Made by a program: the position numbers and the translations under genes. Below are positions 1-64,000 of a DNA stretch of 64,000 bases, one piece after another. The first letter of the stretch is position 1; each line of letters starts with the position of its first letter. The stretch comes from Vicinamibacterales bacterium (GTDB taxonomy: Bacteria > Acidobacteriota > Vicinamibacteria > Vicinamibacterales > Fen-181), in NCBI GenBank assembly GCA_036504215.1, contig DASXVO010000040.1:124001-188000 (forward strand). The letters are read 5' to 3'. The notes below the pieces were generated by a model. It did no database searches and was not told where the DNA came from. It worked only from the letters and a program-made list of their open reading frames with translations.

Positions 1-349
1 CGGCGGCATCAGGCGCGGCCGATCAGAGGACGACGTGGACAGGGGCAGCCGGGCGTGAGCGACCCCCGGGGGCGGGGCGGGGCTGACCCGCCTCCCAAAC
101 CGGGGGGTCGCTCACGCCCGATCCCCTCCACCAGCTACAGGCGACGGCCGCGGATGGGCGGCTGAAGACGCCGCCCACGACACGGCAGCCCGACATCACG
201 CAACTCGCGCCGCCAGGAGCACTTCCCGGGGCCCTGGCGACGTTTTCCGCCACGAGGCCGCTCGATCGGCGTCACTCTGCCTGCCTCGCCAACAGGGGGA
301 ACACCTTACTTCCGTGGGCGTTCCCCCACCCGTTCCCCCCTCCTCGTGG
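1..349. other. non-coding left flank
   Basis: No convincing gene is seen here. The open frames in this stretch are low-complexity GC-rich shadows. It lies downstream of the last gene of the minus-strand transfer operon and holds a strong inverted repeat at 50-120, described separately. Confidence 0.5.
50..120. repeat. 18-bp perfect inverted repeat
   Basis: The arm CGGGCGTGAGCGACCCCC at 50-67 is exactly matched by its reverse complement at 103-120, with a 35-base GC-rich spacer. It sits about 230 bases beyond the stop of the last gene of the minus-strand operon. It could be a terminator stem without a U tract, an origin-of-transfer or replication palindrome, or a protein binding site; the sequence does not decide. 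No T-run follows on either strand, which argues against a classical intrinsic terminator. Confidence 0.6.
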
Positions 350-1324
350 TCAGGCCGTGCCAACCAAGGGAGAGAGGTGCAGGTACTGATGGGGCACCAC
401 CTGGCACTCCAAGCCGGCGCGTCCTCGCTGGATCGCGTCCACGACGACCGTGGACATGGCGGAGTGGACCACGCGATCGCCGCCCTCTCGCCAGCCCCGG
501 TAGAGCGACCGAAACCGAGGGGCGCTGAAGTCGCGACGGGCGGCCTGGAGGCGCTCGGTCTGGCGACCATCGCCGGTCCGCATCTCGCGGAAATACCACA
601 GCAGTTCGTCCGCGATGTCCGGCCGGACGGGCTGCGTCAACGCCTCGCGAAACGCCTGCTCGTACGCCGGGATCGAGGCCTTCAGGTGGCGAGGCACCAG
701 CACTCGCAGCCGCCACTCCGGGAGGGCGTAGAGCAGTTCCGCATGTCGGTGCAGGAACGCCCGGAAGTCGATCGGCACCTCGCGCGCGGCGAGGTAGACG
801 AAGACGTGACGGCCGTCTGGGGCCACGCCGATCGGGAGCTTCTCGAGGAAGTACCGGGTCGTGGTGGTGCCACCTCGGCCGAAGGTGACGGAGGGCAGCT
901 CCGTGGGCCGCAGGCTCGTCGTCTCGACGAAGTGCTGGACCTTCTCTCCCTCGGTCGCCAGCCAGGTCAGATCGCGGTGTGCCAGCACGTGGTCGAGGAC
1001 GATCAACCGTTCAACGGCGCGGCCAATCGCAGACGGCCGACGGAACCGCGCGTCCGGCTCACCAATGGCCCTGTAGAGCGCCTTGTGGTGGACGTGATAG
1101 ACGCGCGCCTTCCCGTGCCCGCAGCTATACGGGGTGGCGTAGCGGCGGGCGACCAGGCGGCCAAAGAAGTCGTGGGTCTTCTGACCGCGCACGATGCCCG
1201 CGTACGTGCAGTACTGGCGGGCCAGGCACACCCCCGCATGGCGCAGGACCGCGAGGAGGAATCCGGTCTGCCGTGCCGTGAAGCCGAAGTCCGCCATGCG
1301 CTGCAGTTGCTCGTCGTAGGTCAC
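350..1324 (-). CDS. hypothetical protein, last gene of the transfer operon
   Basis: This 324-residue protein is not recognised. The GTG start at 1324 was chosen because it overlaps the TGA stop of the upstream gene (GTGA), which implies translational coupling; longer readings upstream would run through that gene. The first 100 residues are helical with a stretch that could be a winged helix (QTGFLLAVLRHAG; then KARVYHVHHKAL). The rest is mixed alpha/beta with no obvious catalytic motif. Position at the end of a trb-type operon, next to a winged-helix protein, suggests a role in element replication or transfer control, but that is inference from location only. Confidence 0.6.
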   Translation of the reverse strand: MTYDEQLQRMADFGFTARQTGFLLAVLRHAGVCLARQYCTYAGIVRGQKTHDFFGRLVARRYATPYSCGHGKARVYHVHHKALYRAIGEPDARFRRPSAIGRAVERLIVLDHVLAHRDLTWLATEGEKVQHFVETTSLRPTELPSVTFGRGGTTTTRYFLEKLPIGVAPDGRHVFVYLAAREVPIDFRAFLHRHAELLYALPEWRLRVLVPRHLKASIPAYEQAFREALTQPVRPDIADELLWYFREMRTGDGRQTERLQAARRDFSAPRFRSLYRGWREGGDRVVHSAMSTVVVDAIQRGRAGLECQVVPHQYLHLSPLVGTA

Positions 1325-2256
1325 GACAGGAACTCCTCGGTCACCCGCGGGTCGAACGGCCGCCCGCCACCGGAGCGGCCGGACCGACCGCCCAGGCGCC
1401 CCAGCCCGGAGGAGCGGTAACACGTGAAGCCCGACCGGGCCTTGGCGGCGGCCATGGCGCCCCGATAGTGCGGCGTCAGCACCTCGACGTCCTCGATCGC
1501 CCAGCGACCGTCCGGTTGCTCGTATTCGATCCGCACATCCGGGAACTGGACGTGATCGTCGACCTCAGGGAGATCGTGCGCGCGGGCCCAGTCGGCCACC
1601 GTCGGCACCTCCTCGTCGTGGTCCGGTCGTCCGGCTCGACGGGCCCGGTTGCGCTCCTGCAGGAACCGCTGATAGTCCCGCTTCAGCTCGTAGTCCAGGA
1701 CGACACGATGGACGCGGCCCCCGGAGGCGGTGAGCCGCTCGGCGGCCTCGAGATAGGCCCGGTAGGCGTGACTGTCGTGGGTCAGTTCGCGGGGCTTGAC
1801 GGCGCCCGCGTAGAAGGCCTGCTCGCGACCCTCTCCGGCGATCCGGTGGCGTTCCAAGAAGTCGCGCCCGCGTTCCGTCAACGTGACCAGGGTCGTGCGC
1901 CGATGTCCGACGATGTGCGGCAGCGTCCGCACGAGACCCGCCTCCCGGAGGCGGTAGACATCGCCGCCGCCGGCGTGGGAGCGGCGTCCGGATTCCTCCC
2001 GGAGATCCTCGGCGGGCACGACGCGAAACGCGCCGACAGTGGCGAGCGTGCGGACCTGGGAGCCGCGCAGGCGGTAGGTCTGACCGTGGAGGCGAACTCG
2101 TTCACGCGACGAGCCGCGAGGCAGGCGCAGGTCCTCGGCAAAGACGTCCCGCGGATCAGTTCGACGGACGTCCCGAGGTGCGGATGGGCCTCGACCCGAT
2201 CGATCCAGACCCGGACGTTCGCGGCCATCGTCACGAGGGTCGAAGTCTCGATCCAT
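1321..2256 (-). CDS. winged-helix protein, replication-relaxation-like
   Basis: This 311-residue protein begins with a charged, disordered stretch of about 50 residues. A winged-helix domain follows at roughly 60-135: a helix around RGSQVRTLATVGAF, recognition-helix region LREAGLVRT, and wing LVTLTERGRDF. The second half contains FPDVRIEY and, after a short loop, IEDVEV. This looks like a degenerate PD-(D/E)XK-type strand pair as seen in replication-relaxation proteins of mobile elements, but the lysine is missing, so nuclease activity is doubtful. It lies 13 bases after the preceding membrane protein and is coupled to the next gene. Likely a DNA-binding factor of the conjugative element; family assignment is tentative. 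Confidence 0.6.
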   Translation of the reverse strand: MDRDFDPRDDGRERPGLDRSGRGPSAPRDVRRTDPRDVFAEDLRLPRGSSRERVRLHGQTYRLRGSQVRTLATVGAFRVVPAEDLREESGRRSHAGGGDVYRLREAGLVRTLPHIVGHRRTTLVTLTERGRDFLERHRIAGEGREQAFYAGAVKPRELTHDSHAYRAYLEAAERLTASGGRVHRVVLDYELKRDYQRFLQERNRARRAGRPDHDEEVPTVADWARAHDLPEVDDHVQFPDVRIEYEQPDGRWAIEDVEVLTPHYRGAMAAAKARSGFTCYRSSGLGRLGGRSGRSGGGRPFDPRVTEEFLS

Positions 2257-2269
2257 ACGTTCGTCATCC

Positions 2270-2560
2270 CTACGAGTCGAGCCGTTCCCGGAGGTCGTCT
2301 AACGCGGTGTCTGGCGTGCCCAATTGCCGGTCGAGGTGCTGCAGCTTGCGGCCGGTATCTCGGAGGAAGAGCCACCGCGCGCAGGCGTAGAAGACCGCGA
2401 CAAGGTCGAGGTACAGGAGCAACGTCGCGACGGCGATGGCGAGCCCGTGGCGCCGAAACAGGAGGCCCTTGAAGCGCGCGAGGAACGCCAGTTCCCCCGC
2501 GAGCCAGGCCGCGAACAGGAACACGGTGAGCGCGGCGAGGAAGGCGACGTTCTTGACCAT
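2270..2560 (-). CDS. small two-helix membrane protein
   Basis: A 96-residue protein with two hydrophobic segments at about 4-22 and 40-62, then a charged amphipathic tail containing KLQHLDRQLG. The ATG at 2560 overlaps the stop of trbF (TGATG), so it is translationally coupled; a GTG one codon upstream is possible. It sits inside the secretion operon, so it is probably an accessory inner-membrane component. I do not recognise the family. Confidence 0.65.
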   Translation of the reverse strand: MVKNVAFLAALTVFLFAAWLAGELAFLARFKGLLFRRHGLAIAVATLLLYLDLVAVFYACARWLFLRDTGRKLQHLDRQLGTPDTALDDLRERLDS

Positions 2561-3273
2561 CACCGCGGCTCCTCGAAGGCCTGGTCCACGCGGAAGTACC
2601 GGATCTCCATGCCGAGCGGATTCACGCGAACGAACTCGTTCGGCACGTGGTCGCGAAAGATGAAATCAATCTGGGCGACGAAGGTCTGACGGCTCCGTTC
2701 GTGCCGGGTGCCGGGGGTGTACACGACGCGCTGGAACGCGACCGAGGCCTTGTACGGCGGCTTTGCCAACTCGCTCAGGCTGACGTTCTGGACGACGACG
2801 TCCACCTCGTCGGCGGACCGGCTGGCGACGAAGGTCTCGATGGCCCGGCTTTGCTGGTCCTGCGCAATCGTCGCGTCCGCCAGGGACTGTTCCAGGAACA
2901 GGAGCGAGTCGGGATACTCGCGCTCGACCGTCGCCCGTATGCGGCTGAAGTGCTTCACGACGAACTGCGTCAGGAAGTACCGAATCTCGGGCGCCTGGGG
3001 CTGGTAGGTGGTGGCGTCGTACTGCACGGCCTCGGCTCGCCCCACGGCGTCGATGCGGACGACCAGGGGCTTCACGCGGGCGTACGTGGAGGCGATGTAG
3101 AAGTCCAGGCCGAGCAGGCCCAACGCGAGCAGCGAGACCAGGAGCAAGGCGATCTTGAGATACGTGTTCATGACCAGGGCGGAGCCGTACAACTCCACAA
3201 ACTGCCGCTTGGCGTTCTCGAGCGTCTTGGGGTGCAGGTCGGCGACCGTCATCTCCATGGACGGGGGCTCCAT
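2560..3273 (-). CDS. trbF: VirB8/TrbF-type conjugal transfer protein
   Basis: This is the bitopic inner-membrane VirB8/TrbF scaffold of a type IV secretion system, 237 residues. A short cytoplasmic N-terminus precedes one transmembrane helix at about residues 30-52 (IALLLVSLLALGLLGLDF). The periplasmic domain that follows has the family pattern: RVKPLVVRID early, then IRYFLTQFVVKHF, and near the end YTPGTRHE and NPLGMEI. The NPLG motif is typical of VirB8-like proteins. The ATG at 3273 overlaps the upstream stop (TGATG), which favours it over the GTG one codon earlier. Among the trb genes, it assembles with VirB10 and VirB6. Confidence 0.88.
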   Translation of the reverse strand: MEPPSMEMTVADLHPKTLENAKRQFVELYGSALVMNTYLKIALLLVSLLALGLLGLDFYIASTYARVKPLVVRIDAVGRAEAVQYDATTYQPQAPEIRYFLTQFVVKHFSRIRATVEREYPDSLLFLEQSLADATIAQDQQSRAIETFVASRSADEVDVVVQNVSLSELAKPPYKASVAFQRVVYTPGTRHERSRQTFVAQIDFIFRDHVPNEFVRVNPLGMEIRYFRVDQAFEEPR

Positions 3274-3434
3274 CACTGGAAGAAGTAGTGCCGCAGCAGT
3301 TGATAGGCGACCCAGACGACGCCACAGGCGAAGCCGAGAATGACCGCCGTCAGCACCGCGATGACGAAGAGCCGCGTGAACACCGGCCCAGACTCGGTGT
3401 GCGGCACGGGATCGTGCGAAAACTGTCGAGGCAT
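3273..3434 (-). CDS. 53-residue single-pass membrane protein
   Basis: A short ORF, 53 residues, read from ATG at 3434. A polar N-terminus of about 20 residues (MPRQFSHDPVPHTES) is followed by one hydrophobic helix (LFVIAVLTAVILGFACGVVW) and a short tail ending HYFFQ. Its stop overlaps the trbF start (TGATG), and it lies 11 bases after trbL. Tight packing and coupling in the operon support that it is real. A TrbK-like or accessory component is possible; no family is recognised. Confidence 0.65.
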   Translation of the reverse strand: MPRQFSHDPVPHTESGPVFTRLFVIAVLTAVILGFACGVVWVAYQLLRHYFFQ

Positions 3435-3445
3435 GGATTGAGCCC

Positions 3446-4297
3446 TTATCGTCGGAACAGACGCGTCACATTCACACTCGATGGCAGGACGCTCTCACCG
3501 CTACGGCCCGAGAAGATTGAACTCGTCAGCGACGGCACCATCAGGATTCCGAGAACAAACGTGCCGACCACCGCGAACGCCTGCAATCCGTAGATCCCGT
3601 AGTCGGCGGCCGTAATCGTCGGCGGCAGCGTGGTCACGTACCGGAAGACGAACTGCTCGAAGATCATCAGGAACGCCACGGCCACGACCGGGATGAACGA
3701 GTACTGGATGAACGACTTCAGCCAGCCCCAGAACAGCCAGTCGAGCTTCGGCACAATGAAGAACGGGACGAAGATCGGGCCAAGCAGACCGCAGACCGCC
3801 GTGGCGATCAGGCCGAACGAGACCACCCCCAGGGAGACGGCCTTCGCGATGGCGATCAGCAGGAGCACCGACCAGTAGATGAGATTCGCGAGAATCGCCC
3901 ACGCGTCCGGCTGCAGGAAGTGGTCCGACAGCTCGTCGAAGTGGTGGTAGATGTTGTCGAAGGCCCTCGCCTCGAGGACGCTCAGGAAGAAGTGGGCCTG
4001 GTCGGTGATGAGGTTGCTGAACGAGAGACCGATCCCCGGGATGGGGGCCTGGTAGAAGGCGATGAACGCGTAGCCGAACGAGACAAACAGCAAGAGCTTC
4101 GCGAAGTCGAACATCTGCTCGGCCAAGCCGTCCCGGGAGAACATCATGGTGATGCCCTGCCAGGCGATCACGATGGTGGCGAACGCGATGAAGAGCTGGT
4201 ACCCGAAGCGGAGGAACTCCGGTTCGTAGACCGTCAGCAGGTTGTCGATGGCCCCCTGCACGGTCGGCAGCAGATTGAGCGCAGGTTGTGGCGGCAC
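3446..4297 (-). CDS. trbL: VirB6/TrbL-type polytopic membrane protein
   Basis: A 283-residue protein with five or six hydrophobic segments, for example FIAFATIVIAWQGITMMF, LLLFVSFGYAFIAFY, LIYWSVLLLIAIA, SFIPVVAVAFLMIF and AFAVVGTFVLGILM. A central conserved-looking loop reads LLGPIFVPFFIVPKLDWLFWGW, in which the P-x-F region and the WxF-x-x-W-L-K pattern are typical of TrbL/VirB6. It forms part of the inner-membrane channel of the secretion system. The start is a GTG at 4297 preceded by GGAGGAG at a good distance. It lies between trbJ2 and the small membrane gene. Confidence 0.85.
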   Translation of the reverse strand: MPPQPALNLLPTVQGAIDNLLTVYEPEFLRFGYQLFIAFATIVIAWQGITMMFSRDGLAEQMFDFAKLLLFVSFGYAFIAFYQAPIPGIGLSFSNLITDQAHFFLSVLEARAFDNIYHHFDELSDHFLQPDAWAILANLIYWSVLLLIAIAKAVSLGVVSFGLIATAVCGLLGPIFVPFFIVPKLDWLFWGWLKSFIQYSFIPVVAVAFLMIFEQFVFRYVTTLPPTITAADYGIYGLQAFAVVGTFVLGILMVPSLTSSIFSGRSGESVLPSSVNVTRLFRR

Positions 4298-4318
4298 CGT
4301 TGTCTCCTCCTCCGTCGT

Positions 4319-5110
4319 CTACCGCTGCTTCCAGGTCCTCAGGGCGTCGCCGGTGCCGGCCACAAACGCCTCGTTGACCACCTTCGCGGCGCGCCACTGG
4401 ACGATCTGCATGTTCAGGGTCGAGGCCTCGCTGTCGCGCATCCGCTTGCTGTCCACCAGCAACTGTTCGAGGAGCGCCGTCAGCAGCTGCGTGCGGGCCT
4501 CGCGCTGCCGCGTGCCGATGAGCCCCGCGCCGCTCATCTTGTCGAGAATGGCGGCCGTACTCTGGTCGTCCGACGGGTCCACCACGTCGGCCTCCAGCGC
4601 CTCGATGGCGTCGAGTTCCCGCCGCCCGTTGAAGCGGTGGCGGCCCGCATCGTTGGTGCCGGCGATGGCCGTCGCGTCGGCCGCGTCGAGGGTCGCCAAG
4701 CGGGCCAGGAGCGTGCGCTGCGCCGTCGGACTGAGCCGCGCGACCAGATCGAACGCTGCGACGACGGGGTTCGTCGCGGCCGTGTAGGCCGCGCCCGTCG
4801 TGTCCCCGTAGTTCAGGGCGGCGTGGTAGGCCCGTGAGAGCGCCAGGAGGTCCGGGCTCTCGAAGTCGTGGATGCGCCACTCCGGCGCTCCGGGCAGCCG
4901 GTACTTCGCCAACGACGTGAGCGCGCTGAGCCGCTGCGCCATGCGCTCGAGCTGCAAGCGCTGGCTCTGTTGCGTGGCCCGGAGCGACTCCTGGAGGACG
5001 GCCGTGAGTGCGTTTCGGATGGTGACGGCCGGGTCGCTGACCACGAGTTGTGCCTGGGCTGTGGATACCCCCAAGGCGATGATCACCGACGCGAGCAGTA
5101 GACGGCGCAT
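4319..5110 (-). CDS. trbJ: second VirB5/TrbJ-like protein
   Basis: A 263-residue secreted protein: signal peptide at 1-19 (RLLLASVIIALGVSTAQA), then mature QLVVSDP. It is a paralogue of the adjacent gene at 5151-5927. Both begin with QLVV.DP and end with an almost identical tail (AFVAGTGDALRTW) after a helical NMQ-V-WR segment. The family places it as the minor pilus or adhesin-like subunit TrbJ/VirB5. The ATG at 5110 is chosen because GGGAGGGACATC precedes it; the open frame continues upstream but without a ribosome site. The 5111-5150 gap is short, so this pair arose by tandem duplication inside the operon. Confidence 0.75.
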   Translation of the reverse strand: MRRLLLASVIIALGVSTAQAQLVVSDPAVTIRNALTAVLQESLRATQQSQRLQLERMAQRLSALTSLAKYRLPGAPEWRIHDFESPDLLALSRAYHAALNYGDTTGAAYTAATNPVVAAFDLVARLSPTAQRTLLARLATLDAADATAIAGTNDAGRHRFNGRRELDAIEALEADVVDPSDDQSTAAILDKMSGAGLIGTRQREARTQLLTALLEQLLVDSKRMRDSEASTLNMQIVQWRAAKVVNEAFVAGTGDALRTWKQR

Positions 5111-5150
5111 GATGTCCCTCCCAAGGCCCGACACTGGGCCGCTGTCGTGC

Positions 5151-5927
5151 CTACCGCTGTCGCCACGTGCGCAGCGCATCCCCCGTTCCGGCGACGAATG
5201 CGTCGTTGACGGCCTGGCCGTCCCGCCACGTGACGAGCTGCATGTTGAGGGCCTCCGCCTCGGTGTCTCGTTGACGTTTGCTGCGCGCCAGGAACTGCTC
5301 AAGGACGTGCGAGAGCAGCTGGTTGGCGGCCATATCCTGGCGCCGGCCGAGCAGCTCGCCGGCCGCGATCTTGTCGAGGATCGCGGTGACGTCGTGATAG
5401 CCCGCCTGGTTCGTCAACACGTCGCGCTCGAGGCTCTGGACGGCTTGCTGGATTTGGCTGCCGTAATTCCGGAGGATCGCGGTCTGGTGTCCGCCGAGCA
5501 TGGCCACCGAGTCGGTGATTTCCACCGTCGCGTACCGTCGCTCAAAGGCGGTGCGCGCGGCGGCAGGGACCTGCGCGAGGACGGCGGTCGCCGGCTCCAG
5601 CGGCAGGGCGCTGGCGAGGTACAACTCGCCGCCCGGATCCCCGCTCGTCATCCCCTGAATCCACGGCCTTCCGAATTGCCATCGTGACGGGTCGAGGCCG
5701 CGGATCTCGACGGCCGGGATCCGGTACTGTGCGAGACTGGCGAGACCCTGGGCCATGCGTCGCAGGGTCAGCAACTGCGACACAAGTTGCTGGTACTGCT
5801 GCTCGGTTCGAATCGCGATCAGGATTGTCTGGACGAGGTTGCCCGGGTCGATGACGACAAGTTGGGCGTGCAGGGTCGTCGCCGCGATGGCGACGAGCAA
5901 CACGGTGACGCAGACGCGGCGGGCCAT
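5151..5927 (-). CDS. trbJ: VirB5/TrbJ-like conjugal transfer protein
   Basis: A 258-residue secreted protein with a signal peptide (VCVTVLLVAIAATTLHA) followed by QLVVIDPGNLVQTILI, the usual TrbJ opening. Long amphipathic helices follow (EQQYQQLVSQLLTLRRMAQG), with an alpha-helical C-terminal third that carries QRDTEAEALNMQ. GAGGAGGACATC lies just before the ATG. The product is a periplasmic or surface-exposed pilus-tip-like subunit of the transfer apparatus. It is 10 bases from trbI and 40 from its paralogue. The two copies differ most in the middle, which may allow two kinds of recipient contact; that is inference. Confidence 0.82.
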   Translation of the reverse strand: MARRVCVTVLLVAIAATTLHAQLVVIDPGNLVQTILIAIRTEQQYQQLVSQLLTLRRMAQGLASLAQYRIPAVEIRGLDPSRWQFGRPWIQGMTSGDPGGELYLASALPLEPATAVLAQVPAAARTAFERRYATVEITDSVAMLGGHQTAILRNYGSQIQQAVQSLERDVLTNQAGYHDVTAILDKIAAGELLGRRQDMAANQLLSHVLEQFLARSKRQRDTEAEALNMQLVTWRDGQAVNDAFVAGTGDALRTWRQR

Positions 5928-5937
5928 GATGTCCTCC

Positions 5938-7209
5938 TCAAGACTCCGGCACGAACAGTGGCTGATACGCCGGCAGGTCGAAATCCGTCGTGACGTAGAC
6001 GGCCACGCGGTGGCCTTCGCGGATCGTGATCGTGGGCAGGCGGTTGAGGAACCGGTTCATGACCTGCATCGCGGCCTGGGCCGTCGCCTCCGTCGCCCCA
6101 CCCGCGATGACCACGGTGTGATCACCAGTTCCCGACCCCACCCCCGAGGTGGCCAGATACTGCGCGAAGCCGGAGATCAGCCCGACGGCCGCCGCGGCTC
6201 CGAAGGTCGAGAGGTAGTGCTGGTTGACCTTGTCCCGGAGGCCGGCGTCACCGATCTGGTTCAATCCCTGAAACTGATTCAGCGCGTACGTGCTGCCGTC
6301 CGGGAGGATCAGTCGATGGAAGGCGACCGCCAGCCGCGTCTCGCCGAAGGCCTGCACGGGCTTCGTCTCTCCCAGCAACCGGGCGCCAGCGGGAATCAGG
6401 ACCCGCCGGCCGCTGTGGGAGTAGAGCGGCGTCGTCACGAGGCAGTCCACGGGAGCCGTCGCGCCCCCATCGAGACGATTCGTCAACACCGTATCGATGA
6501 GCGTGCCTTCCAGGACCCGGTAGAACGGCCCGGTGTCGGTCAACGGCTCCGTGTGCCCGGGCGTCGTCTGGGCGACCGGCCGTGTCAGCGACTGTGGCAG
6601 CGAACTTGGCATCTGAGTCGCCAGTGGCGCCGCGCCGGGGACGTTGTCCGTCGGCCCGCCGACCGCCGTCCGGGTGCGCGCGGTCGCGCGCACCGCCGCG
6701 TCGGCGATCTCGTCAATCGAGGGCGTCGAAGCGACTCGCTCACCCGCGCGAGCGGACGCCTGTACCTGCGGCTCGTCCGGGCGTTCGCTGGCTGGCCGCC
6801 GGCTCATGACGACGTTGCCGGCGAAGAGGCTTTCGTAGTCGCGGCGCTTCTTCTCGGCGACGATGGGATCCTCGGCGGCGTGGCCCGCCTGCGGCTCCAA
6901 CGGCGGAGCCGCGGCGGGCGGGGTGGACCGGAGTGCCGCGGCCTGCTCCTCCTGAACAGCCTGGGCTTCGAGGGCGCGGAGGCGGTCCTGGTAGTCCCGC
7001 ACACGACCCGCGCTCGCCGGCTGGATCGGTGGGGGAGCTGACTGGCGCGTGCTCTGGGCCGGCTTGCCCGTCAAGAAGATGATGACGAGCATGCCGAACG
7101 CCAGCGCCGCCATGAGCCAGGTCTGCAGATGACGGGGCAGGGCGGGGCGCGGCACGGGCCGATGGTCGGTCACGGTCGGCGTGGCGGTGGGGTCGGGGGA
7201 CTCCGCCAT
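5938..7209 (-). CDS. trbI: VirB10/TrbI-type core-complex protein
   Basis: A 423-residue protein: a proline-rich cytoplasmic N-terminus, one transmembrane helix at about 28-46 (WLMAALAFGMLVIIFLTG), a long Pro/Ala-rich periplasmic linker to about 230, and the TrbI/VirB10 beta-barrel domain. Domain hallmarks are VLEGTLIDTVLTNRLDG, VLIPAGARLLGETK and FHRLILPDGS, followed by the antenna-type helix region FGAAAAVGLISGF. It spans both membranes and senses energy from VirB4. It lies 2 bases downstream of trbG in the same operon. Confidence 0.92.
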   Translation of the reverse strand: MAESPDPTATPTVTDHRPVPRPALPRHLQTWLMAALAFGMLVIIFLTGKPAQSTRQSAPPPIQPASAGRVRDYQDRLRALEAQAVQEEQAAALRSTPPAAAPPLEPQAGHAAEDPIVAEKKRRDYESLFAGNVVMSRRPASERPDEPQVQASARAGERVASTPSIDEIADAAVRATARTRTAVGGPTDNVPGAAPLATQMPSSLPQSLTRPVAQTTPGHTEPLTDTGPFYRVLEGTLIDTVLTNRLDGGATAPVDCLVTTPLYSHSGRRVLIPAGARLLGETKPVQAFGETRLAVAFHRLILPDGSTYALNQFQGLNQIGDAGLRDKVNQHYLSTFGAAAAVGLISGFAQYLATSGVGSGTGDHTVVIAGGATEATAQAAMQVMNRFLNRLPTITIREGHRVAVYVTTDFDLPAYQPLFVPES

Positions 7210-7211
7210 GA

Positions 7212-7994
7212 CTACTGTCCTTGCTGGCCAAACAGCAGGCGCTGGTCGCCGAGCGCCAGGTACCCGCGGTCGAGGACCTTCGGCACGACGTAGGTGCCGC
7301 CGTGAACCTGGAAGTTCACGACGGCGGCCTTGCCGTCCTTCAATTCGTACAGCGCCGGCAACTCCTGCGCGTCGGTCTTGATGTAGGTGAACTCGCCGTC
7401 GTGCCAGATCGCCCGCACCAAGAAGGGCTTGGCGTACTTCGGCGCGCCGTAGACGAACTGCAGGTGCGAGGGGTAGTCCTGTCGCTGGGCGGCGATAGTC
7501 TCAGTCGCATGGCGTTCGGCCGCCTCGGTCGCGGAGCGAGCCTCCGCCACTTCGGCCTTCAGACGCTCCACCTCGGCGGCGCTGTAGAACTTCGTCCTGG
7601 TGGGCGCGGCATTCGGATCCGCGTTCACGTATACCTTCAGATCGGGAGTCGCCGCGCCACCCCGCTCGGTGAGCAGGAACGAATAGACGGCCCCGCTCCC
7701 CGTGACGAGGTTCAGGTTGGTGGAGGTCCCTTCCTTCGCCGGCTTGACGTGCGCCATGTTGTGCGTGGCGCTGATGATCCAGAACTCCTTGTCGCCGCAG
7801 ACCACGTCGAGGATCTCCTCGCCCTCAGGCAGGACGATCATCGTGGTGAAGCGGACGCGAGTCTGGAGCGGAATGACACTGCGTGCCGAGGCCGACACTT
7901 CACGGACGCCCGCCGCCGACGGATCCGGCGGGTGCTGCGCCGTGGCCTGTGCGCCGACGAGGAGCAGTCCGAGTGCGACCGACAGGACTCTCAT
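7212..7994 (-). CDS. trbG: VirB9/TrbG-type outer-membrane core protein
   Basis: A 260-residue exported protein with signal peptide (RVLSVALGLLLVGAQATA). Family features are the N-terminal beta domain with ILDVVCGDKEFW and MAHVKPAKEGTSTNL, then the C-terminal domain containing YKIK-like FVYGAPKYAKPFLVRAIWHD and PALYEL near the end. It builds the outer-membrane ring with VirB10 and normally a VirB7 lipoprotein, which I do not see. GGGAGGTGTGTC precedes the ATG. Confidence 0.9.
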   Translation of the reverse strand: MRVLSVALGLLLVGAQATAQHPPDPSAAGVREVSASARSVIPLQTRVRFTTMIVLPEGEEILDVVCGDKEFWIISATHNMAHVKPAKEGTSTNLNLVTGSGAVYSFLLTERGGAATPDLKVYVNADPNAAPTRTKFYSAAEVERLKAEVAEARSATEAAERHATETIAAQRQDYPSHLQFVYGAPKYAKPFLVRAIWHDGEFTYIKTDAQELPALYELKDGKAAVVNFQVHGGTYVVPKVLDRGYLALGDQRLLFGQQGQ

Positions 7995-8009
7995 GACACA
8001 CCTCCCGGG

Positions 8010-10436
8010 CTAGGCGGACGCCGCGAGCCGATCGATGCCCGCCTGGAAGCCAAACTCTCGGAACATCGCCGCCACGCGGTCGTTGTCGACCGGCGTGTTC
8101 GTGTAGATCCAGTAGCTCTTCGGATCGACGGTGAGGTTCAGCACCTTCGTCAGCCCCGGTCGTTTGAGAAGGATCTGCTGGCGAGGGGCCAGGCCGGTCA
8201 GCAGGTCCAGTTCGGTCGCGTTCAACTGGAACAGTTCGGCGTAGCGCGCCCGGTCGAGCGCGGGGTTGGCGAGCAGCAGCTTGGTCGGGCAGCTCTCCAC
8301 CACCGTCCGGAGCAGGTCGGCCGAGGCGAAGTCGTCGATCGTCTGGGTGGCGAGGATCATCGCGGCATTGCGCTTCCGCCACGTCTTCAGCCCTTCCTGC
8401 ACGTAGGCGCGGAGCGTCGGGTGCTGGATGAAGCGCCACGCTTCGTCCAGTACGCAGAGCTTGAGCGTCGCGGCCTCGGCCGGGTCCTGCACCCGTGCGG
8501 TGACGCGGTGGATCACGTAGAACAGCAGCGGTTCGAGCAGCGACGGGTACGCGCGCATCGCCTCGAAGTCGAAGACCTGCAGGCGGTCGAAGGTGAGCGT
8601 GTCGTCGAGGTTGTCGAAGAGCGCCGCATAGCGTCCCCCGTCGATCCACTTGTGCAGGCGTCCGGTCAGCGCGCGCGGGAGCAGGTTGGCGAGCGTGAAC
8701 AGGCGCCGCTGGCCCGGATCCAGCACGTAGAGGTTCTCGACCGCGTCGTAGACCTCGCGGTCTTCAAGGTCGTTGAGGCGGTAGCCGTCCTCGCCCTCGA
8801 GGAGCACCTTCACAAAGGCGTGGAGGAAATGGAGGTGCTCCGGGGTCGAGTCCAGGGCGAACGGGTTGATCGTCACCGCCTGCTGACGGAGGCCGACCTC
8901 GACGTAGCGTCCCTCCAGGAGCGTCGCCAGCTTGCGGTAGCTGTGGCCGAGATCGAGAATGACCGTGAGAGGGTCGTATTTCTGCGCGTGGGTGACCAGG
9001 AAGTTGAGGAGGAAGCTCTTGCCGCTGCCGGTGGCCCCGAGCACCAGCGTGTGGCCGACGTCCTGCACGTGCAGCGTGAAGGCGTAGGGCGTATGATGCG
9101 GCGTCTCGAAGACCGCCAGGGCATCCCGGTGGAGGTGCGGGCACACGCGGTGGCCGCCGTCCAGCGTGAAGAGGACGCCGAGGTCGGCCGCGTTGGTCTC
9201 CAGGAGCGCCAGGCGCCGGAGGTTGTGGGCGCTGTTGCCGGGCACCGTGCTCAGCCAGGCGTTCAGCAGGTTGTAGGTTTCCTCGAACAGGCTGCCGTCG
9301 TGGACCGCCACGACCTTCATCGCCTCGGCGGCCTGGTGCTGCAGCGCGCGGGCGTCCTGCCCGTGGAGGACGAGTGTCAGCGACCACGTGCCGAAGAAGT
9401 GGCCGTGGACTTCGAGTTCCGTGAGCGCGTCGCCCAGTTGGCGGACCGTGGCGCTCGCTGAATCGTCCACCAGCATCTCCTCGGGTCGCGTGTCGGGCGA
9501 GACGTAGTTCACCAGCGACACGCGCTTGTTGAAGAAGTGCCGGCGCCGTGTCTGCAACTCGCGCCGCATCCGGTCGCTGGGCAGCCGCTGCCACTCCAGG
9601 CACGCGATGAGTTCGCCCGGGATCGTGTAGAGATCGCGGAGCAAGAACGCGAACGTCTGGCTGGGCGGCTCCTTCGTGGACAACACCTTGACCAGGCGGT
9701 GGCCGACGACGAGGTGGTCGCGCTGGCACTCGACGGCGGAATCGGCCACGAAGTAGTCGAGGTGGGTGTCGTACGCGAGGGGCGCTCCGGTGGCCACCTC
9801 CGGGTCGTAATTGAGGAGGCGTCGGAAGAACCGGAAGGCCTCCGGCTTCGAAAGCCGCGCCGGGCCGAACTCGGCCATCTGCACCTCGAAGGCCTGCGCG
9901 TGATGGTGCAGGATGCCGATCGCGCGATCGAGGTCCGCCTCGAGCAGCGTCAGGGTTTCGGCGGTCGAGAGCCAGCGCCGCAGGGCCTGCCGCGGCTGAC
10001 GCCAGACGTCGCGAAGCGACGTGGCGGTCCGCTGCGAGGACGGCGGTTCATAGAGGAGCACGAGGTAGAGTTCAACCTCGAAGAGTTCATGGCGCAGGCT
10101 GTTCAGATGGGTGACGCGACGTTCGATGGCCTCGCGGGCGACGGGCTGGGCGCAGGGCGAGGATTCGAACGGATCGACGATCCGCTTGACCAGATACTGG
10201 TAGACGCGGCAGTGTTCATCCAGCAGGCGGAGGGCGGCCTCGAAGCGGTGGACGAGGGCCCGGAGTTCCTCGGGCGTCAGTCCCTCGTAGTCGATGCCCC
10301 GGAGGCGATACACGACGCCGACATGACCGCCTTTCGTGAGGAACGTCGTCGAATCAACGAAGCCCCAGAGGGCGAGCAGGGCGTTGACGCTGCCGGCCTC
10401 CTGGTAGTCGTGCAGGATCCGCCCGACTTTCAGCAT
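8010..10436 (-). CDS. trbE: VirB4/TrbE-type secretion ATPase
   Basis: An 808-residue ATPase. The N-terminal half matches the TrbE/CagE part; the C-terminal half is the P-loop domain with Walker A GATGSGKSFLLNF and Walker B CVLDEAWRF, and downstream a WRKRNAAMILATQ sensor-like strand. It powers substrate transfer and pilus assembly at the inner membrane. The ATG at 10436 is preferred over the longer frame because GGAGGT lies seven bases upstream; it overlaps the end of trbD by 7 bases. Length is normal for TrbE. Confidence 0.92.
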   Translation of the reverse strand: MLKVGRILHDYQEAGSVNALLALWGFVDSTTFLTKGGHVGVVYRLRGIDYEGLTPEELRALVHRFEAALRLLDEHCRVYQYLVKRIVDPFESSPCAQPVAREAIERRVTHLNSLRHELFEVELYLVLLYEPPSSQRTATSLRDVWRQPRQALRRWLSTAETLTLLEADLDRAIGILHHHAQAFEVQMAEFGPARLSKPEAFRFFRRLLNYDPEVATGAPLAYDTHLDYFVADSAVECQRDHLVVGHRLVKVLSTKEPPSQTFAFLLRDLYTIPGELIACLEWQRLPSDRMRRELQTRRRHFFNKRVSLVNYVSPDTRPEEMLVDDSASATVRQLGDALTELEVHGHFFGTWSLTLVLHGQDARALQHQAAEAMKVVAVHDGSLFEETYNLLNAWLSTVPGNSAHNLRRLALLETNAADLGVLFTLDGGHRVCPHLHRDALAVFETPHHTPYAFTLHVQDVGHTLVLGATGSGKSFLLNFLVTHAQKYDPLTVILDLGHSYRKLATLLEGRYVEVGLRQQAVTINPFALDSTPEHLHFLHAFVKVLLEGEDGYRLNDLEDREVYDAVENLYVLDPGQRRLFTLANLLPRALTGRLHKWIDGGRYAALFDNLDDTLTFDRLQVFDFEAMRAYPSLLEPLLFYVIHRVTARVQDPAEAATLKLCVLDEAWRFIQHPTLRAYVQEGLKTWRKRNAAMILATQTIDDFASADLLRTVVESCPTKLLLANPALDRARYAELFQLNATELDLLTGLAPRQQILLKRPGLTKVLNLTVDPKSYWIYTNTPVDNDRVAAMFREFGFQAGIDRLAASA

Positions 10437-10726
10437 CGCCGGACCTCCAGGTCGACGGGGCCGCACTTGCCCGGGTCGTACCGGTCGCGGTGCCGGGCCG
10501 AGGCGAGGAGAATCCGGAGCATCTCCGGGTCGTGGCTCCCGGCCCAGAGCGCGAAGCCGTAGAGACCGGCGAACATCAGGACGCCGGCCAGGAGCGAATA
10601 GAACAGGTTGAAGGTGGCCGCCCCGAGCAGGAGCGCGAGGAAGAACAGGCGGCGGTCCACGCCGCCGATCGTGAGCGGCCGGTGGAGCGCTTTGTAGACG
10701 GGGCGGTACGTCTGGCTGTCTGCCAT
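10430..10726 (-). CDS. trbD: VirB3/TrbD-type membrane protein
   Basis: A 98-residue protein with the TrbD pattern: polar start, YRPVYKALHRPLTIGGVDRR, then two close hydrophobic segments (LFFLALLLGAATF and LLAGVLMFAGLYGFALW), then HDPEMLRIL. The HRPL-x-x-GVDR segment and the D-P-E/Q tail are characteristic of VirB3/TrbD. The ATG at 10726 has CCGGAGGT upstream. It lies between trbC and trbE as usual. Confidence 0.88.
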   Translation of the reverse strand: MADSQTYRPVYKALHRPLTIGGVDRRLFFLALLLGAATFNLFYSLLAGVLMFAGLYGFALWAGSHDPEMLRILLASARHRDRYDPGKCGPVDLEVRRC

Positions 10727-10763
10727 GACAAGACCTCCGGGTCGCGACGACCCGCGTGAGATG

Positions 10764-11054
10764 TCAGAACAGCCAGGCGAGGAACTGCGCGGCAAAGAGC
10801 GCGAGTCCCCCGCCAAAGACGATGCCCGAGATCTGGCGCTTGGCGCCGCCTTCACCGAACATGAACATCAGGCCGCCGATCACGATCGCCACCAGGGCGA
10901 GTGACCGGGCGAGCGTGCCCGTAAAGGCGGCCTCGAGGTTGGCGGCGGCGCGCTCCCAGGGGGACTGCGCGAACACCAGGGCGGGCATGAGCAGCAGCGC
11001 GGCACACGCCAGGGCGGCCGTGCGGCGGATGGAACGGACAACGTCGCTGGACAT
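10764..11054 (-). CDS. trbC: VirB2/TrbC-type pilin
   Basis: A 96-residue pilin precursor: twin basic start (SIRRTA), a long hydrophobic signal, likely cleavage after VFA at about residue 29, then two hydrophobic helices (SLALVAIVIGGLMFMF and IVFGGGLALFAAQF) separated by the charged GEGGAKRQ loop. This two-helix plan is that of TrbC/VirB2 major pilins. The ATG at 11054 is selected because GGAGGCTCCCA precedes it and the signal peptide starts there; the longer frame reads through the promoter. First gene of the operon. Confidence 0.88.
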   Translation of the reverse strand: MSSDVVRSIRRTAALACAALLLMPALVFAQSPWERAAANLEAAFTGTLARSLALVAIVIGGLMFMFGEGGAKRQISGIVFGGGLALFAAQFLAWLF

Positions 11055-11092
11055 TGGGAGCCTCCTGCGACAGTATTTGCAGCGTTGAACCG

Positions 11093-11122
11093 ATAGTGAA
11101 TCTACAAGCACACGCATGTCAA
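11093..11122 (-). promoter_or_regulatory. predicted sigma70 promoter of the trb operon
   Basis: On the minus strand, a perfect TTGACA (11122-11117) is followed after 18 bases by CACTAT (11098-11093), about 40 bases before the trbC start. The -35 box overlaps the ATG of the divergent gene at 11116, so binding by that gene's product or by polymerase in the other direction would interfere. Confidence 0.5.
11102..11116 (+). repeat. CTACAAGC-type repeat, copy 1
   Basis: CTACAAGCACACGCA at 11102-11116 matches CTACAAGCTAACGCA at 11451-11465 at 13 of 15 positions, in the same orientation. The copies flank the small gene at 11116-11439, and this copy fills the spacer of the trb promoter. It may be an operator or a small repeat bordering an inserted gene. 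Confidence 0.45.
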
Positions 11123-11439
11123 GAGAAAAAAGACCATCGCAGTCCACATTAAATGATGAGTTGGGGCGCCTCCTGGGTTCCCGGCGCAGCGCACGCCTGC
11201 AGCGCGTGATGCGTCAGACCGGACTGCCCGCCGAGGCCCTGCTCGATCTGGCCATTGAAATGCTGGATCTCGCGAGTAGACGCCTCTCACCGACGCCAAT
11301 CCAGCGAACGGCGGTCGGCTTGGGCACCGCCCGCTGGCGCAACGTCAGCCCGGAGGAACGGAGCGAAACGCTACGCCGAGCGGCGCAGGCCAGGTGGGCG
11401 AAGACGGCGGCGGAGCGCGAAGCGCAGGGAAAGAAATAG
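11116..11439 (+). CDS. small basic protein divergent from the trb operon
   Basis: A 107-residue basic, helical protein. The first half (SRRSARLQRVMRQTGLPAEALLDLAIEMLDLA) reads like a short DNA-binding helix bundle of plasmid/ICE type. The second half has TARWRNVSPEERSETLRRAAQARWAK, a W-containing repeat-like charged helix with two RW elements. Its start codon lies in the -35 region of the trb promoter, so a role as local regulator is plausible. No family is recognised. No clear ribosome binding site is seen before the ATG. Confidence 0.55.
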   Translation: MSREKRPSQSTLNDELGRLLGSRRSARLQRVMRQTGLPAEALLDLAIEMLDLASRRLSPTPIQRTAVGLGTARWRNVSPEERSETLRRAAQARWAKTAAEREAQGKK

Positions 11440-11718
11440 CCGCCTGACAACTACAAGCTAACGCACAAGAACCGCCAGCATCCCAGTCCGCCCCAAGCGG
11501 CGGACATCATGGGTCCGACGTGCCCGTGCGGGTATTTGCTACCCATCAAGAAGGCGGCGAAACGAGTAGCAGCTACCCATTTAGCTGTAGAGCTTAGAGC
11601 GCTGAATTACCAAAACATTAGCAAAACATGAGATCAGAGACCTGGTCCGTTCCCTGCACTTGGGCTAGGCAGCCAGCGGTGTAGGCGAAGAGAACCGCGC
11701 AGCCCCGGGAGAACGGCC
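11440..11718. other. intergenic region with short repeats
   Basis: No gene is seen. It holds the second CTACAAGC repeat (11451-11465), a small hairpin GGGTA/TACCC (11530-11534 and 11540-11544), two ACCCAT copies after GCT, and two CAAAACAT copies one helical turn apart (11611-11618, 11622-11629). It is relatively AT-rich toward its end. It could be a regulatory or origin-like site of the element; nothing shows which. Confidence 0.35.
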
Positions 11719-12087
11719 ATGAAACGACCCACGACGCATCCGTCTGCTCGGAAGCCGCTTCAGCGCGAACAAAAGGGGCCACTCCGGTCCCATCGGGCGA
11801 AGGCGCCGCAGAATCAGGAGGCTGGTCGACTGCACGAACCGTGGAGGAGCAAAGCGCTGGCCAGGGTCGCCAAGCAGGCGCGCGGGTTGAAGTGGAGTCG
11901 GTCGCTCCTGTTGTTGCTACTCGAGGAACTCTACGTCGGCGACGAGTTCGACGCCCTCGTCGGCCGGCCGGAGCAGCTGTCGGTCGCCCAGTACCCCGAG
12001 GCAATCGCCGTGGCCATCGCCCTCCGTCACAGCTGGCGGCTGGATGATCTGGAGCGGATCGTCAGAGATCTGGTTCCCGGGCGCTAA
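11719..12087 (+). CDS. hypothetical basic protein
   Basis: A 122-residue protein: a very basic, proline-rich N-terminus of about 45 residues, then a helical part with WSRSLLLLLLEELYVGDEFDALVGR and WRLDDLERIVRDLV. Not recognised. It converges with the minus-strand gene at 12101. The start is uncertain; a shorter form beginning later is possible. Confidence 0.4.
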   Translation: MKRPTTHPSARKPLQREQKGPLRSHRAKAPQNQEAGRLHEPWRSKALARVAKQARGLKWSRSLLLLLLEELYVGDEFDALVGRPEQLSVAQYPEAIAVAIALRHSWRLDDLERIVRDLVPGR

Positions 12088-12100
12088 TGCTAATGCGCTC

Positions 12101-12793
12101 TTACCAGGAGTTCATCTCGGCTTCCCACTCGGCGTTCTCGCCGTGGGACTCCAGGAGGTAGACGTCAATCGCCCACAGGACGTCGCGAGCGTGCTGCATC
12201 TGGACCAACAGGCGCGGATAGTCAATCCAGAGGTGGTCAACCACAGGCACCCGTTCATGCTCGGGACGCTTGTCGATGCCGAACTTCTCTCCGTGGTACC
12301 GGAAGCGGATGCCTTTCTGATCGACCGAGTGGAAGTCCAGCACCATCCGCCGCGCAAACTCGATGTCGAAAGATTCCCACGTCTCCTTGGGAATCCTGGC
12401 CTGACATTCCCTTTCGGCCGTTTGCCACAAGAAATCGAGATTGTGTGTATTCTTGACGTCCTCGATGTCCTCCTTCGGCGCATTTGTGGTTGCGTCCTGC
12501 AACCAACGGGCATGGAAGATGACGTACTTGAGCGCTATCTCAAGGTAGTGACGAAAGAGGTAGACGCCGGCGACGCCTTCGATCGCTGGCCGCAAGTGCC
12601 CTTCGACGACACCCTGGACAATCGTCTTCGCTGAATCGAAGTACGCGTCGTCCCAACTCGCGTCGACCTTCCACGGGCCGCTCGGGACGCGAAACACCGG
12701 GACATATCCGTATTTCACGCACCACGGGACCTCATCAAGCGCATCTCGATTGTCTGGGTGAGTCTCATCGGCGTCGTTCATGGTCGCCATCAT
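12101..12793 (-). CDS. hypothetical HEPN-like helical protein
   Basis: A 230-residue, mostly acidic and helical protein with many aromatics: VPWCVKYGYVPVFRVPSGPWKVD at the start, then FRHYLEIALKYVIFHARWLQ, a helix that fits the N-terminal part of HEPN-type domains found in small defence and stress proteins. NTHNLDFLWQTAE follows. The RX4-6H catalytic motif of ribonuclease HEPNs is not obvious. Two or three adjacent start codons (12793, 12790, 12781) are possible. It diverges from the gene at 12906, with a promoter-like element between them. Function unknown. Confidence 0.5.
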   Translation of the reverse strand: MMATMNDADETHPDNRDALDEVPWCVKYGYVPVFRVPSGPWKVDASWDDAYFDSAKTIVQGVVEGHLRPAIEGVAGVYLFRHYLEIALKYVIFHARWLQDATTNAPKEDIEDVKNTHNLDFLWQTAERECQARIPKETWESFDIEFARRMVLDFHSVDQKGIRFRYHGEKFGIDKRPEHERVPVVDHLWIDYPRLLVQMQHARDVLWAIDVYLLESHGENAEWEAEMNSW

Positions 12794-12822
12794 AACGAGC
12801 GGCGCCCCTTTTGTCAGCGACC

Positions 12823-12856
12823 CTGACCTCCCCTTTCACCCTTCCGCGGTAGAATC
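12823..12856 (+). promoter_or_regulatory. 34-bp promoter-like element, copy 1
   Basis: CTGACCTCCCC followed by CACCCTTCCGCGGTAGAATCA. This 34-base element recurs at 15004-15037 with 31 of 34 bases the same, each time 50-60 bases before a plus-strand start codon. TAGAAT (12850-12855) would be a good -10 box. The conserved upstream part is longer than a plain -35 box, so a shared activator or repressor site is likely. Confidence 0.5.
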
Positions 12857-12905
12857 ACGCGCAACTGTGACGGCGACGTCGCGTCCGAACTCGTGAAGGC
12901 ACCCT

Positions 12906-13955
12906 ATGGCGACGAACTTGGAGCCGGGAGAATTGCTGATCGAGCGAATCTACTGCTTCGCCGAGGCGCGCGAGGTGGATAAAGCCGTCTTCGCGTGCCT
13001 CCGACTCGCGCGAGAGAACACGGACACGTTCAACGTCATCGTTTTCTTGCGCGAGGCCTATCCCGACCGAACTCAGATGCAATCGGCTTTCCAGGCTGAG
13101 ACGCTCCATTTGAATCAGGAGGCACGACGGGACATCTGGAAGGCGACACAAGACCGGTGGATAGAAGAACGAACGGTCTCGCCCGAACTTGTGGGCGGCG
13201 AAGAAGGCAGAAGCGTGCTCGCCATGGGCGTTGGCGAGATGGAACGCGACATTGAACAGATGGAAGCTGGCATTCGGGACCTTGCCCTGCCGCCGGGCTT
13301 GGGTGAGTACGACGCGGCTGCCTTCACCGACCGCAACCTGCAGCTAAAAGGGCAGATGCGGCTGAAGATCCGCGCCTGCCAGCAGGTTCTCGAGCGCGTT
13401 CGAACCCGATGCGTTTACTACGCCACCCGGGTTCAGGCGCAGATCGCCGCCGAAGCGCGAACCTCAGACCTCGTCGGTGAGGTTCAGCGCGAGGTGCACA
13501 ACTTCTATGCTGAGAGGTGCGATCTCGCCTATCAGAGCTTGCGCAAGGCCGCCAGCCTCATCGGCTCCACGGACCCGGAGGATCACGCACTGCTCTTGAC
13601 CTCAGTTCGAAGAGCGATGAAGGCAGTGGCGGACTACCATTACCCGCCCGTACAGGCGCCGGTGTCGTGTTCCGACGGGAACGCTCGTCTCCTGGGCGAG
13701 GAGCAGTACCTGAACCGGCTCCAAGAGTTCTGTGCGCGGAATGCGGGCGCCGGATCCTCCGGGTCGCTTCTTCGAACGGAGCTGGAGCACCTGACCCTAT
13801 TCATGCGGCGCCTTAACGACGTGGCGTCGAAGGGTGTGCATGCCCAGGTGTCGGCATCAGAGGCACGTCAAGGACTGCTGGGCGTCTACATGTTCCTTTG
13901 CAATCTGATCGCCCGACTCTCGGCGCCTGCCAACGTTCAACAACCGGGGGACTGA
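12906..13955 (+). CDS. HEPN-like protein of unknown function
   Basis: A 349-residue helical protein. The N-terminal 70 residues look like a Death-like or AbiTii-like helical start (AREVDKAVFACLRLARENTD, FLREAYPD). The last 60 residues carry HLTLFMRRLNDVASKGVHAQVSASEARQ, a close fit to the HEPN-type pattern N-x-x-(S/N)K-G-x-H-x-x-V-x-x-x-EA seen in abortive-infection-associated proteins. The ATG is preceded by AAGG and by copy 1 of the duplicated promoter-like element. It may be a defence accessory or effector; the substrate is unknown. Confidence 0.6.
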   Translation: MATNLEPGELLIERIYCFAEAREVDKAVFACLRLARENTDTFNVIVFLREAYPDRTQMQSAFQAETLHLNQEARRDIWKATQDRWIEERTVSPELVGGEEGRSVLAMGVGEMERDIEQMEAGIRDLALPPGLGEYDAAAFTDRNLQLKGQMRLKIRACQQVLERVRTRCVYYATRVQAQIAAEARTSDLVGEVQREVHNFYAERCDLAYQSLRKAASLIGSTDPEDHALLLTSVRRAMKAVADYHYPPVQAPVSCSDGNARLLGEEQYLNRLQEFCARNAGAGSSGSLLRTELEHLTLFMRRLNDVASKGVHAQVSASEARQGLLGVYMFLCNLIARLSAPANVQQPGD

Positions 13956-14053
13956 AAGGCGCGGCGGAAGAGAAGCTCACAGCCATCGCGGCCAACGACG
14001 CCGGTGTCTGGCAGGTCGTTTTGCGAGGCCGAGCGGGTGAAGGCACACACCAT

Positions 14054-14845
14054 ATGGCTCTGAACTCGCACTTCGTATCCAGGTTCCTCACGGAACCATG
14101 GGAACACGACCAGCGAGAACTCTGGTACTACGACTTTGATCGGGGCGAACTCCGATCCCAGTCATCAAGGTCGCTGTTCGCACGAGAGGGCGTGCACTCC
14201 TCCGAGATCGAAGCGCGACTCAACCGGTACATTGAGACCCCGATCGCGGCCGCACGAGCGCGGCTATGGGCGTCGGTCGGCGACGTGTCGCAGCAACTTG
14301 AATGGCCGCTATTCAGGGCTCTTTCATTGTTACTGCTGCTTCAGCCGCTTCGCGCTACTGATGCGCTCGATGGCCCAGCTACGGTCGAGGACGCGCTCAG
14401 CAAGCCGGAGCGGGACATCGACGGCCTAGCGTCTGCGATAGGTGACCGGTATCGGCTGATGCGGATCACCGTGAATCGGCGAGCCCCGTTGTACTATCCG
14501 GCCGACGGCTGGTTTCCACTGGTGGGCACTCCGAACGGCGGCACGTGTCCACTGGGTATCGCGATTCCCTTGAGTGATTCACATGCCTTCATCGGAGTCA
14601 GGTCCTCTGTGGACCTGGCGCAGACTGAGGCTTGGACCATCAACGGTGCAGGCATCGTGTCGAACTACTCAGTGGGATACAGATCGTCAAAGGTGGTGGT
14701 GCACCCAGACGCAGTGAACCACGTGCCGGAGCATGTGCTTGTCGATGCAATCCGGTCCGCCCGCGCGGGCGTTGAGCAAGGGATCGCCCTCTGTGCGGAG
14801 CTGGCACGTCTTGTAGAACGCATGGACGATATGTATCGCGTCTGA
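14054..14845 (+). CDS. DUF4238-like protein
   Basis: A 263-residue protein beginning NSHFVSRFLTEPWEH, then LWYYDFDRGEL and RSLFAREGVHSSEIEARLNR. The N-H-(F/Y)-V-x-x-(F/Y)-L start and the FA-x-E-x-(H/Y)-x-x-x-x-E-x-x-LN-x-Y-(I/E) pattern are those of DUF4238, a family of unknown biochemical role often found in mobile and defence regions. ATG 14054 was chosen because the family begins at this motif and GTGAAGG lies upstream; the open frame extends further 5-prime through coding DNA of the previous gene. It lies 98 bases after the HEPN-like gene, so the two may form an operon. Confidence 0.65.
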   Translation: MALNSHFVSRFLTEPWEHDQRELWYYDFDRGELRSQSSRSLFAREGVHSSEIEARLNRYIETPIAAARARLWASVGDVSQQLEWPLFRALSLLLLLQPLRATDALDGPATVEDALSKPERDIDGLASAIGDRYRLMRITVNRRAPLYYPADGWFPLVGTPNGGTCPLGIAIPLSDSHAFIGVRSSVDLAQTEAWTINGAGIVSNYSVGYRSSKVVVHPDAVNHVPEHVLVDAIRSARAGVEQGIALCAELARLVERMDDMYRV

Positions 14846-15003
14846 ATGCGGTGCCCCGGCGCGCGCCGAGCCGGTTGACTGCGAACGTCGGCCTGGTCCC
14901 CGATCCACGACAGCAAGACTGAGATCGGACGGTCGGGGTGTTCGTGCGCCCGCGCCCGCCCCGCCCCGCCAGGCTCCCGGTGTGATCGACGCCAGGACCT
15001 ACT

Positions 15004-15037
15004 TTGACCTCCCCTGACACCCTTCCGCGGTAGAATC
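15004..15037 (+). promoter_or_regulatory. 34-bp promoter-like element, copy 2
   Basis: TTGACCTCCCC, then CACCCTTCCGCGGTAGAATCA. Second copy of the element at 12823, here about 58 bases before the helicase start. TAGAAT (15031-15036) fits a -10 box; the TTGACC is too far (21 bases) to be its ideal -35, which again suggests a protein binding site rather than only a promoter. Confidence 0.5.
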
Positions 15038-15095
15038 AGCCCGCAAGTCCCCGGCCCGGCTGTCGGACGGTGCCGAATCTGCCCGCAGGCTTCGC

Positions 15096-18673
<3,578 letters not shown>

Positions 18674-18677
<4 letters not shown>

Positions 18678-20209
18678 CGGCTAGGCTGAGAGTCTTCGTC
18701 AGCTCGGTTCAGAACGAACTGGAGGATGAACGCCTCATCGTCCAGAACCTGGTGAACACCGACGCGTTCCTTTCGTCCCATTGCGCACCGGTGCTCTACG
18801 AGTTCGAGCCCGCTTCCCCAGACCGGGCACTCGAGGGGTGCTTGACCGCGCTGAACACTTGCCAGGTGTACCTGCTCATCGTCGGGCTCCAATACGGCAC
18901 CATCGTCGACGGGTTGTCGATCACGCACGCCGAGTATCGCCGCGCCAAGGACCGCACGCTCCCGGTGCTGGCCTTCATCAAGGGGGACCGACGAGTCAAG
19001 CGCGAGCCGGGCACGACCGCTCTGCTCGACGAGCTCGACGCGGACGGCCCCAAGTACAAGCGCTTCGGGAACGTGATCGAACTGCAGAAGGAAGTCCGCG
19101 CAGCGCTGGTCAGGCTCCTCCGCGATCGGTTCGCGATCGCGCCCACGAGCGACGAGAACGAAACGGCCCATCAGACCATCGAGGCGACGTCTCCGTTCGA
19201 ATCCCGGCAGGTCGCTCGGATGCGGTGGCGAGATCTCGAGAGGGTTGTCGCGCGCCGACTCATCGGCGTGGCCGAGCAGCGCCAGCCGGACGGGATCTCC
19301 GACGAGGATCTCCTCACCGGCGTGTCTCTCCGCGGACTGGTGTGGCACGAGGCGTCGTCGGGGGAACATTACGCCACGGCCGCCGGGATCGTGCTCCTGG
19401 CACGTGATCCCTCGGCGGTCTTTCCTCAGTGCCGCATCCTGGCCGACGCGTATCGGGGCGCCGAACCGGACGGTGATCCTCGGGACCACGAGGATATCCG
19501 CGAGCCGATGCCGGTCGCCATTGAGCGCGCCCTGGCGTTCATCGATCGCAACACCCGGCATCCGATGCGCGTCGTTGGGCTCAATCGCGTCCGACTGGAC
19601 GAGTACCCGGCGTCCGGGCTGCGCGAGGCGCTCGTCAACGCCGTGGCCCACCGACAGTATGAGGACGCAGGGCGCAAGATCATGCTCGAGGTCTTTGCCG
19701 ACCGCGTCGTGGTATCGAGCCCCGGCCTGCCGCCGGCGCCCATCACGTTGGCGGCGTTGCGGAGAGGCAAGTACCGGCCTTGTTCACGCAACCCCGTTCT
19801 CGCGCAGTGCCTGTCCTACTTCCATCGGATCGAGGAGCGTGGCAGCGGGTTCCGCCGTATGCGCGACCAGATGCTCGACCACGGCCTCGATCAGCCGTTG
19901 CTCGGGACGGACACGGGCTATTTCCAGGTCACGTTCCCGGGACCGGGCGACAACATCGACCGCCTGCGAGTTCCAGAGAAGCAACTGCTGATCGGTCCCG
20001 CGGTGGAAACACAGCTCAATGAACGGCAGCGGAAGATGGCCGTGATGCTCGCCGAAGGCCAGGCGCTGACAAGCCGGCGATGTGAAGACGAGTTTGGTGT
20101 GACCCGAGACACCGCCGCGCGGGACTTCAACCTGTTGCTCGAGCTGGGCTTGGCCAGGAAGGAGGGGCGGGGACGTTCGACGAGGTACGTCCTCGGCTCC
20201 AGCGGCTAA
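18674..20209 (+). CDS. DUF4062 / histidine-kinase-type ATPase / HTH protein
   Basis: A 511-residue protein in three parts. Residues 1-110 are DUF4062: LRVFVSSVQNELEDER and a later LLIVGLQYG, then THAEYRRA, a fold related to TIR/nucleoside-processing domains. Residues about 190-430 resemble the RecG C-terminal-like/AlbA ATP-binding group: LREALVNAVAHRQY carries the E-x-x-x-N box near 318-322, followed by RVVVSSPGLPP and SGFRRMRDQM. The last 70 residues form a winged helix (SRRCEDEFGVTRDTAARDFNLLLELGL). The HTH and an operator-like repeat array right after its stop suggest a sensor-regulator of the module. DUF4062 might alternatively sense or cleave a nucleotide. Confidence 0.75.
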
Positions 20210-20317
20210 TCGTCAGATAATCGTCAGGCATCCGGCCCTAATCGTCAGATGTGCGGTTGGGCTGGGCAACCAAGCTAATCGTCAGCTAACCGTCAGACGA
20301 CGCACTGAAATCGTCAG
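20207..20317 (+). promoter_or_regulatory. six-copy TAATCGTCAG operator-like array
   Basis: Six copies of a 10-base motif, all in the same direction: exact TAATCGTCAG at 20207, 20218, 20239 and 20276; TAACCGTCAG at 20287; AAATCGTCAG at 20308. Start-to-start spacings are 11, 21, 37, 11 and 21, so the three-copy set repeats with a 69-base period. 11 and 21 bases are one and two helical turns, placing the sites of each set on one DNA face. The array starts at the stop codon of the DUF4062-HTH gene and ends 29 bases before the next possible start. It is most simply an operator for that HTH protein. Confidence 0.8.
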
Positions 20318-20345
20318 ATGCCCATGCTGAGTCCGGGAGCTCGCT

Positions 20346-21002
20346 ATGGCCGGGGCCCCTTCCGTCGCCAGCTGGGATGACGCGCGTCAGCTACGATTTC
20401 TCGGAGCTTCCATCGCGGGCAACCAGCCCGACCGAGCGCAACTGCGACCGAAGAGCGATGGGGTGGAGGCGGAGATGGCGGATGAGACATGGGCCGACAC
20501 GCTACGCGCAATCGATCAGGGTCTCGGGGAAGCTCTGAAGGCCCTCTACGAATCCCCGAACGCGAGCGACCTACGGCCCGAGTTGGGCAATCGCTTGTCT
20601 GAGATCAGGAGCCGGTGCGAAACGCTGTTTCATCGGCTGGTCTGGGAACCAACTGGGCGGTTGACGTCCGGCTTACCCCTTTCGCGAGAGCAGTACCACC
20701 TGTTGGCGGCACAGGGATGCACGTGGGCAGACAACAAGATGGTCGGTCTGTCGCCGTACACAGACTTCGAGGTCGCAGAGTTCTTCGATTACGAGGACGA
20801 AGAACGATCCTGCCGAATCGACCCCGCCCTTCCGCTTCCTCCGGGACAGATCAAACTCAAATTCGGAGTCTCTCCCGAGAAGCTCAGATTCAACGCACTT
20901 CGTCCCGAGCAGCGCCGCTTCTTCGAGGAGCACTTGCCAGAGGTCGCCGCGAGATTCGCGCGCGAAGCGCCGACGCCCCCTTCTGACAGAGGAGCGGAAT
21001 GA
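20346..21002 (+). CDS. hypothetical acidic protein in the methyltransferase module
   Basis: An unrecognised protein of 218 residues; it could instead start at 20475 (MADETWADTL, 175 residues), because the first 43 residues have no distinctive features. The body has helices (LGEALKALYE, GNRLSEIRSRCETLFHRLVWE), then PLSREQYHLLAAQG and an acidic block FDYEDEERSCR. The stop overlaps the methyltransferase start (ATGA), tying it to that gene. A small partner or inhibitor of the methyltransferase is a reasonable guess only. Confidence 0.55.
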   Translation: MAGAPSVASWDDARQLRFLGASIAGNQPDRAQLRPKSDGVEAEMADETWADTLRAIDQGLGEALKALYESPNASDLRPELGNRLSEIRSRCETLFHRLVWEPTGRLTSGLPLSREQYHLLAAQGCTWADNKMVGLSPYTDFEVAEFFDYEDEERSCRIDPALPLPPGQIKLKFGVSPEKLRFNALRPEQRRFFEEHLPEVAARFAREAPTPPSDRGAE

Positions 21003-23890
21003 CGAAGAAGCTCATCGAGGTGGCGCTGCCCCTCGACGCCATCAACGTGGCCTCGGCCCGCGAGAAGTCCATCCGGCACGGGCACCCGAGCACGTTGCAC
21101 CTGTGGTGGGCGCGTCGGCCGTTGGCAGCCGCGCGGGCGGTGATCTTCGCCCAGATGGTGGATGACCCTTCGGCCCATCCTGATCTCTTTCCAACCGAGA
21201 AGAAGCAGGAGAAGGAACGCCAGCGGCTGTTCGAAATCATCAAGGACCTGGTGAAGTGGGAGAACACCACCAACGAGGAGGTGCTGGAGGCCGCCCGGGC
21301 GGAAATCTGGCAGAGCTGGCGATACACCTGCGCGGAAAACGCTGACCACCCTCGGGCGAAGGAGCTGTTCGACCGCTACAAGCTGCCGGCGTTTCACGAT
21401 CCCTTTGCCGGCGGCGGTTCGCTGCCTCTCGAGGCGCAACGACTCGGGCTGGAGAGCTACGCGAGCGACCTGAACCCGGTGGCGGTCCTGATCAACAAGG
21501 CGATGATCGAGATCCCGCCAAAGTTCGCAGGCCGGCCACCGGTCAACCCCGACGTGCGCGCGGACAAGAGACTGTTCGACAGGAAGTGGAAGGACGCCGA
21601 AGGGCTCGCCGCGGACGTTCGCTACTACGGGAAGTGGATGCGCGACGAAGCCGAGAAGCGCATCGGCCACCTCTACCCGAAGATCGAGATCACCGCGGAG
21701 ATGGCGACGGAGCGCGACGACCTGAAGCCGCTTGTTGGCCAGAAGCTGACCGTGATCGCCTGGCTCTGGGCGCGAACGGTGAAGAGCCCAAATCCGGCGT
21801 TCGCGCATGTAGACGTCCCGCTCACCACGACGTTTACCCTCGGCATCAAGCCTGGCAAGGAAGCATTTATTGCGCCGGTCGTAGAGGGTGGCCGCTACCG
21901 CTTTTCCGTGAAGGTGGGTCAGCCAACGGACGCTGACGCGACGAAGAAGGGAACCAAGCTCACGGGTGCTAACTTCGTATGTCTAATGTCGGGAGCGCCG
22001 ATTGGGGGAGATTACATCAGGGCTGAGGCCAGGGCAGGGCGTATGGGCGAACGGCTGATGGCCACTGTCGCCGAAGGACACGGCTTCCGTGTCTACCTGA
22101 CGCCGAACGAGGCGGCCGAAGGCCTTGCGCGTCACGCAAAGCCAGTGTGGAAGCCTGACGTCGAGTTCTTTCAGCAGGCGCTCGGCTTTCGCGTAGGAAA
22201 CTATGGGATGACGAGGTGGAGCGACATCTTCACATCTCGCCAACTTGTGGCGCTGACGACGTTCGCCGACATGGTCCACGAGGCACGCGAACGAGTCCAG
22301 CGGGACGCGACGGCAGCGCGTCTCCCCGATGACGGCAAGCCCATCCTCGCCGGAGGCACCGGTGTTACCGCCTATGCTGACGCTGTCGCCACGTATCTCG
22401 GATTGGCGACGGCCCGGTACTCAAATGCGTGCTCGACCTTGTGCTCGTGGAATCCGGGGGAGAAGAAGGAGGACATTCGATTCACGTTCAGTCGGCAAGC
22501 GCTGTCCATGACTTGGGACTTCGCCGAGGGGAACCCGTTCAGTTCTTCCTCGGGTAACTTCTCGGACAACTTCGACACGTGGCTTTACAAAGCGCTGCTC
22601 TTTCTTCCTCACGCAACTGCACCTGGCACTGCAATTCAAGCCGATGCATCCTCTCAGGCTGTCTCCGTTGGGAAGGTGGTCTCGACCGACCCGCCGTACT
22701 ACGACAACATCGGCTACGCTGACCTGTCGGACTTCTTCTACATATGGCAGCGTCGGTCGCTGAACAGCATTCTGCCCGACATCTTCACGACACTTGCGGT
22801 CCCGAAGATCGAGGAATTGGTAGCCACCCCCCATCGCCACGGGAGCAAGGACAGTGCCGAGGCTTTCTTTCTTGCTGGCATGACCCAGGCGATGCATCGG
22901 CTCGCGGAGCAGTCTCATCCCGCATTTCCGGTCACGGTCTACTATGCCTTCAAGCAGGCTGAAAGCGACGATGCAGCAGGAACGGCGAGTACCGGCTGGG
23001 ACACGTTTCTAGAGGCAGTGATCCACGCGGGGTTCGCAATTACCGGCACGTGGCCGATGCGGACAGAGCGCGATGTTCGTGGCCGGGGCATCGGCAGTAA
23101 CGCCTTGGCGTCTAGCATTATCCTCGTCTGCCGCCACCGTGGGGCCACTGCACCGACCGCCACGCGTCGCGAGTTCACCTCCACGCTGAAGGCGGAACTA
23201 CCGACCGCCCTCGGTCTCCTGCAACGCGGAAACATCGCGCCCGTCGACCTCGCCCAAGCCGCCATCGGTCCCGGCATGGCGGTCTACACCCGGTATGCGA
23301 AGGTCCTCGATGCCGAGGGCAGGCCCTTGTCGGTTCGCGACGCGCTGGCGCTTATCAACCAAACCCTTGACGACGCGCTGGCCGAGCAAGAGGGCGACCT
23401 GGATGGCGACAGCCGCTGGGCGCTGGCGTGGTTCGAGCAGTCCGGCTTCTCGGAGGGCGATTTCGGCGTCGCGGATGTGCTCGCACGTGCAAAGAACACC
23501 GCAGTCCAGGGCCTGGTGGAGGCGGGCATTGTCGCGGCCGGCCGCGGGAAGGTGCGTCTCCTGAAGCCCAGCGAACTGCCGGACGACTGGGATCCTGCGA
23601 CGGACAAACGTCTGACGGCCTGGGAGATCGTGCACCACCTGATTCGAGTACTTGAAGCAGGTGGTGAAGGTGACGCTGCAACGCTGGCGGCGAAGCTCGG
23701 GAGCAAGGCAGAGACCGCGCGGGAGCTGTGTTACCGGCTCTACACCTTGTGCGAGCGCAAGAAACGAGCGCCCGAAGCGCTCGCCTACAACGCGCTGGTC
23801 CAGAGCTGGCCCGAGATCACGCGTCTCGCGCGCGAGAGCGGCAAGGTCGAGGCCGCAGAGCCGACGCTCTTTGGGGAGAACGAGGAATAG
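20999..23890 (+). CDS. DUF1156 adenine-type DNA methyltransferase
   Basis: A 963-residue methyltransferase. The N-terminus is DUF1156: LIEVALPLDAINVASAREK and HPSTLHLWWARRPLAAARA. AdoMet-binding motif I is HDPFAGGGSLPLEAQRLG (D134). Catalytic motif IV is TDPPYYDNIGYADL (DPPY at 564-567), as in N6-adenine/N4-cytosine amino-methyltransferases. The C-terminal 250 residues are helical, with GDFGVADVLARAKNT. Large DUF1156 methylases are found in DISARM-related and other anti-phage arrays, where they mark self DNA. It lies next to HEPN-DUF499 with a 3-base gap. Confidence 0.88.
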   Translation: MTKKLIEVALPLDAINVASAREKSIRHGHPSTLHLWWARRPLAAARAVIFAQMVDDPSAHPDLFPTEKKQEKERQRLFEIIKDLVKWENTTNEEVLEAARAEIWQSWRYTCAENADHPRAKELFDRYKLPAFHDPFAGGGSLPLEAQRLGLESYASDLNPVAVLINKAMIEIPPKFAGRPPVNPDVRADKRLFDRKWKDAEGLAADVRYYGKWMRDEAEKRIGHLYPKIEITAEMATERDDLKPLVGQKLTVIAWLWARTVKSPNPAFAHVDVPLTTTFTLGIKPGKEAFIAPVVEGGRYRFSVKVGQPTDADATKKGTKLTGANFVCLMSGAPIGGDYIRAEARAGRMGERLMATVAEGHGFRVYLTPNEAAEGLARHAKPVWKPDVEFFQQALGFRVGNYGMTRWSDIFTSRQLVALTTFADMVHEARERVQRDATAARLPDDGKPILAGGTGVTAYADAVATYLGLATARYSNACSTLCSWNPGEKKEDIRFTFSRQALSMTWDFAEGNPFSSSSGNFSDNFDTWLYKALLFLPHATAPGTAIQADASSQAVSVGKVVSTDPPYYDNIGYADLSDFFYIWQRRSLNSILPDIFTTLAVPKIEELVATPHRHGSKDSAEAFFLAGMTQAMHRLAEQSHPAFPVTVYYAFKQAESDDAAGTASTGWDTFLEAVIHAGFAITGTWPMRTERDVRGRGIGSNALASSIILVCRHRGATAPTATRREFTSTLKAELPTALGLLQRGNIAPVDLAQAAIGPGMAVYTRYAKVLDAEGRPLSVRDALALINQTLDDALAEQEGDLDGDSRWALAWFEQSGFSEGDFGVADVLARAKNTAVQGLVEAGIVAAGRGKVRLLKPSELPDDWDPATDKRLTAWEIVHHLIRVLEAGGEGDAATLAAKLGSKAETARELCYRLYTLCERKKRAPEALAYNALVQSWPEITRLARESGKVEAAEPTLFGENEE

Positions 23891-23893
23891 CCC

Positions 23894-26800
23894 ATGGCCA
23901 TCACCAACCACGAACGCGTCGGCAAGGCGCTGGATCTGCTGAAGGCCGGCCTGGGACCCTTCGTCGAGCGCGAGTTCGCGAGTGTCTATCAGGGACGGGC
24001 CGCGGCGGAGGCCGCTCGGTTCCTCGGCGACGACCGGCTCAACGCGAAGCGTCCGATTGCCGAATGGGACGCGGCGGCGCTCCTGAAGTTCATGTGGGAG
24101 ACGTGGAACGACGTCTTTCGCCGCACGCTGGGTCCCGCCGAACGGAGTCTCCTCTCTGAACTCCGCGACCACCGGAACAAGTGGGCGCACCAGCAGACGT
24201 TCTCGAGCGACGACGCCTATCGCGCGCTGGATTCTGCAGGGCGGCTGCTGGCCGCCGTGTCGGCGCCGCAATCGGACGAGATCGAACGAATCAAGATGGA
24301 GCTGCTGCGCCTGCGCTTCGATGAGCAGGTGCGCAGTGAGAAGCGCAAGACGGCCGGCATCGCGATCGAGAGCGCGACCACCGGCCTGCTGAAGCCCTGG
24401 CGTGAGGTCGTGACACCGCATCGGGACGTCGCGAGCGGCCTCTATCAGCAGGCGGAATTCGCGGCCGATCTCTGGCAGGTCCACCTCGGCGAGGGCACCG
24501 CGGAGTACAAGGACCCGGTCGAGTTCTTCCGCCGCACCTACCTGACGGAGAGCCTGAAGGCCATGCTCTCCGGAGCGGTTCGGCGTCTGGCCGGCAAAGG
24601 CGGCGACCCGGTCGTCCAGCTCCAGACGAACTTCGGCGGTGGCAAGACGCACTCGATGCTGGCGCTCTATCACCTCTTCTCCGGCATCGCGCCCAGCGAC
24701 CTGCCGGGAATCGACGTGGTGATGCAGGCGGCTGATGCCACGACGCTCGCGAGCCCACGTCGGGTGGTCCTGGTTGGCAACAAGATCTCGCCGGGCAATC
24801 CCGGCGTCAAGCCGGACGGCACAGTCGTCCGGACGCTTTGGGGAGAGCTGGCCTGGCAGCTCGGCGGCAAGAAGGCGTTCGCGCGGATTCAAGCCGACGA
24901 TGAGAAGGCGACGAGCCCGGGCGATGCGCTGCGCGAGTTGTTCAAGGAGTACGGGCCGTGCCTGATTCTGATCGATGAGTGGGTGGCCTACGCACGGCAG
25001 CTTCACGACCAGAGCGACTTGCCGGCCGGCGGGTTCGAAACCCAGTTCACCTTCGCCCAGGTGCTGACTGAGTCGGCCAAGCTGGCCAAGAACTGCCTCC
25101 TGGTCATCAGCCTGCCGGCTTCCGACACCACCGGCTCGCCCCACACCCAGGCCAACGACGTGGAGGTTGGTGGACAGCGTGGACGGGAGGCGCTCGATCG
25201 CCTGCGGAACGTCGTCGGGCGTCTCGAGTCGTCGTGGCGGCCTGCGAGCGCCGAGGAGGGTTTCGAGATCGTGCGTCGGCGTCTGTTCGAGCCACTGGCG
25301 ACCGATGCCCAGTTCAGGGACCGGGACGTGGTCGCGCGAGCGTTCGCCGACTTCTACCGCGCGCAGCACCAGGAGTTCCCCCCGGAATGCCGCGACGCCG
25401 AGTACGAGAAACGGATCAGGGCCGCCTATCCGATCCACCCGGAGATCTTTGACCGGCTCTACGCCGACTGGTCCACCCTGGTGAAGTTCCAGCGCACCCG
25501 GGGTGTGCTGCGCCTGATGGCCGCGGTGATCCACAGCCTGTGGGAAAAGGGGGACCGGAACCCGCTGATCCTCCCGGCGAACATCTCGATCGACGAGACG
25601 CGCGTGCAGTTCGAGTTGACGCGCTACCTGTCCGACAACTGGGTCCCGGTGATCGAGAAAGACGTGGACGGTCCGAACTCGCTCCCGTTGCGGATGGACG
25701 GGGAAGTGCCGAACCTCGGCAAACACGCCGCCTGCCGGCGCGTGGCGCGGACCATCTACCTGGGGTCGGCGCCGACCGCCGCTGCCGCTCACCGAGGCCT
25801 CGAGGATCGGCGGGTCAAGCTTGGATGCGTGATGCCTGGCGAGTCGCCCGCGGTGTTCGGCGATGCGCTGAGGCGGCTCGCCGGCGCGGCCACCTACCTC
25901 TATCAGGATGGTCCCCGCTATTGGTACTCGACGCAGCCCACGGTCACCAAACTCGCGGAGGACCGCGCCGAGCAGCTCAAGCGCGATCCCGACAAGGTGG
26001 TTCAGGAATTGGACCAGCGACTGCGCAGGGACTTGCAGCACAAGGGCGACTTCAGCCGCATCCATCCGATGCCGCAGTCGGGCCAAGACGTGCCGGATGA
26101 CCTCGACGCGAGGCTCGTCGTGCTCGGTGTCGACTATGCCTACACGAAGGAGCCAGGGAGCGCGGCCGAGACCAAGGCCCGGGCGATTCTGGAATCGCGC
26201 GGGGGAGCGCCGCGACTCTATCGCAATGCCCTGGTGGTCCTGGCGGCGGACAAGACGCGGCTTCAGGATCTCGACGAGGCGGTACGGCGCTTCCTCGCCT
26301 GGGAGTCCATCCTGGCGGAGAAAGTGGTTCTCAATCTCGATCCGCAGCAGGTCAAGCAGGCCGAGACTCAGAGAAGCGCGGCGGACGGCGCGGTGACGGC
26401 GCGGCTGCCCGAGACCTACCAGTGGCTCCTCGTGCCGGTGCAGTCGTCGCCGCAGGCGGCGATCGAATGGCAGGCGATTCGCCTGTCAGGCCAAGACCCG
26501 CTTGCCGTGCGCGCCAGCAAGAAGCTCCGCAGCGACGAACTGCTGCTCACCGGATTCGCGGCCACCCGGTTGAAGATGGAGCTCGACCGCGTGCCGCTCT
26601 GGCGCGGCAACCACGTGGCGATCAAGCAGCTCGTCGAGGACTTCGGCCGCTACCTCTATCTCCCTCGCCTCCGATCGTCCGCGGTGCTGACGGCGGCCAT
26701 TCAGGACGGCTGCGGTCTCCTGCTCTGGGAACAGGACTCGTTCGCGTACGCGGACAGCTACGACGAGGAGGCCGTGCGCTACCGGGGCCTTTGCGGAGGC

Positions 26801-27214
26801 AAGCAGATCGCGCTCCCGGATGCCGACTCATCCGGGTTGCTCGTGAGACCTGACGTCGCGCAGAAGCAGCTCGAAGCCGCCTCGCCTTCAGCCGGTCCAA
26901 CTCCGACAGGGCCAGGGCCGACGCCGCCAGGACCTACGCCTCCTGGACCGGGCCCGGCCCAACCCACACCGAAACAGGCTCCCAAGCGTTTCCATGGCTC
27001 CGTGAGGCTTGAAGCGGCTCGAGCCGGTCGTGACGCCAGCGTGATTGCCGACGAAGTGATCGCCCACCTCGCCGGTCTGGTGGGCGCGAAGGTGACCGTG
27101 ACGCTCGAAATCGAAGCCGAGATGCCAGGCGGCGCGCCGGAGACGGTGGTGCGAACGGTGACAGAGAACAGCCGGTCGCTGAAGTTCACGAGCCAAGGGT
27201 TCGAGACGGAGTAG
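23894..27214 (+). CDS. Swt1-type HEPN plus DUF499 ATPase
   Basis: An 1106-residue protein. The N-terminal 130 residues match Swt1-type HEPN: LLKAGLGPFVEREF, LLKFMWETWNDVFRRTLG, and the catalytic-like RNKWAH at 94-99. DUF499 follows: VTPHRDVASGLYQQAEFAADLW, then Walker A NFGGGKTHS (K251) and LILIDEWVAYARQL as Walker B. A Pro/Gly linker near 1000-1030 (PTPPGPTPPGPGP) leads to a small C-terminal domain. DUF499 ATPases pair with DUF1156 methylases in anti-phage operons, and the HEPN could give RNA-cleaving effector activity. It is the last gene of the module. Confidence 0.85.
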   Translation: MAITNHERVGKALDLLKAGLGPFVEREFASVYQGRAAAEAARFLGDDRLNAKRPIAEWDAAALLKFMWETWNDVFRRTLGPAERSLLSELRDHRNKWAHQQTFSSDDAYRALDSAGRLLAAVSAPQSDEIERIKMELLRLRFDEQVRSEKRKTAGIAIESATTGLLKPWREVVTPHRDVASGLYQQAEFAADLWQVHLGEGTAEYKDPVEFFRRTYLTESLKAMLSGAVRRLAGKGGDPVVQLQTNFGGGKTHSMLALYHLFSGIAPSDLPGIDVVMQAADATTLASPRRVVLVGNKISPGNPGVKPDGTVVRTLWGELAWQLGGKKAFARIQADDEKATSPGDALRELFKEYGPCLILIDEWVAYARQLHDQSDLPAGGFETQFTFAQVLTESAKLAKNCLLVISLPASDTTGSPHTQANDVEVGGQRGREALDRLRNVVGRLESSWRPASAEEGFEIVRRRLFEPLATDAQFRDRDVVARAFADFYRAQHQEFPPECRDAEYEKRIRAAYPIHPEIFDRLYADWSTLVKFQRTRGVLRLMAAVIHSLWEKGDRNPLILPANISIDETRVQFELTRYLSDNWVPVIEKDVDGPNSLPLRMDGEVPNLGKHAACRRVARTIYLGSAPTAAAAHRGLEDRRVKLGCVMPGESPAVFGDALRRLAGAATYLYQDGPRYWYSTQPTVTKLAEDRAEQLKRDPDKVVQELDQRLRRDLQHKGDFSRIHPMPQSGQDVPDDLDARLVVLGVDYAYTKEPGSAAETKARAILESRGGAPRLYRNALVVLAADKTRLQDLDEAVRRFLAWESILAEKVVLNLDPQQVKQAETQRSAADGAVTARLPETYQWLLVPVQSSPQAAIEWQAIRLSGQDPLAVRASKKLRSDELLLTGFAATRLKMELDRVPLWRGNHVAIKQLVEDFGRYLYLPRLRSSAVLTAAIQDGCGLLLWEQDSFAYADSYDEEAVRYRGLCGGKQIALPDADSSGLLVRPDVAQKQLEAASPSAGPTPTGPGPTPPGPTPPGPGPAQPTPKQAPKRFHGSVRLEAARAGRDASVIADEVIAHLAGLVGAKVTVTLEIEAEMPGGAPETVVRTVTENSRSLKFTSQGFETE

Positions 27215-27303
27215 CCGCCGGCAGAGGACATCGCTCAGGACCAGGGGCTGAGCCGACCCCTCGTACAAAGTCGCGCGGAGCGCAGATGTACCCATTCCTA
27301 CTG

Positions 27304-27357
27304 GCGGATCACTGGGCTGCTACCGATACTCAACATGATCGACAACCGGTGATCCGC
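27304..27357. repeat. 12-bp inverted repeat upstream of Hsp70 gene
   Basis: GCGGATCACTGG (27304-27315) and CCGGTGATCCGC (27346-27357) are complementary at 11 of 12 positions, 30 bases apart. They lie about 120 bases before the Hsp70-like start and 90 after the DUF499 stop. This may be an operator for the next operon or a terminator-like structure without a U tract. Confidence 0.4.
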
Positions 27358-27473
27358 GCGGACGTCCCCCTGCCAGTCTGTGTAGTCCTTTGACGCGCTT
27401 CACCGGCCAGCATCGTTGTTAGCCGGGCTCGGTCCACGATCTATTCAGCGGACTGTCTTTGGGCGGAGAGACC

Positions 27474-29894
27474 ATGGGAAATGACCTTCTGGCCCTATTC
27501 GCGCCGGCCGGTGCGGCTCTGACCGTTCCGAACAAGCCCGTTCGCGCGGTTGGGATTGATCTCGGCACGACGAATTCCACGCTGGCAGAAGTGACGTGGA
27601 TGCCCGGACAGAGGGAGTTTCCGAGCGCCCGCTGCGTAGAAGTAGAGCAAGAGACACTGGAAGGGGTGGCCATTCACACGCTGGTACCCTCAATTGTGGC
27701 GTTCCACGATGGTCGCATGTGGGTTGGGGAGGGAGCCAAGCGATTGCGGGCGAGGGCAGCAGAACTGCAACTGCGCCAGGAGCAGAACCTCTTCTATGAC
27801 TGCAAGAACGACATGGGGGTTCGGAAGACCTACCACCGGGCGCCCGAAGGCTGCCGTAGCGCTGCGGAGGTGGGAGGGCAGGTTCTTCGTTTCCTGAACG
27901 GCTGCGCCGCGAAGGGGGCCGGCGAGCCGGTCAGCCGTGCGGTGGTCACCGTTCCCGCTTCGTTTCAGGCCGCCCAGCGCAAAGACACGCGCGATGCAGC
28001 CTCCAGGGCGGGCATGAACATCAAGGGCGGTGACCTCCTCGACGAGCCGGTGGCCGCCTTTCTCGACTACCTGGTCGGTCACCGCGAGACCTTCGCCGGC
28101 CAGTTGACTGGGCCGAAGAACCTCCTGGTGTTCGACTTCGGCGGTGGCACGTGCGACGTGGCAGTGCTCGCGGTGCAACCGCTCGATCAGGACAGGCTTG
28201 CCGTCTCCCCCAGAGCAGTGTCTCGCTACCATCGGTTGGGCGGCGGGGACATCGATGCGGCAATCCTCTACGAGGTGTTGCTGCCCCAGTTGCTCGAGCA
28301 GAACCCCCTCCCGGGTTTCTCGCCTGGCTTCACCGAAAAGAAGAAGCTCATCGAGCCGGCGCTGCTCGGAATTGCGGAAGCCCTGAAGATAGGGCTCTCA
28401 ATTCAGATCAGGCGGCTTCGCAGCTTCGGAAAGTACGAGACTGCGGACAAGACGCAGATCGTCAAAGTCGTCTCCGGTCAACATCCCTGCAAGGTGGGAG
28501 ACCACAGACTTCTCCTCCAGTCCCCTTCACTGTCAGCCGCCCAGTTTGAAGCCCTACTCAAGCCATTCCTGGACCGGGATTCCCTGACCGCGGTCGATAC
28601 CGAGTACAGGATGACCGCGTCGGTCTTCGCGCCGCTGGACGACGCACTGAACCGAGCCGAATTGAATCGAGGCGACATCGACTTCTGCTTGCTCGTCGGC
28701 GGGAGCACGCTGATACCACAGGTCGAAGACGCGATCCGCGGCTACTTCGTCAATGCGAAGCTGTTGACCTACGAAGGTTCGGACGCCGCCCAGACAGCAG
28801 TCGCCAGAGGTGCCGCCTACCATGCCTTGTCTCTTGCCCTCTTCGGGGTTGGCCTGATTCAACCGGTCTGTCAGGACGACATCTCCATCAGGACGACGTC
28901 TGGTTTGGTGACGCTCGTCCGCAGGGGCACGCGACTTCCGTTTCCGCCGGCGGATGAGTTCGAGAAAGTAACTAGCATTGCTGTCCCAGAATCGGTGCTC
29001 GTCGGAAACTGTGACGTCAAAGTGGAACTCCTCGCGTCGCACGGAGGCGTCAGCCGGACACTTCTCGATGCCTGCTTTGCCGTACCGGGGCCTGTGAACG
29101 AGGGGACTCCCCTGCTTTTGGAATACCGGTACGACCAGAACCAGGTGTTCGACGTGAAGCTGTCGGTCCGAGGGACCGATGCGGCGTTCGACGCCCGGAT
29201 CGAGAGCCCACTCACCAATGTCGTGAATCCCCAGGTTGATCGTCTGAAGATCGCGGAGACCGAGGAGAACCTTCGGCTCGGAAGAGTCGAACGTCATCTC
29301 GTGCCCGATACCTTCGCCGAACTGGCTGGAGCCTACGGCAAGATCGGACAGCATGAGAAGGCGATTGACTACCTGCGCCAGGCCATTCGACAGAGAGGAC
29401 GACCAGACAGCTGGTTGTTGGACAGGTTGGCCGGAGAATATGCAGCGCTCGGGGATGTCGAACGAGCGGAGCGGTTCTACCTCGAAGCGTCGAGATGCTC
29501 CGGTAGCGGAGGCTCGCTCTTCAACCTCTCGCTGTACCAGCATCGTCGCGGGGAAGTGACAAAGGCCGGGGAGAACATCGACGAGGCCCTTAGACGCGAC
29601 CGGAGTGCGCCCTACCTTGTTCAGAAAGCCAGGGTCGCAGATGCGATGGGGGATGCTGTCACCAAGGCGGCGTGTCTGACGGAGGCTCTGACCGCCTTTG
29701 GACAGAACTTGCGGGCGCTGGATGATTGGCGGTTGGCTTGGCTCCAGACCGCAGCTGGGATGCAGGGGGACCGGGAGGCCGAACTGCGGGCACAACAAGA
29801 GCGACAACGACGACTTCAAGGCGAACCCGCAGGGGACCTCGGTGGCAAGCTGCCAATTCTCCTGCCTGCGCTGGAGAGGGGCGGTGCGGCATGA
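27474..29894 (+). CDS. Hsp70-like ATPase with TPR tail
   Basis: An 806-residue Hsp70-family protein. Nucleotide-binding motifs are AVGIDLGTTNS, AVVTVPASFQAAQR, LVFDFGGGTCDVAVL and LLVGGSTLIP. The usual DnaK substrate domain is replaced by a beta-rich part (about 470-600), and the C-terminus (about 610-770) has TPR-like helices (TFAELAGAYGKIGQHEKAIDYL; GEYAALGDVERAERFYLEASR). No DnaJ or GrpE lies nearby. GGAGAG precedes ATG 27474. The stop overlaps the UvrD-like gene (ATGA). Hsp70 homologues fused to TPR and placed beside a helicase are not housekeeping chaperones; a defence sensor or remodelling ATPase is likely. Confidence 0.82.
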   Translation: MGNDLLALFAPAGAALTVPNKPVRAVGIDLGTTNSTLAEVTWMPGQREFPSARCVEVEQETLEGVAIHTLVPSIVAFHDGRMWVGEGAKRLRARAAELQLRQEQNLFYDCKNDMGVRKTYHRAPEGCRSAAEVGGQVLRFLNGCAAKGAGEPVSRAVVTVPASFQAAQRKDTRDAASRAGMNIKGGDLLDEPVAAFLDYLVGHRETFAGQLTGPKNLLVFDFGGGTCDVAVLAVQPLDQDRLAVSPRAVSRYHRLGGGDIDAAILYEVLLPQLLEQNPLPGFSPGFTEKKKLIEPALLGIAEALKIGLSIQIRRLRSFGKYETADKTQIVKVVSGQHPCKVGDHRLLLQSPSLSAAQFEALLKPFLDRDSLTAVDTEYRMTASVFAPLDDALNRAELNRGDIDFCLLVGGSTLIPQVEDAIRGYFVNAKLLTYEGSDAAQTAVARGAAYHALSLALFGVGLIQPVCQDDISIRTTSGLVTLVRRGTRLPFPPADEFEKVTSIAVPESVLVGNCDVKVELLASHGGVSRTLLDACFAVPGPVNEGTPLLLEYRYDQNQVFDVKLSVRGTDAAFDARIESPLTNVVNPQVDRLKIAETEENLRLGRVERHLVPDTFAELAGAYGKIGQHEKAIDYLRQAIRQRGRPDSWLLDRLAGEYAALGDVERAERFYLEASRCSGSGGSLFNLSLYQHRRGEVTKAGENIDEALRRDRSAPYLVQKARVADAMGDAVTKAACLTEALTAFGQNLRALDDWRLAWLQTAAGMQGDREAELRAQQERQRRLQGEPAGDLGGKLPILLPALERGGAA

Positions 29895-31135
29895 GCTGGT
29901 TGGTGGCTCCAGAGGAGCTCACGCCAGACCAGAGCCGGGCCATCGCGTTGGAGCCAAGCGAGCATCGGGCGATCATCGGCGGTCCTGGTTCGGGGAAGAC
30001 CCAGATTTTGCTCTACCGGGCGCAGTTCCTGGCTCGGAAATACCACGTTCCTCCGAATCGCTTCCACATCTTCGTCTACACCAACGTCCTTAAGTCGTAC
30101 ATACGCACGGCGCTCAACTACCTGGACTTGCCGCTCGATTGCGTGTCCACACTGGACGGTTGGTGCAAGACCTATTTTCAGACCCACATCGGTGGTCGGG
30201 TGCCGTGGGACGCCCAAGCGAAGAGGCCTGACTTCGACGCCATCCGAAATGCCATCCTTCAGCGGACCTACTCGAATCTGCTGCACGAGCCGGCCTTCGA
30301 TTTCGTCCTGGTGGATGAGGGGCAGGACCTCGACCGACCTGCCTTCGAGTTGCTCTCTCGACTGAGCAAACATGTGACGGTCTGCGCGGACCGAAAACAG
30401 CAGATCTACGACCGCGGGTCCGAGGAACGGGAGATTCTGACGGCGCTCGGCCTCCGAAGCGGCAGCGTTGCCTTCCTTGACGCCTATCGGTGCTGTCCGT
30501 ACATCACACAGCTCGCCGCTTCCCTTCTAGACGACCCGGTTGAACGCACCCGCTACCTACGCCAGGTCAGGACCACCCAAACAGAACGAGAAAAGCCTCT
30601 CCTCTATCTCGCCCAGGACTTTGAGGACGAGAAGAAGCGCCTGGTTGAAATCGTGCGAAGTAGGCAGGTCAAGGGCGAGAGGATCGCGATTCTCTTTGGC
30701 GCGCAACGCCAGATCCACGGGTTTGCCAAAGGGCTTCGCGAGCAAGGCCTCGAAGTGGAGATACAGGAAGAAGCCGACTTCTCGTCGGATCTACCGAAGC
30801 TGATCACGTATCACAGCGCCAAGGGGCTGACGTTCGACACGGTGTTGCTTCCGCGGCTCGTCGGCCGTTCTTTCCCGTATCTCACGGACCGTCGGCTTGC
30901 CAGCCTGCTCTTCGTGGGCGTCACCCGCGCCGTGAAATGGGTCTACATGAGTACGACGGAAGATGGACAGCAGTTGCGTTCGGTTCTAGAACGAGTAATC
31001 CCCCTGGCGGACGGTGGAGGCCCGTTGGTAGTTCAGCGTGGTCGTGCCGCTGCCGGCATCCAGAAGTCGCTCTTTGGTTCGGGAACGCCCGATTCACGCG
31101 CGGGAGATACGGACGACATCCTGGATCCCCTATAG
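29891..31135 (+). CDS. UvrD/Rep-like SF1 helicase-type protein, compact
   Basis: A 414-residue protein with Walker A IIGGPGSGKTQIL (K36), Walker B FVLVDEGQDLD (142-146), DAYRCCPYI, then HSAKGLTFDTVLLP and FVGVTRAVKWVYM as the C-terminal SF1 motifs. It is short for UvrD (about 700 residues) because the 1B and 2B insertions are missing, so it may not unwind DNA processively. The start overlaps the Hsp70 stop (ATGA). Likely works with the Hsp70-like and DUF4011-helicase proteins. Confidence 0.82.
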   Translation: MSWLVAPEELTPDQSRAIALEPSEHRAIIGGPGSGKTQILLYRAQFLARKYHVPPNRFHIFVYTNVLKSYIRTALNYLDLPLDCVSTLDGWCKTYFQTHIGGRVPWDAQAKRPDFDAIRNAILQRTYSNLLHEPAFDFVLVDEGQDLDRPAFELLSRLSKHVTVCADRKQQIYDRGSEEREILTALGLRSGSVAFLDAYRCCPYITQLAASLLDDPVERTRYLRQVRTTQTEREKPLLYLAQDFEDEKKRLVEIVRSRQVKGERIAILFGAQRQIHGFAKGLREQGLEVEIQEEADFSSDLPKLITYHSAKGLTFDTVLLPRLVGRSFPYLTDRRLASLLFVGVTRAVKWVYMSTTEDGQQLRSVLERVIPLADGGGPLVVQRGRAAAGIQKSLFGSGTPDSRAGDTDDILDPL

Positions 31136-31142
31136 CCGCACC

Positions 31143-34100
31143 ATGGCGCAATTGACCGCAGGGAGTCGTCTTCCAGGGAACAGCAGCGAGAATCGAATGG
31201 AGCCATCCGTCAATACATACGTGGACCAGGCTCGCCAGGGCTGGATTAGAAAACTCATCGATCTGTCCAGACGCAACAACCTGCTGTACTTCCGGGACCT
31301 TCAAACGGGCACCGTCGACATCAGTTCGGCCCCGAATGGAAGCTTGGCGAGGTTGCTCGAGTGGCACGCGCCTGGCGAGGAACTCGGCTCAGTGCCGCTG
31401 CTCGACCTCGTTTCCGAGGACGACGAGAAGAGCGTCGCTGGAAAACTGCGTGACATCAAGCGTCGCACGATTGCGAACTACGAAGAACGAGGACTGGAGA
31501 CACTGTTCCTGGCCCTTGGCCTTGCGACTTGGATTCCCCGCGATGATGGTCGTCCGGCATCGGCGCCTGTGCTGTTGATGCCAGTAGACCTGACTTCGCG
31601 AGGACGCGAGGGGCGGTACTGGCAGGTCCGCCGAACGGGGGAGATCCAGGTGAATCCCGTTCTCCTCTTCGCGCTGGAAGCCGAGCACGGGCTGATAGTG
31701 ACGCCTGAGCAGATCATCAAGGAGATCCAAGGCGACGAGGAAGGCGAGGCATTCGATCTCAACCCCGCGTTTGACCGGCTTTCTGGGCTTGCCGCGAAGG
31801 TCAGCGGGTTCGCCGTCGAACGGCGATGGGTCATCGGGAACTTCTCGTTCCAGAAGATGGCCATCGTCAAGGATTTGAAGGAACGCATCGGGGAGATGTC
31901 GGGCAACGCGATCATCGCCGGAATTGCCGGCGATCCCAAGGCACGCGAACTGGCCAGGGGAATGCGGACGGAGCCAGACGCGACCAAGTTCGATACGAAC
32001 TCTCCCGAGGCAGAATTCCTGGTGCTGACGGCCGACTCGACCCAACAGAAGGCGGTTGCTGCGACGCTCAGCGGCCAAAACGGCGTGATTAGTGGCCCGC
32101 CAGGGACGGGGAAGAGCCAGACGATCGCGAACCTCATCGCCGAGTTGGCTGCGAGGGGAAAGTCCGTCCTCTTCGTAGCCGAGAAGCGAGCGGCGTTGGA
32201 CGTGGTCCTTCATCGCCTGAAGGAAGTTGGTCTACTGCACCTGTGCCTCGACCTCCATGGAGCAGATGTCTCTCGTCGCCACATTCGAGACCAGATGGCG
32301 GAGAGTCTGGAGCTGCACAGGACGACGGCCGTGCCCGACGCGGCGGAAATGCACCGCAAGTTTATGGACCGGCGTGGCCGCCTGAACGGCCACGTCAGGG
32401 CCCTACACCAACGCCGGGAACCGTGGGGTGTGAGCGCGTATCAGATTCAAGGGCAACTTCTACGGCTGCCCGCGGGCGTGAGCACGCCCGTTCGATGGTC
32501 AGAGAAGGCACTGCAAGGATTCACCAGGGAACGAGTGGAACTGATCCGCGACACGCTCCGCGAGGCAGCGGGCTTCGCGCCGTTCTTCCGTCCTGGGCAT
32601 CCCTCTCCTTGGGCGACGGCGTGGCTGCCGGATGAGCAGGCTGTCCGCACCGCAATGGAGCGGTCGACGCGACTCGCACGCGAGACGTGGCCGAGGTTGG
32701 CCGAGGCCCTGCGGAAGATGTCCGCCGCCTGCTCGCTACTTCCTCCAGCCACCTGGCGAGATCTAAGGGAGACGGTACGTCTTGTTGAGGATGTCAACGA
32801 CGTCCTCGGAGTTTACCGGCAAGAGGTCTTCGGGACCGAGTTGGACAGCCTGCTTCGTGATCTCGAGCCGTCCGCGTCGCTCGGCAGGCACATCACCGCC
32901 AGTCTGTTCAATGGCGCTTACAGGTCCGCGCGAAAACGGGCGAAGGCGCTCCGGATTGGCGGTCCGGCATCTGCCGCTGCACAACTCGAGGAGTTGGGTC
33001 GGCTTCCAGGCATCCTCGCTCGATGGAAGGCGCGGTGCTCTGGCGCCGATCTACCGACTGGTTGTGAGGCCGCCGCCTTGGTCCGACAGTGTCTCTCGAA
33101 TGTGGAAGCAGACCTGCTGCCCATGGCGGAGACATTTCCGCTCTTGGTGTTGGACCTGCTTGAGGTCTCCCCCTTGGAGGCCTGGCTAGCGATGCTGGCG
33201 GAAGATCGCGGCACACCATTCCAGCGATTCCGGTGTTGTCAGCTTGAGATTGTTCTTCGCGGCAACGACGCAGGCTGCCTCCTTCCGCACCTCCGAAATC
33301 CGAAGTCCGATCCGGCGAAGTGGCCCGATTTGTTCCAGCATGCCTGGCTCTCTTCATGCCTGGAAGCGATCCACATCAAGGAACCCGGACTGGCGGGGTT
33401 CAACGGTAGAACGCACGAGCAGTTCGTCAGCGAGTTTCGTCAGTTGGACGAGGAACGTATTCGGACCGCGGTCGCGAGAGTACGACGGGCGTGTGCGGAG
33501 AAGGCGATTGAGACACGAAACCTGCACTCGGACCAGGACGCGATCGTCTGCCGAGAGGCACAGAAGAAGTCCAGACATCTACCGCTGCGTACCCTGTTCG
33601 CCCAGGCTCCGGAGGTGCTGCTGGCACTGAAGCCCTGTTGGATGGCCAGTCCGCTGTCGGTGAGTCAGTTGCTCCCAGCCGAACGGCCCTACTTCGACGT
33701 GGTCCTCTTCGATGAGGCGAGCCAGGTGCTTCCCGAAGACGCCGTGGCCTCGCTCTTGCGGGGGCGCCAAGCCGTTGTAGCTGGAGACAAGCACCAACTC
33801 CCGCCCACCACCTTCTTTGCGACCGGTACCGGGGACGACGAGAGCGGCGACGAGGCCGGAGCGACCGAGGGCTTCGAGAGCATCCTTGACCTCATGTCGT
33901 CGTTTCTCGAGCCTCCCTGGTCGTTGGACTGGCACTACAGGAGTCGCGACGAGTCACTCATCGCCTTCTCCAACCACCACATCTACGGCGACCGCCTGGT
34001 GACGTTTCCGGGTCCTGGTGTCGCGTCTTCGATTTCGCACGTCTTGGTAAACGGCTCAGGGCGAGAGGGCGAAGAAGAGAGTTGCAGCGCCGAGGTAAGC

Positions 34101-35219
34101 AAGATCATCGGAATGGTCCTGTGGCACGCCGAACACCGGCCATTCGAATCACTCGGCGTCATCACCATGGGCATCAAGCACGCCCAGCGGCTGGAGGCGG
34201 CCCTGGATAAGGCCCGTCAGTCCAGACCCGACTTGGACGAGTTCTTCAACCCGGAGGCTGCCGAACGCTTCTTCGTGAAGAACCTGGAGCGTGTTCAGGG
34301 CGATGAGCGGGACGCTATCATCCTGAGCATCGGCTACGGAAAGGACTCGTCTGGTCGCCTGCCGTATCGATTCGGCCCGCTGCTCAGCCAGGGTGGTGAG
34401 CGGCGGCTGAACGTCGCTATTACCCGAGCGAGGAAGAGCCTGGCGTTGGTCTCCTCGTTCTCCCATCTCGATATGGCCCCCTCGCGTAGCAAGGCGAAGG
34501 GGGTGGAGCTTCTGCGCGCCTACCTGGAATACGCGTCGAGTGGCGGCAGCCGGCTGGGCGGAGACGGCAGCCGAGAGGTGCCTCTGAACGACTTCGAGCA
34601 GGCGGTCTTCGACGCACTGACCGCCCACGGCGTGAAACTGCTTCCGCAATACGGCACGTCTTGCTACCGCCTCGATATGGTCGCCCAGCATCCGCGGCAG
34701 GAAGGGCGTCTCGTGTTGGCCATCGAGTGTGACGGCGCGACCTACCACTCAGCGCCGACGGCCCGGGATCGAGACCGACTCCGCCAACAGCACCTGGAGG
34801 CGCTTGGCTGGAACTTCCACCGCATCTGGTCGACCGACTGGTTCATGCGTCAAGACGAGGAGATCCAGCGGACGATGACCGCGTACGAGCGGGCGGTTGA
34901 GCGTGCGGACCGCGGCGGAGGCGGGCTGCCACAGCCCGCTCCGGGGAACGGAAGGCCAAAGGAACCTGAGGAACCCACACCTGGCAATAGTGTGCAGGAA
35001 CGTTCGCCTCGACCTTCCATTGCTCGCAAAGCGAACATCGCGGAGTACTCCGATGGTGACCTTCGCCGACTCCTGAAGTGGATTCTGGAAGGCGAGTTGC
35101 TCACGGACGACGAAGTTGTCGAGCGAGCGGTTGGGGAACTGGGATTTCAACGACGTGGCAGCCGGATTGAAGCGGCGCTTCGGCGAGTCATACCGGAGGC
35201 TCGAAGGGCTCTACGGTGA
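31143..35219 (+). CDS. DUF4011, SF1 helicase and Vsr-like endonuclease (Hhe-like)
   Basis: A 1358-residue protein. DUF4011 is at the N-terminus (GWIRKLIDLSRRNNLLYFRD). The SF1 helicase has Walker A GPPGTGKSQTIANL (K324), VVLFDEASQVLPEDA (857 on), GDKHQLPPT, and late RLNVAITRARKSL. A Vsr/MTES_1575-type nuclease follows near 1195 (AIECDGATYHSAPTARDRDR, then FHRIWSTDWF), with a DUF3320-like tail (LLKWILEGELLTDD). The DUF4011-helicase-Vsr order is that of the Hhe anti-phage protein. ATG 31143 lies 7 bases after the UvrD stop; an in-frame ATG at 31197, beginning MEPSVNTYV, is an equal candidate because DUF4011 starts only after it. Confidence 0.86.
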   Translation: MAQLTAGSRLPGNSSENRMEPSVNTYVDQARQGWIRKLIDLSRRNNLLYFRDLQTGTVDISSAPNGSLARLLEWHAPGEELGSVPLLDLVSEDDEKSVAGKLRDIKRRTIANYEERGLETLFLALGLATWIPRDDGRPASAPVLLMPVDLTSRGREGRYWQVRRTGEIQVNPVLLFALEAEHGLIVTPEQIIKEIQGDEEGEAFDLNPAFDRLSGLAAKVSGFAVERRWVIGNFSFQKMAIVKDLKERIGEMSGNAIIAGIAGDPKARELARGMRTEPDATKFDTNSPEAEFLVLTADSTQQKAVAATLSGQNGVISGPPGTGKSQTIANLIAELAARGKSVLFVAEKRAALDVVLHRLKEVGLLHLCLDLHGADVSRRHIRDQMAESLELHRTTAVPDAAEMHRKFMDRRGRLNGHVRALHQRREPWGVSAYQIQGQLLRLPAGVSTPVRWSEKALQGFTRERVELIRDTLREAAGFAPFFRPGHPSPWATAWLPDEQAVRTAMERSTRLARETWPRLAEALRKMSAACSLLPPATWRDLRETVRLVEDVNDVLGVYRQEVFGTELDSLLRDLEPSASLGRHITASLFNGAYRSARKRAKALRIGGPASAAAQLEELGRLPGILARWKARCSGADLPTGCEAAALVRQCLSNVEADLLPMAETFPLLVLDLLEVSPLEAWLAMLAEDRGTPFQRFRCCQLEIVLRGNDAGCLLPHLRNPKSDPAKWPDLFQHAWLSSCLEAIHIKEPGLAGFNGRTHEQFVSEFRQLDEERIRTAVARVRRACAEKAIETRNLHSDQDAIVCREAQKKSRHLPLRTLFAQAPEVLLALKPCWMASPLSVSQLLPAERPYFDVVLFDEASQVLPEDAVASLLRGRQAVVAGDKHQLPPTTFFATGTGDDESGDEAGATEGFESILDLMSSFLEPPWSLDWHYRSRDESLIAFSNHHIYGDRLVTFPGPGVASSISHVLVNGSGREGEEESCSAEVSKIIGMVLWHAEHRPFESLGVITMGIKHAQRLEAALDKARQSRPDLDEFFNPEAAERFFVKNLERVQGDERDAIILSIGYGKDSSGRLPYRFGPLLSQGGERRLNVAITRARKSLALVSSFSHLDMAPSRSKAKGVELLRAYLEYASSGGSRLGGDGSREVPLNDFEQAVFDALTAHGVKLLPQYGTSCYRLDMVAQHPRQEGRLVLAIECDGATYHSAPTARDRDRLRQQHLEALGWNFHRIWSTDWFMRQDEEIQRTMTAYERAVERADRGGGGLPQPAPGNGRPKEPEEPTPGNSVQERSPRPSIARKANIAEYSDGDLRRLLKWILEGELLTDDEVVERAVGELGFQRRGSRIEAALRRVIPEARRALR

Positions 35220-35261
35220 CTTGGAAGCCACCGTGCGCTGGCTGAGACGGAAGAACACGAC

Positions 35262-35609
35262 ATGGCATTAGGAGGACGGCTGGCGGTCGACGTCGAGGAA
35301 TTGCGCCAAGCGTTGACCTTTCTCAAGGCCGCCAAACGTGGCGGAGGGAGCGTCACCCTCTCCTTCCGGGCGGGCGGCCTCGAGATCAGCCGAGGCCTCT
35401 CAGTAACCCGCGCGTCGGCTACTGGTTCCTGGACCGGCACGACGGAGGTCCCGCTCAAGCCACTGGCCGGTTGCGCGGATGTCGCGAGCCGAGAGGGAGC
35501 AGCCAAATTGAGGGTCGAGGCACGCGGCGAGGACTTGGTCCTGACATTTGGCCCGGCGGGCGAAAGCCGCAGAACTTCTATGTCCGTCCAGGCGCAGTGG
35601 TTCCAGTAG
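35262..35609 (+). CDS. small beta-rich hypothetical protein
   Basis: A 115-residue protein without a recognised family: a short helix VDVEELRQALTFLKAAKR, then alternating strands and turns (GGSVTLSFRAGGLEIS; TGTTEVPLKPLAGCADVA; KLRVEARGEDLVLTFG). The helix-then-strands order, with L-x-I and L-x-L pairs, is loosely like one domain of a DNA sliding clamp, but no PIP or catalytic feature is seen. It starts 42 bases after the helicase-nuclease and probably belongs to that operon. Confidence 0.6.
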   Translation: MALGGRLAVDVEELRQALTFLKAAKRGGGSVTLSFRAGGLEISRGLSVTRASATGSWTGTTEVPLKPLAGCADVASREGAAKLRVEARGEDLVLTFGPAGESRRTSMSVQAQWFQ

Positions 35610-35985
35610 GGTGGAGGATGCAAAACGGAAGGAAGATCACCCAACAAGGCGCCCGACGATTGGAGCACCGGTCCTGGGGACACGATCAGCGGCCGGATCC
35701 TCACGAATCGCGACCTCGGAGCCGAGCAACCACCGATAGTGGAGAGTGAGAGGAAGCTGGTGGAATCGACGATAGGGCCTTGTCCCGAGTCATCGGGAGC
35801 AGCGATGACAAAGACACAAGTCTAGTCGGGTTCTGGTGCTGGCTCCGGATCGGTTCTTGGGCCGGCCACCGGCTGAGACGCTGAACGAACGGAGCCTGCT
35901 ATGTCTCGCCATGACCCATACTAAGCGGGATGCGCCGCTATGTTCGGAAAAGCAGGACGGCGCGTGGGCCCGCGGATGAAAACGC
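35610..35985. other. intergenic region, no gene seen
   Basis: Only short overlapping frames without family resemblance are present. A GGAGG lies just before an ATG at 35618, but it opens a 43-residue arginine-rich frame with no convincing start spacing. Remnants of a lost gene are possible. The region separates the Hsp70/helicase operon from the DUF429 gene. Confidence 0.35.
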
Positions 35986-37671
35986 ATGGAAGTCTTCGGC
36001 ATCGATTTCACCAGCCGTCCATCTCGTTCAAAGGCGATTACGTGCGCGGGATGCCAGTTTGACGGTGATCGCTTGGTCGTCGAGGACCTTCAGCGACTGG
36101 AGTCCCTCGATGCGTTCGGTGCCTTCCTCGATTCACCTGGACCATGGATTGCTGGCATCGACTTCCCGTTTGGCCAGCCTCGCCGCCTTATCCAGAATCT
36201 GAACTGGCCCGGTTCCTGGGCCGGCTACGTTGCGCAGGTTGCGGGCCTGTCGCGCGAGGGATTTCGGAACGTCCTCGAAGACTACAAGCGTGACCGGCCG
36301 GAGAACGATCGGGAGCACCTTCGGCTCGTAGACCGCCTCACCGGGGCGCAAAGCCCGTCGAAACTCTATGGTGTCCCCGTCGCATTGATGTTCTACGAGG
36401 GTTCGCAGCGGCTCTTGAGAAGCGCGACATGTGTCATTCCGGTTCGCCCCACAACGGACGACCGAGTCGTCGTTGAGGCGTACCCTGCTCTGGTCGCTCG
36501 AACGCTCGTGGGAAAGGACCGGTACAAGCCGGCCGAACCAGGGGATGTGCAGGCAGTTGCGCGCGCCGTGCGCGAGCGAATCGTTCAGAAGCTCGGTGAC
36601 GGCTCGCTCTTCGGCCGGTACAAGATCAGAGTCGAATTGACCGAGCGCGTCCGCCGGGCATGCGCCGACGATACCGATGGTGATTCGCTCGATGCCGTGC
36701 TCGCGGCCATACAGGCTGCCTGGGCTTGGGTGCGGCGCACCGACGGCTACGGCGTGCCGGAGGACTGCGATCTTGTTGAAGGCTGGATCGTCGATCCGGT
36801 GACGCAGCCGAGCGTCAACAGTTCTATAACCCGCGTCCGCCCCGTCTTTCGGCGGCTGTTCGGGATGGATCCGACCGGAGCGTCCTGGCTGCCCAAACTT
36901 CTGCGGCTTTCCAAGTCGGACGTGTCAGGGAGGATGCTGTCCGAGCCTGGCACAGTGCTCCCGGCGGTCAGCGAGAAGCGGCCGTACGCCGACCCTGTCC
37001 AGGGGAACATCGAGTTGGAACGCTGCTTTGAGTTCTCCGTAGTCCCGGGGGCGTCGTTCTTGCGTTGGCTGATACAGAACCCTGATCGGCTCACATGGCC
37101 CGGGCCTGACGGGCGCCGTGTGAGCTACAGTGCGACAACCCAGGAGCGTCGTGAGGAGCTCGTTGGGCTCAAAGGTCATTCCGCGAGGATCAAAAGCCAG
37201 GCTGCCGCGATGGGCGCCCTCGACCGTTACGGCCCAGAGAAGTCCGGCCGTAAGTGGTGGGCCTTTGAAGGGTTCACGGAAGTGGATTGCTGTATTGAGA
37301 CCGACCAGATCGCTCTACTGGTTGAGGGGAAGCGAACAGAGAGCCTCGCCGAGTCCACAGCCTGGTACGCCGGCAGGAACCAGCTGCACCGGAATCTGGA
37401 GGCTGCCCGCGACCTGGCGGCCGGTCGCGAATTCGGTGTGTTCATCATCGGCGAGTACGGCCTTCCTGACCAAGCCCTGGGCGACCCACGCGGCGGCCTA
37501 CCTCACCTGAATGATGCCGAGCGCGCAGAGTTGATGACGCATTACTTGGGATGCCTGCGGTGGTCTCAAGTCTGCGAAGTGACTGGAATTGACCCGGCGT
37601 CGTTGCCGAGGAATGTCGCTCGCCGTGTGAAACGGGCACGAGTTCGATCGGAGCGCGAATACACTCCTTGA
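35986..37671 (+). CDS. DUF429 fused to a PD-(D/E)XK-like nuclease domain
   Basis: A 561-residue protein. Residues 1-270 fit DUF429, an RNase H-like fold: FGIDFTSRPS at the start, WIAGIDFPFGQPR, and VVVEAYPALVAR, with a helical part ending DSLDAVLAAIQAAW. Residues about 410-540 look like a PD-(D/E)XK nuclease: FEGFTEVDCCIETD (D434) and then LLVEGKRTE (E447, K449), followed by a helix with WYAGRNQLHRNLEAA. These residues fit an active site. DUF429 alone is widespread and uncharacterised; the fusion I do not recognise as described. It stands as a single gene between two defence operons. Confidence 0.72.
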   Translation: MEVFGIDFTSRPSRSKAITCAGCQFDGDRLVVEDLQRLESLDAFGAFLDSPGPWIAGIDFPFGQPRRLIQNLNWPGSWAGYVAQVAGLSREGFRNVLEDYKRDRPENDREHLRLVDRLTGAQSPSKLYGVPVALMFYEGSQRLLRSATCVIPVRPTTDDRVVVEAYPALVARTLVGKDRYKPAEPGDVQAVARAVRERIVQKLGDGSLFGRYKIRVELTERVRRACADDTDGDSLDAVLAAIQAAWAWVRRTDGYGVPEDCDLVEGWIVDPVTQPSVNSSITRVRPVFRRLFGMDPTGASWLPKLLRLSKSDVSGRMLSEPGTVLPAVSEKRPYADPVQGNIELERCFEFSVVPGASFLRWLIQNPDRLTWPGPDGRRVSYSATTQERREELVGLKGHSARIKSQAAAMGALDRYGPEKSGRKWWAFEGFTEVDCCIETDQIALLVEGKRTESLAESTAWYAGRNQLHRNLEAARDLAAGREFGVFIIGEYGLPDQALGDPRGGLPHLNDAERAELMTHYLGCLRWSQVCEVTGIDPASLPRNVARRVKRARVRSEREYTP

Positions 37672-38074
37672 TGGAAACGTCTCCAGATGCCGTGACGCTG
37701 CGCCCGAAGGCAGGTTTCCGTGCGTCGCCGGCTAAGGTCAGATGCCCGATTCCGCTAACATCGCCGCAGCCAACCCCCTTGGTGAAAGACGCGGATCGGT
37801 TCCGAATGGACGTCCCGCCTGTGACCCACCCTGTCAGACGGCTCGGATACGGTTCCAATGAGGCCGCGAACGACTCCCATCGCAGCCAATCGACGGAGTC
37901 GTACTGCGCGTTGTGCGTATTGCGGATTCTCGCGGCCTACCGGAAGGCAATCCTGAGACCGACACTTGGGATAACCAGGTTCTCGACTAAGAAGTCGGCG
38001 AACGCCCGATAGTCGATGCGCCGGGCTGACCAACTTGCGCGTTGGAAGGCCGTTCTTCAGACGACGTGTGGCAC
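37672..38074. other. intergenic region, no gene seen
   Basis: An open frame covers most of it (37668-38012) but has no family resemblance and an uneven composition. A small hairpin CGACT-AAGA-AGTCG lies at 37984-37997. It likely carries the promoter of the following trio; no clear -35/-10 pair is seen. Confidence 0.35.
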
Positions 38075-39376
38075 ATGACAATTTCCCTTCCGTTCCTCAC
38101 GAGTTACGACCCGCCGGGCACGAGCGAGGGGTCGTTGGATCCGCTCGGTCTCTATCAGATTGCCGACCAGCTCGCGACGTTGTTGGTCCCCGCTGTGCGC
38201 GAGCGCATGCAGCGCATCCGGTTCCTGACCGCGATGGCAGTCGGCGCCCTAGTCTGCGAGGGACTTGACGACGACCCTGGGAAGCGCGACGCGTCACCCT
38301 ATCTTGTCTGGGAGTGGTTGGTCGTCGAGGCGCTTATCTGTCACGGCGCCGGCAGCGGCGCAATTTGGGGCGTCCCGGGTACGCTGGTCGCCCGGCGGAC
38401 TCGGGGACAGCACGGGTACCTCGACGCTCGCAGCTACTTGAAGACGCCGCGGATCTTCGGATTCCACGGAGTCTATAAGCGGCTGGCGACGCACCTCGGG
38501 CTGGTGGACGTTCACCTTGGGTCCGGGCCGGACGCTGAGGGGTTGGTGGACGCCTGGGCGCGCGACCGAGGTCTGGGACGCTTCGAAGACGCCCGGAAGA
38601 CGGTTGTCAAGAAATGGTCGAAGGCCGTGGAGCGAAGCCTGGCCGAGGCGCCGCCGCGGACGAAGCCTGGATGGGACACGGAGGCTTGGCAGGAACTGGC
38701 CACGGCGTTCGACCCGTCCGGGTGCCGGGCGCGCGAGAAGCGGTGGTTGCGCGACGCGTTGACGGCCGGCGGCGAGCGCCGGCTCGGAGCGTTGCCGACT
38801 ATCTGGAGCCTACAGGCTGACGCACAGGATGACGAGTTGCCGGAGGAGACGCTCCACGACCGGCTGGAGACACAAGAGCCATCATACGGGCCGTTGCTGG
38901 CGGCCATTCGCGCCTACGAGGGCTTCGCAAGGCATCTCCAGGATGCGTTCGACGTACTGAAGGCCGACGCGTCGCGTCAGGACGCGAGCGGTTACGTCGT
39001 CCCGAACATCGCCAGTGACGCGGACTTCAAGCAGTGCGTTAGCGGCCTCGACAGGCGGTTCGAGACAGCGCATCGCACATTGGGGAATGTCATCCTTGCG
39101 AACGCCCCGCTCCAGAGCCTGTTCCACCGGCGGTTTGCGGCTTTCGGCGAACCGACGGATCCCGAGCGGTGCGCCCTCCTGCTGTGCTCGCATCACGAGG
39201 CCGTTCAGCGAGCAAAATCGGCGGAGGGCAAGCGGCCTTGGTTCGACCGAATCGGGCCGGAGCGCATCTCTGTCCGCCACGCGTACCGGGAAGAACCGAG
39301 GGAACTCCGGCTCGATCGCTATCTGCACACCTATCGCGGCCGGCCGGTCCGCCAGTTCTACGGGGACCTGACATGA
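38075..39376 (+). CDS. hypothetical protein of the PLD/SNF2 trio
   Basis: A 433-residue protein not matched to a known function. It opens ISLPFLTSYDPPGTSEGSLD, then IADQLATLLVPAVRERMQRIRFLTAMAVG. It continues helical, with a conserved-looking W-x-x-x-E segment (YLVWEWLVVEALICHG). The C-terminus is rich in W and Y (LDRYLHTYRGRPVRQFYGD). No catalytic motif is seen. ATG 38075 is used because the family-like opening begins there; the frame continues 11 codons upstream from a TTG. The stop overlaps the PLD gene (ATGA), so it acts with the next two genes, perhaps as a recognition subunit. Confidence 0.6.
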   Translation: MTISLPFLTSYDPPGTSEGSLDPLGLYQIADQLATLLVPAVRERMQRIRFLTAMAVGALVCEGLDDDPGKRDASPYLVWEWLVVEALICHGAGSGAIWGVPGTLVARRTRGQHGYLDARSYLKTPRIFGFHGVYKRLATHLGLVDVHLGSGPDAEGLVDAWARDRGLGRFEDARKTVVKKWSKAVERSLAEAPPRTKPGWDTEAWQELATAFDPSGCRAREKRWLRDALTAGGERRLGALPTIWSLQADAQDDELPEETLHDRLETQEPSYGPLLAAIRAYEGFARHLQDAFDVLKADASRQDASGYVVPNIASDADFKQCVSGLDRRFETAHRTLGNVILANAPLQSLFHRRFAAFGEPTDPERCALLLCSHHEAVQRAKSAEGKRPWFDRIGPERISVRHAYREEPRELRLDRYLHTYRGRPVRQFYGDLT

Positions 39377-41475
39377 GCAAACGTAACGGGACATCGACCA
39401 GTAGCGGTGCCATGCTCGACCTGTGGAGGCCTCCGAACGATGCGGGCGATCCCGTCGGGTGCCTGGCCACGACCTACACGTTTACTCCTGGGCTGTTCGA
39501 CGAACAGTGCCTGGCGCGGTTCCTGGACATCGACTCGGAGCCGAATCGTGAAGACCTCGCCTTCCTTCTCGAACGGGAACGCCAACTCGATCGCCGCTAC
39601 GCCGGCGTCCTTGTCGATCACACTCAGGCTGGCGTTGAGCATTCGCTGCGGTGGGACGTGCTCCCGGTTCGAATCCGGGCCGGCAAGCAGCACGCTAAGC
39701 TGAGCCTTCTGGCATGGAGTCAGCGCATCCGGGTCATCGTGACATCGGCCAACGTGACCGACCCCGGCTATCGTTTCAACCATGAAGTCTCGGCGTCTGT
39801 TGACCTGACGCCAGGCGATGCCGACCTCGACATTCTCGGTCAGGCGATCGAGTTCCTCCGAAGCCTCGTGTCGCTCGTTCAAGGCGCTTCCGTGAATCCA
39901 CCGGAGGTCGTCCGAGCGCGAGGTTTCTTGGACGACCTAGAACGGCAGACGCGGAAATGGAAACACCCGTCGCGACGGACGACCGTGCGGCAGCAGCTCG
40001 CCTGCACATTGCCAAGGGTCGAGGCTGACGGTACCGGACGGAGCAGCCTTCAAGAATCGATCGACGCGTGCCGGCGTCGAGGAGGGTCACCGACCGAGGT
40101 TCGGGTCGCATCTCCGTTCTTCGACGTGGGCGACGAGAGCGGCAGGGTGACCGCGGAGCTGTGCAAGGCCATGGCGCGTGGAGCGAAGCGCCAGGTCTTC
40201 TTCTCCGTGCCGTCCGTTCACAACGACGAAGCACCCGGCCTGCCGCGACTTGCGGCCCCGAGGACGCTTCTGACAATTCCGCCGAAGTACGCCGCCGAAG
40301 TGACGGTGGAAATCCTGCCGGAGACGGACCAGGACAAGAACCCGCGACCGTGGCACGCGAAGATGCTCTCACTGCGGGCGGACGGTTACTTCGCGTTGAT
40401 GATCGGTTCCTCCAACTTCACCTGTGCGGGCATGGGCGTTGGGCATTACCGAAACGCCGAAGCGAACCTGCTGAGCATTGCCGACAGCGTTGACTACGGA
40501 CGCGACACCGGGCGGCTCGAGGCGGTGTGGCCCGACGTCGAGGAAGTGGACAACCCGGAGATGGCGGAGTGGCTGGGTGTGCGTCCCCCTGAGGGCGAGA
40601 AAGCAAAGGCTCCGGTTGTGCCTGACGGCTTCCTGGCGGCGACCTACTGCGCGGGCGACACTCGCCAGATCGTACTGCGATTCGAGCCGGACCTCCTTCG
40701 AGATGACTGGGCGATTCACGCCTGCGGGCGTCATGAGCGGGAATTGCTGGCGGCGTCGAAGTGGGTCGCCTCAGGTCGTAGACGCGTCGAGACGGTCAAG
40801 TGGCAGCCAGTGGAGCCACCGGACCGGCTGCTGGTTCGTTGGGGCGGATGCGGGGCGTATTTGCCCCTGAACGTCGAGGACAGCCGGCACCTGCCACCTC
40901 CCTCGACGTTGCAGAACATGACCGCAGACGACATGCTCCTGATTCTGGCAGCGAGCGATCCCAGCGCGGCTATCCGCGGGTGGATTGGGCGCGGAAGCCC
41001 AAACGACTACGAGGGCGAACTCGATTCAGCCACGCCCATCGACCTGGACCCCCTTCGCCGCTACGACCTACAGGCAACCTTCCTCCACCGCATTCGCCGG
41101 CGCGCGCGTGTGCTCGCCCAACTCCGCGAGAGTCTGCAGCGGCCTGTATGGGGTCGGCAGGGCCTCGATTGGCGTCTGCGCGGCTTGATCGGCGTCGAGG
41201 CATTGGCCGATCGTCTCTTTGGTGAGTTCAAGGCGGCGGACGGTCGAGTAGACGAGGCGTTGTTGACGCTCGCCGACTTGCTGATCGTGCTTCGCGAAGT
41301 GGACTACACGGCGACCGAGACCTCGCTGTCGAGAGCTGAGTTCAACAATGTGTTCCTGGAATTCCTGCGGGAGCTCGTGGAGAAGCTGGACAAACAGCTC
41401 GGGGACCTGCCTCACCAGACCTCTCTGGAGGTGATGGCCTTCTGGAAACGAGTGGTGGAAAGATGCGCGAACTGA
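39373..41475 (+). CDS. phospholipase D-family nuclease with two active-site motifs
   Basis: A 700-residue protein with two PLD motifs. Copy one is IRAGKQHAKLSLLAW (H107, K109) with SAN (N127) soon after; copy two is RPWHAKMLSLRADG (H328, K330) followed by GSSNFTCAG (N348). The HxK plus N pairs form one active site in PLD nucleases. The C-terminal third is unassigned. PLD nucleases sit beside helicases in DISARM (DrmC) and in other restriction-like systems. It overlaps the previous gene by 4 bases and the helicase by 13. Likely a DNA nuclease loaded by the helicase. Confidence 0.8.
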   Translation: MSKRNGTSTSSGAMLDLWRPPNDAGDPVGCLATTYTFTPGLFDEQCLARFLDIDSEPNREDLAFLLERERQLDRRYAGVLVDHTQAGVEHSLRWDVLPVRIRAGKQHAKLSLLAWSQRIRVIVTSANVTDPGYRFNHEVSASVDLTPGDADLDILGQAIEFLRSLVSLVQGASVNPPEVVRARGFLDDLERQTRKWKHPSRRTTVRQQLACTLPRVEADGTGRSSLQESIDACRRRGGSPTEVRVASPFFDVGDESGRVTAELCKAMARGAKRQVFFSVPSVHNDEAPGLPRLAAPRTLLTIPPKYAAEVTVEILPETDQDKNPRPWHAKMLSLRADGYFALMIGSSNFTCAGMGVGHYRNAEANLLSIADSVDYGRDTGRLEAVWPDVEEVDNPEMAEWLGVRPPEGEKAKAPVVPDGFLAATYCAGDTRQIVLRFEPDLLRDDWAIHACGRHERELLAASKWVASGRRRVETVKWQPVEPPDRLLVRWGGCGAYLPLNVEDSRHLPPPSTLQNMTADDMLLILAASDPSAAIRGWIGRGSPNDYEGELDSATPIDLDPLRRYDLQATFLHRIRRRARVLAQLRESLQRPVWGRQGLDWRLRGLIGVEALADRLFGEFKAADGRVDEALLTLADLLIVLREVDYTATETSLSRAEFNNVFLEFLRELVEKLDKQLGDLPHQTSLEVMAFWKRVVERCAN

Positions 41476-44375
41476 CCGACATGTACGCGCCCCCAGACGA
41501 GCTGGTTCTCGGCACCCGGATCAACAGACGGGTCCCCCTCGTAGAGCAGAAACGCCAGCGCAAGGAGGTTGTGGCCATCCTCGCGCGCCTGCGTAACCGG
41601 CCCGGCGTCGTCCTTGCCGACGAGGTGGGCATGGGCAAGACGTTCGTCGCGCTCGGAGTCGCCTACAGCGTCGCTATGCGCAGTCCCGCCGGGCCCGTGA
41701 TCCTCATGGTGCCCGCCAACCTCGTGGACAAGTGGGAGCAGGACCTCAAGACGTTCTGCGAGTTGTACCTCGACGGCAGACTCGCAGTGAGCCGCGACCT
41801 CGCGTCGCGTCAGGAATTGCTCGATGGTACTAGCCTGCGCTACGGCATCGCCAGGCATAGCGTGGAGCTGCTAAAGCTGCTCGACGACAGGCCCCGGGAG
41901 CGGTGTCACTTCATCTTCGTCGCCCAGGGTGCGATGGGCCGGCAGCAGACGGACAAGTGGGTGCGCTTGGCCCTGATCGCGGAAGCGTTGCGCCGACATG
42001 GACGAGGCAGGGCGAGCCGGCTCATTCAGGTGAAGGAGCAGATTCATCGCTACCTCGGAGAACTCCTATGGGCTCTCGGCGAAGAGCGCGCGCACGATGG
42101 TGGCGAGACGCTGTGGAAAAGGCTCTTGCAGACCGACCCGCAGGCGTGGAAGGACATCTACAACAGCGCCGTTCGGGAAGACCGGCGGCTCAACGACGAT
42201 CCGGTGCCGAAGGCGGTGACGCGAGCGATGGCTCGCGTCGACCTGAAAGCGCTGGCCGAAGCGCTCGAACAGATGCCGGTCCGAGCGCGCGGCGGGAAAG
42301 ATCGCGTCACGGAACGACTGACCGCGACGCGCGTCGCACTCCGGAAGGTTGAAGAAGCGCTCTGGAAGCCGGTTCTCATGGAGGCTCGATGGCGCTCGTC
42401 TCTGCTCGTGATGGACGAGGCGCACCATCTCAAGAACCCGGGGACGCGCCTCGCGCGACAGCTCCAGGATCCCGAGTCGGAGAAGGACCTGCGCACCGGG
42501 GACGGTGCCATGGCACGCGCGTTCGACAGGATGCTGTTTCTGACGGCAACGCCGTTCCAGCTCGGCCACCATGAACTGGTGAACGTCCTGGTCCGATTCG
42601 GGGACGTGCGTTGGGACCCACGTCAGCTAGGCGAACGGCAACAGTTCGCCGAGCAGCTCGAGATCCTTCGAAGTCGCCTCGACGACAGCCAGCGGACCGC
42701 CATCGGGTTGCAGCGAGCGTGGAGCCGTCTCCGGCCGGAGGACTGCGACGCGGATGTTGACGCCTGGTGGCTGCGTCTGTGCCGTTCCGATCGCGAATCG
42801 CTGAACCACCATCAGCGCGCTGTTGTGGACGCGTTTGTCGCCGCTAAGCGGTCACGCGATGCTGCGGAAGAGGCCTTGCGGCCCTGGATCGTGCGTCACA
42901 ACAAGGGGAACCATTGGGCGGGCACGACGATTCCGCGGCGCGCGAGGATGAACGGTGGCGCCGTGGTCGGCGTGGCGGGATCGACGGGGCTTCCCGTGCC
43001 TCCCCAGCAGATGCTGCCGTTCTTCCTTGCCGCACGAAGCGCGGTGAGGCCCGGCCAGGATCTTCTGGGCGAGGCGTTGTCCTCGTCATACGAGGCCTTC
43101 CGCAAGACGCGTGAGGACAGGAAGGTGGTTCGGGACGATCAGGAGGTGCCGCCGGAGACCGTCGTCGATCTGTCGCAGGCCAAGTGGTACCTGAGTGAGT
43201 TCGATCGCGCCTTGGAAGAGTGCTCAGGCGTCGCGCATCCCAAGGTGAACGCAACGGTCAGAAAGGTGGTTGATCTCTGGGAGTCCGGTGAGAAGGTGCT
43301 GGTCTTCGCCTTCTATCGGCACACGTGTCGCGCCCTGCGCATCCATATTAGTCGCGAGGTCGAGCGCCGAATCAACGAAACGGCCCGGCAGCGCCTTGCC
43401 GTGGTCGGGCGCCAGCCGAGCGACAAGGAGATAGAGCGGCTGCTCGAGCGGGTCCAAGGGCGCTTCTTCGACGATAGCGATTCTCCAGGGCGAAAGGCGA
43501 TCGACCGTTGCCTCCGCGAGATTCTCGTGGCTCACAATCGCGGGCTCCGGAAGGCGCGGGTATCGGCAGATCAGCGGGGCGTTCTAACGGAAGTCATGCG
43601 ACGGTTCCTCCGCGTGCCGACCACGCTCGTCAGGTGCTTCCCGCTAGGCGAACTGGAGACGCTCCAGCCTGCCGAGGCCGTTGCCGCGATGCTCGAGTAC
43701 CAGGACGGCTCCGGAGTGTCGTGGCGTGCCAAGTTCAACTACTTCATCGAGTTCTTGACCGAACAGTGTTCCACGAACGAGCGTGACCTCTACCTGGGAG
43801 CCGCGAAGCACACTCAGACCGGCGGCATTCGCGTCGAAGATCAGGACGACGAAGACCCTGACGGCGAACGAGGGACCGTGCTCCTCGCCAACGTCCAGGT
43901 GGCGACCGGCGCCACGAAGCGCGACGCGCGTAGCCGCTTGATGCGCGCTTTCAACACGCCCTTCTTTCCAGACATTCTCGTCTGTAGCCAGGTGATGGGC
44001 GAAGGCGTGGACCTCCAGCGGTTCTGCCGCCACGTGATCCATCACGATCTGGCGTGGAATCCGAGCACCATCGAGCAGCGGACAGGACGGATCGACCGCA
44101 TCGGGTGCAAGGCGGAGGGTCGGCAGCCAATCGTCGTGTACCTGCCGTACCTGGCCGGCACCGCCGACGAGCGGCAGTACCAGGTGATGTCGGAGCGGGA
44201 GCAGTGGTTCCGGGTGGTGATGGGCCAATATGAGGTGGCGAAGCTCATCACCCCAGAATCGGCGAACGCTGTGCCGCTGCCCGAGGCGATCTCGACCGAG
44301 CTGACTTTCGAACTGGGCCTGTCCGTTCAAGATGCGAAGACGAGCCGCCAGGTGCCGGCGAAGTCGGGGGGATAG
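41463..44375 (+). CDS. SNF2-type helicase of the PLD trio
   Basis: A 970-residue SF2 helicase. Walker A is VLADEVGMGKTFVAL (K59), DEAH box MDEAHHLKNPG at 317, FLTATPFQLG as motif III, and motif VI near 872 (IEQRTGRIDRIG). Long insertions lie between 140-290 and 440-620. No nuclease domain is added, so the PLD partner likely supplies cleavage. The GC-rich start overlaps the PLD stop. This trio has the layout of a restriction-like anti-phage system of the PLD plus SNF2 type. Confidence 0.85.
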   Translation: MRELTDMYAPPDELVLGTRINRRVPLVEQKRQRKEVVAILARLRNRPGVVLADEVGMGKTFVALGVAYSVAMRSPAGPVILMVPANLVDKWEQDLKTFCELYLDGRLAVSRDLASRQELLDGTSLRYGIARHSVELLKLLDDRPRERCHFIFVAQGAMGRQQTDKWVRLALIAEALRRHGRGRASRLIQVKEQIHRYLGELLWALGEERAHDGGETLWKRLLQTDPQAWKDIYNSAVREDRRLNDDPVPKAVTRAMARVDLKALAEALEQMPVRARGGKDRVTERLTATRVALRKVEEALWKPVLMEARWRSSLLVMDEAHHLKNPGTRLARQLQDPESEKDLRTGDGAMARAFDRMLFLTATPFQLGHHELVNVLVRFGDVRWDPRQLGERQQFAEQLEILRSRLDDSQRTAIGLQRAWSRLRPEDCDADVDAWWLRLCRSDRESLNHHQRAVVDAFVAAKRSRDAAEEALRPWIVRHNKGNHWAGTTIPRRARMNGGAVVGVAGSTGLPVPPQQMLPFFLAARSAVRPGQDLLGEALSSSYEAFRKTREDRKVVRDDQEVPPETVVDLSQAKWYLSEFDRALEECSGVAHPKVNATVRKVVDLWESGEKVLVFAFYRHTCRALRIHISREVERRINETARQRLAVVGRQPSDKEIERLLERVQGRFFDDSDSPGRKAIDRCLREILVAHNRGLRKARVSADQRGVLTEVMRRFLRVPTTLVRCFPLGELETLQPAEAVAAMLEYQDGSGVSWRAKFNYFIEFLTEQCSTNERDLYLGAAKHTQTGGIRVEDQDDEDPDGERGTVLLANVQVATGATKRDARSRLMRAFNTPFFPDILVCSQVMGEGVDLQRFCRHVIHHDLAWNPSTIEQRTGRIDRIGCKAEGRQPIVVYLPYLAGTADERQYQVMSEREQWFRVVMGQYEVAKLITPESANAVPLPEAISTELTFELGLSVQDAKTSRQVPAKSGG

Positions 44376-44712
44376 ACGCACCCACAATCGCTCGCGCGAT
44401 ACGACCGCGAGCCGCTTTACGGCGAGGGTCTCGTCTGGACCGGCCCAGAAGGTGGCGGCGCGACGTCGTCTCCGGCATGTTCAGCCGCGCCACGCCGCGA
44501 TCACGACTCGCGCACTACAATGACTACGGTGTCCGGGCGCTGCGAGTGAATTTGCTACTCGCGCGCGATGCGCGGATAATTCGCTCGGGCGCGGCGTCTC
44601 TGGAGGCGCCCCCACCAGGGAGCTGACGACCAGAACCGGCCATCACAAGAAACCAGCCAACGACCGAGTGAGCCGTGACCGGCCAAGCGCACTCCGCGGC
44701 GACGAGAACCTT
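44376..44712. other. intergenic region before the qat operon
   Basis: About 340 bases without a supported gene. A likely promoter and inverted repeat in it are listed separately. A GTG-started extension of qatA from 44668 is possible but poorly supported, because QatA family members begin near the WPDNETADDLIGF segment. Confidence 0.4.
44542..44580 (+). promoter_or_regulatory. qat promoter with overlapping inverted repeat
   Basis: TTGCTA (44552-44557), 17 bases, then GATAAT (44575-44580) is a good sigma70-type pair, about 130 bases before the qatA start. GCGAGT and ACTCGC (44542-44547 and 44557-44562) form an inverted repeat around the -35 box, in a position where a repressor could block polymerase. 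Confidence 0.5.
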
Positions 44713-46659
44713 ATGTGGCCCGACAACGAAACCGCCGACGATCTGATTGGCTTCCAGGTCCACGCCGACCTCGTTCGCGCGGTGGTCCTCAACCCCAAGT
44801 TGTTGCCTGTTACCGTAGGCGTGTTCGGCGACTGGGGCGGGGGCAAGACGAGCATCATGCGGATGCTCGAGCACGGCCTGTCGCCCGAGTCCTGGGAGAA
44901 GGGGAGTCTGGAGGCCATCCAGTGCGAAGGGACAGCCGTCGTTTATGTCAACACCTGGGAGTTCGAAGGCTACGACGACGCAAAGGCGGCGATCCTGAGC
45001 GCCGTCCTGCTGCAGCTCCATGAGCATCAGCGATTCGGTGCAAAGGTTCGTAAGAACGCCCTTAGACTCCTCAAGGGCATCAACGCAATGCGCCTCGTGC
45101 GGCTTTCCTTCAAATATGCAGTGCTCCCGGCGGCCGCCGCAGCTATGACAGGCGGCGCGGCGGCGGTGCCCGCTGCGGTGCTCGCGGCCTCAGGCCTGAG
45201 CCAGTTCTTCGCTGCAGGTGGGAAGTCCGAAGGGGAGCCCGAGACTCCGGCGCTCGATGATTCCGGCGAGCTGTGGAAGGGACTGCCCAAGGACGAAGCG
45301 ATTGATGTGCGGACGTTCAGAAGGGAATTTGCCACGCTGCTGGCCGAGGCGAAGATCGAGTCGCTCGTCGTCCTGATTGACGACCTTGACCGTTGCTCCC
45401 CGGACCGCATCGTCGAGAATCTCGAGGCCGTCAAACTGTTTCTGAGCGTGAAGAATACAGCCTTCGTCATCGGCGCTGACCGCCGCATAGTGGAGCATGC
45501 GATCCGCTCTCGTTACGCGCGTCCGGTATCACACGGCGGCGACGAAGCGCGCCGAGCGTCGGCGCTCGCTGCGGAAGATCAGCTGGTGCGCGACTACCTT
45601 GAGAAACTGGTCCAGGTGCCGTACGCGATTCCGCGGCTATCCGCGGCGGAGATTGAAACGTACATGACGCTGCTCTTTTGCAGCGTGCACTTGAAAGACG
45701 AGGATGCAGGCCTTTGCGTGAAGGCAGCGCACGCAGCGCGCAAAGCCAATCGTTACGGGGCATTCGGCTACGGCGGCGTCTGGCAGGCGTTGTCTGGCAA
45801 CGTCCCGAAACCTCTGGCCTCGCATCTTGCTCTCGCAGTCGCCGCAAGCCCGCTCATGGCGGATGGGCTGAAGGGAAATCCGCGTCAGGTGAAAAGGTTT
45901 CTGAACGCGCTGATGCTGCGCAAGGAGCTCGCCAGCGTCGCTGGCCTCGACCAGACGATCGAGACGAATAAGCTGGTGAAATTGATGATTCTCGAGTACG
46001 TCGAGCCCGACCTGTTTGTTGATCTGTTCAACAGGATCAATGCCGACGGCCACGTCGAAATCCTTGAGATTGTGGAGAACCAAGGCCGCGAGCCCGCGAA
46101 GGCGAAGGTGAAGGACACGGCGAAGGATCTCCTGCCGGGCTGGTCGAAGGCGTGGACAACGAGGTGGGCCGCGATGGAACCATCGCTGGTCCGCACGGAC
46201 CTTCGGGATTACTTTTGGGTCTCGCGCGACCGGCTGGAGTCGACGTTCTCCGGTATCACGATGGTGCCGCCGATCGTACGCGCAGTGATCGGTGACTTTG
46301 CCACTGGTCTAGCGCCAAAGCGCAATCAAGCAGTCGCGACGGCGAAGACGCTCGGGGCCGACGAACGTGCTGTCATGTACCAGTTACTTGAACGGGAGAT
46401 TGCGGTACGACCGGCGGATCTCAAATCCTACGAGCCGCTGCGAGCGCTGACTGAAGCGGACGTGGACGGTGCGGCGGCCACTCTCGCCCGGGTGCTGACC
46501 AACACTCCAGCGCCCGAGATGCCGGGTACCTTGGGCCTGTGGACCGTAACGCTGCTCAAGAACAAGCCGGCCTATCGCGATGTGCTCGGACCGGCAGTCG
46601 ATCAGCTGCGCGGAACCGACACCACGGTCGGCAAGGCGATTGACACAGCGAACGAGTAG
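44713..46659 (+). CDS. qatA: KAP-type P-loop ATPase, QatA
   Basis: A 648-residue KAP-family ATPase. Walker A is GVFGDWGGGKTSIMRML (K45), Walker B VVLIDDLDRCSPD (about 223), and between them an insertion with two hydrophobic stretches (AAAAAMTGGAAAVPAAVLAA) that is common in KAP proteins. PYAIPRLSAAEIETYM and GNPRQVKRFLNALMLR follow as KAP hallmarks. In Qat the ATPase works with QueC-like and TatD-like partners against phages. ATG 44713 fits the family start; the longer GTG form from 44668 is less likely. Confidence 0.9.
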   Translation: MWPDNETADDLIGFQVHADLVRAVVLNPKLLPVTVGVFGDWGGGKTSIMRMLEHGLSPESWEKGSLEAIQCEGTAVVYVNTWEFEGYDDAKAAILSAVLLQLHEHQRFGAKVRKNALRLLKGINAMRLVRLSFKYAVLPAAAAAMTGGAAAVPAAVLAASGLSQFFAAGGKSEGEPETPALDDSGELWKGLPKDEAIDVRTFRREFATLLAEAKIESLVVLIDDLDRCSPDRIVENLEAVKLFLSVKNTAFVIGADRRIVEHAIRSRYARPVSHGGDEARRASALAAEDQLVRDYLEKLVQVPYAIPRLSAAEIETYMTLLFCSVHLKDEDAGLCVKAAHAARKANRYGAFGYGGVWQALSGNVPKPLASHLALAVAASPLMADGLKGNPRQVKRFLNALMLRKELASVAGLDQTIETNKLVKLMILEYVEPDLFVDLFNRINADGHVEILEIVENQGREPAKAKVKDTAKDLLPGWSKAWTTRWAAMEPSLVRTDLRDYFWVSRDRLESTFSGITMVPPIVRAVIGDFATGLAPKRNQAVATAKTLGADERAVMYQLLEREIAVRPADLKSYEPLRALTEADVDGAAATLARVLTNTPAPEMPGTLGLWTVTLLKNKPAYRDVLGPAVDQLRGTDTTVGKAIDTANE

Positions 46660-46662
46660 CCG

Positions 46663-47388
46663 ATGGGGACGTCAACCAGCTATAGCGCGCCGGGATCGTG
46701 GGGACCGCTGAAGCGGGAAGTGACGGCGGCCGCCAATGAGGGAGCTGCGAGCGCGGCAACCGCCGGGCGCATCATCGGTCATTTCATTCAGGCAAATGGC
46801 GGGCCTGCTGGTATGAGCAGCAGTGCCGGTTCCGGGGGCACGATCGGCGGCAGCGCCGGGAGCGCAGTCGCGCGGCGCCTCGGCGGCTTCATTAGCGCCG
46901 TCGCCGCAGTCGGCCTTGCCGAAGCGTTGCGGCGCGAAGGCCTCGCCGATCTTGTAGGAAGACCGGTTCAGGAAATACTGGCAGCGCTCATCGACCGACT
47001 CGGCGGATCAGCCAGCACGATCGACGACGTAGATGCGCGCACGGCGCTCGCGCGCCTTCAGGAGGAACTTCTCAAAGACGCGCAGACGCCCGACCAGCTT
47101 GAGCGGATTCTCCAAGAGCAACCCGCGAACCTCGATGTCGTGCTGCGCGACTATTTCGGCTTATATCTATTCGAGCAGTTCTGCCGCGTGTTCTTCGAGC
47201 GGCTCGTGCAGAAGAAGGGCGAGTCGAAGGCGCTCGCATTTCTCGACGACATCAGGGAGTTCATCAAGGCAACACTCATCAACCGAGTGGGTCGTCGCGT
47301 CATCTCGACAATCCAGTGGGCGGCACAGGAAGGCGCCAAGCTCTGCGCCGACATCATGCAGGCCACACTTGCCGTGTTCGTGACGTGA
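46663..47388 (+). CDS. qatB: QatB
   Basis: A 241-residue protein starting MGTSTSYSAPGSWGPLKREV, the opening of QatB. It is followed by a Ser/Gly-rich stretch (GMSSSAGSGGTIGGSAGS), then helices (VGLAEALRREGLADLVGR; LDVVLRDYFGLYLFEQFC). QatB has no known catalytic function. It lies 3 bases after qatA, and its stop overlaps the qatC start (TGATG). Confidence 0.88.
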   Translation: MGTSTSYSAPGSWGPLKREVTAAANEGAASAATAGRIIGHFIQANGGPAGMSSSAGSGGTIGGSAGSAVARRLGGFISAVAAVGLAEALRREGLADLVGRPVQEILAALIDRLGGSASTIDDVDARTALARLQEELLKDAQTPDQLERILQEQPANLDVVLRDYFGLYLFEQFCRVFFERLVQKKGESKALAFLDDIREFIKATLINRVGRRVISTIQWAAQEGAKLCADIMQATLAVFVT

Positions 47389-48740
47389 TGCACAATATCG
47401 ACCTCAGGATTGGATGCGAAGCGCACCGCGACGAAGGGATCGCGGTGATGGCGTTGTACGAGGATGGCACGCGCCTCTGCACGCTCGACATTCAGTATTC
47501 GATGCTGCGTACGCTTCGGAATCCGAATCCGCTGGCCCTGGACTTCCTGGTCCTGGCCAGCGCCGTATACGCGCTCGACAAGACAATCGTCAGAGCGACG
47601 GCGCAGGATGGCTGGACGCGCGAGTGTTCGCTGTCGATGCCGGTGTCAGATCCCGGACGTTGGAACGCTGCGTTACCGGAGCTGACCGAAGCGATCACGT
47701 TTCTCACCGGCGATCGTTGGCGCTTTGCATTTGCGCCGCTGAGCGGACAGATTGCGTTTCTGCGCCGTGCTCCACGCACACGCCACAGGCAAGTCGTCAT
47801 TCCGACAGCCGCACTCAACACGGTCTGCCTGTTCTCCGGTGGTCTCGACTCGCTCGTCGGTGCGATCGACCACCTAGAGCAGGAAGGGTCGAAGCTGCTG
47901 CTGATCGGGCACCATGACGGCGACATGGCCGGACCGTTCTCCGACCAGCGCAACCTTATCGAACCGCTTCGGGCTGCGTATCCGCAGCGGCTGCGGCCGA
48001 TCTTTGTTCGGATCGGCCAGGCCCCCTCGGGCGATGAGATCACATTGCGCAGTCGTTCGTTGCTTTTCATCGCGCTGGGGATGTACGGGGCCTCAACGAT
48101 CGGTCCTGAGGTGCCGCTTCTGATCCCGGAGAACGGAACCATTGCGCTCAACTTTCCGCTCACGCCGTCGCGGCGCGGGTCATGCAGCACACGAACTGCG
48201 CACCCGTACTACCTTGAGGTGCTCGGGCGCGCGCTTCGACGCGTCGGCTTTGCGAACAGGTTCGCAAACCCGCTCGCGGGCAAGACCAAGGGTGAAGTCG
48301 TCAGTTACTGTGCGAATCCGGAGCTTCTGGCCCGGCTGGCACCGTTGACTGTGTCCTGCGCGAAGCGCAGCCGGCGCGGGCACTGGAAGCGCACGACGGC
48401 GAGGAGCTGCGGTCAGTGCATGCCCTGCATCTACAGACGCGCAGCGCTTCACCAGGCGGGGCGCGACGACGAGGTGTACGGCAACGATGTGTGCGCCGGC
48501 GAGGTGGACGTATCCGGCGAGGATGACGCCGGCAGAGATTTCAGGGCTTGCCTGTCGCTGCTCCGACGCAATCCATCGTCTGAGGAGATTGCCAGCACCT
48601 TGATGGCGAGCGGGCCTCTGGACGTCAGCCGTCTGACGGGCTATGCGTCGCTGGTGCAGCGAGCGATGGACGAGATTCGGAATCTGGCGCGGGACAAAGG
48701 GACGGCCGCGATTCAACGCGCGGCCGGGATGACGCGCTGA
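47388..48740 (+). CDS. qatC: QueC-like protein, QatC
   Basis: A 450-residue protein with a QueC-type core. The ATP-pyrophosphatase loop is CLFSGGLDSLVGAI (S150 on), and the zinc site includes SCGQCMPCIYRRA (C341, C344, C347) with an earlier cysteine in TVSCAKRS. QueC makes 7-cyano-7-deazaguanine; in Qat it may act on DNA or protein instead. The N-terminal 145 residues are extra relative to QueC and contain LALDFLVLASAVYALD. ATG 47388 is coupled to qatB. Confidence 0.9.
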   Translation: MHNIDLRIGCEAHRDEGIAVMALYEDGTRLCTLDIQYSMLRTLRNPNPLALDFLVLASAVYALDKTIVRATAQDGWTRECSLSMPVSDPGRWNAALPELTEAITFLTGDRWRFAFAPLSGQIAFLRRAPRTRHRQVVIPTAALNTVCLFSGGLDSLVGAIDHLEQEGSKLLLIGHHDGDMAGPFSDQRNLIEPLRAAYPQRLRPIFVRIGQAPSGDEITLRSRSLLFIALGMYGASTIGPEVPLLIPENGTIALNFPLTPSRRGSCSTRTAHPYYLEVLGRALRRVGFANRFANPLAGKTKGEVVSYCANPELLARLAPLTVSCAKRSRRGHWKRTTARSCGQCMPCIYRRAALHQAGRDDEVYGNDVCAGEVDVSGEDDAGRDFRACLSLLRRNPSSEEIASTLMASGPLDVSRLTGYASLVQRAMDEIRNLARDKGTAAIQRAAGMTR

Positions 48741-48742
48741 AC

Positions 48743-49483
48743 ATGCTCGACAGCCACTGCCATTTAGATCGATACCGCGACGCGCGCAGCGTCGCGGAAC
48801 AGGCGGCGGACAAAGGCGTGTTCACGATCGCGGTAACGAATCTCCCGAGTCACTTCAGGGCGGGCCTCCCCCATGTCCGCAAGCTGGCGAAGGTGCGGCT
48901 CGCGCTTGGCCTTCACCCGCTGGCGGCGGCAGAGCATTGTGGCGAGCTCGCCGACTTCGAGGCGTACTTCGCCACCACGTCGTTCATCGGTGAAGTGGGT
49001 CTTGATTACTCGAACGAAGGACGGGCCAGGAGGCAGCGACAGTTGGAGTCCTTTCGCTTCGTCGCCGGCCTGGTGGGTGTGACGCCAAAGGTGGTATCGC
49101 TGCACTCGCGAGGCGCCGAAGCGGACGTATTGGCCGTGCTCGATCAGTTCGGCGTCAAGCGCGCGATCTTCCACTGGTATTCAGGGACGCTAAAGACGCT
49201 CGATGACGTCATCACTGCAGGGCACCTGCTTTCGGTCAATCCGGCCATGATCCGATCGGCGAAGGGCCGGGAGATCATCGCGCGGATTCCGAGAACTCAG
49301 ATCTTGTCCGAAACGGACGGTCCGTATGTTCAAGTGGGCGGCGCTCCTGCGATGCCCTGGGACGTGGCGCTCGTGGAGAAGCATCTGGCGAAGCTCTGGA
49401 ATCTGGCCGTAGGTCAGGCGAGCGCACAGATGTGGTCCAATTTCGTTGCGCTCGTCGACCAGACGCGGCCAGGACTGCGTTAG
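48743..49483 (+). CDS. qatD: TatD-like nuclease, QatD
   Basis: A 246-residue metal-dependent hydrolase of the TatD family: HxH motif LDSHCHLD, metal-bridging E in FIGEVGLDYS, H in VSLHSRGA, FHWYSGT, and the D in LSETDGPYV. This completes the metal site. It starts 2 bases after qatC and ends the operon. The next gene converges from the minus strand; a weak hairpin GATTCA/TGAATC (49533-49552) lies between them. Confidence 0.92.
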   Translation: MLDSHCHLDRYRDARSVAEQAADKGVFTIAVTNLPSHFRAGLPHVRKLAKVRLALGLHPLAAAEHCGELADFEAYFATTSFIGEVGLDYSNEGRARRQRQLESFRFVAGLVGVTPKVVSLHSRGAEADVLAVLDQFGVKRAIFHWYSGTLKTLDDVITAGHLLSVNPAMIRSAKGREIIARIPRTQILSETDGPYVQVGGAPAMPWDVALVEKHLAKLWNLAVGQASAQMWSNFVALVDQTRPGLR

Positions 49484-49664
49484 TCACCATTGTCCCGCAC
49501 CACCTTCCGATTGTGTCGGCGAGTGATCAGAGGATTCAATTGACTGTGAATCTTGATCTGGCGGCGTCGCCGAGAGACCGGACGCGCGTCGCCCCGTAGC
49601 GACAACATCAGATGACCGGCGCTGGCCCCAGGATTCGCGAAAGCACGCCTGGGCTATCCATCGG

Positions 49665-50930
49665 TCAGTCGTCTTGGTCCTCCTCAGAGTCCGTCGTGGA
49701 TGCCGGCAACCTCCACGTGATGAAGCGTTCGACTGCATCCTCCGCATCGAGAAGCGCCCTCGCCGCCGTTATCCGCGATTCGAGTTCCGCCTTGTCGGCT
49801 GGCTCCATTGCTTCGGCGCGACGGCTCAACTCCTCGAGGAGCCCTCGAAGGGCCTGCGCCTCCTTCCACGCTGTCGCGATCGCTCGTAATTCCTCCAGCG
49901 ATCGCTGTCGCGCCTGGGCGCGGGCCTGCGCTCGTTCACGTCTACGCCAGGCCCTGTGTTCGGCTTCTGCCGCCCGCCTCTTTGCCTCCGCACGTTGGTC
50001 GGCTTCCGCGGCCAGTTGGGCAATCTGCGGAGCAGCTGCCTCGAGTGCCGCGGCGATGTCGCCCACGCGAGTCACCAAGTCACCGGGGCCGTCCTCCGGC
50101 CACTGTTGCGACCACTCCGTGTCGTAGATGGGCGAGTACGCCTTCAAAGCGAGATGACCCGTCGTCATGTCCCGCGTCAAGTCCGTCTCGTGCGGCGACT
50201 GGGGAGCATAACGTCTGACCGGTGGAAGGTCAGTGATTCGAACAAACCGGTCGGCTCCAACGCGTCTCACGCGCACGTGTTCGGCAGGCTCGAATAGAGT
50301 CAGGCCGATCCGAATGTCCGAGACGATTGCGATGGTCGCCCGTCCAGGCTCCCAGCTGCGGAGCGTTCCATAGCCGATCACCGGCGCAATCCGCCCGATG
50401 TCCAGTTCAGGCCGCTTGTAGGACGACTCCAGCCGAACGGTGTGCCCGCGATTCTCGAGTTCGTTGAACAGGGCGTTCAACACCATGGCGGCGGCCCTGA
50501 GTGTGCCTTTGGTGACGAAGGCGTCTACAATGTTCCGCTTCGCCGGCCAGAGATAGCCAAGGTCGTCGGGCGAGGCCTGTTCGAGGGAACCCTGCCACGC
50601 GCTGACCAGCGGATGGTGCGCGGAGCCCGGCTTCGGCTTTGCCGCCCTCACCAAGGGCGGTGGGGAGTACTCGGCAAACGATGCGTGCTCGGGTACCGCC
50701 TGGCCGCGAACCCACTCGACTGGATCTCCGGGCTTCGCTGGCGGCAGATCCGGCACCGCCAGCGTCTCGCCAGCGGCCTTGCGCGCCCAATAGCCCCTGG
50801 GCGGGTGCGGAACGTTCAGCGAGTCGCACACGCGCGCGAGGTAGTTGGAGGAGACGTCGAGCTTGCTCGCCACCTTCGTCATCGGCTGTCGCCAGATCTG
50901 TTCGTACAGCGCCTCTCGACGGATCCGCAT
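49665..50930 (-). CDS. GYWA-domain protein with long coiled coil
   Basis: A 421-residue protein. The N-terminal 45 residues are a helix-turn-helix-like domain: LYEQIWRQPMTKVASKLDVS then VCDSLNVPHPPRGYWARKAAG. A middle part (about 120-300) is mixed alpha/beta. The C-terminal 120 residues form an Ala/Glu/Arg-rich coiled coil (DQRAEAKRRAAEAEHRAWRR) and an acidic tail (TTDSEEDQDD). The same opening domain ends the ankyrin protein at 52067-53524. A damaged paralogue of the C-terminal part is at 62321-62790. ATG 50930 is used because the domain starts there; the frame runs on upstream without it. Function unknown. Confidence 0.65.
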   Translation of the reverse strand: MRIRREALYEQIWRQPMTKVASKLDVSSNYLARVCDSLNVPHPPRGYWARKAAGETLAVPDLPPAKPGDPVEWVRGQAVPEHASFAEYSPPPLVRAAKPKPGSAHHPLVSAWQGSLEQASPDDLGYLWPAKRNIVDAFVTKGTLRAAAMVLNALFNELENRGHTVRLESSYKRPELDIGRIAPVIGYGTLRSWEPGRATIAIVSDIRIGLTLFEPAEHVRVRRVGADRFVRITDLPPVRRYAPQSPHETDLTRDMTTGHLALKAYSPIYDTEWSQQWPEDGPGDLVTRVGDIAAALEAAAPQIAQLAAEADQRAEAKRRAAEAEHRAWRRRERAQARAQARQRSLEELRAIATAWKEAQALRGLLEELSRRAEAMEPADKAELESRITAARALLDAEDAVERFITWRLPASTTDSEEDQDD

Positions 50931-51017
50931 ATTGCGGTAGGTACTACCACGGTTGCCACATGGCGCGCATCCCGCGGTCCCGGTTGACGTCGTCCCGAAC
51001 GATGGTATCGTCTCCGA

Positions 51018-51422
51018 GTGTCTCGTCGCTGGACCCCGGCCACTATTGCGCCTGAGGACCTGCCACTCGTCGTTCTCTGGAAGGAGATGCTCGCTGCCAC
51101 AGGCATTCCGGAGTATCGGGCATGGCAGCTGGTTCAGGAAGACTCGTTTCCGATCCCGCGTCTTCCCTACCACGGGTACCAGGCACGTGGTCGACGCCGA
51201 AAAACGGGACGCCGCGAAGTCGACGCGACGAGCCTCACCTTCTCCAAGCCGCAGGTCTGGAAGTTTATCGCTCTCGATGAACACGAGCGCGCGCGCCTCA
51301 CCATGCTCGACTATGAACGACCGCGGTGTTGCCATTGTCCGCTTCACTGCCCGCCGCATGGTACGGTTCAAGCTCCGCACTCGTACGCGGACCGCTTCAA
51401 GCGGCGCTGGTGGCAGGAATGA
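51018..51422 (+). CDS. AlpA/MerR-like small DNA-binding protein with Cys cluster
   Basis: A 134-residue protein with a helix-turn-helix-like opening (LVVLWKEMLAATGIPEYRAW) that resembles excisionase/AlpA domains: P-E-Y-x-x-x-x-L then PIPRLPYHG. The C-terminal part has CCHCPLHCPPHG, a Cys/His cluster that may bind zinc. GTG 51018 is the start. Its stop overlaps the next start (ATGA). It diverges from the GYWA-domain gene. Not recognised beyond the fold guess. Confidence 0.6.
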   Translation: MSRRWTPATIAPEDLPLVVLWKEMLAATGIPEYRAWQLVQEDSFPIPRLPYHGYQARGRRRKTGRREVDATSLTFSKPQVWKFIALDEHERARLTMLDYERPRCCHCPLHCPPHGTVQAPHSYADRFKRRWWQE

Positions 51423-51979
51423 AAGCCCCTTCGCCGCCCAAGTCGGTGGACGAGATTCCCGCGGTATGCCTCGAAGCGGACCTGGCAAGCATCTTCCGGC
51501 TTCCCCTTTCGCACGTGAAGATGTGGCGTCGCGTGCCGGACCTTCTACCGTTTCCACCGCTTCCGTGGCTCGATCGCCAGTTGCGCGTGAGCGGATGTGT
51601 CGTCGCCTGGTTCTTGGCGCAGGAAGACGGGGAGTACTACCGCACGTTCACCGGACCGCTCAAGAAGCAGGCCGGCACGAATCGGCGGACACCGCTGCCT
51701 TGGTGGCGTCTGACCGCGCCCCACGAGCCGAGGTTCTGGGCGCGGCCTCTCGAGGGTGAACGGCCGACGCTCTCCCTGAAGGCCGTGGCACAGACGCTCC
51801 GCGTCAGCCCCAGTTGCCTTCGAAGGGCTGTCAGAGATCCAGAGTTCCCAATGCCACCGGCCGTTGCCAGACCGTTGAGATGGACGCAAAGGCAGATGGA
51901 CCGCCTGTTGTGGGCACCCCCAGATCACGAGGAGCATCTGCGGCGGGCTAGACCGGTGACTCGAAGGCGCTCGCGCTAG
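51419..51979 (+). CDS. tandem AlpA-like DNA-binding protein
   Basis: A 186-residue protein with two AlpA/excisionase-like units: LASIFRLPLSHVKMWRRVPD with PFPPLPWLD, and LSLKAVAQTLRVSPSCLRRA with PMPPAVARPLRWTQRQMD. The P-x-P before an LRW is the usual AlpA wing. It is coupled to the preceding gene (ATGA). These proteins often control excision or transcription in mobile elements; here they may regulate the ankyrin and GYWA-domain genes. Confidence 0.6.
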   Translation: MKAPSPPKSVDEIPAVCLEADLASIFRLPLSHVKMWRRVPDLLPFPPLPWLDRQLRVSGCVVAWFLAQEDGEYYRTFTGPLKKQAGTNRRTPLPWWRLTAPHEPRFWARPLEGERPTLSLKAVAQTLRVSPSCLRRAVRDPEFPMPPAVARPLRWTQRQMDRLLWAPPDHEEHLRRARPVTRRRSR

Positions 51980-52066
51980 CCTATGGCGAACGCCGGGAGT
52001 CGAGGGCGAATTGAGGCGCCCTCCAAGCCGTCCTCCCTTGGGCGCTCCCGAACAGGGAGGTATCCA

Positions 52067-53524
52067 GTGAGCGATCCGCTGTCGCCGGACGACGCCAAGG
52101 AGCTGGTGCGACTTTGTGAGGCAGGAAGGCTCTACGAAGTCGAAGAGTGGATTCGGTCCGGCCGGTCGATTCTGGTCCCCAAGGAGATCAGGAAGACGCC
52201 GTTGGGCGTTGCGATGTCCACTGGCTTCCACAGCCTAGTCGAACTGCTTCTCCGTCACGAACAGAGCCAGGTAGCCAAGGACTCCGTACTCCGGGAGGCG
52301 TTGTTGTTCGACCGTCGGGCATTCGTCGAACTGGCTCTGACGCACGGCGCCGATATTCGGTCCGTGCCGCTCCTCGATGTTCTTCTGACCGCCGATCGTG
52401 CCATCGTTGCGAGGTTCCTCGAGCTGGGAGCGGACCCGGTAACGGGCTATCCGTTTGCCCACGCTTTCCACCAACTGCGAGTGAAGACCGTAATCGGCTC
52501 CTACTTGGACTGCCGCAGGAGCCGGCCGGACATCGCGGCCGATCTGCAGGAGCAGATAGACATCGCTCTCCGTCAGTTCTGCCAAGAGGGAAATCTGAAG
52601 TGGGTGAGTCTATTGATGTGGGCGGGCGGAAATCCACGATCACGCGGCCCCGTCCTGGATGATCTCGAAAACGCCGACAATCCTGAATTCCACACAACGG
52701 CCCTGGAGGAAGCGGCTTGGAGCCGCAACGTCAAGGTGCTGAAGCGGCTCAAGCCCGTTAGCAGCGACAACTTCCCCGTGCTGCTCGACAAGGCAGCGTT
52801 CGGCGCCGATCGAGACACGCTCGCCTATCTCCTCGACCTGGGGGCGAATCCGAACGACCGAGCGGATGGAGGCTCCAGCGCGCTCGACGCGTGCATCCGA
52901 TATGTCCGCTGGGACAACTTCAGAGCCCGGAACCCCTACGGGGCCGCTCGTCAGCCTTCCGCATACAAGGTGTCAAGCGGGTGTGACGCGATCAAGCTGC
53001 TGCTGCAGCAGGGAGCGATGTGGAAGCCGGATCCATCGACCCTAAACGCTACGAGACACATCTTGTACCGGCTCGAGCCTGAGGTGTCCGTCGAACTGCT
53101 CGGTCGGCTGCTGAAGAACGAAAACGGCGAGGCGGCCGTGCAAGAGCTTCTGCGTGTGGCGCAGATGCGCCAGCACGTTGCCCGATGCCACGAGCAACTG
53201 TCGCGTCTCGGACTCATTCTCCCCGGGCGTCGGGTGAACAAAGTGGAAAAGGAAGTGCGCCGCGATCTGCCGGCATGGATGCGACGCTTCGACCGGAAGA
53301 CGCTCTACGAGGAAATCTGGGCCGAACCCGCCGAGAAGGTGGCTGCCCGGTACGGACTTTCCGGCGTGGCGATCGCCAAGGTGTGCCGATGGCTCAAGAT
53401 CCCAAAGCCGCCCCGCGGCTACTGGGCCAAGAAGGCGGCCGGTCAGCGAACGCCGGCGAGGCCGAAGCTCCCGCAGTCCGAGGCAAAGACCACCTCCGCA
53501 AGAACTCGGCCGAGCACAAGGTGA
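52067..53524 (+). CDS. ankyrin-repeat protein with C-terminal GYWA domain
   Basis: A 485-residue protein. Ankyrin-like repeats span about 10-330 (TPLGVAMSTGFHSLVELLLRH; LLTADRAIVARFLELGADP; ALEEAAWSRNVKVLKRLK; FGADRDTLAYLLDLGANP). The C-terminal 60 residues carry TLYEEIWAEPAEKVAARYGLS and then VCRWLKIPKPPRGYWAKKAAG, the domain also found at the N-terminus of the divergent protein at 49665-50930. GTG 52067 is preferred because GGGAGG lies just upstream; an ATG at 51983 would add 28 low-complexity residues. Ankyrins suggest protein binding. Function unknown. Confidence 0.7.
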   Translation: MSDPLSPDDAKELVRLCEAGRLYEVEEWIRSGRSILVPKEIRKTPLGVAMSTGFHSLVELLLRHEQSQVAKDSVLREALLFDRRAFVELALTHGADIRSVPLLDVLLTADRAIVARFLELGADPVTGYPFAHAFHQLRVKTVIGSYLDCRRSRPDIAADLQEQIDIALRQFCQEGNLKWVSLLMWAGGNPRSRGPVLDDLENADNPEFHTTALEEAAWSRNVKVLKRLKPVSSDNFPVLLDKAAFGADRDTLAYLLDLGANPNDRADGGSSALDACIRYVRWDNFRARNPYGAARQPSAYKVSSGCDAIKLLLQQGAMWKPDPSTLNATRHILYRLEPEVSVELLGRLLKNENGEAAVQELLRVAQMRQHVARCHEQLSRLGLILPGRRVNKVEKEVRRDLPAWMRRFDRKTLYEEIWAEPAEKVAARYGLSGVAIAKVCRWLKIPKPPRGYWAKKAAGQRTPARPKLPQSEAKTTSARTRPSTR

Positions 53525-53572
53525 CGCCGACTCACTGGCCTGGTAACCACAAGAGCGCACGAGATCGACGGA

Positions 53573-54835
53573 ATGCCCAAGAAAGAACGGCAGAGGGACT
53601 CGATCACGTCCCCTGCTAGAAAGCAGCCGCCGCCAGAGTATCGACCCTCCGACGACGGAGGGACGCTCTTTCGCGCCCTTCTCGAGGCCACCCCAGGACG
53701 GCGAGGCCAACGCGGACAGTTCTGCATGGAGGGGCGACTCCGCAGGATGACTCCCGAACTCGAGGAAGACATAGCCCACCTGCTCGCGCAAGCGGCCGTC
53801 GCCGATTTCAGAAAGAGACAATCTGAGGGCACATTGAACCAACCGGAAGGCACCGAGAGAGCCCCTACGCACGGTGGCCCGGCGGAGTATGTCGACTATC
53901 TGACGGACCGACTGTGGCTCTACCGAGCGCTGCGGTTTGGCGATCACGACGAGTTGTTCGACAGGAGGTACGCTGCCAGTCCGAACCCGCCGGTCTTCAA
54001 CAAGGAGTCGGAAGCCCAGAACGTCGTGGTGTCTCGAGAACCAGCCAAGGCTGCCGCTGTTCGTGCGCTCATCCCTCAGAAGAGGCGCCATCGATGGTTT
54101 CGGTCGATGAAGAGCTCCCAGGCCTTGGCCCTTAGCATCTTCGGAAATCTGAAGATTCTCGGTCACTCCGACGTGCTCGAAGCAGTTGCGTCCGATGGCA
54201 ACGGCGGCCCCGCGTTCGGTCCCGGCCCAATCCTCGCCAACAGCATTGTGCTCGAGCATGACGCGAAGCTGCCAGGTGAACGGACCAGTACGAGCATCGA
54301 TGTGTTGATCGCGGGGGATAGCACAGTGTGCGTAGAGTGCAAGCTCACCGAGTCCGAAGTCGGCCGCTGTTCCCGCGCACTCCTTCCTCCGGCCAGCGAT
54401 CGCCACTGCGGCGGACAGAATCCGTTGAATGCGACCGGGCTGCGCTGTCCACTTGCCGACCTGGGCGTCAAGTACTGGGAGGAGGTGCCGACTGTCGTGA
54501 ACATCAACAAGTGGCACGGCCGCCGTGATTGTCCAATGTGCGAACCCTACCAGTTGATCCGCAACATCCTGGCGGCAAACCGGCCTGGCTGCTCGCGAGG
54601 GCACGCGCTTCTCATCTACGATGCTCGGAATCCAGCCTTCCGACCGCGCAGGAACGGAACCTTCGAGGTGCTTCAGGAGGCGTTACTGGATCCCACCGTC
54701 CTTCGCCGATGCTCGTGGCAGTCGATCCTCTCGGCCATGATGGATCGCCCGGTCCTTGAAGGTTTGGTGCTGGAGGTCGAGCTGAAGTACGGGCTGATCC
54801 CATGGGCGCAGCCTCCGTCAGCTGTCGCGCGGTGA
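53573..54835 (+). CDS. PGN_0703-like putative restriction endonuclease
   Basis: A 420-residue protein. The core reads HRWFRSMKSSQALALSIFGN, then STSIDVLIAG (D) and TVCVECKLTESEVGRCS (E-x-K), a PD-(D/E)XK-type site. Cysteines and histidines follow (RHCGGQN, LRCPLAD, DCPMCEP), then PYQLIRNILAA. These are the features of the PGN_0703 putative restriction endonuclease group. It lies 49 bases after the ankyrin gene and before Gabija. No methylase is near, so it is not a standard type II pair. The N-terminal 70 residues are basic and disordered. Confidence 0.72.
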   Translation: MPKKERQRDSITSPARKQPPPEYRPSDDGGTLFRALLEATPGRRGQRGQFCMEGRLRRMTPELEEDIAHLLAQAAVADFRKRQSEGTLNQPEGTERAPTHGGPAEYVDYLTDRLWLYRALRFGDHDELFDRRYAASPNPPVFNKESEAQNVVVSREPAKAAAVRALIPQKRRHRWFRSMKSSQALALSIFGNLKILGHSDVLEAVASDGNGGPAFGPGPILANSIVLEHDAKLPGERTSTSIDVLIAGDSTVCVECKLTESEVGRCSRALLPPASDRHCGGQNPLNATGLRCPLADLGVKYWEEVPTVVNINKWHGRRDCPMCEPYQLIRNILAANRPGCSRGHALLIYDARNPAFRPRRNGTFEVLQEALLDPTVLRRCSWQSILSAMMDRPVLEGLVLEVELKYGLIPWAQPPSAVAR

Positions 54836-54856
54836 GGTCTCTGCTCTGTCGGACGT

Positions 54857-54885
54857 TTGCCAGGGCGTCCCAGCGAGAGTATCTT
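54857..54885 (+). promoter_or_regulatory. predicted promoter of the Gabija pair
   Basis: TTGCCA (54857-54862), 17 bases, TATCTT (54880-54885), about 100 bases before gajA and just after the preceding stop. Spacing and match support a sigma70-type promoter. Confidence 0.42.
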
Positions 54886-54985
54886 GCTTCCGCACTCGCG
54901 ACCTCTTCGTTCGGTTGCTGTCTCCAGCAATGACGAATTCAAGCCTGAAGGGAACGAAGCGCGCGCCCATGCCAGGGAAACTGAA

Positions 54986-56785
54986 ATGGAACTCTCGAGA
55001 ATCTCCGTTTCCAATTTTCGGAACTTCTCAGCACTTGACGTTGAGCTGAACGGCAACGTCGTCGTGGTGGGTGAGAACCGAGTCGGAAAGAGCAACCTTC
55101 TCTACGCGCTCCGCCTTCTGCTGGACCCCACCCTCCCCGACAGCGCCCGCCAACTGACCTTGTCCGATTTCTGGGACGGCCTCAACGTCCCTTGGGCCGA
55201 CAAGAGAATCACGATCGCCGTTGAGATCGCCGAATTCGAGGGCGACCTCGACGTGCTGGCCTTGCTTACAGACTATCGGCTTAACGACGACCCGCACAGG
55301 GCGCGTCTGGTGTACGAGTTTCGGCCCCGTGCGGACCTTGACGCACAGCCGACGTCCGAAGAGGATTTCGAGTTCATCTGCTATGGCGGTGAGGATGAGG
55401 CCAATCGCTTCGGCCACGACCTGCGCCGGAGACTCACGCTAGACGTGCTTCCGGCACTCCGGGATGCGGAGGGCGACCTCGCGGTATGGCGCCGCTCTCC
55501 GCTGCGGCCGCTGATCGAGAAGGCCTTCAGCGCCATCGCGGGCGATGACATCCAAGAGATTGCCGACGCAGTGCAGACCGCGACGGAGAAGATGGGCGAA
55601 TTCGAAGATGTGAAGGCTCTGGAAGAGGACATCGGTACGCTGTTCACCGAGATGAGCGGTTCACGACAGGACATTAAGCCGCGGCTCGGCTTCGGCCCGA
55701 CGGACCCGGCGCGCCTCTATCGGACGATCAGGCTGCTGATCGACGAGGGCGCGCGGTCGATTGCCGACGCCAGTCTCGGTTCTGCCAATCTCGTATTCCT
55801 CACGCTCAAGATGCTCGAGTTGCGGCAGATGCTGGCCGAGAACAAGCGGGACCATACCTTTCTTTGCATCGAGGAGCCGGAAGCGCACCTCCATCCTCAC
55901 CTGCAGCGGTCGGTCTACCGGCACCTGTTCTCAAGCGTTCGGCGAGAGGGAGCCGAGGAGCAACCGCTATCTGTCTTTCTCACCACGCATTCGCCTCACA
56001 TTGCGAGTGTCGCGCCCATCCGGTCGTTGCTCCTGCTGAAGGACGTTGGAGACGCGGGCACCGTAGGGGCTTCGACCGCCGCGGCACCGCTCGACGAGGA
56101 TGAAGCGGCGGATCTCGCGCGGTACCTTGATGTGACGCGTGCCGAAATCCTCTTCGCCAGAGGTGTCGTCCTCGTCGAGGGTGATGCTGAGAGATTCCTC
56201 ATCCCGGCGTTTGCTAAGGAGATGGGGCTCTCGCTTGACCACCTTGGCATCACCGTTTGCTCGGTGGCCGGGACGAACTTCAAACCGTATGCGAAGTTCC
56301 TGACGGCTCTCAGGATCCCGTTCTCGATACTGACAGACTGGGATCCACGAGACAACGGCCGGGCTCTGGGCTTCAATCGGGCCGCGAATTTGGTGCGCGC
56401 CATCTCGCGCGTGCCGACAGGCGAGGTTCCCGATGCCGTTAAAGATCGGCTCGATGAGGCCGACGACGAGCACTTGCGTGAGATTGCAGCCGAGTTCGGA
56501 ATCTTCATGGACGATGAAACCCTGGAGGTCGATCTGTTCCGCGACAACGACCTCCGCGGCATTGTTATCGAGACGCTTCGGGAGGGCACCTTCGGTACCG
56601 CATCAAGGACCCTGATCGATCGTTGGGAGTCAGATCCGGAGGCGCTCGTCGTCGCAAGATTTCTGTCTATGGTCGAGTCCGTCGGGAAGGGACGCTTCGC
56701 GCAGCGGCTTGTGTCGCGGCTGGAAGGCCAAGCACCGCCGGTCTTTGTCCGCGACGCGATCACCTTCGTGAGGGACCGTGTCTGA
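54986..56785 (+). CDS. gajA: Gabija GajA: OLD-family ATPase with TOPRIM nuclease
   Basis: A 599-residue protein. The ABC-type ATPase has ISVSNFRNFSALDVEL and Walker A VVGENRVGKSNLLYAL (K35), with signature and Walker B parts split by helices; LCIEEPEAHLHPHLQ is the Walker B/D-loop. TOPRIM acidic residues are E398 in VLVEGDAERF and D451/D453 in LTDWD. In Gabija, GajA is a site-specific DNA-nicking nuclease kept inactive by nucleotides until phage infection depletes them. The next gene is GajB. ATG 54986 has AGGGAAA upstream; the long frame extends 43 codons further back but lacks the family start. Confidence 0.88.
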   Translation: MELSRISVSNFRNFSALDVELNGNVVVVGENRVGKSNLLYALRLLLDPTLPDSARQLTLSDFWDGLNVPWADKRITIAVEIAEFEGDLDVLALLTDYRLNDDPHRARLVYEFRPRADLDAQPTSEEDFEFICYGGEDEANRFGHDLRRRLTLDVLPALRDAEGDLAVWRRSPLRPLIEKAFSAIAGDDIQEIADAVQTATEKMGEFEDVKALEEDIGTLFTEMSGSRQDIKPRLGFGPTDPARLYRTIRLLIDEGARSIADASLGSANLVFLTLKMLELRQMLAENKRDHTFLCIEEPEAHLHPHLQRSVYRHLFSSVRREGAEEQPLSVFLTTHSPHIASVAPIRSLLLLKDVGDAGTVGASTAAAPLDEDEAADLARYLDVTRAEILFARGVVLVEGDAERFLIPAFAKEMGLSLDHLGITVCSVAGTNFKPYAKFLTALRIPFSILTDWDPRDNGRALGFNRAANLVRAISRVPTGEVPDAVKDRLDEADDEHLREIAAEFGIFMDDETLEVDLFRDNDLRGIVIETLREGTFGTASRTLIDRWESDPEALVVARFLSMVESVGKGRFAQRLVSRLEGQAPPVFVRDAITFVRDRV

Positions 56786-58568
56786 GCCGGCGCTGTACCT
56801 GCGGGCGGCGGCGGCCTTGCGCCGCAATAACGGCCAGTGGTCGGCCTACAACGCCGCCTCTCATTGCGTCGTTCTCGCCGGCCCCGGCAGCGGCAAGACG
56901 AAGACGCTGACGATCAAAATGGCGCGAGTTCTCGCGGAAGAGGTTGAAGCGCCTCGAGGTGTGGCCTGCATTACCTACAACAATGAGTGCGCACGAGAGC
57001 TGGCGACCCGCCTGGATGCCCTCGGCGTTCAGCGACGCAACCGTGTGTTCATCGGCACAGTCCATTCCTTCGCGCTAACGCAGATCATTCTTCCTTACGT
57101 CCGCACCGCGGAGATAGACGTCCCGCCTGGCTTTCGCGTCGCCACGCAGGCGGCGCAGCGCGCCGCACTTGAGGTGGCATACGACAGCGTCATCGACCGA
57201 GGCGAAGATCCCCATCGACACTGGCGGTTCACGATGGACCGATATCGTCGGTCACATCTAGACCGTGAGGCAGAAGGATGGCGGGAAGACCCCGAGACGG
57301 CCTCGCTGATCGAGGCTTATGAGTCTGAGCTCCGGCGGCATGGGCTGATCGACTTCGACGATATGCCGATTCTGGCGGTGCGCGCCATGCGCGGACATCC
57401 GTGGGTGCAGCGCGCCATCCTGGCGAAGTACCCGGTGCTGTTCGTCGATGAATACCAGGATCTGGGCTCCGCCCTGCACCGGATGGTGATGGGGCTGTGC
57501 TTCACGACAGGCGTCAGGCTGTTCGCCGTTGGTGATGTGGACCAGTCCATCTACGGATTCACGGGCGCGAACCCGACCTTGCTGCAGCGCCTGGCGGCCC
57601 GGCCGGACGTTGAAGTAGTTCGGCTGCGCCTCAACTACCGCTCCGGCGCTGCGATTGTGACTGCGTCGGAGTACGCGCTTGGGGAGGAACGCGGCTACGA
57701 GGTTCCCGAAGGTGCTCCAGAGGGAATGGTGTACTTTCATCCGCGGCCGGGTGACTTCTCGCTGCACGCCGATCATCTCTTTGCCCAGATCCTACCGGAG
57801 GCCTTCGAGAGGACTGGCGTTCGTCAGGGAGGTGTTGGTGTCCTCTACCAGGCAGCCTGGATTGGCGACTTCGTGGCGGCGTCTGCGCGGAACCATGGCT
57901 ACGAGATCATCCGCGCCGACACCAACGCCCTCTACCCGCGCGGCAGCCCCCTGATGCGCTGGCTGGAGTCATGCGCGACCTGGTGCTGCGGCGGGTGGCG
58001 CAGGGGAAAGCCAAGGTTCGGAACGCTGTCGGTAGACGGTCAGCGGCTGTTCGCCGAGGCGATTGGGACACCCGATCAGCGACTCGGCTTCCAGAGACTG
58101 CTTCTCGGCGTCGTGTGGAATCGCCGGCAGCCGGCGCAGCCGCTGGCTGGATGGCTGAGCGGCATCCAAACGGAGTTGCTGGACTGGCACTTCGAGCGGT
58201 GCCGCAGTCTCGATGAGGAACGGGCGCTCTTGGTAGCCTTCATTCGGAGGACCCAGGCTGGCGGCGACGCAGACGGTATGACCCTCGCGCAGTTCGCGGG
58301 CTTTGGCGAGGGCGGAGACAGGATCAGCCTCTCGACGCTGCACAGTGCTAAGGGCCGCGAGTTCGAGATCGTCGTCCTGTTCGGCATGGACAACGGACGC
58401 GTACCCCGCACCGGAGCGGGCCCTGCTGAGCGCAGCGAATCCCGCCGGTCCTTCTACGTTGGGTTCACGAGAGCGAAGAAGGAGCTGCACATCGTCTATT
58501 CCCAGGGAAATCCCTCTCCCTTCGTCCGAGAAGTGCAACAGCAACTCGACGATAGTCGGGAGCACTAG
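56778..58568 (+). CDS. gajB: Gabija GajB: UvrD-like helicase
   Basis: A 596-residue SF1 helicase: Walker A VLAGPGSGKTKTLTI (K40), Walker B LFVDEYQDLG (about 224), GDVDQSIYGFTGA, RLRLNYRSG, LSTLHSAKGREFEIV and FYVGFTRAKKELHIV. GajB senses DNA termini and activates GajA. It is somewhat longer than the best-known GajB (near 500). The GTG start overlaps the last codons of gajA, so the two are translated as a pair. Confidence 0.88.
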   Translation: MSEPALYLRAAAALRRNNGQWSAYNAASHCVVLAGPGSGKTKTLTIKMARVLAEEVEAPRGVACITYNNECARELATRLDALGVQRRNRVFIGTVHSFALTQIILPYVRTAEIDVPPGFRVATQAAQRAALEVAYDSVIDRGEDPHRHWRFTMDRYRRSHLDREAEGWREDPETASLIEAYESELRRHGLIDFDDMPILAVRAMRGHPWVQRAILAKYPVLFVDEYQDLGSALHRMVMGLCFTTGVRLFAVGDVDQSIYGFTGANPTLLQRLAARPDVEVVRLRLNYRSGAAIVTASEYALGEERGYEVPEGAPEGMVYFHPRPGDFSLHADHLFAQILPEAFERTGVRQGGVGVLYQAAWIGDFVAASARNHGYEIIRADTNALYPRGSPLMRWLESCATWCCGGWRRGKPRFGTLSVDGQRLFAEAIGTPDQRLGFQRLLLGVVWNRRQPAQPLAGWLSGIQTELLDWHFERCRSLDEERALLVAFIRRTQAGGDADGMTLAQFAGFGEGGDRISLSTLHSAKGREFEIVVLFGMDNGRVPRTGAGPAERSESRRSFYVGFTRAKKELHIVYSQGNPSPFVREVQQQLDDSREH

Positions 58569-58927
58569 GAGTCTTGAACCCGAGAAGTCTTGCTGATTGA
58601 GTCAAGGTGTTCACGCCGCAAGGTGCACCTCCTGGAGAAAGCCGGCGAGCGCGGTATCGAGGCGGTCGAATGCGTGTTGGCCGTGGGCGGAACCCGTGGG
58701 CTGGAGCGACGCGGCCGGTCGAAGCGCGCGGGCACGGTCGCACTATCTGTCGCCGGTGTCGCAGGAGCAGTCGTGACGGCATCCATCATCGGACGGGCAT
58801 CCACGGACATCGCCATCCCTCGGGTAGACGCCCTCACCGAATGCTCCGTTGTTGTCTGCTGCCTGGGGTGTGTACCTCGCCGCCTCGATGTTGTTCGCGG
58901 CGGCGAGGTCCACAGGGTGGGTAGTTC
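58569..58927. other. intergenic region, no gene seen
   Basis: About 360 bases between gajB and a small convergent gene. Overlapping frames on both strands are Arg/Pro/Thr-rich shadows without a start signal. No clear terminator stem is visible. Confidence 0.4.
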
Positions 58928-59113
58928 TCAGCGATTGACCTTCTTCACCGCGTCACGGATTGCGCGGTCCTCGGAGACGCTTCTGTTCCAGTGGTAGGAC
59001 GGATGGTCGCGACCGGTATAGACGTTCCCGGAGTCGGTCGTGACCGTTGCCGTCACACCACCCTGTTCCTCCTTGGTTGAGACGTGGACCACCTTCTCGT
59101 TGTCCTTCGACAT
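58928..59113 (-). CDS. 61-residue hypothetical protein
   Basis: A short protein read from ATG 59113 with a strong ribosome site (AAAGGAG, 6-7 bases upstream). The start is charged (SKDNEKVVHVSTKEEQGG), then TATVTTDSGNVYTGRDHPSYHWNR, then a C-terminal helix (AIRDAVKKVN). It may fold as a small beta sheet plus helix. The strong ribosome site argues that it is real although short. Function unknown; it might be an inhibitor or antitoxin-like protein beside Gabija. Confidence 0.6.
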   Translation of the reverse strand: MSKDNEKVVHVSTKEEQGGVTATVTTDSGNVYTGRDHPSYHWNRSVSEDRAIRDAVKKVNR

Positions 59114-59184
59114 AACGTACTCCTTTCCCGAGGTTCTACTCCTTGCCGACGGCCCATAGTCCCCCGATCGTTTGGACGCCGGAA

Positions 59185-59238
59185 GAGGCAACAAGTAGCA
59201 ACAACTCGCTTGATTCAGGTAGCAATAAGTAGCAACAA
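59185..59238 (+). repeat. paired 10-base repeats before the glycosyltransferase
   Basis: GTAGCAACAA occurs at 59195-59204 and 59229-59238. Each copy is preceded directly by a close variant (GAGGCAACAA at 59185, GTAGCAATAA at 59219), giving two head-to-tail pairs whose starts are 34 bases apart. The array ends 6 bases before the GTG start at 59245. It may be an operator for a local regulator, for example the XRE protein at 61632. Confidence 0.5.
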
Positions 59239-59244
59239 TCTCGC

Positions 59245-61299
59245 GTGACTCGCCCCAACCGGTTGCCCCGTTCGAGAGCCAGTCGAGCTGGTCGCCCCCT
59301 TGGCCACCGGTTTCGGCCTGCACAGCTCGCGGAGATCAGAGCCGCAATCAAGCTCAAGTACACAACGGACGCCCGCTTCTATAGAGCAGCTGAGCAGGCG
59401 GCACGGGCCCCGAAGTTCGCTCGTTTCAAGCCCCCAGGTGATGTGGAAACGGTGGCGAACGCGTACAAGAGGATGTTCAGCGGTGGCTCTCTTCCGCTTC
59501 TCTATCGGCGTTTGGCAGAGGAGTTGTTGGGCGTCCCTCTCGACCCCCAACGCGCGCTACGTGAGGCGCAATCCGATGCTCGAATCGCAGAGAATCGTCA
59601 ACCGGTTGTCGCGGCCCCTTTCACGCTGACGTCCGAGAGAGCGAGCGCTCTTCGGCAGTGGGCTGATTATCGGCTGTACCCGTCACGCAGGCTGCGAGCG
59701 ATTCGTTGCGCGGTTAGGACGGAAGCGGAGTATTTCAGGGTTGGGTTCAAACTCCTATCGGACGAGGGGCGACTGTTCGGAGACGCCTCCATACCTTCGC
59801 AGGGAGCTGAACTGCTCGTTCACATCGGCCGGAACGATTTCAGTCGACCACGTCAGAACATCATGGCCGGCGACCTGTTCTTCACTTACTACAGGAACGG
59901 CATTCGGACGGAGCCTGACAGGAAGCTGTTCCCGTCAGAGTCGTGCTTGAGCGTCACGCTCGAACTGACAATCGATGACAGCTACAACGCGCGCGTGTCT
60001 CTTAACGACGAATGTCTGTTGTCCTCCCAAGTGATTCCGGAGATCTGTCATTGTGTTGCTCTGATGGCTTGGGGCGACGGCAGTCCCTTTGATATTCAGA
60101 TCGATCACTGCTCGACTGAGTGTGCGGTACCTCAACCTGCTCACGCCTCTGACGAGGACTCTGACGCCCCGATGCGTCTTGCTCACGTCTCGACATTCCC
60201 GCCCTTACACTGCGGAATCGCCTCATTCGCCACCGACATGATTGCGGCGGTACGTAATGTCGTTCATTCGAAGTACTCGCTCCACTATGGCGATGCTCCG
60301 GCGCCGGACGCCGTGTGTAGCGCAGATGTCAGGTCGCTTGAGGCTCTTGCTCATTTGGCCCGAGTGATCTCAGCGAGCGATTGCGATGCCGTCTGCCTTC
60401 AGCACGAGTTCGGGATTTGGGGAGGAAGCCAAGGAGAGCATATTCACGCTTTCTTGGACAACCTGTCCAAGCCGGTCGTGTCTGTGCTCCACACGACGTT
60501 CGGACCGCACGTGCGGAGCGCCGTGCAGGACGGGATAATGCGACGCCTTGTTGAGCAGAGCGTGCGGGTCATTGTTCTAACCGACTTGGCGAAGACCTCT
60601 TTGGTGGCGCTTCTGAACTCGTACGGTGAGAAGATCGTTGTCCTACCCCACGGAGTCCCGGATGTGCCTTTCGCAGCACCTCCTGCGAGGTGGAAACGCG
60701 GCAGGTCCGGACGTCCGTGTCGTTTGATCTCCCCGGGCTTCTTGCGCGGGTCGAAGGGTCTCGAGACGATGTTGATGGCGCTTCGCCAGTTGCTCGAAGA
60801 CGGCCGGCCAGTGCGTTACACCATCGCCGGCCAGTCGCAGGTGCAGTTCGAAGGGCAACAGAGGTACGGCGAGCAATTGGGGTCGCTGGTGAACGCGCTG
60901 GGGCTCGAGTCAGCCGTGGAACTCGATGTCAGGTACCTGACGCTGGAAGAACAGATCGAAGCGATTCGCAGAAGCCACGTGGGGATCTTTGCGTACCAGG
61001 ACGCTGGGCAATCGTCAAGCGGAGCGCTGCCACTCGTGTTGTCTGTGGGAAGGCCAGCGATTTGCACGCCGTTCGAGTACGCGAGGGCCAAGGCACGCGA
61101 AGGTTCGGCAATTCGCCTCGCAGAGGACTTCGGCACGCAGGCAGTCGTTCGGGCGGTCGAGACCCTGCTCGATGGCCAAGACTACTTGGAGGCTGCCGAG
61201 CGCGCATATGCGGCGAGCCGTACGTGGATCTGGAAGGAAGTAGGCGTTCGGATTCGAGACGAGTGCCGACAGGCACTTTCCCCTGGCGGGACGCCGTAA
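59245..61299 (+). CDS. GT4-type glycosyltransferase with unusual N-terminal half
   Basis: A 684-residue protein. Residues about 310-670 are a GT-B fold glycosyltransferase: HVSTFPPLHCGIASFATDM as the GT4-type opening, CLQHEFGIWGG, VIVLTDLAKTSL, VVLPHGVPD, RLISPGFLRGSKGLETML, and YQDAGQSSSGALPLVLSVGRP for sugar-nucleotide binding. Residues 1-300 are unlike a glycosyltransferase; a beta-rich part (YFRVGFKLLSDEGRLFGD; LFFTYYRNGIR; VALMAWGDGSPFDI) resembles a lectin or LamG-type sandwich. Start GTG 59245; weak ribosome site. A sugar-adding enzyme here is odd for a defence cassette. It may modify phage or DNA, or be surface related. Confidence 0.75.
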   Translation: MTRPNRLPRSRASRAGRPLGHRFRPAQLAEIRAAIKLKYTTDARFYRAAEQAARAPKFARFKPPGDVETVANAYKRMFSGGSLPLLYRRLAEELLGVPLDPQRALREAQSDARIAENRQPVVAAPFTLTSERASALRQWADYRLYPSRRLRAIRCAVRTEAEYFRVGFKLLSDEGRLFGDASIPSQGAELLVHIGRNDFSRPRQNIMAGDLFFTYYRNGIRTEPDRKLFPSESCLSVTLELTIDDSYNARVSLNDECLLSSQVIPEICHCVALMAWGDGSPFDIQIDHCSTECAVPQPAHASDEDSDAPMRLAHVSTFPPLHCGIASFATDMIAAVRNVVHSKYSLHYGDAPAPDAVCSADVRSLEALAHLARVISASDCDAVCLQHEFGIWGGSQGEHIHAFLDNLSKPVVSVLHTTFGPHVRSAVQDGIMRRLVEQSVRVIVLTDLAKTSLVALLNSYGEKIVVLPHGVPDVPFAAPPARWKRGRSGRPCRLISPGFLRGSKGLETMLMALRQLLEDGRPVRYTIAGQSQVQFEGQQRYGEQLGSLVNALGLESAVELDVRYLTLEEQIEAIRRSHVGIFAYQDAGQSSSGALPLVLSVGRPAICTPFEYARAKAREGSAIRLAEDFGTQAVVRAVETLLDGQDYLEAAERAYAASRTWIWKEVGVRIRDECRQALSPGGTP

Positions 61300-61631
61300 G
61301 CCGCCGGGTTCGGATTGCCCAAGCGGAGCAGAATGACCACGGTGACCAGGGTCTTGTCCCGTCAAGTTCCACATGTGGTTCCCCACCGCGACGGATGAGA
61401 CAGGGTACTGTGGCGCTGGCGTAGGCACGGAGGTCGGCCACCACTTCGGTGCTGTGAGCCCGTCGTCAGGTTGGACCGGGAGTCGGTCTCGCACCGCATA
61501 CTGTGACCACGCGGGTGTCCCTCCAGGTGTCCCTCCCCTGGGACGCACGCCGGAGCGCGCTTTGTAGACTGTAAAATCACCAACTCCACGCCACGCCGCT
61601 GGAGCTGGACACGGATGTGTTTCCGCAGGGG
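61300..61631. other. intergenic region, no gene seen
   Basis: No supported gene. Two GTGTCCCTCC copies occur close together (61515-61540) and an AT-rich stretch (TGTAAAATCACC) at about 61568. It separates the convergent glycosyltransferase and XRE genes. Confidence 0.35.
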
Positions 61632-62120
61632 CTACACCTTACGTCCCATCTGGCGAACAGGTGCAGACTCGGCCATCTCCTCCAGGCGTCGCCGCGCCTC
61701 TCGCTTCCCGATGTTCTGGATCCTCGCTAGAGCGGCGAGAGTCGTCGTACGCATCCGAACACGACCCTCACGACTTGCCCACTGAACCACCGCCTGTCCA
61801 CTCACGCCGAGCAGCTGTCCAAACTGCGTCTGCGTGAGGCCGAGGCGGGCGCGGAGCCCTTTGAGGCTATTCGAGGTCGGACGCAGCTTGCCGGCGTGCT
61901 GGGTCGCGTCCTCGGTCTCCTTGGCCACCATGACCGGCGTCACTACCTTCACAAGCTCACGACAGGTCCGATTCACGGCGGCGATCTGACGGCGTAGCTC
62001 TGCGACGCTCTTCTTGAGGCGGACATTGTCACGCCTGAGGGGGGCTAACTCCGTCCTCACTTGCCTCCTGGCGACCCGCTGAATCTCCTCCCGAAGCACC
62101 TTGGCCACCATGTTTGCCAT
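61632..62120 (-). CDS. XRE-type regulator with coiled-coil N-terminus
   Basis: A 162-residue protein. The first 60 residues are a charged coiled coil (EIQRVARRQVRTELAPLRRD), and a helix-turn-helix of the XRE/Cro type follows at about 85-135: LKGLRARLGLTQTQFGQLLGVS then AVVQWASREGRV. The tail is basic (RREARRRLEEMAES-like). Likely a dimeric transcription regulator. It is convergent with the glycosyltransferase. Start ATG 62120 is preceded by GGGGAAA. Confidence 0.8.
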   Translation of the reverse strand: MANMVAKVLREEIQRVARRQVRTELAPLRRDNVRLKKSVAELRRQIAAVNRTCRELVKVVTPVMVAKETEDATQHAGKLRPTSNSLKGLRARLGLTQTQFGQLLGVSGQAVVQWASREGRVRMRTTTLAALARIQNIGKREARRRLEEMAESAPVRQMGRKV

Positions 62121-62320
62121 ATGTGATTTCCCCGCTGTTGGTTACCTGAGATGAACCGCCACCATGGCTTGCCAGTATTGCCGCTTCTTACGAGAATTGC
62201 TACTGATCCCATTAGGGGGACGGGTCGACAACAGGCCTTGTCGTCGCCTACCCCTTGCCCTTTGCGAGCAACAAGGCCCGGCTCCGGCGCCGTCAGGGGC
62301 GGCCGTGCACTCGGCGGGAC

Positions 62321-62790
62321 TATCCATAGGTCATGTGGTCTTCGTCCTCCTCAGAGTCCGTCGGCGATGACGGCATCCTCCACTTGATGAAGCGTTCGAC
62401 TGCATCCTCCGAACTGAGAAGCGTCCTCGCCACCGTCATTCGCGACTCGAGGTCCGCCCTATCGGCTGGTTCCATCGTTTCGGCGTGCCGCTCCAACTCC
62501 TCGAAGAACCCTCAAAGGGCCTGTGCTTCCTTCCACGATCTTGGGATGGCTCGGAGTTCTTCGAGTGATCGCTGCTGCGCTTCGGTGCAGGCTCGTGCTT
62601 GTTCGCGCCTGCGACACACCCGCCGCTCAGCTTCGGCCGCCCGAAGCTTTGCTTCAGCTCGTTGGTCAGCGTCCGAGCCAACTGGGCGATCTGTGGCGCC
62701 GCTGCCTCGAGTGCCGTGGCGATGTCGGCGACGCGGGCCGCCAGATCGCCGGGCCCGTCCTCCTGCCACTGCTGCGACCATCGGTTCTGC
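62321..62790 (-). pseudogene. broken C-terminal paralogue of the 49665-50930 protein
   Basis: On the minus strand this matches the C-terminal coding part of the gene at 49665-50930: DQRAEAKLRAAEAERRVCRRR, then QQRSLEELRAIPRSWKEAQAL, then in another frame the acidic end. A TGA interrupts after KEAQAL, and a one-base shift occurs near 62670-62680. Identity to the intact copy is about four fifths by eye, so it is an old, diverged copy rather than a recent duplication. The N-terminal half, including the GYWA domain, is missing: similarity stops at about 62790. Confidence 0.75.
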
Positions 62791-63042
62791 TACTGCCGGT
62801 CATCGGCTACCCCTACCATCGATCGGTATGCCTGGCGGAGCAGCGACTCGCCGTCGCGCGGACCCCCGTCGTAGTGCCACCACGGGTCGTACCGGCGCTC
62901 TCGGTGGGTGGCGAACTCGCCTCCCTGATGGCCCAACGGAGGAGGTGCCGCAGCGTCGCCATCAGGTGCTCGACACCGACTTCGCCACCGCGGACGGGCC
63001 GACGACCGCGATGGGCTTCCCTGCGGGGTTACACTCTCAGGC

Positions 63043-64000
63043 ATGTTCATCGACGATCCCGGCGCCGCCCTGCACCTCTCCGCTACTGATCTGGCGGTCT
63101 TCCTTGGGTGCCGCCGTGGGATCGCCTTGGAGATGGGCGTCGCGGCCGGGAAGTTCGCCCGTCCGCACTTCGACGACCCCCGGCTCGAGGCGCTCTTCCG
63201 GAGGGGCCTGGATCACGAGGCGGCGTTCGTCGACTCCCTGAAGAACGCCGGGGCGTCATCGATCGTGGAGCTCGGCGACGTGAAGGATCGCCTTGAGGCC
63301 GTGGAAAGAACGACCGCCGCCATGCGATCCGGCGCCGACGCCATCGTGCAGGCCGCGCTGGGGAACGACCGTTGGTACGGCCGTCCCGACGTCCTCAAGA
63401 AGGTCGCGGGAGCGAGCGCCCTCGGGCCCTGGTCGTACGAGGTGGTGGACACGAAGCTGGCGCGCGAGACCCAGGCCGGATCCATCCTTCAGCTCGCCCT
63501 CTACTGCGATCTCCTCGAGGCGGTCCAGGGCGTCAGGCCGGCGTACTTCCGGGTCGTGACTCCGGACGCCGAGTTGCCGTATCGCCTTGACGACTACGCG
63601 GCGTACTTCCGCCTGGTTCGCTCAAGATTAGACGCCGCCGCGCGCGAGGACGACGCTGTGCTTGCGGCGGCGAACTACCCGGAGCCCGTGGACCGCTGCG
63701 ACATCTGCGTGTGGTCCGCAGAGTGCGAGCGGAGACGGAGGGCCGACGATCACCTGTCGCTGGTCGCCGGCATTACGCGCATCCAGCGACGCGAGCTCGT
63801 CGCGAACGGAGTGGCGACGCTCACGTCGCTGGCGCAGATGCCGATCCGGCCGATGCCTTTTCGACCCAGGCACGGCGCCGCCGAGGCCTACGAGCGGTCT
63901 CGCGAACAGAGCCGCCTCCAGTTCGAAGCCCGGACCGCCGGCCGGGTCTTCGAGCTGCTGCCGATCGCGCCCGGCCAGGGACTCTGCCTGTTGCCGGAAC
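63043..64000 (+). CDS. TM0106-like RecB-type nuclease, cut by the window end
   Basis: The first 319 residues of a longer protein. PD-(D/E)XK motifs are GRPDVLKK (D116) and WSYEVVDTKLARE (E133, D136, K138), then a QLALYCDLLE helix. Cysteines C219, C222 and C228 (DRCDICVWSAEC) with upstream residues would hold an iron-sulphur cluster, and SLVAGITRIQRRELVANGV resembles a helix-hairpin-helix. This order is that of TM0106-family RecB-like nucleases, which often continue into a helicase. Start ATG 63043 opens the domain cleanly. No stop before 64000. Confidence 0.82.
   Translation, partial: MFIDDPGAALHLSATDLAVFLGCRRGIALEMGVAAGKFARPHFDDPRLEALFRRGLDHEAAFVDSLKNAGASSIVELGDVKDRLEAVERTTAAMRSGADAIVQAALGNDRWYGRPDVLKKVAGASALGPWSYEVVDTKLARETQAGSILQLALYCDLLEAVQGVRPAYFRVVTPDAELPYRLDDYAAYFRLVRSRLDAAAREDDAVLAAANYPEPVDRCDICVWSAECERRRRADDHLSLVAGITRIQRRELVANGVATLTSLAQMPIRPMPFRPRHGAAEAYERSREQSRLQFEARTAGRVFELLPIAPGQGLCLLPE

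What the first reader, a model, noticed from the sequence alone, without database searches (positions are those of the whole stretch)
27474..35609. Hsp70-TPR, compact UvrD and DUF4011-helicase-Vsr in one operon
Hhe-type DUF4011-helicase-Vsr proteins are known as stand-alone defence proteins. Here one is coupled to an Hsp70-like ATPase with a TPR tail instead of a normal substrate domain, and to a short SF1 ATPase, with a 115-residue protein after it. An Hsp70 as a gatekeeper or sensor of a nuclease would be new to me. The overlaps are seen directly; joint function is inference.
Basis: partly seen in the sequence, partly recalled or inferred. Interest (0 to 1): 0.78.

Follow-up and report, generated by a model that had tools for sequence, protein, structure and literature searches.

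The report
Conserved Hsp70-TPR and mini-UvrD gene pair
Across many bacterial phyla a chaperone-like protein (Hsp70 with a TPR tail) is encoded together with a small DNA-helicase-like motor, often near known anti-virus genes, which makes the two-gene pair a good candidate for an undescribed defence module; the nuclease beside it in this genome is a chance neighbour.

Summary
The genes are there, but the unit is drawn wrongly. The Hsp70-TPR (27474-29894) and the compact UvrD-like ATPase (29891-31135) form a real, conserved two-gene cassette. UvrD is the next same-strand gene in 23 of 28 Hsp70-TPR loci, 14 of them with a 4-bp overlap, in at least nine named phyla. In 396 same-phylum genomes Hsp70-TPR occurs in 9 and this UvrD in 10, 9 shared (p=1.7e-17). 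Their divergences are correlated (r=0.75-0.91). The DUF4011-helicase-nuclease follows the pair only in this window (1 of 23) and its two nearest same-phylum relatives lack the pair, so the 'triad' is not supported. The Hsp70 keeps all NBD motifs and, by a confident model, a substrate-binding beta domain; only the alpha lid is replaced by TPRs. UvrD is a stripped SF1A core without 2B, ending in a disordered tail with a conserved acidic-hydrophobic tip. The pair lies beside a complete Hma system here, and beside DISARM, type IIG/SNF2 or Hachiman genes elsewhere, but about half of the loci show no defence neighbour. Best reading: a mobile chaperone-gated motor, probably anti-phage or anti-plasmid; mechanism inferred. 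Neither PADLOC nor the held papers describe it.

The parts
27474..29894 (+). Hsp70-TPR (806 aa): NBD 23-457, SBDbeta-like 469-577, TPR 588-781, C-terminal GxLP motif
   Evidence: Pfam HSP70 2.2e-33 and TPR hits; AlphaFold2 model pLDDT 86.5; DnaK Z 33-36; invariant K111, E191, D221, T226
29891..31135 (+). Compact UvrD-like SF1A ATPase (414 aa), no 2B subdomain, disordered tail 387-414 with conserved tip
   Evidence: Pfam UvrD_C 6.7e-16; model pLDDT 84.4, UvrD-DNA Z 35; ATGA overlap with Hsp70 stop; next gene in 23 of 28 loci
31143..35219 (+). DUF4011-SF1 helicase-MTES_1575 nuclease; PADLOC PDC-S37, related to Hhe/ProA. Judged a separate neighbour, not part of the unit
   Evidence: absent next to the pair elsewhere; its relatives lack the pair
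35262..35609 (+). 115-aa ORF of unknown family, not part of the conserved unit
   Evidence: no family in PADLOC, Pfam or NCBIfam; no homologue beside the DUF4011 relatives
15096..27214 (+). Complete Hma system upstream: hmaA 15096-18677, embedded genes 18674-21002, hmaB 20999-23890, hmaC 23894-27214; context, not part of the pair
   Evidence: PADLOC HmaA 1717 bits, HmaB 1528, HmaC 1162; about 260 bp between hmaC stop and Hsp70 start

Best explanation
A mobile, two-gene module: an ATPase-competent Hsp70 whose lid is replaced by TPRs, plus a stripped-down SF1A (UvrD/PcrA-type) DNA motor. Shown: the two genes are co-inherited as a unit across many phyla, both keep their catalytic motifs, and the unit is often found with restriction/defence systems. 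Inferred: the Hsp70-TPR binds and gates the motor. In the resting cell it would hold UvrD through the TPR array, perhaps via the conserved acidic-hydrophobic C-terminal tip of UvrD. On infection, client binding to the SBDbeta (for example unfolded or over-produced phage protein) would trigger ATP hydrolysis and release or load the motor onto invading or replicating DNA, stripping proteins or unwinding intermediates. Neither protein carries a recognised nuclease domain, so any cleavage would come from other systems. It works as its own unit, not as part of the DUF4011 nuclease.
For: Co-occurrence: Hsp70-TPR in 9 and UvrD in 10 of 396 same-phylum genomes, 9 shared, Fisher p=1.7e-17. UvrD is the next same-strand gene in 23 of 28 loci, 14 with a 4-bp overlap. 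Distance-matrix correlation r=0.75 (core) to 0.91 (all), 0 of 5000 permutations. NBD catalytic residues invariant; SF1 motifs invariant or nearly so. Model: DnaK-like NBD+SBDbeta, then TPR; UvrD-like core, Z 35. UvrD tail disordered yet its tip conserved: last residue L/F/I in 19 of 19, acidic at position -6 in 13 of 19. Defence context: Hma (window), DISARM drmD/drmMI (L022/L023), type IIG MTase with SNF2 (L013, L049; the MTase also in L027), Orf5/HEC-06 with IIG MTase (L025), Hachiman HamB (L036); Hma fragments and type III-like Mod/Res beside members without UvrD (L024, L039). Leave-one-out defence hits in 6 of 28 Hsp70-TPR locus groups against 0 of 60 control loci, nearly all DnaK genes.
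Against: About half of the loci with readable flanks show no defence gene among those scanned; neighbours include gyrase, glycosyltransferase, outer-membrane and radical-SAM genes. No nuclease, toxin or membrane effector is encoded in the pair. Binding between the two proteins was not modelled. Five Hsp70-TPR members lack UvrD next door (L024, L033, L038, L039, L044). The defence query set was drawn from these loci, leave-one-out only, and L027 and L049 are related loci.
Confidence: 0.5

Rival explanations
1. A stress or repair module: the Hsp70-TPR remodels stalled nucleoprotein complexes and the compact UvrD clears or translocates DNA after damage. Defence-island location would be incidental to its mobility.
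For: UvrD/PcrA-type core is closest to repair helicases; about half of the loci lack a defence neighbour; no nuclease in the pair.
Against: Patchy distribution (9 of 396 genomes, none among the other same-order genomes listed) and spread over unrelated phyla fit a mobile accessory trait better than housekeeping repair; repeated restriction-system neighbours.
Confidence: 0.25
2. Accessory to multi-gene modification-based systems (Hma, DISARM, type IIG-SNF2): the Hsp70-TPR assembles or recycles their large complexes and UvrD assists their helicases.
For: Neighbours are repeatedly SNF2-helicase plus methylase systems; Hma lies directly upstream here.
Against: The partner system changes from locus to locus and is absent in many; a 260-bp gap separates hmaC from the pair; the neighbour in L036 is Hachiman, which has no methylase.
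Confidence: 0.15
3. One reading: Hsp70-TPR gates the DUF4011-helicase-nuclease, with UvrD as helper.
For: Tight same-strand spacing in this genome (7 bp).
Against: DUF4011 follows the pair in only 1 of 23 loci; the two nearest same-phylum relatives of the DUF4011 protein have no Hsp70-TPR or UvrD nearby; DUF4011 nucleases of this class are listed as single-gene candidates (PDC-S37).
Confidence: 0.05
4. Chance neighbours without joint function.
For: All are island genes that move often.
Against: Co-occurrence p=1.7e-17, conserved order, 4-bp overlaps, correlated divergence.
Confidence: 0.02

Closest known systems
DnaK/Hsp70 chaperones
   Same: Complete NBD with phosphate motifs and catalytic K, E, D, T; SBDbeta-like sandwich; DnaK with Z 33-36
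   Different: Alpha lid replaced by a TPR array; 121 bits against the 648-bit NCBIfam DnaK cut-off; encoded beside a helicase gene
CoCoNuT CnuD/CnuCD Hsp70-like proteins (PMC11090510)
   Same: Hsp70 NBD/SBD unit used in a predicted prokaryotic defence operon
   Different: The paper reports degenerate Walker-A-like motifs and HEAT-like repeats, fused to or encoded with McrC homologues beside the McrB-like GTPase; here NBD motifs are intact, TPR instead of HEAT, partner is a UvrD, and no McrB or McrC was seen
Gabija (GajA-GajB)
   Same: Two-gene pair with a UvrD-like SF1 ATPase; GajB is the nearest defence model in PADLOC and appears among the PDB sequence matches
   Different: No GajA (OLD ATPase-TOPRIM nuclease); the partner is an Hsp70; UvrD here is shorter
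Hhe / ProA / PDC-S37 (DUF4011-helicase-nuclease)
   Same: Neighbour gene at 31143-35219 is of this class
   Different: It is not part of the conserved pair and scores below the Hhe and ProA cut-offs

Membership tests
Hsp70/DnaK superfamily | Actin-like NBD with IDLGTT, GGGT and catalytic K/E/D/T | tested here: met
Hsp70/DnaK superfamily | SBDbeta substrate sandwich | tested here: met
   model residues 469-577 aligned through DnaK SBDbeta, e.g. 7krv_B 471 residues at 2.8 A; peptide binding itself not tested
Hsp70/DnaK superfamily | SBDalpha helical lid and DnaK equivalog score | tested here: not met
   TPR helices follow SBDbeta directly; 121 of 648 bits: Hsp70-related, not DnaK
UvrD/PcrA SF1A helicase | Walker A, DExQ, motif V/VI of SF1 | tested here: met
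UvrD/PcrA SF1A helicase | 1B and 2B subdomains | tested here: not met
   414 aa with only a short stretch at the 2B position and a reduced 1B region; UvrD chains in the comparison are about 650 aa
Gabija | GajA OLD-type ATPase-TOPRIM partner | tested here: not met
   partner is Hsp70-TPR
CoCoNuT | McrB-like GTPase and McrC (DUF2357) homologue in the operon | tested here: not met
   none among the window genes scanned around the pair, 12.9-49.5 kb
Hhe | NCBIfam Hhe model over its cut-off | tested here: not met
   neighbour protein 647 of 2000 bits; ProA 952 of 1500; the DUF4011 domain itself is met
Hma | hmaA, hmaB, hmaC in one operon | tested here: met
   upstream genes 15096-27214; the pair lies outside, after hmaC
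Anti-phage defence system | Protection against phage or plasmid | not testable with these tools
   only island association

The most novel reading that the evidence does not exclude
A new kind of immune sensor: an Hsp70 that detects infection through client (misfolded or over-produced phage) proteins and uses its ATP cycle, through a TPR arm, to unleash a dedicated minimal SF1 motor on invading DNA.
Probability: 0.2. Interest if true: 0.88.

Novelty: new variant of a known kind. Interest (0 to 1): 0.6.

Why it matters
If the pair is a defence module, a chaperone ATPase would be a direct immune regulator of a DNA motor, and protein-folding state would be a possible infection signal in bacteria. 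It also removes a false lead: nothing ties the DUF4011 nuclease to the Hsp70. The pair is short (about 3.7 kb), so it can be tested directly in a laboratory strain.

Tried and rejected
DUF4011-Hsp70 coupling: rejected by 1 of 23 and by the two DUF4011 relatives without the pair. Plasmid search for Hsp70-TPR at E<=1e-60: no match. Viral contigs: one close relative, L110 (46%), ending 124 bp after the match, so UvrD could not be checked; the rest are distant Hsp70s. The genes after Hsp70 in L024 and L033 were tested as an alternative partner family: unrelated to each other. Promoter and terminator scans gave nothing beyond shuffles. Literature: no paper on an Hsp70-UvrD defence pair in the held library; the BREX survey, the archaeal survey and the PADLOC paper do not mention Hsp70; subscription journals are not covered.

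Full report
Observation. The window is part of a 5.92-Mb genome in 90 contigs. On the + strand there is an ORF of 806 aa with Pfam HSP70 and TPR matches (27474-29894), a compact UvrD-like ORF (29891-31135), a DUF4011-helicase-MTES_1575 ORF (ATG 31143, end 35219) and a 115-aa ORF (35262-35609). The Hsp70 stop and the UvrD start share ATGA. UvrD and DUF4011 are 7 bp apart and do not overlap if ATG 31143 is used. Upstream is a complete Hma system and downstream other island genes including QatABCD.

Is the coupling real? A search for the Hsp70-TPR in 396 genomes of the same phylum found it in 9, at 41-52% identity for the near full-length matches outside the own genome. The same-sized draw searched with the UvrD found 10 genomes, 9 of them the same; Fisher p=1.7e-17. 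A scan of named genomes gave further members in Neomarinimicrobiota, Bacteriovoracaceae, Hydrogenedentota, Acidobacteriota, Anaerolineales, Bacillota, Smithellaceae, Armatimonadetes, Proteobacteria, Gemmataceae and, as divergent forms, Bacteroides/Prevotella; several are short MAG contigs, so single assignments may be wrong. Counting the window, 28 loci have at least 700 bp after the Hsp70 gene; in 23 the next same-strand gene is this UvrD, in 14 of them with a 4-bp overlap (L025, L035 with a 350-bp gap at a contig end). Exceptions are L024, L033, L038, L039 and L044. The Hsp70 and UvrD distance matrices correlate at r=0.91 for all pairs and 0.75 for the core set, with 0 of 5000 permutations as high.

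DUF4011 is different. It follows the pair only in the window. One other locus, L013, has a DUF4011 relative at 29% identity about 11 kb away and divergently transcribed. The two closest DUF4011 relatives in 297 same-phylum genomes have neither Hsp70-TPR nor this UvrD nor the 115-aa ORF in the 20 kb fetched; both are interrupted or fragmentary genes. PADLOC already lists such proteins as the candidate PDC-S37. The triad is therefore not supported.

What the proteins are. The AlphaFold2 model of Hsp70-TPR (18-sequence alignment, mean pLDDT 86.5) has an NBD at 23-457, a beta-sandwich at 469-577 and TPR helices at 588-781. Structural alignment runs through NBD and SBDbeta of DnaK (7krv_B, 471 residues, 2.8 A, Z 33.5). 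So the peptide-binding half of the substrate domain is kept and only the lid is exchanged. K111, E191, D221 and T226, which by alignment match the catalytic residues of DnaK (correspondence from knowledge of the family), are invariant; this separates it from the CoCoNuT Hsp70-like CnuD, described as having degenerate Walker-A-like motifs (PMC11090510). The UvrD model (pLDDT 84.4) matches UvrD-DNA complexes at Z 35 over 381 residues, but it has 414 residues against about 650 and lacks 2B. Residues 387-414 are disordered, yet the last residue is L, F or I in 19 of 19 and position -6 is acidic in 13 of 19. Conservation of a disordered tip suggests a short binding motif. That it binds the TPR array of its partner is my inference; SSB-type acidic tips and sliding-clamp motifs look similar (from memory, not tested) and are alternatives.

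Context. Restriction or defence genes lie near the pair in the window (Hma, PDC-S37, Qat), L013 (type IIG with SNF2), L022/L023 (DISARM drmD and drmMI), L025 (IIG-type methylase and Orf5/HEC-06), L027 and L049 (IIG-type methylase, NERD-UvrD; SNF2 helicases in L049) and L036 (HamB of Hachiman). Hsp70-TPR members without UvrD sit near Hma fragments (L024) and type III-like Mod/Res genes (L039). With defence queries from other loci only, 6 of 28 Hsp70-TPR locus groups and 0 of 60 control loci (nearly all DnaK genes) have a hit. This query set is not independent of the loci. About half of the loci with readable flanks show none; some neighbours are ordinary metabolic, envelope or replication genes. 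Defence is thus likely but not certain.

Mechanism. The anatomy suits a chaperone-gated motor: a client-binding ATPase with a protein-protein arm, paired with a minimal translocase that has a conserved docking-like tail. Steps shown: pairing, motif integrity, domain architecture, recurrent island location. Steps inferred: physical interaction, gating by ATP and client, action on foreign DNA. Rivals are repair/stress (0.25) and an accessory role in methylation-based systems (0.15).

Novelty. PADLOC has no model that matches the Hsp70. The held literature names no Hsp70-UvrD defence pair. This is limited to open papers. I rate it a new variant of a known kind (a two-gene SF1-helicase defence candidate), with a categorically new reading not excluded.

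Noticed in passing
window 18674-21002: A DUF4062 + HATPase_c_4 gene and a 218-aa ORF are embedded between hmaA and hmaB, as in Hma-embedded candidates.
   Followed up: partly
window 23894-27214: HmaC carries an N-terminal HEPN_Swt1 domain (Pfam 4.3e-37) ahead of the DUF499 ATPase part matched by PADLOC HmaC.
   Followed up: no
window 38042-44375: 444-aa unknown, PLD-like and SNF2-like helicase genes in a row, weakly like DrmC/ZacB and PDC-M27C/ZacC; may be a further uncharacterised system.
   Followed up: no
window 51983-56785: Ankyrin-repeat gene, REase-ARP nuclease and OLD-like TOPRIM ATPase in tandem after QatABCD.
   Followed up: no
L038:9920-13015: Hsp70-TPR fused to a response-regulator receiver domain, without UvrD: hints at phospho-signalling input.
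   Followed up: partly
L041, L042, L043: Bacteroidota version: divergent Hsp70-TPR, divergent UvrD, a 387-522-aa third gene of unknown family, and in L042/L043 a short TerB-like gene (Pfam match in L042; L043 homologue).
   Followed up: partly
L013:1-1723 and L149:9800-10806: In genome G219 the UvrD gene is split between two contig ends that carry transposase-like sequence, so it is probably broken by an insertion element; in L016 the UvrD frame ends after 110 aa.
   Followed up: partly
L148:7339-8022: A UvrD of this subfamily without Hsp70-TPR nearby (genome G093), next to an AI-2E transporter gene.
   Followed up: partly
window 29891-31135: Structural neighbours of the compact UvrD include human Schlafen helicase domains (SLFN11, Z about 26) and RNA-polymerase-binding HelD.
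   Followed up: no

Follow-up and report, generated by a model that had tools for sequence, protein, structure and literature searches.

Does a single gene in this window (the whole 64-kb stretch of DNA that was analysed) encode a protein with two different nuclease-type domains, and what would such a protein do among the defence systems that surround it? The ORF in question starts with ATG and encodes 561 amino acids. The frame itself and the positions of D434, E447 and K449, which lie within WAFEGFTEVDCCIETDQIALLVEGKRTES...WYAGRNQLHRNLEA of the protein, were found to be as the earlier note had given them. In the note's reading, an RNase H-like DUF429 is followed in one chain by a PD-(D/E)XK-like domain whose D-E-K set is complete, and this was borne out by a Pfam match and by two structural models. 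Coordinates of the gene, its parts and its neighbours are collected in Table 1.

Table 1. Features of the fusion gene and of the island around it (positions in the window).
Feature	Coordinates	Strand	Basis
Fusion gene, DUF429 (RuvC/RNase H fold) + PD-(D/E)XK-like domain	35986..37671	+	ORF, domain and coding-signal evidence
DUF429 half, residues 1-271	35986..36798	+	Pfam, conserved columns, model, RuvC-type matches
Short junction VTQPSVN	36799..36819	+	Sequence; ends of stand-alone families
C-terminal PD-(D/E)XK-like domain, residues about 278-555	36817..37650	+	Family, model, fold matches
D434 codon	37285..37287	+	Sequence and C-family alignment
E447-G448-K449 codons	37324..37332	+	Sequence and C-family alignment
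HmaABC system with accessory genes	15096..27214	+	Domain and PADLOC scans
Upstream neighbour: DUF4011/AAA/MTES_1575 helicase-nuclease, PDC-S37/ProA-like	31038..35219	+	Domain and PADLOC scans
Downstream three-gene unit: 444 aa protein, PLD protein, SNF2 helicase	38042..44375	+	Domain, PADLOC, recurrence
QatABCD	44668..49483	+	PADLOC and family scans
Gabija GajA + GajB	54857..58568	+	PADLOC scan

The junction between the two halves was compared with the ends of their stand-alone relatives. Stand-alone DUF429 proteins stop soon after EGWIADP and stand-alone relatives of the C-terminal (C) half start just ahead of NSSITRVRP; the fusion protein bridges to the C half by about 7 residues. Within this bridge the sequence GTGA (36799-36802) has the form of a four-base stop/start overlap and sits just where a stand-alone DUF429 gene would end and a stand-alone C gene would begin. 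It is consistent with a coupled two-gene operon in which a single base, either an error in the sequence or a very recent change, has merged the two adjacent genes into one frame. The coding signal argues against such an origin, being continuous over the junction: third-position G+C is of coding type on both sides (0.71 for DUF429 and 0.72 for C), with no break between them. A small ORF at 37671-38012 was considered as a partner gene and rejected, its codon-position G+C not being coding-like. Scans for promoters and terminators gave results at chance level only, and no tRNA or Rfam family was found in the whole 64-kb window.

The DUF429 half was identified by a PF04250 match over residues 5-247 (E 2.8e-8; 34.2 bits against a Pfam gathering cut-off of 23). 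A model of this domain, built from 28 sequences, had a mean pLDDT of 91.6 and a pTM of 0.92. In the structural comparison the first 8 rows were all RuvC-type Holliday-junction resolvases (Z 7.8-8.5), with phage terminase nucleases and Cas9/Cas12 among the entries below them; the Foldseek matches were weak, the best of them (E 4.6e-2) being a resolvase. D7, D59, E164, D233 and D236 are invariant in the 28 rows and are all present in the fusion protein. The model places D7 in strand 1, D59 in strand 4, E164 in strand 5, and D233 and D236 in the last long helix, whose D-x-x-D-A pattern we take to be reminiscent of RuvC. The modelled DUF429 half has a fold of RNase H/RuvC type, and its acidic residues are conserved. 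This agrees with published work: PMC3985635, from 2014, assigns DUF429, within the RNase H-like superfamily, to the clade (D) that also contains RuvC, Tex and terminases, and names its fusions to NUDIX and RelA/SpoT domains.

The earlier note had also held that DUF429 alone has no known role. The literature contradicts this: beside the superfamily placement (PMC3985635), RNase HII activity through the DUF429 domain has been reported for RelZ (MSMEG_5849) of Mycobacterium smegmatis (PMC4429107), and for the same protein cleavage of RNA:DNA hybrids and R-loops and the removal of R-loops, including under UV stress, have been reported (PMC7591505). The domains of RelZ are each reported to be inactive in isolation and to need each other (PMC7591505); RelZ-type activity may therefore not transfer to the fusion protein. 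RelZ, with its reported R-loop removal under UV stress (PMC7591505), is also a precedent for regarding the fusion protein as an enzyme of host housekeeping or stress response: a repair protein of DUF429 RNase H/RuvC type that gained a second nuclease domain and would act on the cell's own R-loops or replication intermediates, its place in the island being incidental.

The C half comprises an N-terminal part of its own, roughly 120 residues long, and a nuclease-like core. Its model, built from 7 sequences, had a mean pLDDT of 78.8 and a pTM of 0.79. In the predicted secondary structure D434 (model residue 162) falls in strand 159-166 and E447 (model 175) in strand 170-176, with K449 (177) directly next. 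The structure prediction that the earlier note had proposed was run for both domains and gave nuclease-type folds, so that the outcome named there as refuting, a model lacking such a fold, did not arise; in the C model the strands of D434 and E447 adjoin each other, and K449 lies close to E447 in the chain. The helix said to follow the motif is present as well; it begins at Q466 (model 194-206), so that W460 and R464, which had been counted into it, lie upstream.

The top structural rows for the C domain were VC1899, NucS/EndoMS, AF1548, Can2, Can1 and BspD6I, with Z 5.1-5.5 for the first 8, and Hachiman, Avs3/Avs4, Lamassu, McrBC and MspJI appeared lower down; Z ranged from 3.2 to 5.5 over the 50 rows listed. 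We recognise the top rows as PD-(D/E)XK nucleases. A Z of about 5 can come from a common arrangement; the PD-(D/E)XK reading carries weight because nearly all rows belong to one superfamily and because the motif sits in the right strands. Foldseek gave no significant match (best E 4.4e-3), and against a viral structure library the first row was annotated as a PD-(D/E)XK nuclease (E 5.2e-3). By sequence, the C half had no match above cut-off in Pfam or NCBIfam, which lowers only the claim of membership in a named nuclease family, and nothing meaningful among PDB chains; the fusion gene matched none of the PADLOC models at E 0.01. In the model, the C half is a PD-(D/E)XK core fold with D and E-x-K in the strands of a hairpin.

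The C half exists elsewhere as a conserved stand-alone family. An alignment of 22 distinct relatives, fusion protein included, was used to follow the catalytic-type residues in the 21 that cover the site (G227 matches the profile start only). E447 is kept in all 21, D434 in 17 and K449 in 11, the remaining ten having R, Q, T, W or A at the lysine position. Copies L004, L005, L006 and L081, all of genus g6, lack both D434 and K449 and are likely, from these substitutions, to be inactive; the copy in G868 is split over two frames. With K449 missing from 10/21 relatives, catalysis is not a constant of the whole family; several lineages appear to have lost it, whereas the fusion copy has these residues intact. 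Such losses, which fall in two or more lineages of the tree in addition to the four copies without D434, show that parts of the family persist with an incomplete set, and would suit a regulatory or binding protein in which only one site is active and the other domain binds nucleic acid. The fusion copy itself keeps all conserved residues of both sites, and we regard a binding role for one of its domains as unlikely.

A search for further fusions, also proposed in the earlier note, came back empty in the 44 related loci and in the 161 other genomes of the order. The whole-protein scan of genome contigs from 84,980 species returned those 44 loci, 37 with DUF429 only, 7 with the C half only and 0 with both. 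Nine genomes of relatives searched whole gave the same separation (6 with the C half only, 3 with the DUF429 half only, none with both). Within the order, matches came from 13 of the 162 genomes searched: 1 fusion, which is the copy described here, 2 of DUF429 type and 10 of C type. The fusion was seen in a single copy, and no description of a DUF429 + PD-(D/E)XK architecture was found in the literature searches. The absence of other fusions agrees with the joining of two adjacent genes by one base; no related locus contains an adjacent pair of DUF429 and C genes, which together with the unbroken coding signal makes such a joining quite improbable in our view.

The C family is rare. Its profile matched 10/396 genomes of the phylum, 1/296 of the Gaiella phylum and 4/132 of the Zixibacteria phylum, and the genomes with members belong to Acidobacteriota, Zixibacteria, WOR-3 and Actinomycetota. 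No relative of either half was found among viral contigs or phages. Plasmids gave no match to the C half or to its distant relative L060; the DUF429 half matched 9 Sinorhizobium plasmid records, none of them with a fusion. When 16 C sequences were placed in a tree, those of the order formed a supported clade that the fusion copy does not join; the forks around it are unresolved, and its position suggests lateral arrival. A host housekeeping or stress enzyme would not be expected to show this pattern: the gene is sporadic (none of 6 same-genus or same-family genomes has a match at E 1e-5, and the fusion occurs in 1/162 genomes of the order), and its C half lies apart from the order's own supported C-family clade.

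The neighbours of the stand-alone relatives were then scanned. No neighbour recurred beyond close relatives, either beside the stand-alone C genes or near the 30 placed DUF429 genes (36 loci). PADLOC matched 23 families, each with one member, among 49 neighbours of C genes, and 61 families among 89 neighbours of DUF429 genes, where the 25 listed have 1 or 2 members; both sets had been trimmed by hand (48/62 listed plus one more gene for C, 89/118 for DUF429). Stand-alone C relatives are not consistently within defence islands, and some stand-alone relatives lie beside ordinary genes, prolyl oligopeptidase for example. The lack of recurrent neighbours and these ordinary surroundings are consistent with a host enzyme.

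DUF429 was also found with many other partners. Another Pfam domain is carried by 4/6 DUF429 proteins tested with Pfam, these six having been chosen for their long frames. One relative, 44% identical to the DUF429 half described here, is fused to DUF433 (L084:8116-9252, in G928), and the ORF after it starts with a DUF5615 PIN-like domain, giving a toxin-antitoxin-like pair with DUF429 attached. A HepT-like-DUF429 fusion (L096:1435-2646, minus strand) and a DUF2442-DUF429 fusion (L103:1417-2568, minus strand) were seen as well, these and the DUF433 fusion being from the taxonomic order to which the fusion gene belongs. A Nitrospina protein joins DUF429 to GAF, HisKA and HATPase domains (L040:4205-6484), and by eye further long frames continue beyond DUF429 as sequence resembling OsmC or cysteine synthase. 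Several of the partners of DUF429 are toxin-antitoxin-like. Since the domain is so promiscuous, a single fusion is weak evidence on function. The earlier note had taken the fusion as a possible pointer to defence; the many partners of DUF429 and the lack of recurrent neighbours of the stand-alone halves weaken this, and what stands in its favour is the position of the gene.

The fusion gene lies in a run of defence systems, which follow each other on the plus strand in the order HmaABC, DUF4011 helicase-nuclease, fusion gene, PLD/SNF2 unit, QatABCD and GajAB. Upstream of the ProA-like gene, an Hsp70-TPR protein overlaps a short UvrD/GajB-like helicase (27459-31135), and at 51983-54835 an ankyrin-repeat protein stands beside a REase-ARP domain protein, with no PADLOC match. 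The PLD/SNF2 unit, the nearest one downstream, recurs in G944 and G946, where its first protein has about 60% identity and where the fusion gene is absent from it. The possibility that the fusion gene is part of this Zac-like unit was rejected for that reason; the unit is self-contained in both genomes, and the fusion gene is thus a separate unit. The three genes are only loosely like the ZacB/ZacC and DISARM models and possibly form an undescribed defence system; their first protein had no match among plasmids.

The fusion gene is most likely cargo of the defence island that stands on its own, and it is this island position that suggests a defence role. A location inside a run of defence systems also speaks against a host housekeeping or stress enzyme that came to lie there incidentally, an explanation we consider somewhat unlikely. 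Tentatively, and as a possible rather than a probable reading, we favour a single-chain nuclease with two different metal-dependent sites, DUF429 and PD-(D/E)XK, that would serve in defence. In such a protein both sites would be active and would cooperate. The DUF429 domain would recognise and nick a hybrid or branched nucleic acid (an RNA:DNA hybrid, an R-loop or a junction), the PD-(D/E)XK domain would cut DNA nearby, and invading or replicating foreign DNA would be destroyed as the outcome. A more specific form, in which this single-gene defence nuclease would attack R-loops or replication branches in invading DNA and cut both strands there, as a protein-only counterpart of the pairing of RuvC with a second nuclease in IscB and Cas9, is very doubtful.

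Among known systems, RuvC-type Holliday junction resolvases are the closest solved folds of the N-terminal domain (Z 7.8-8.5), and the acidic residues of this domain stand at places that we presume to be equivalent to the RuvC motif. They differ in sequence (8-16% identity in the top 8 rows), strand 4 of DUF429 is followed by a large insertion of helices, and the domain is fused here to a second one. VC1899, Can1/Can2, NucS/EndoMS and AF1548 share with the modelled C half a core in which the D lies on one strand of a hairpin and the E-x-K on the following strand; unlike them, the C half has no sequence link to Pfam, NCBIfam or PDB chains, and no CARF domain was found in it. IscB, Cas9 and the RRXRR-HNH architecture, the last as given in PMC3985635, likewise combine a RuvC-fold nuclease with a second, unrelated nuclease. 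There the second nuclease is HNH, whereas here it is PD-(D/E)XK-like, and Rfam gave no match in the window. RelZ, also called MS_RHII-RSD, has the same plan, one chain in which an N-terminal DUF429/RNase HII-type domain is fused to another enzyme; that other enzyme is a (p)ppGpp synthetase and not a nuclease, and the available parts of PMC4429107 and PMC7591505 describe no defence role for it. Beside these systems, the fusion gene is a new architecture of known superfamilies together with an uncatalogued nuclease-type family, and it joins to that family, within a defence island, a domain for which R-loop cutting has been reported in RelZ.
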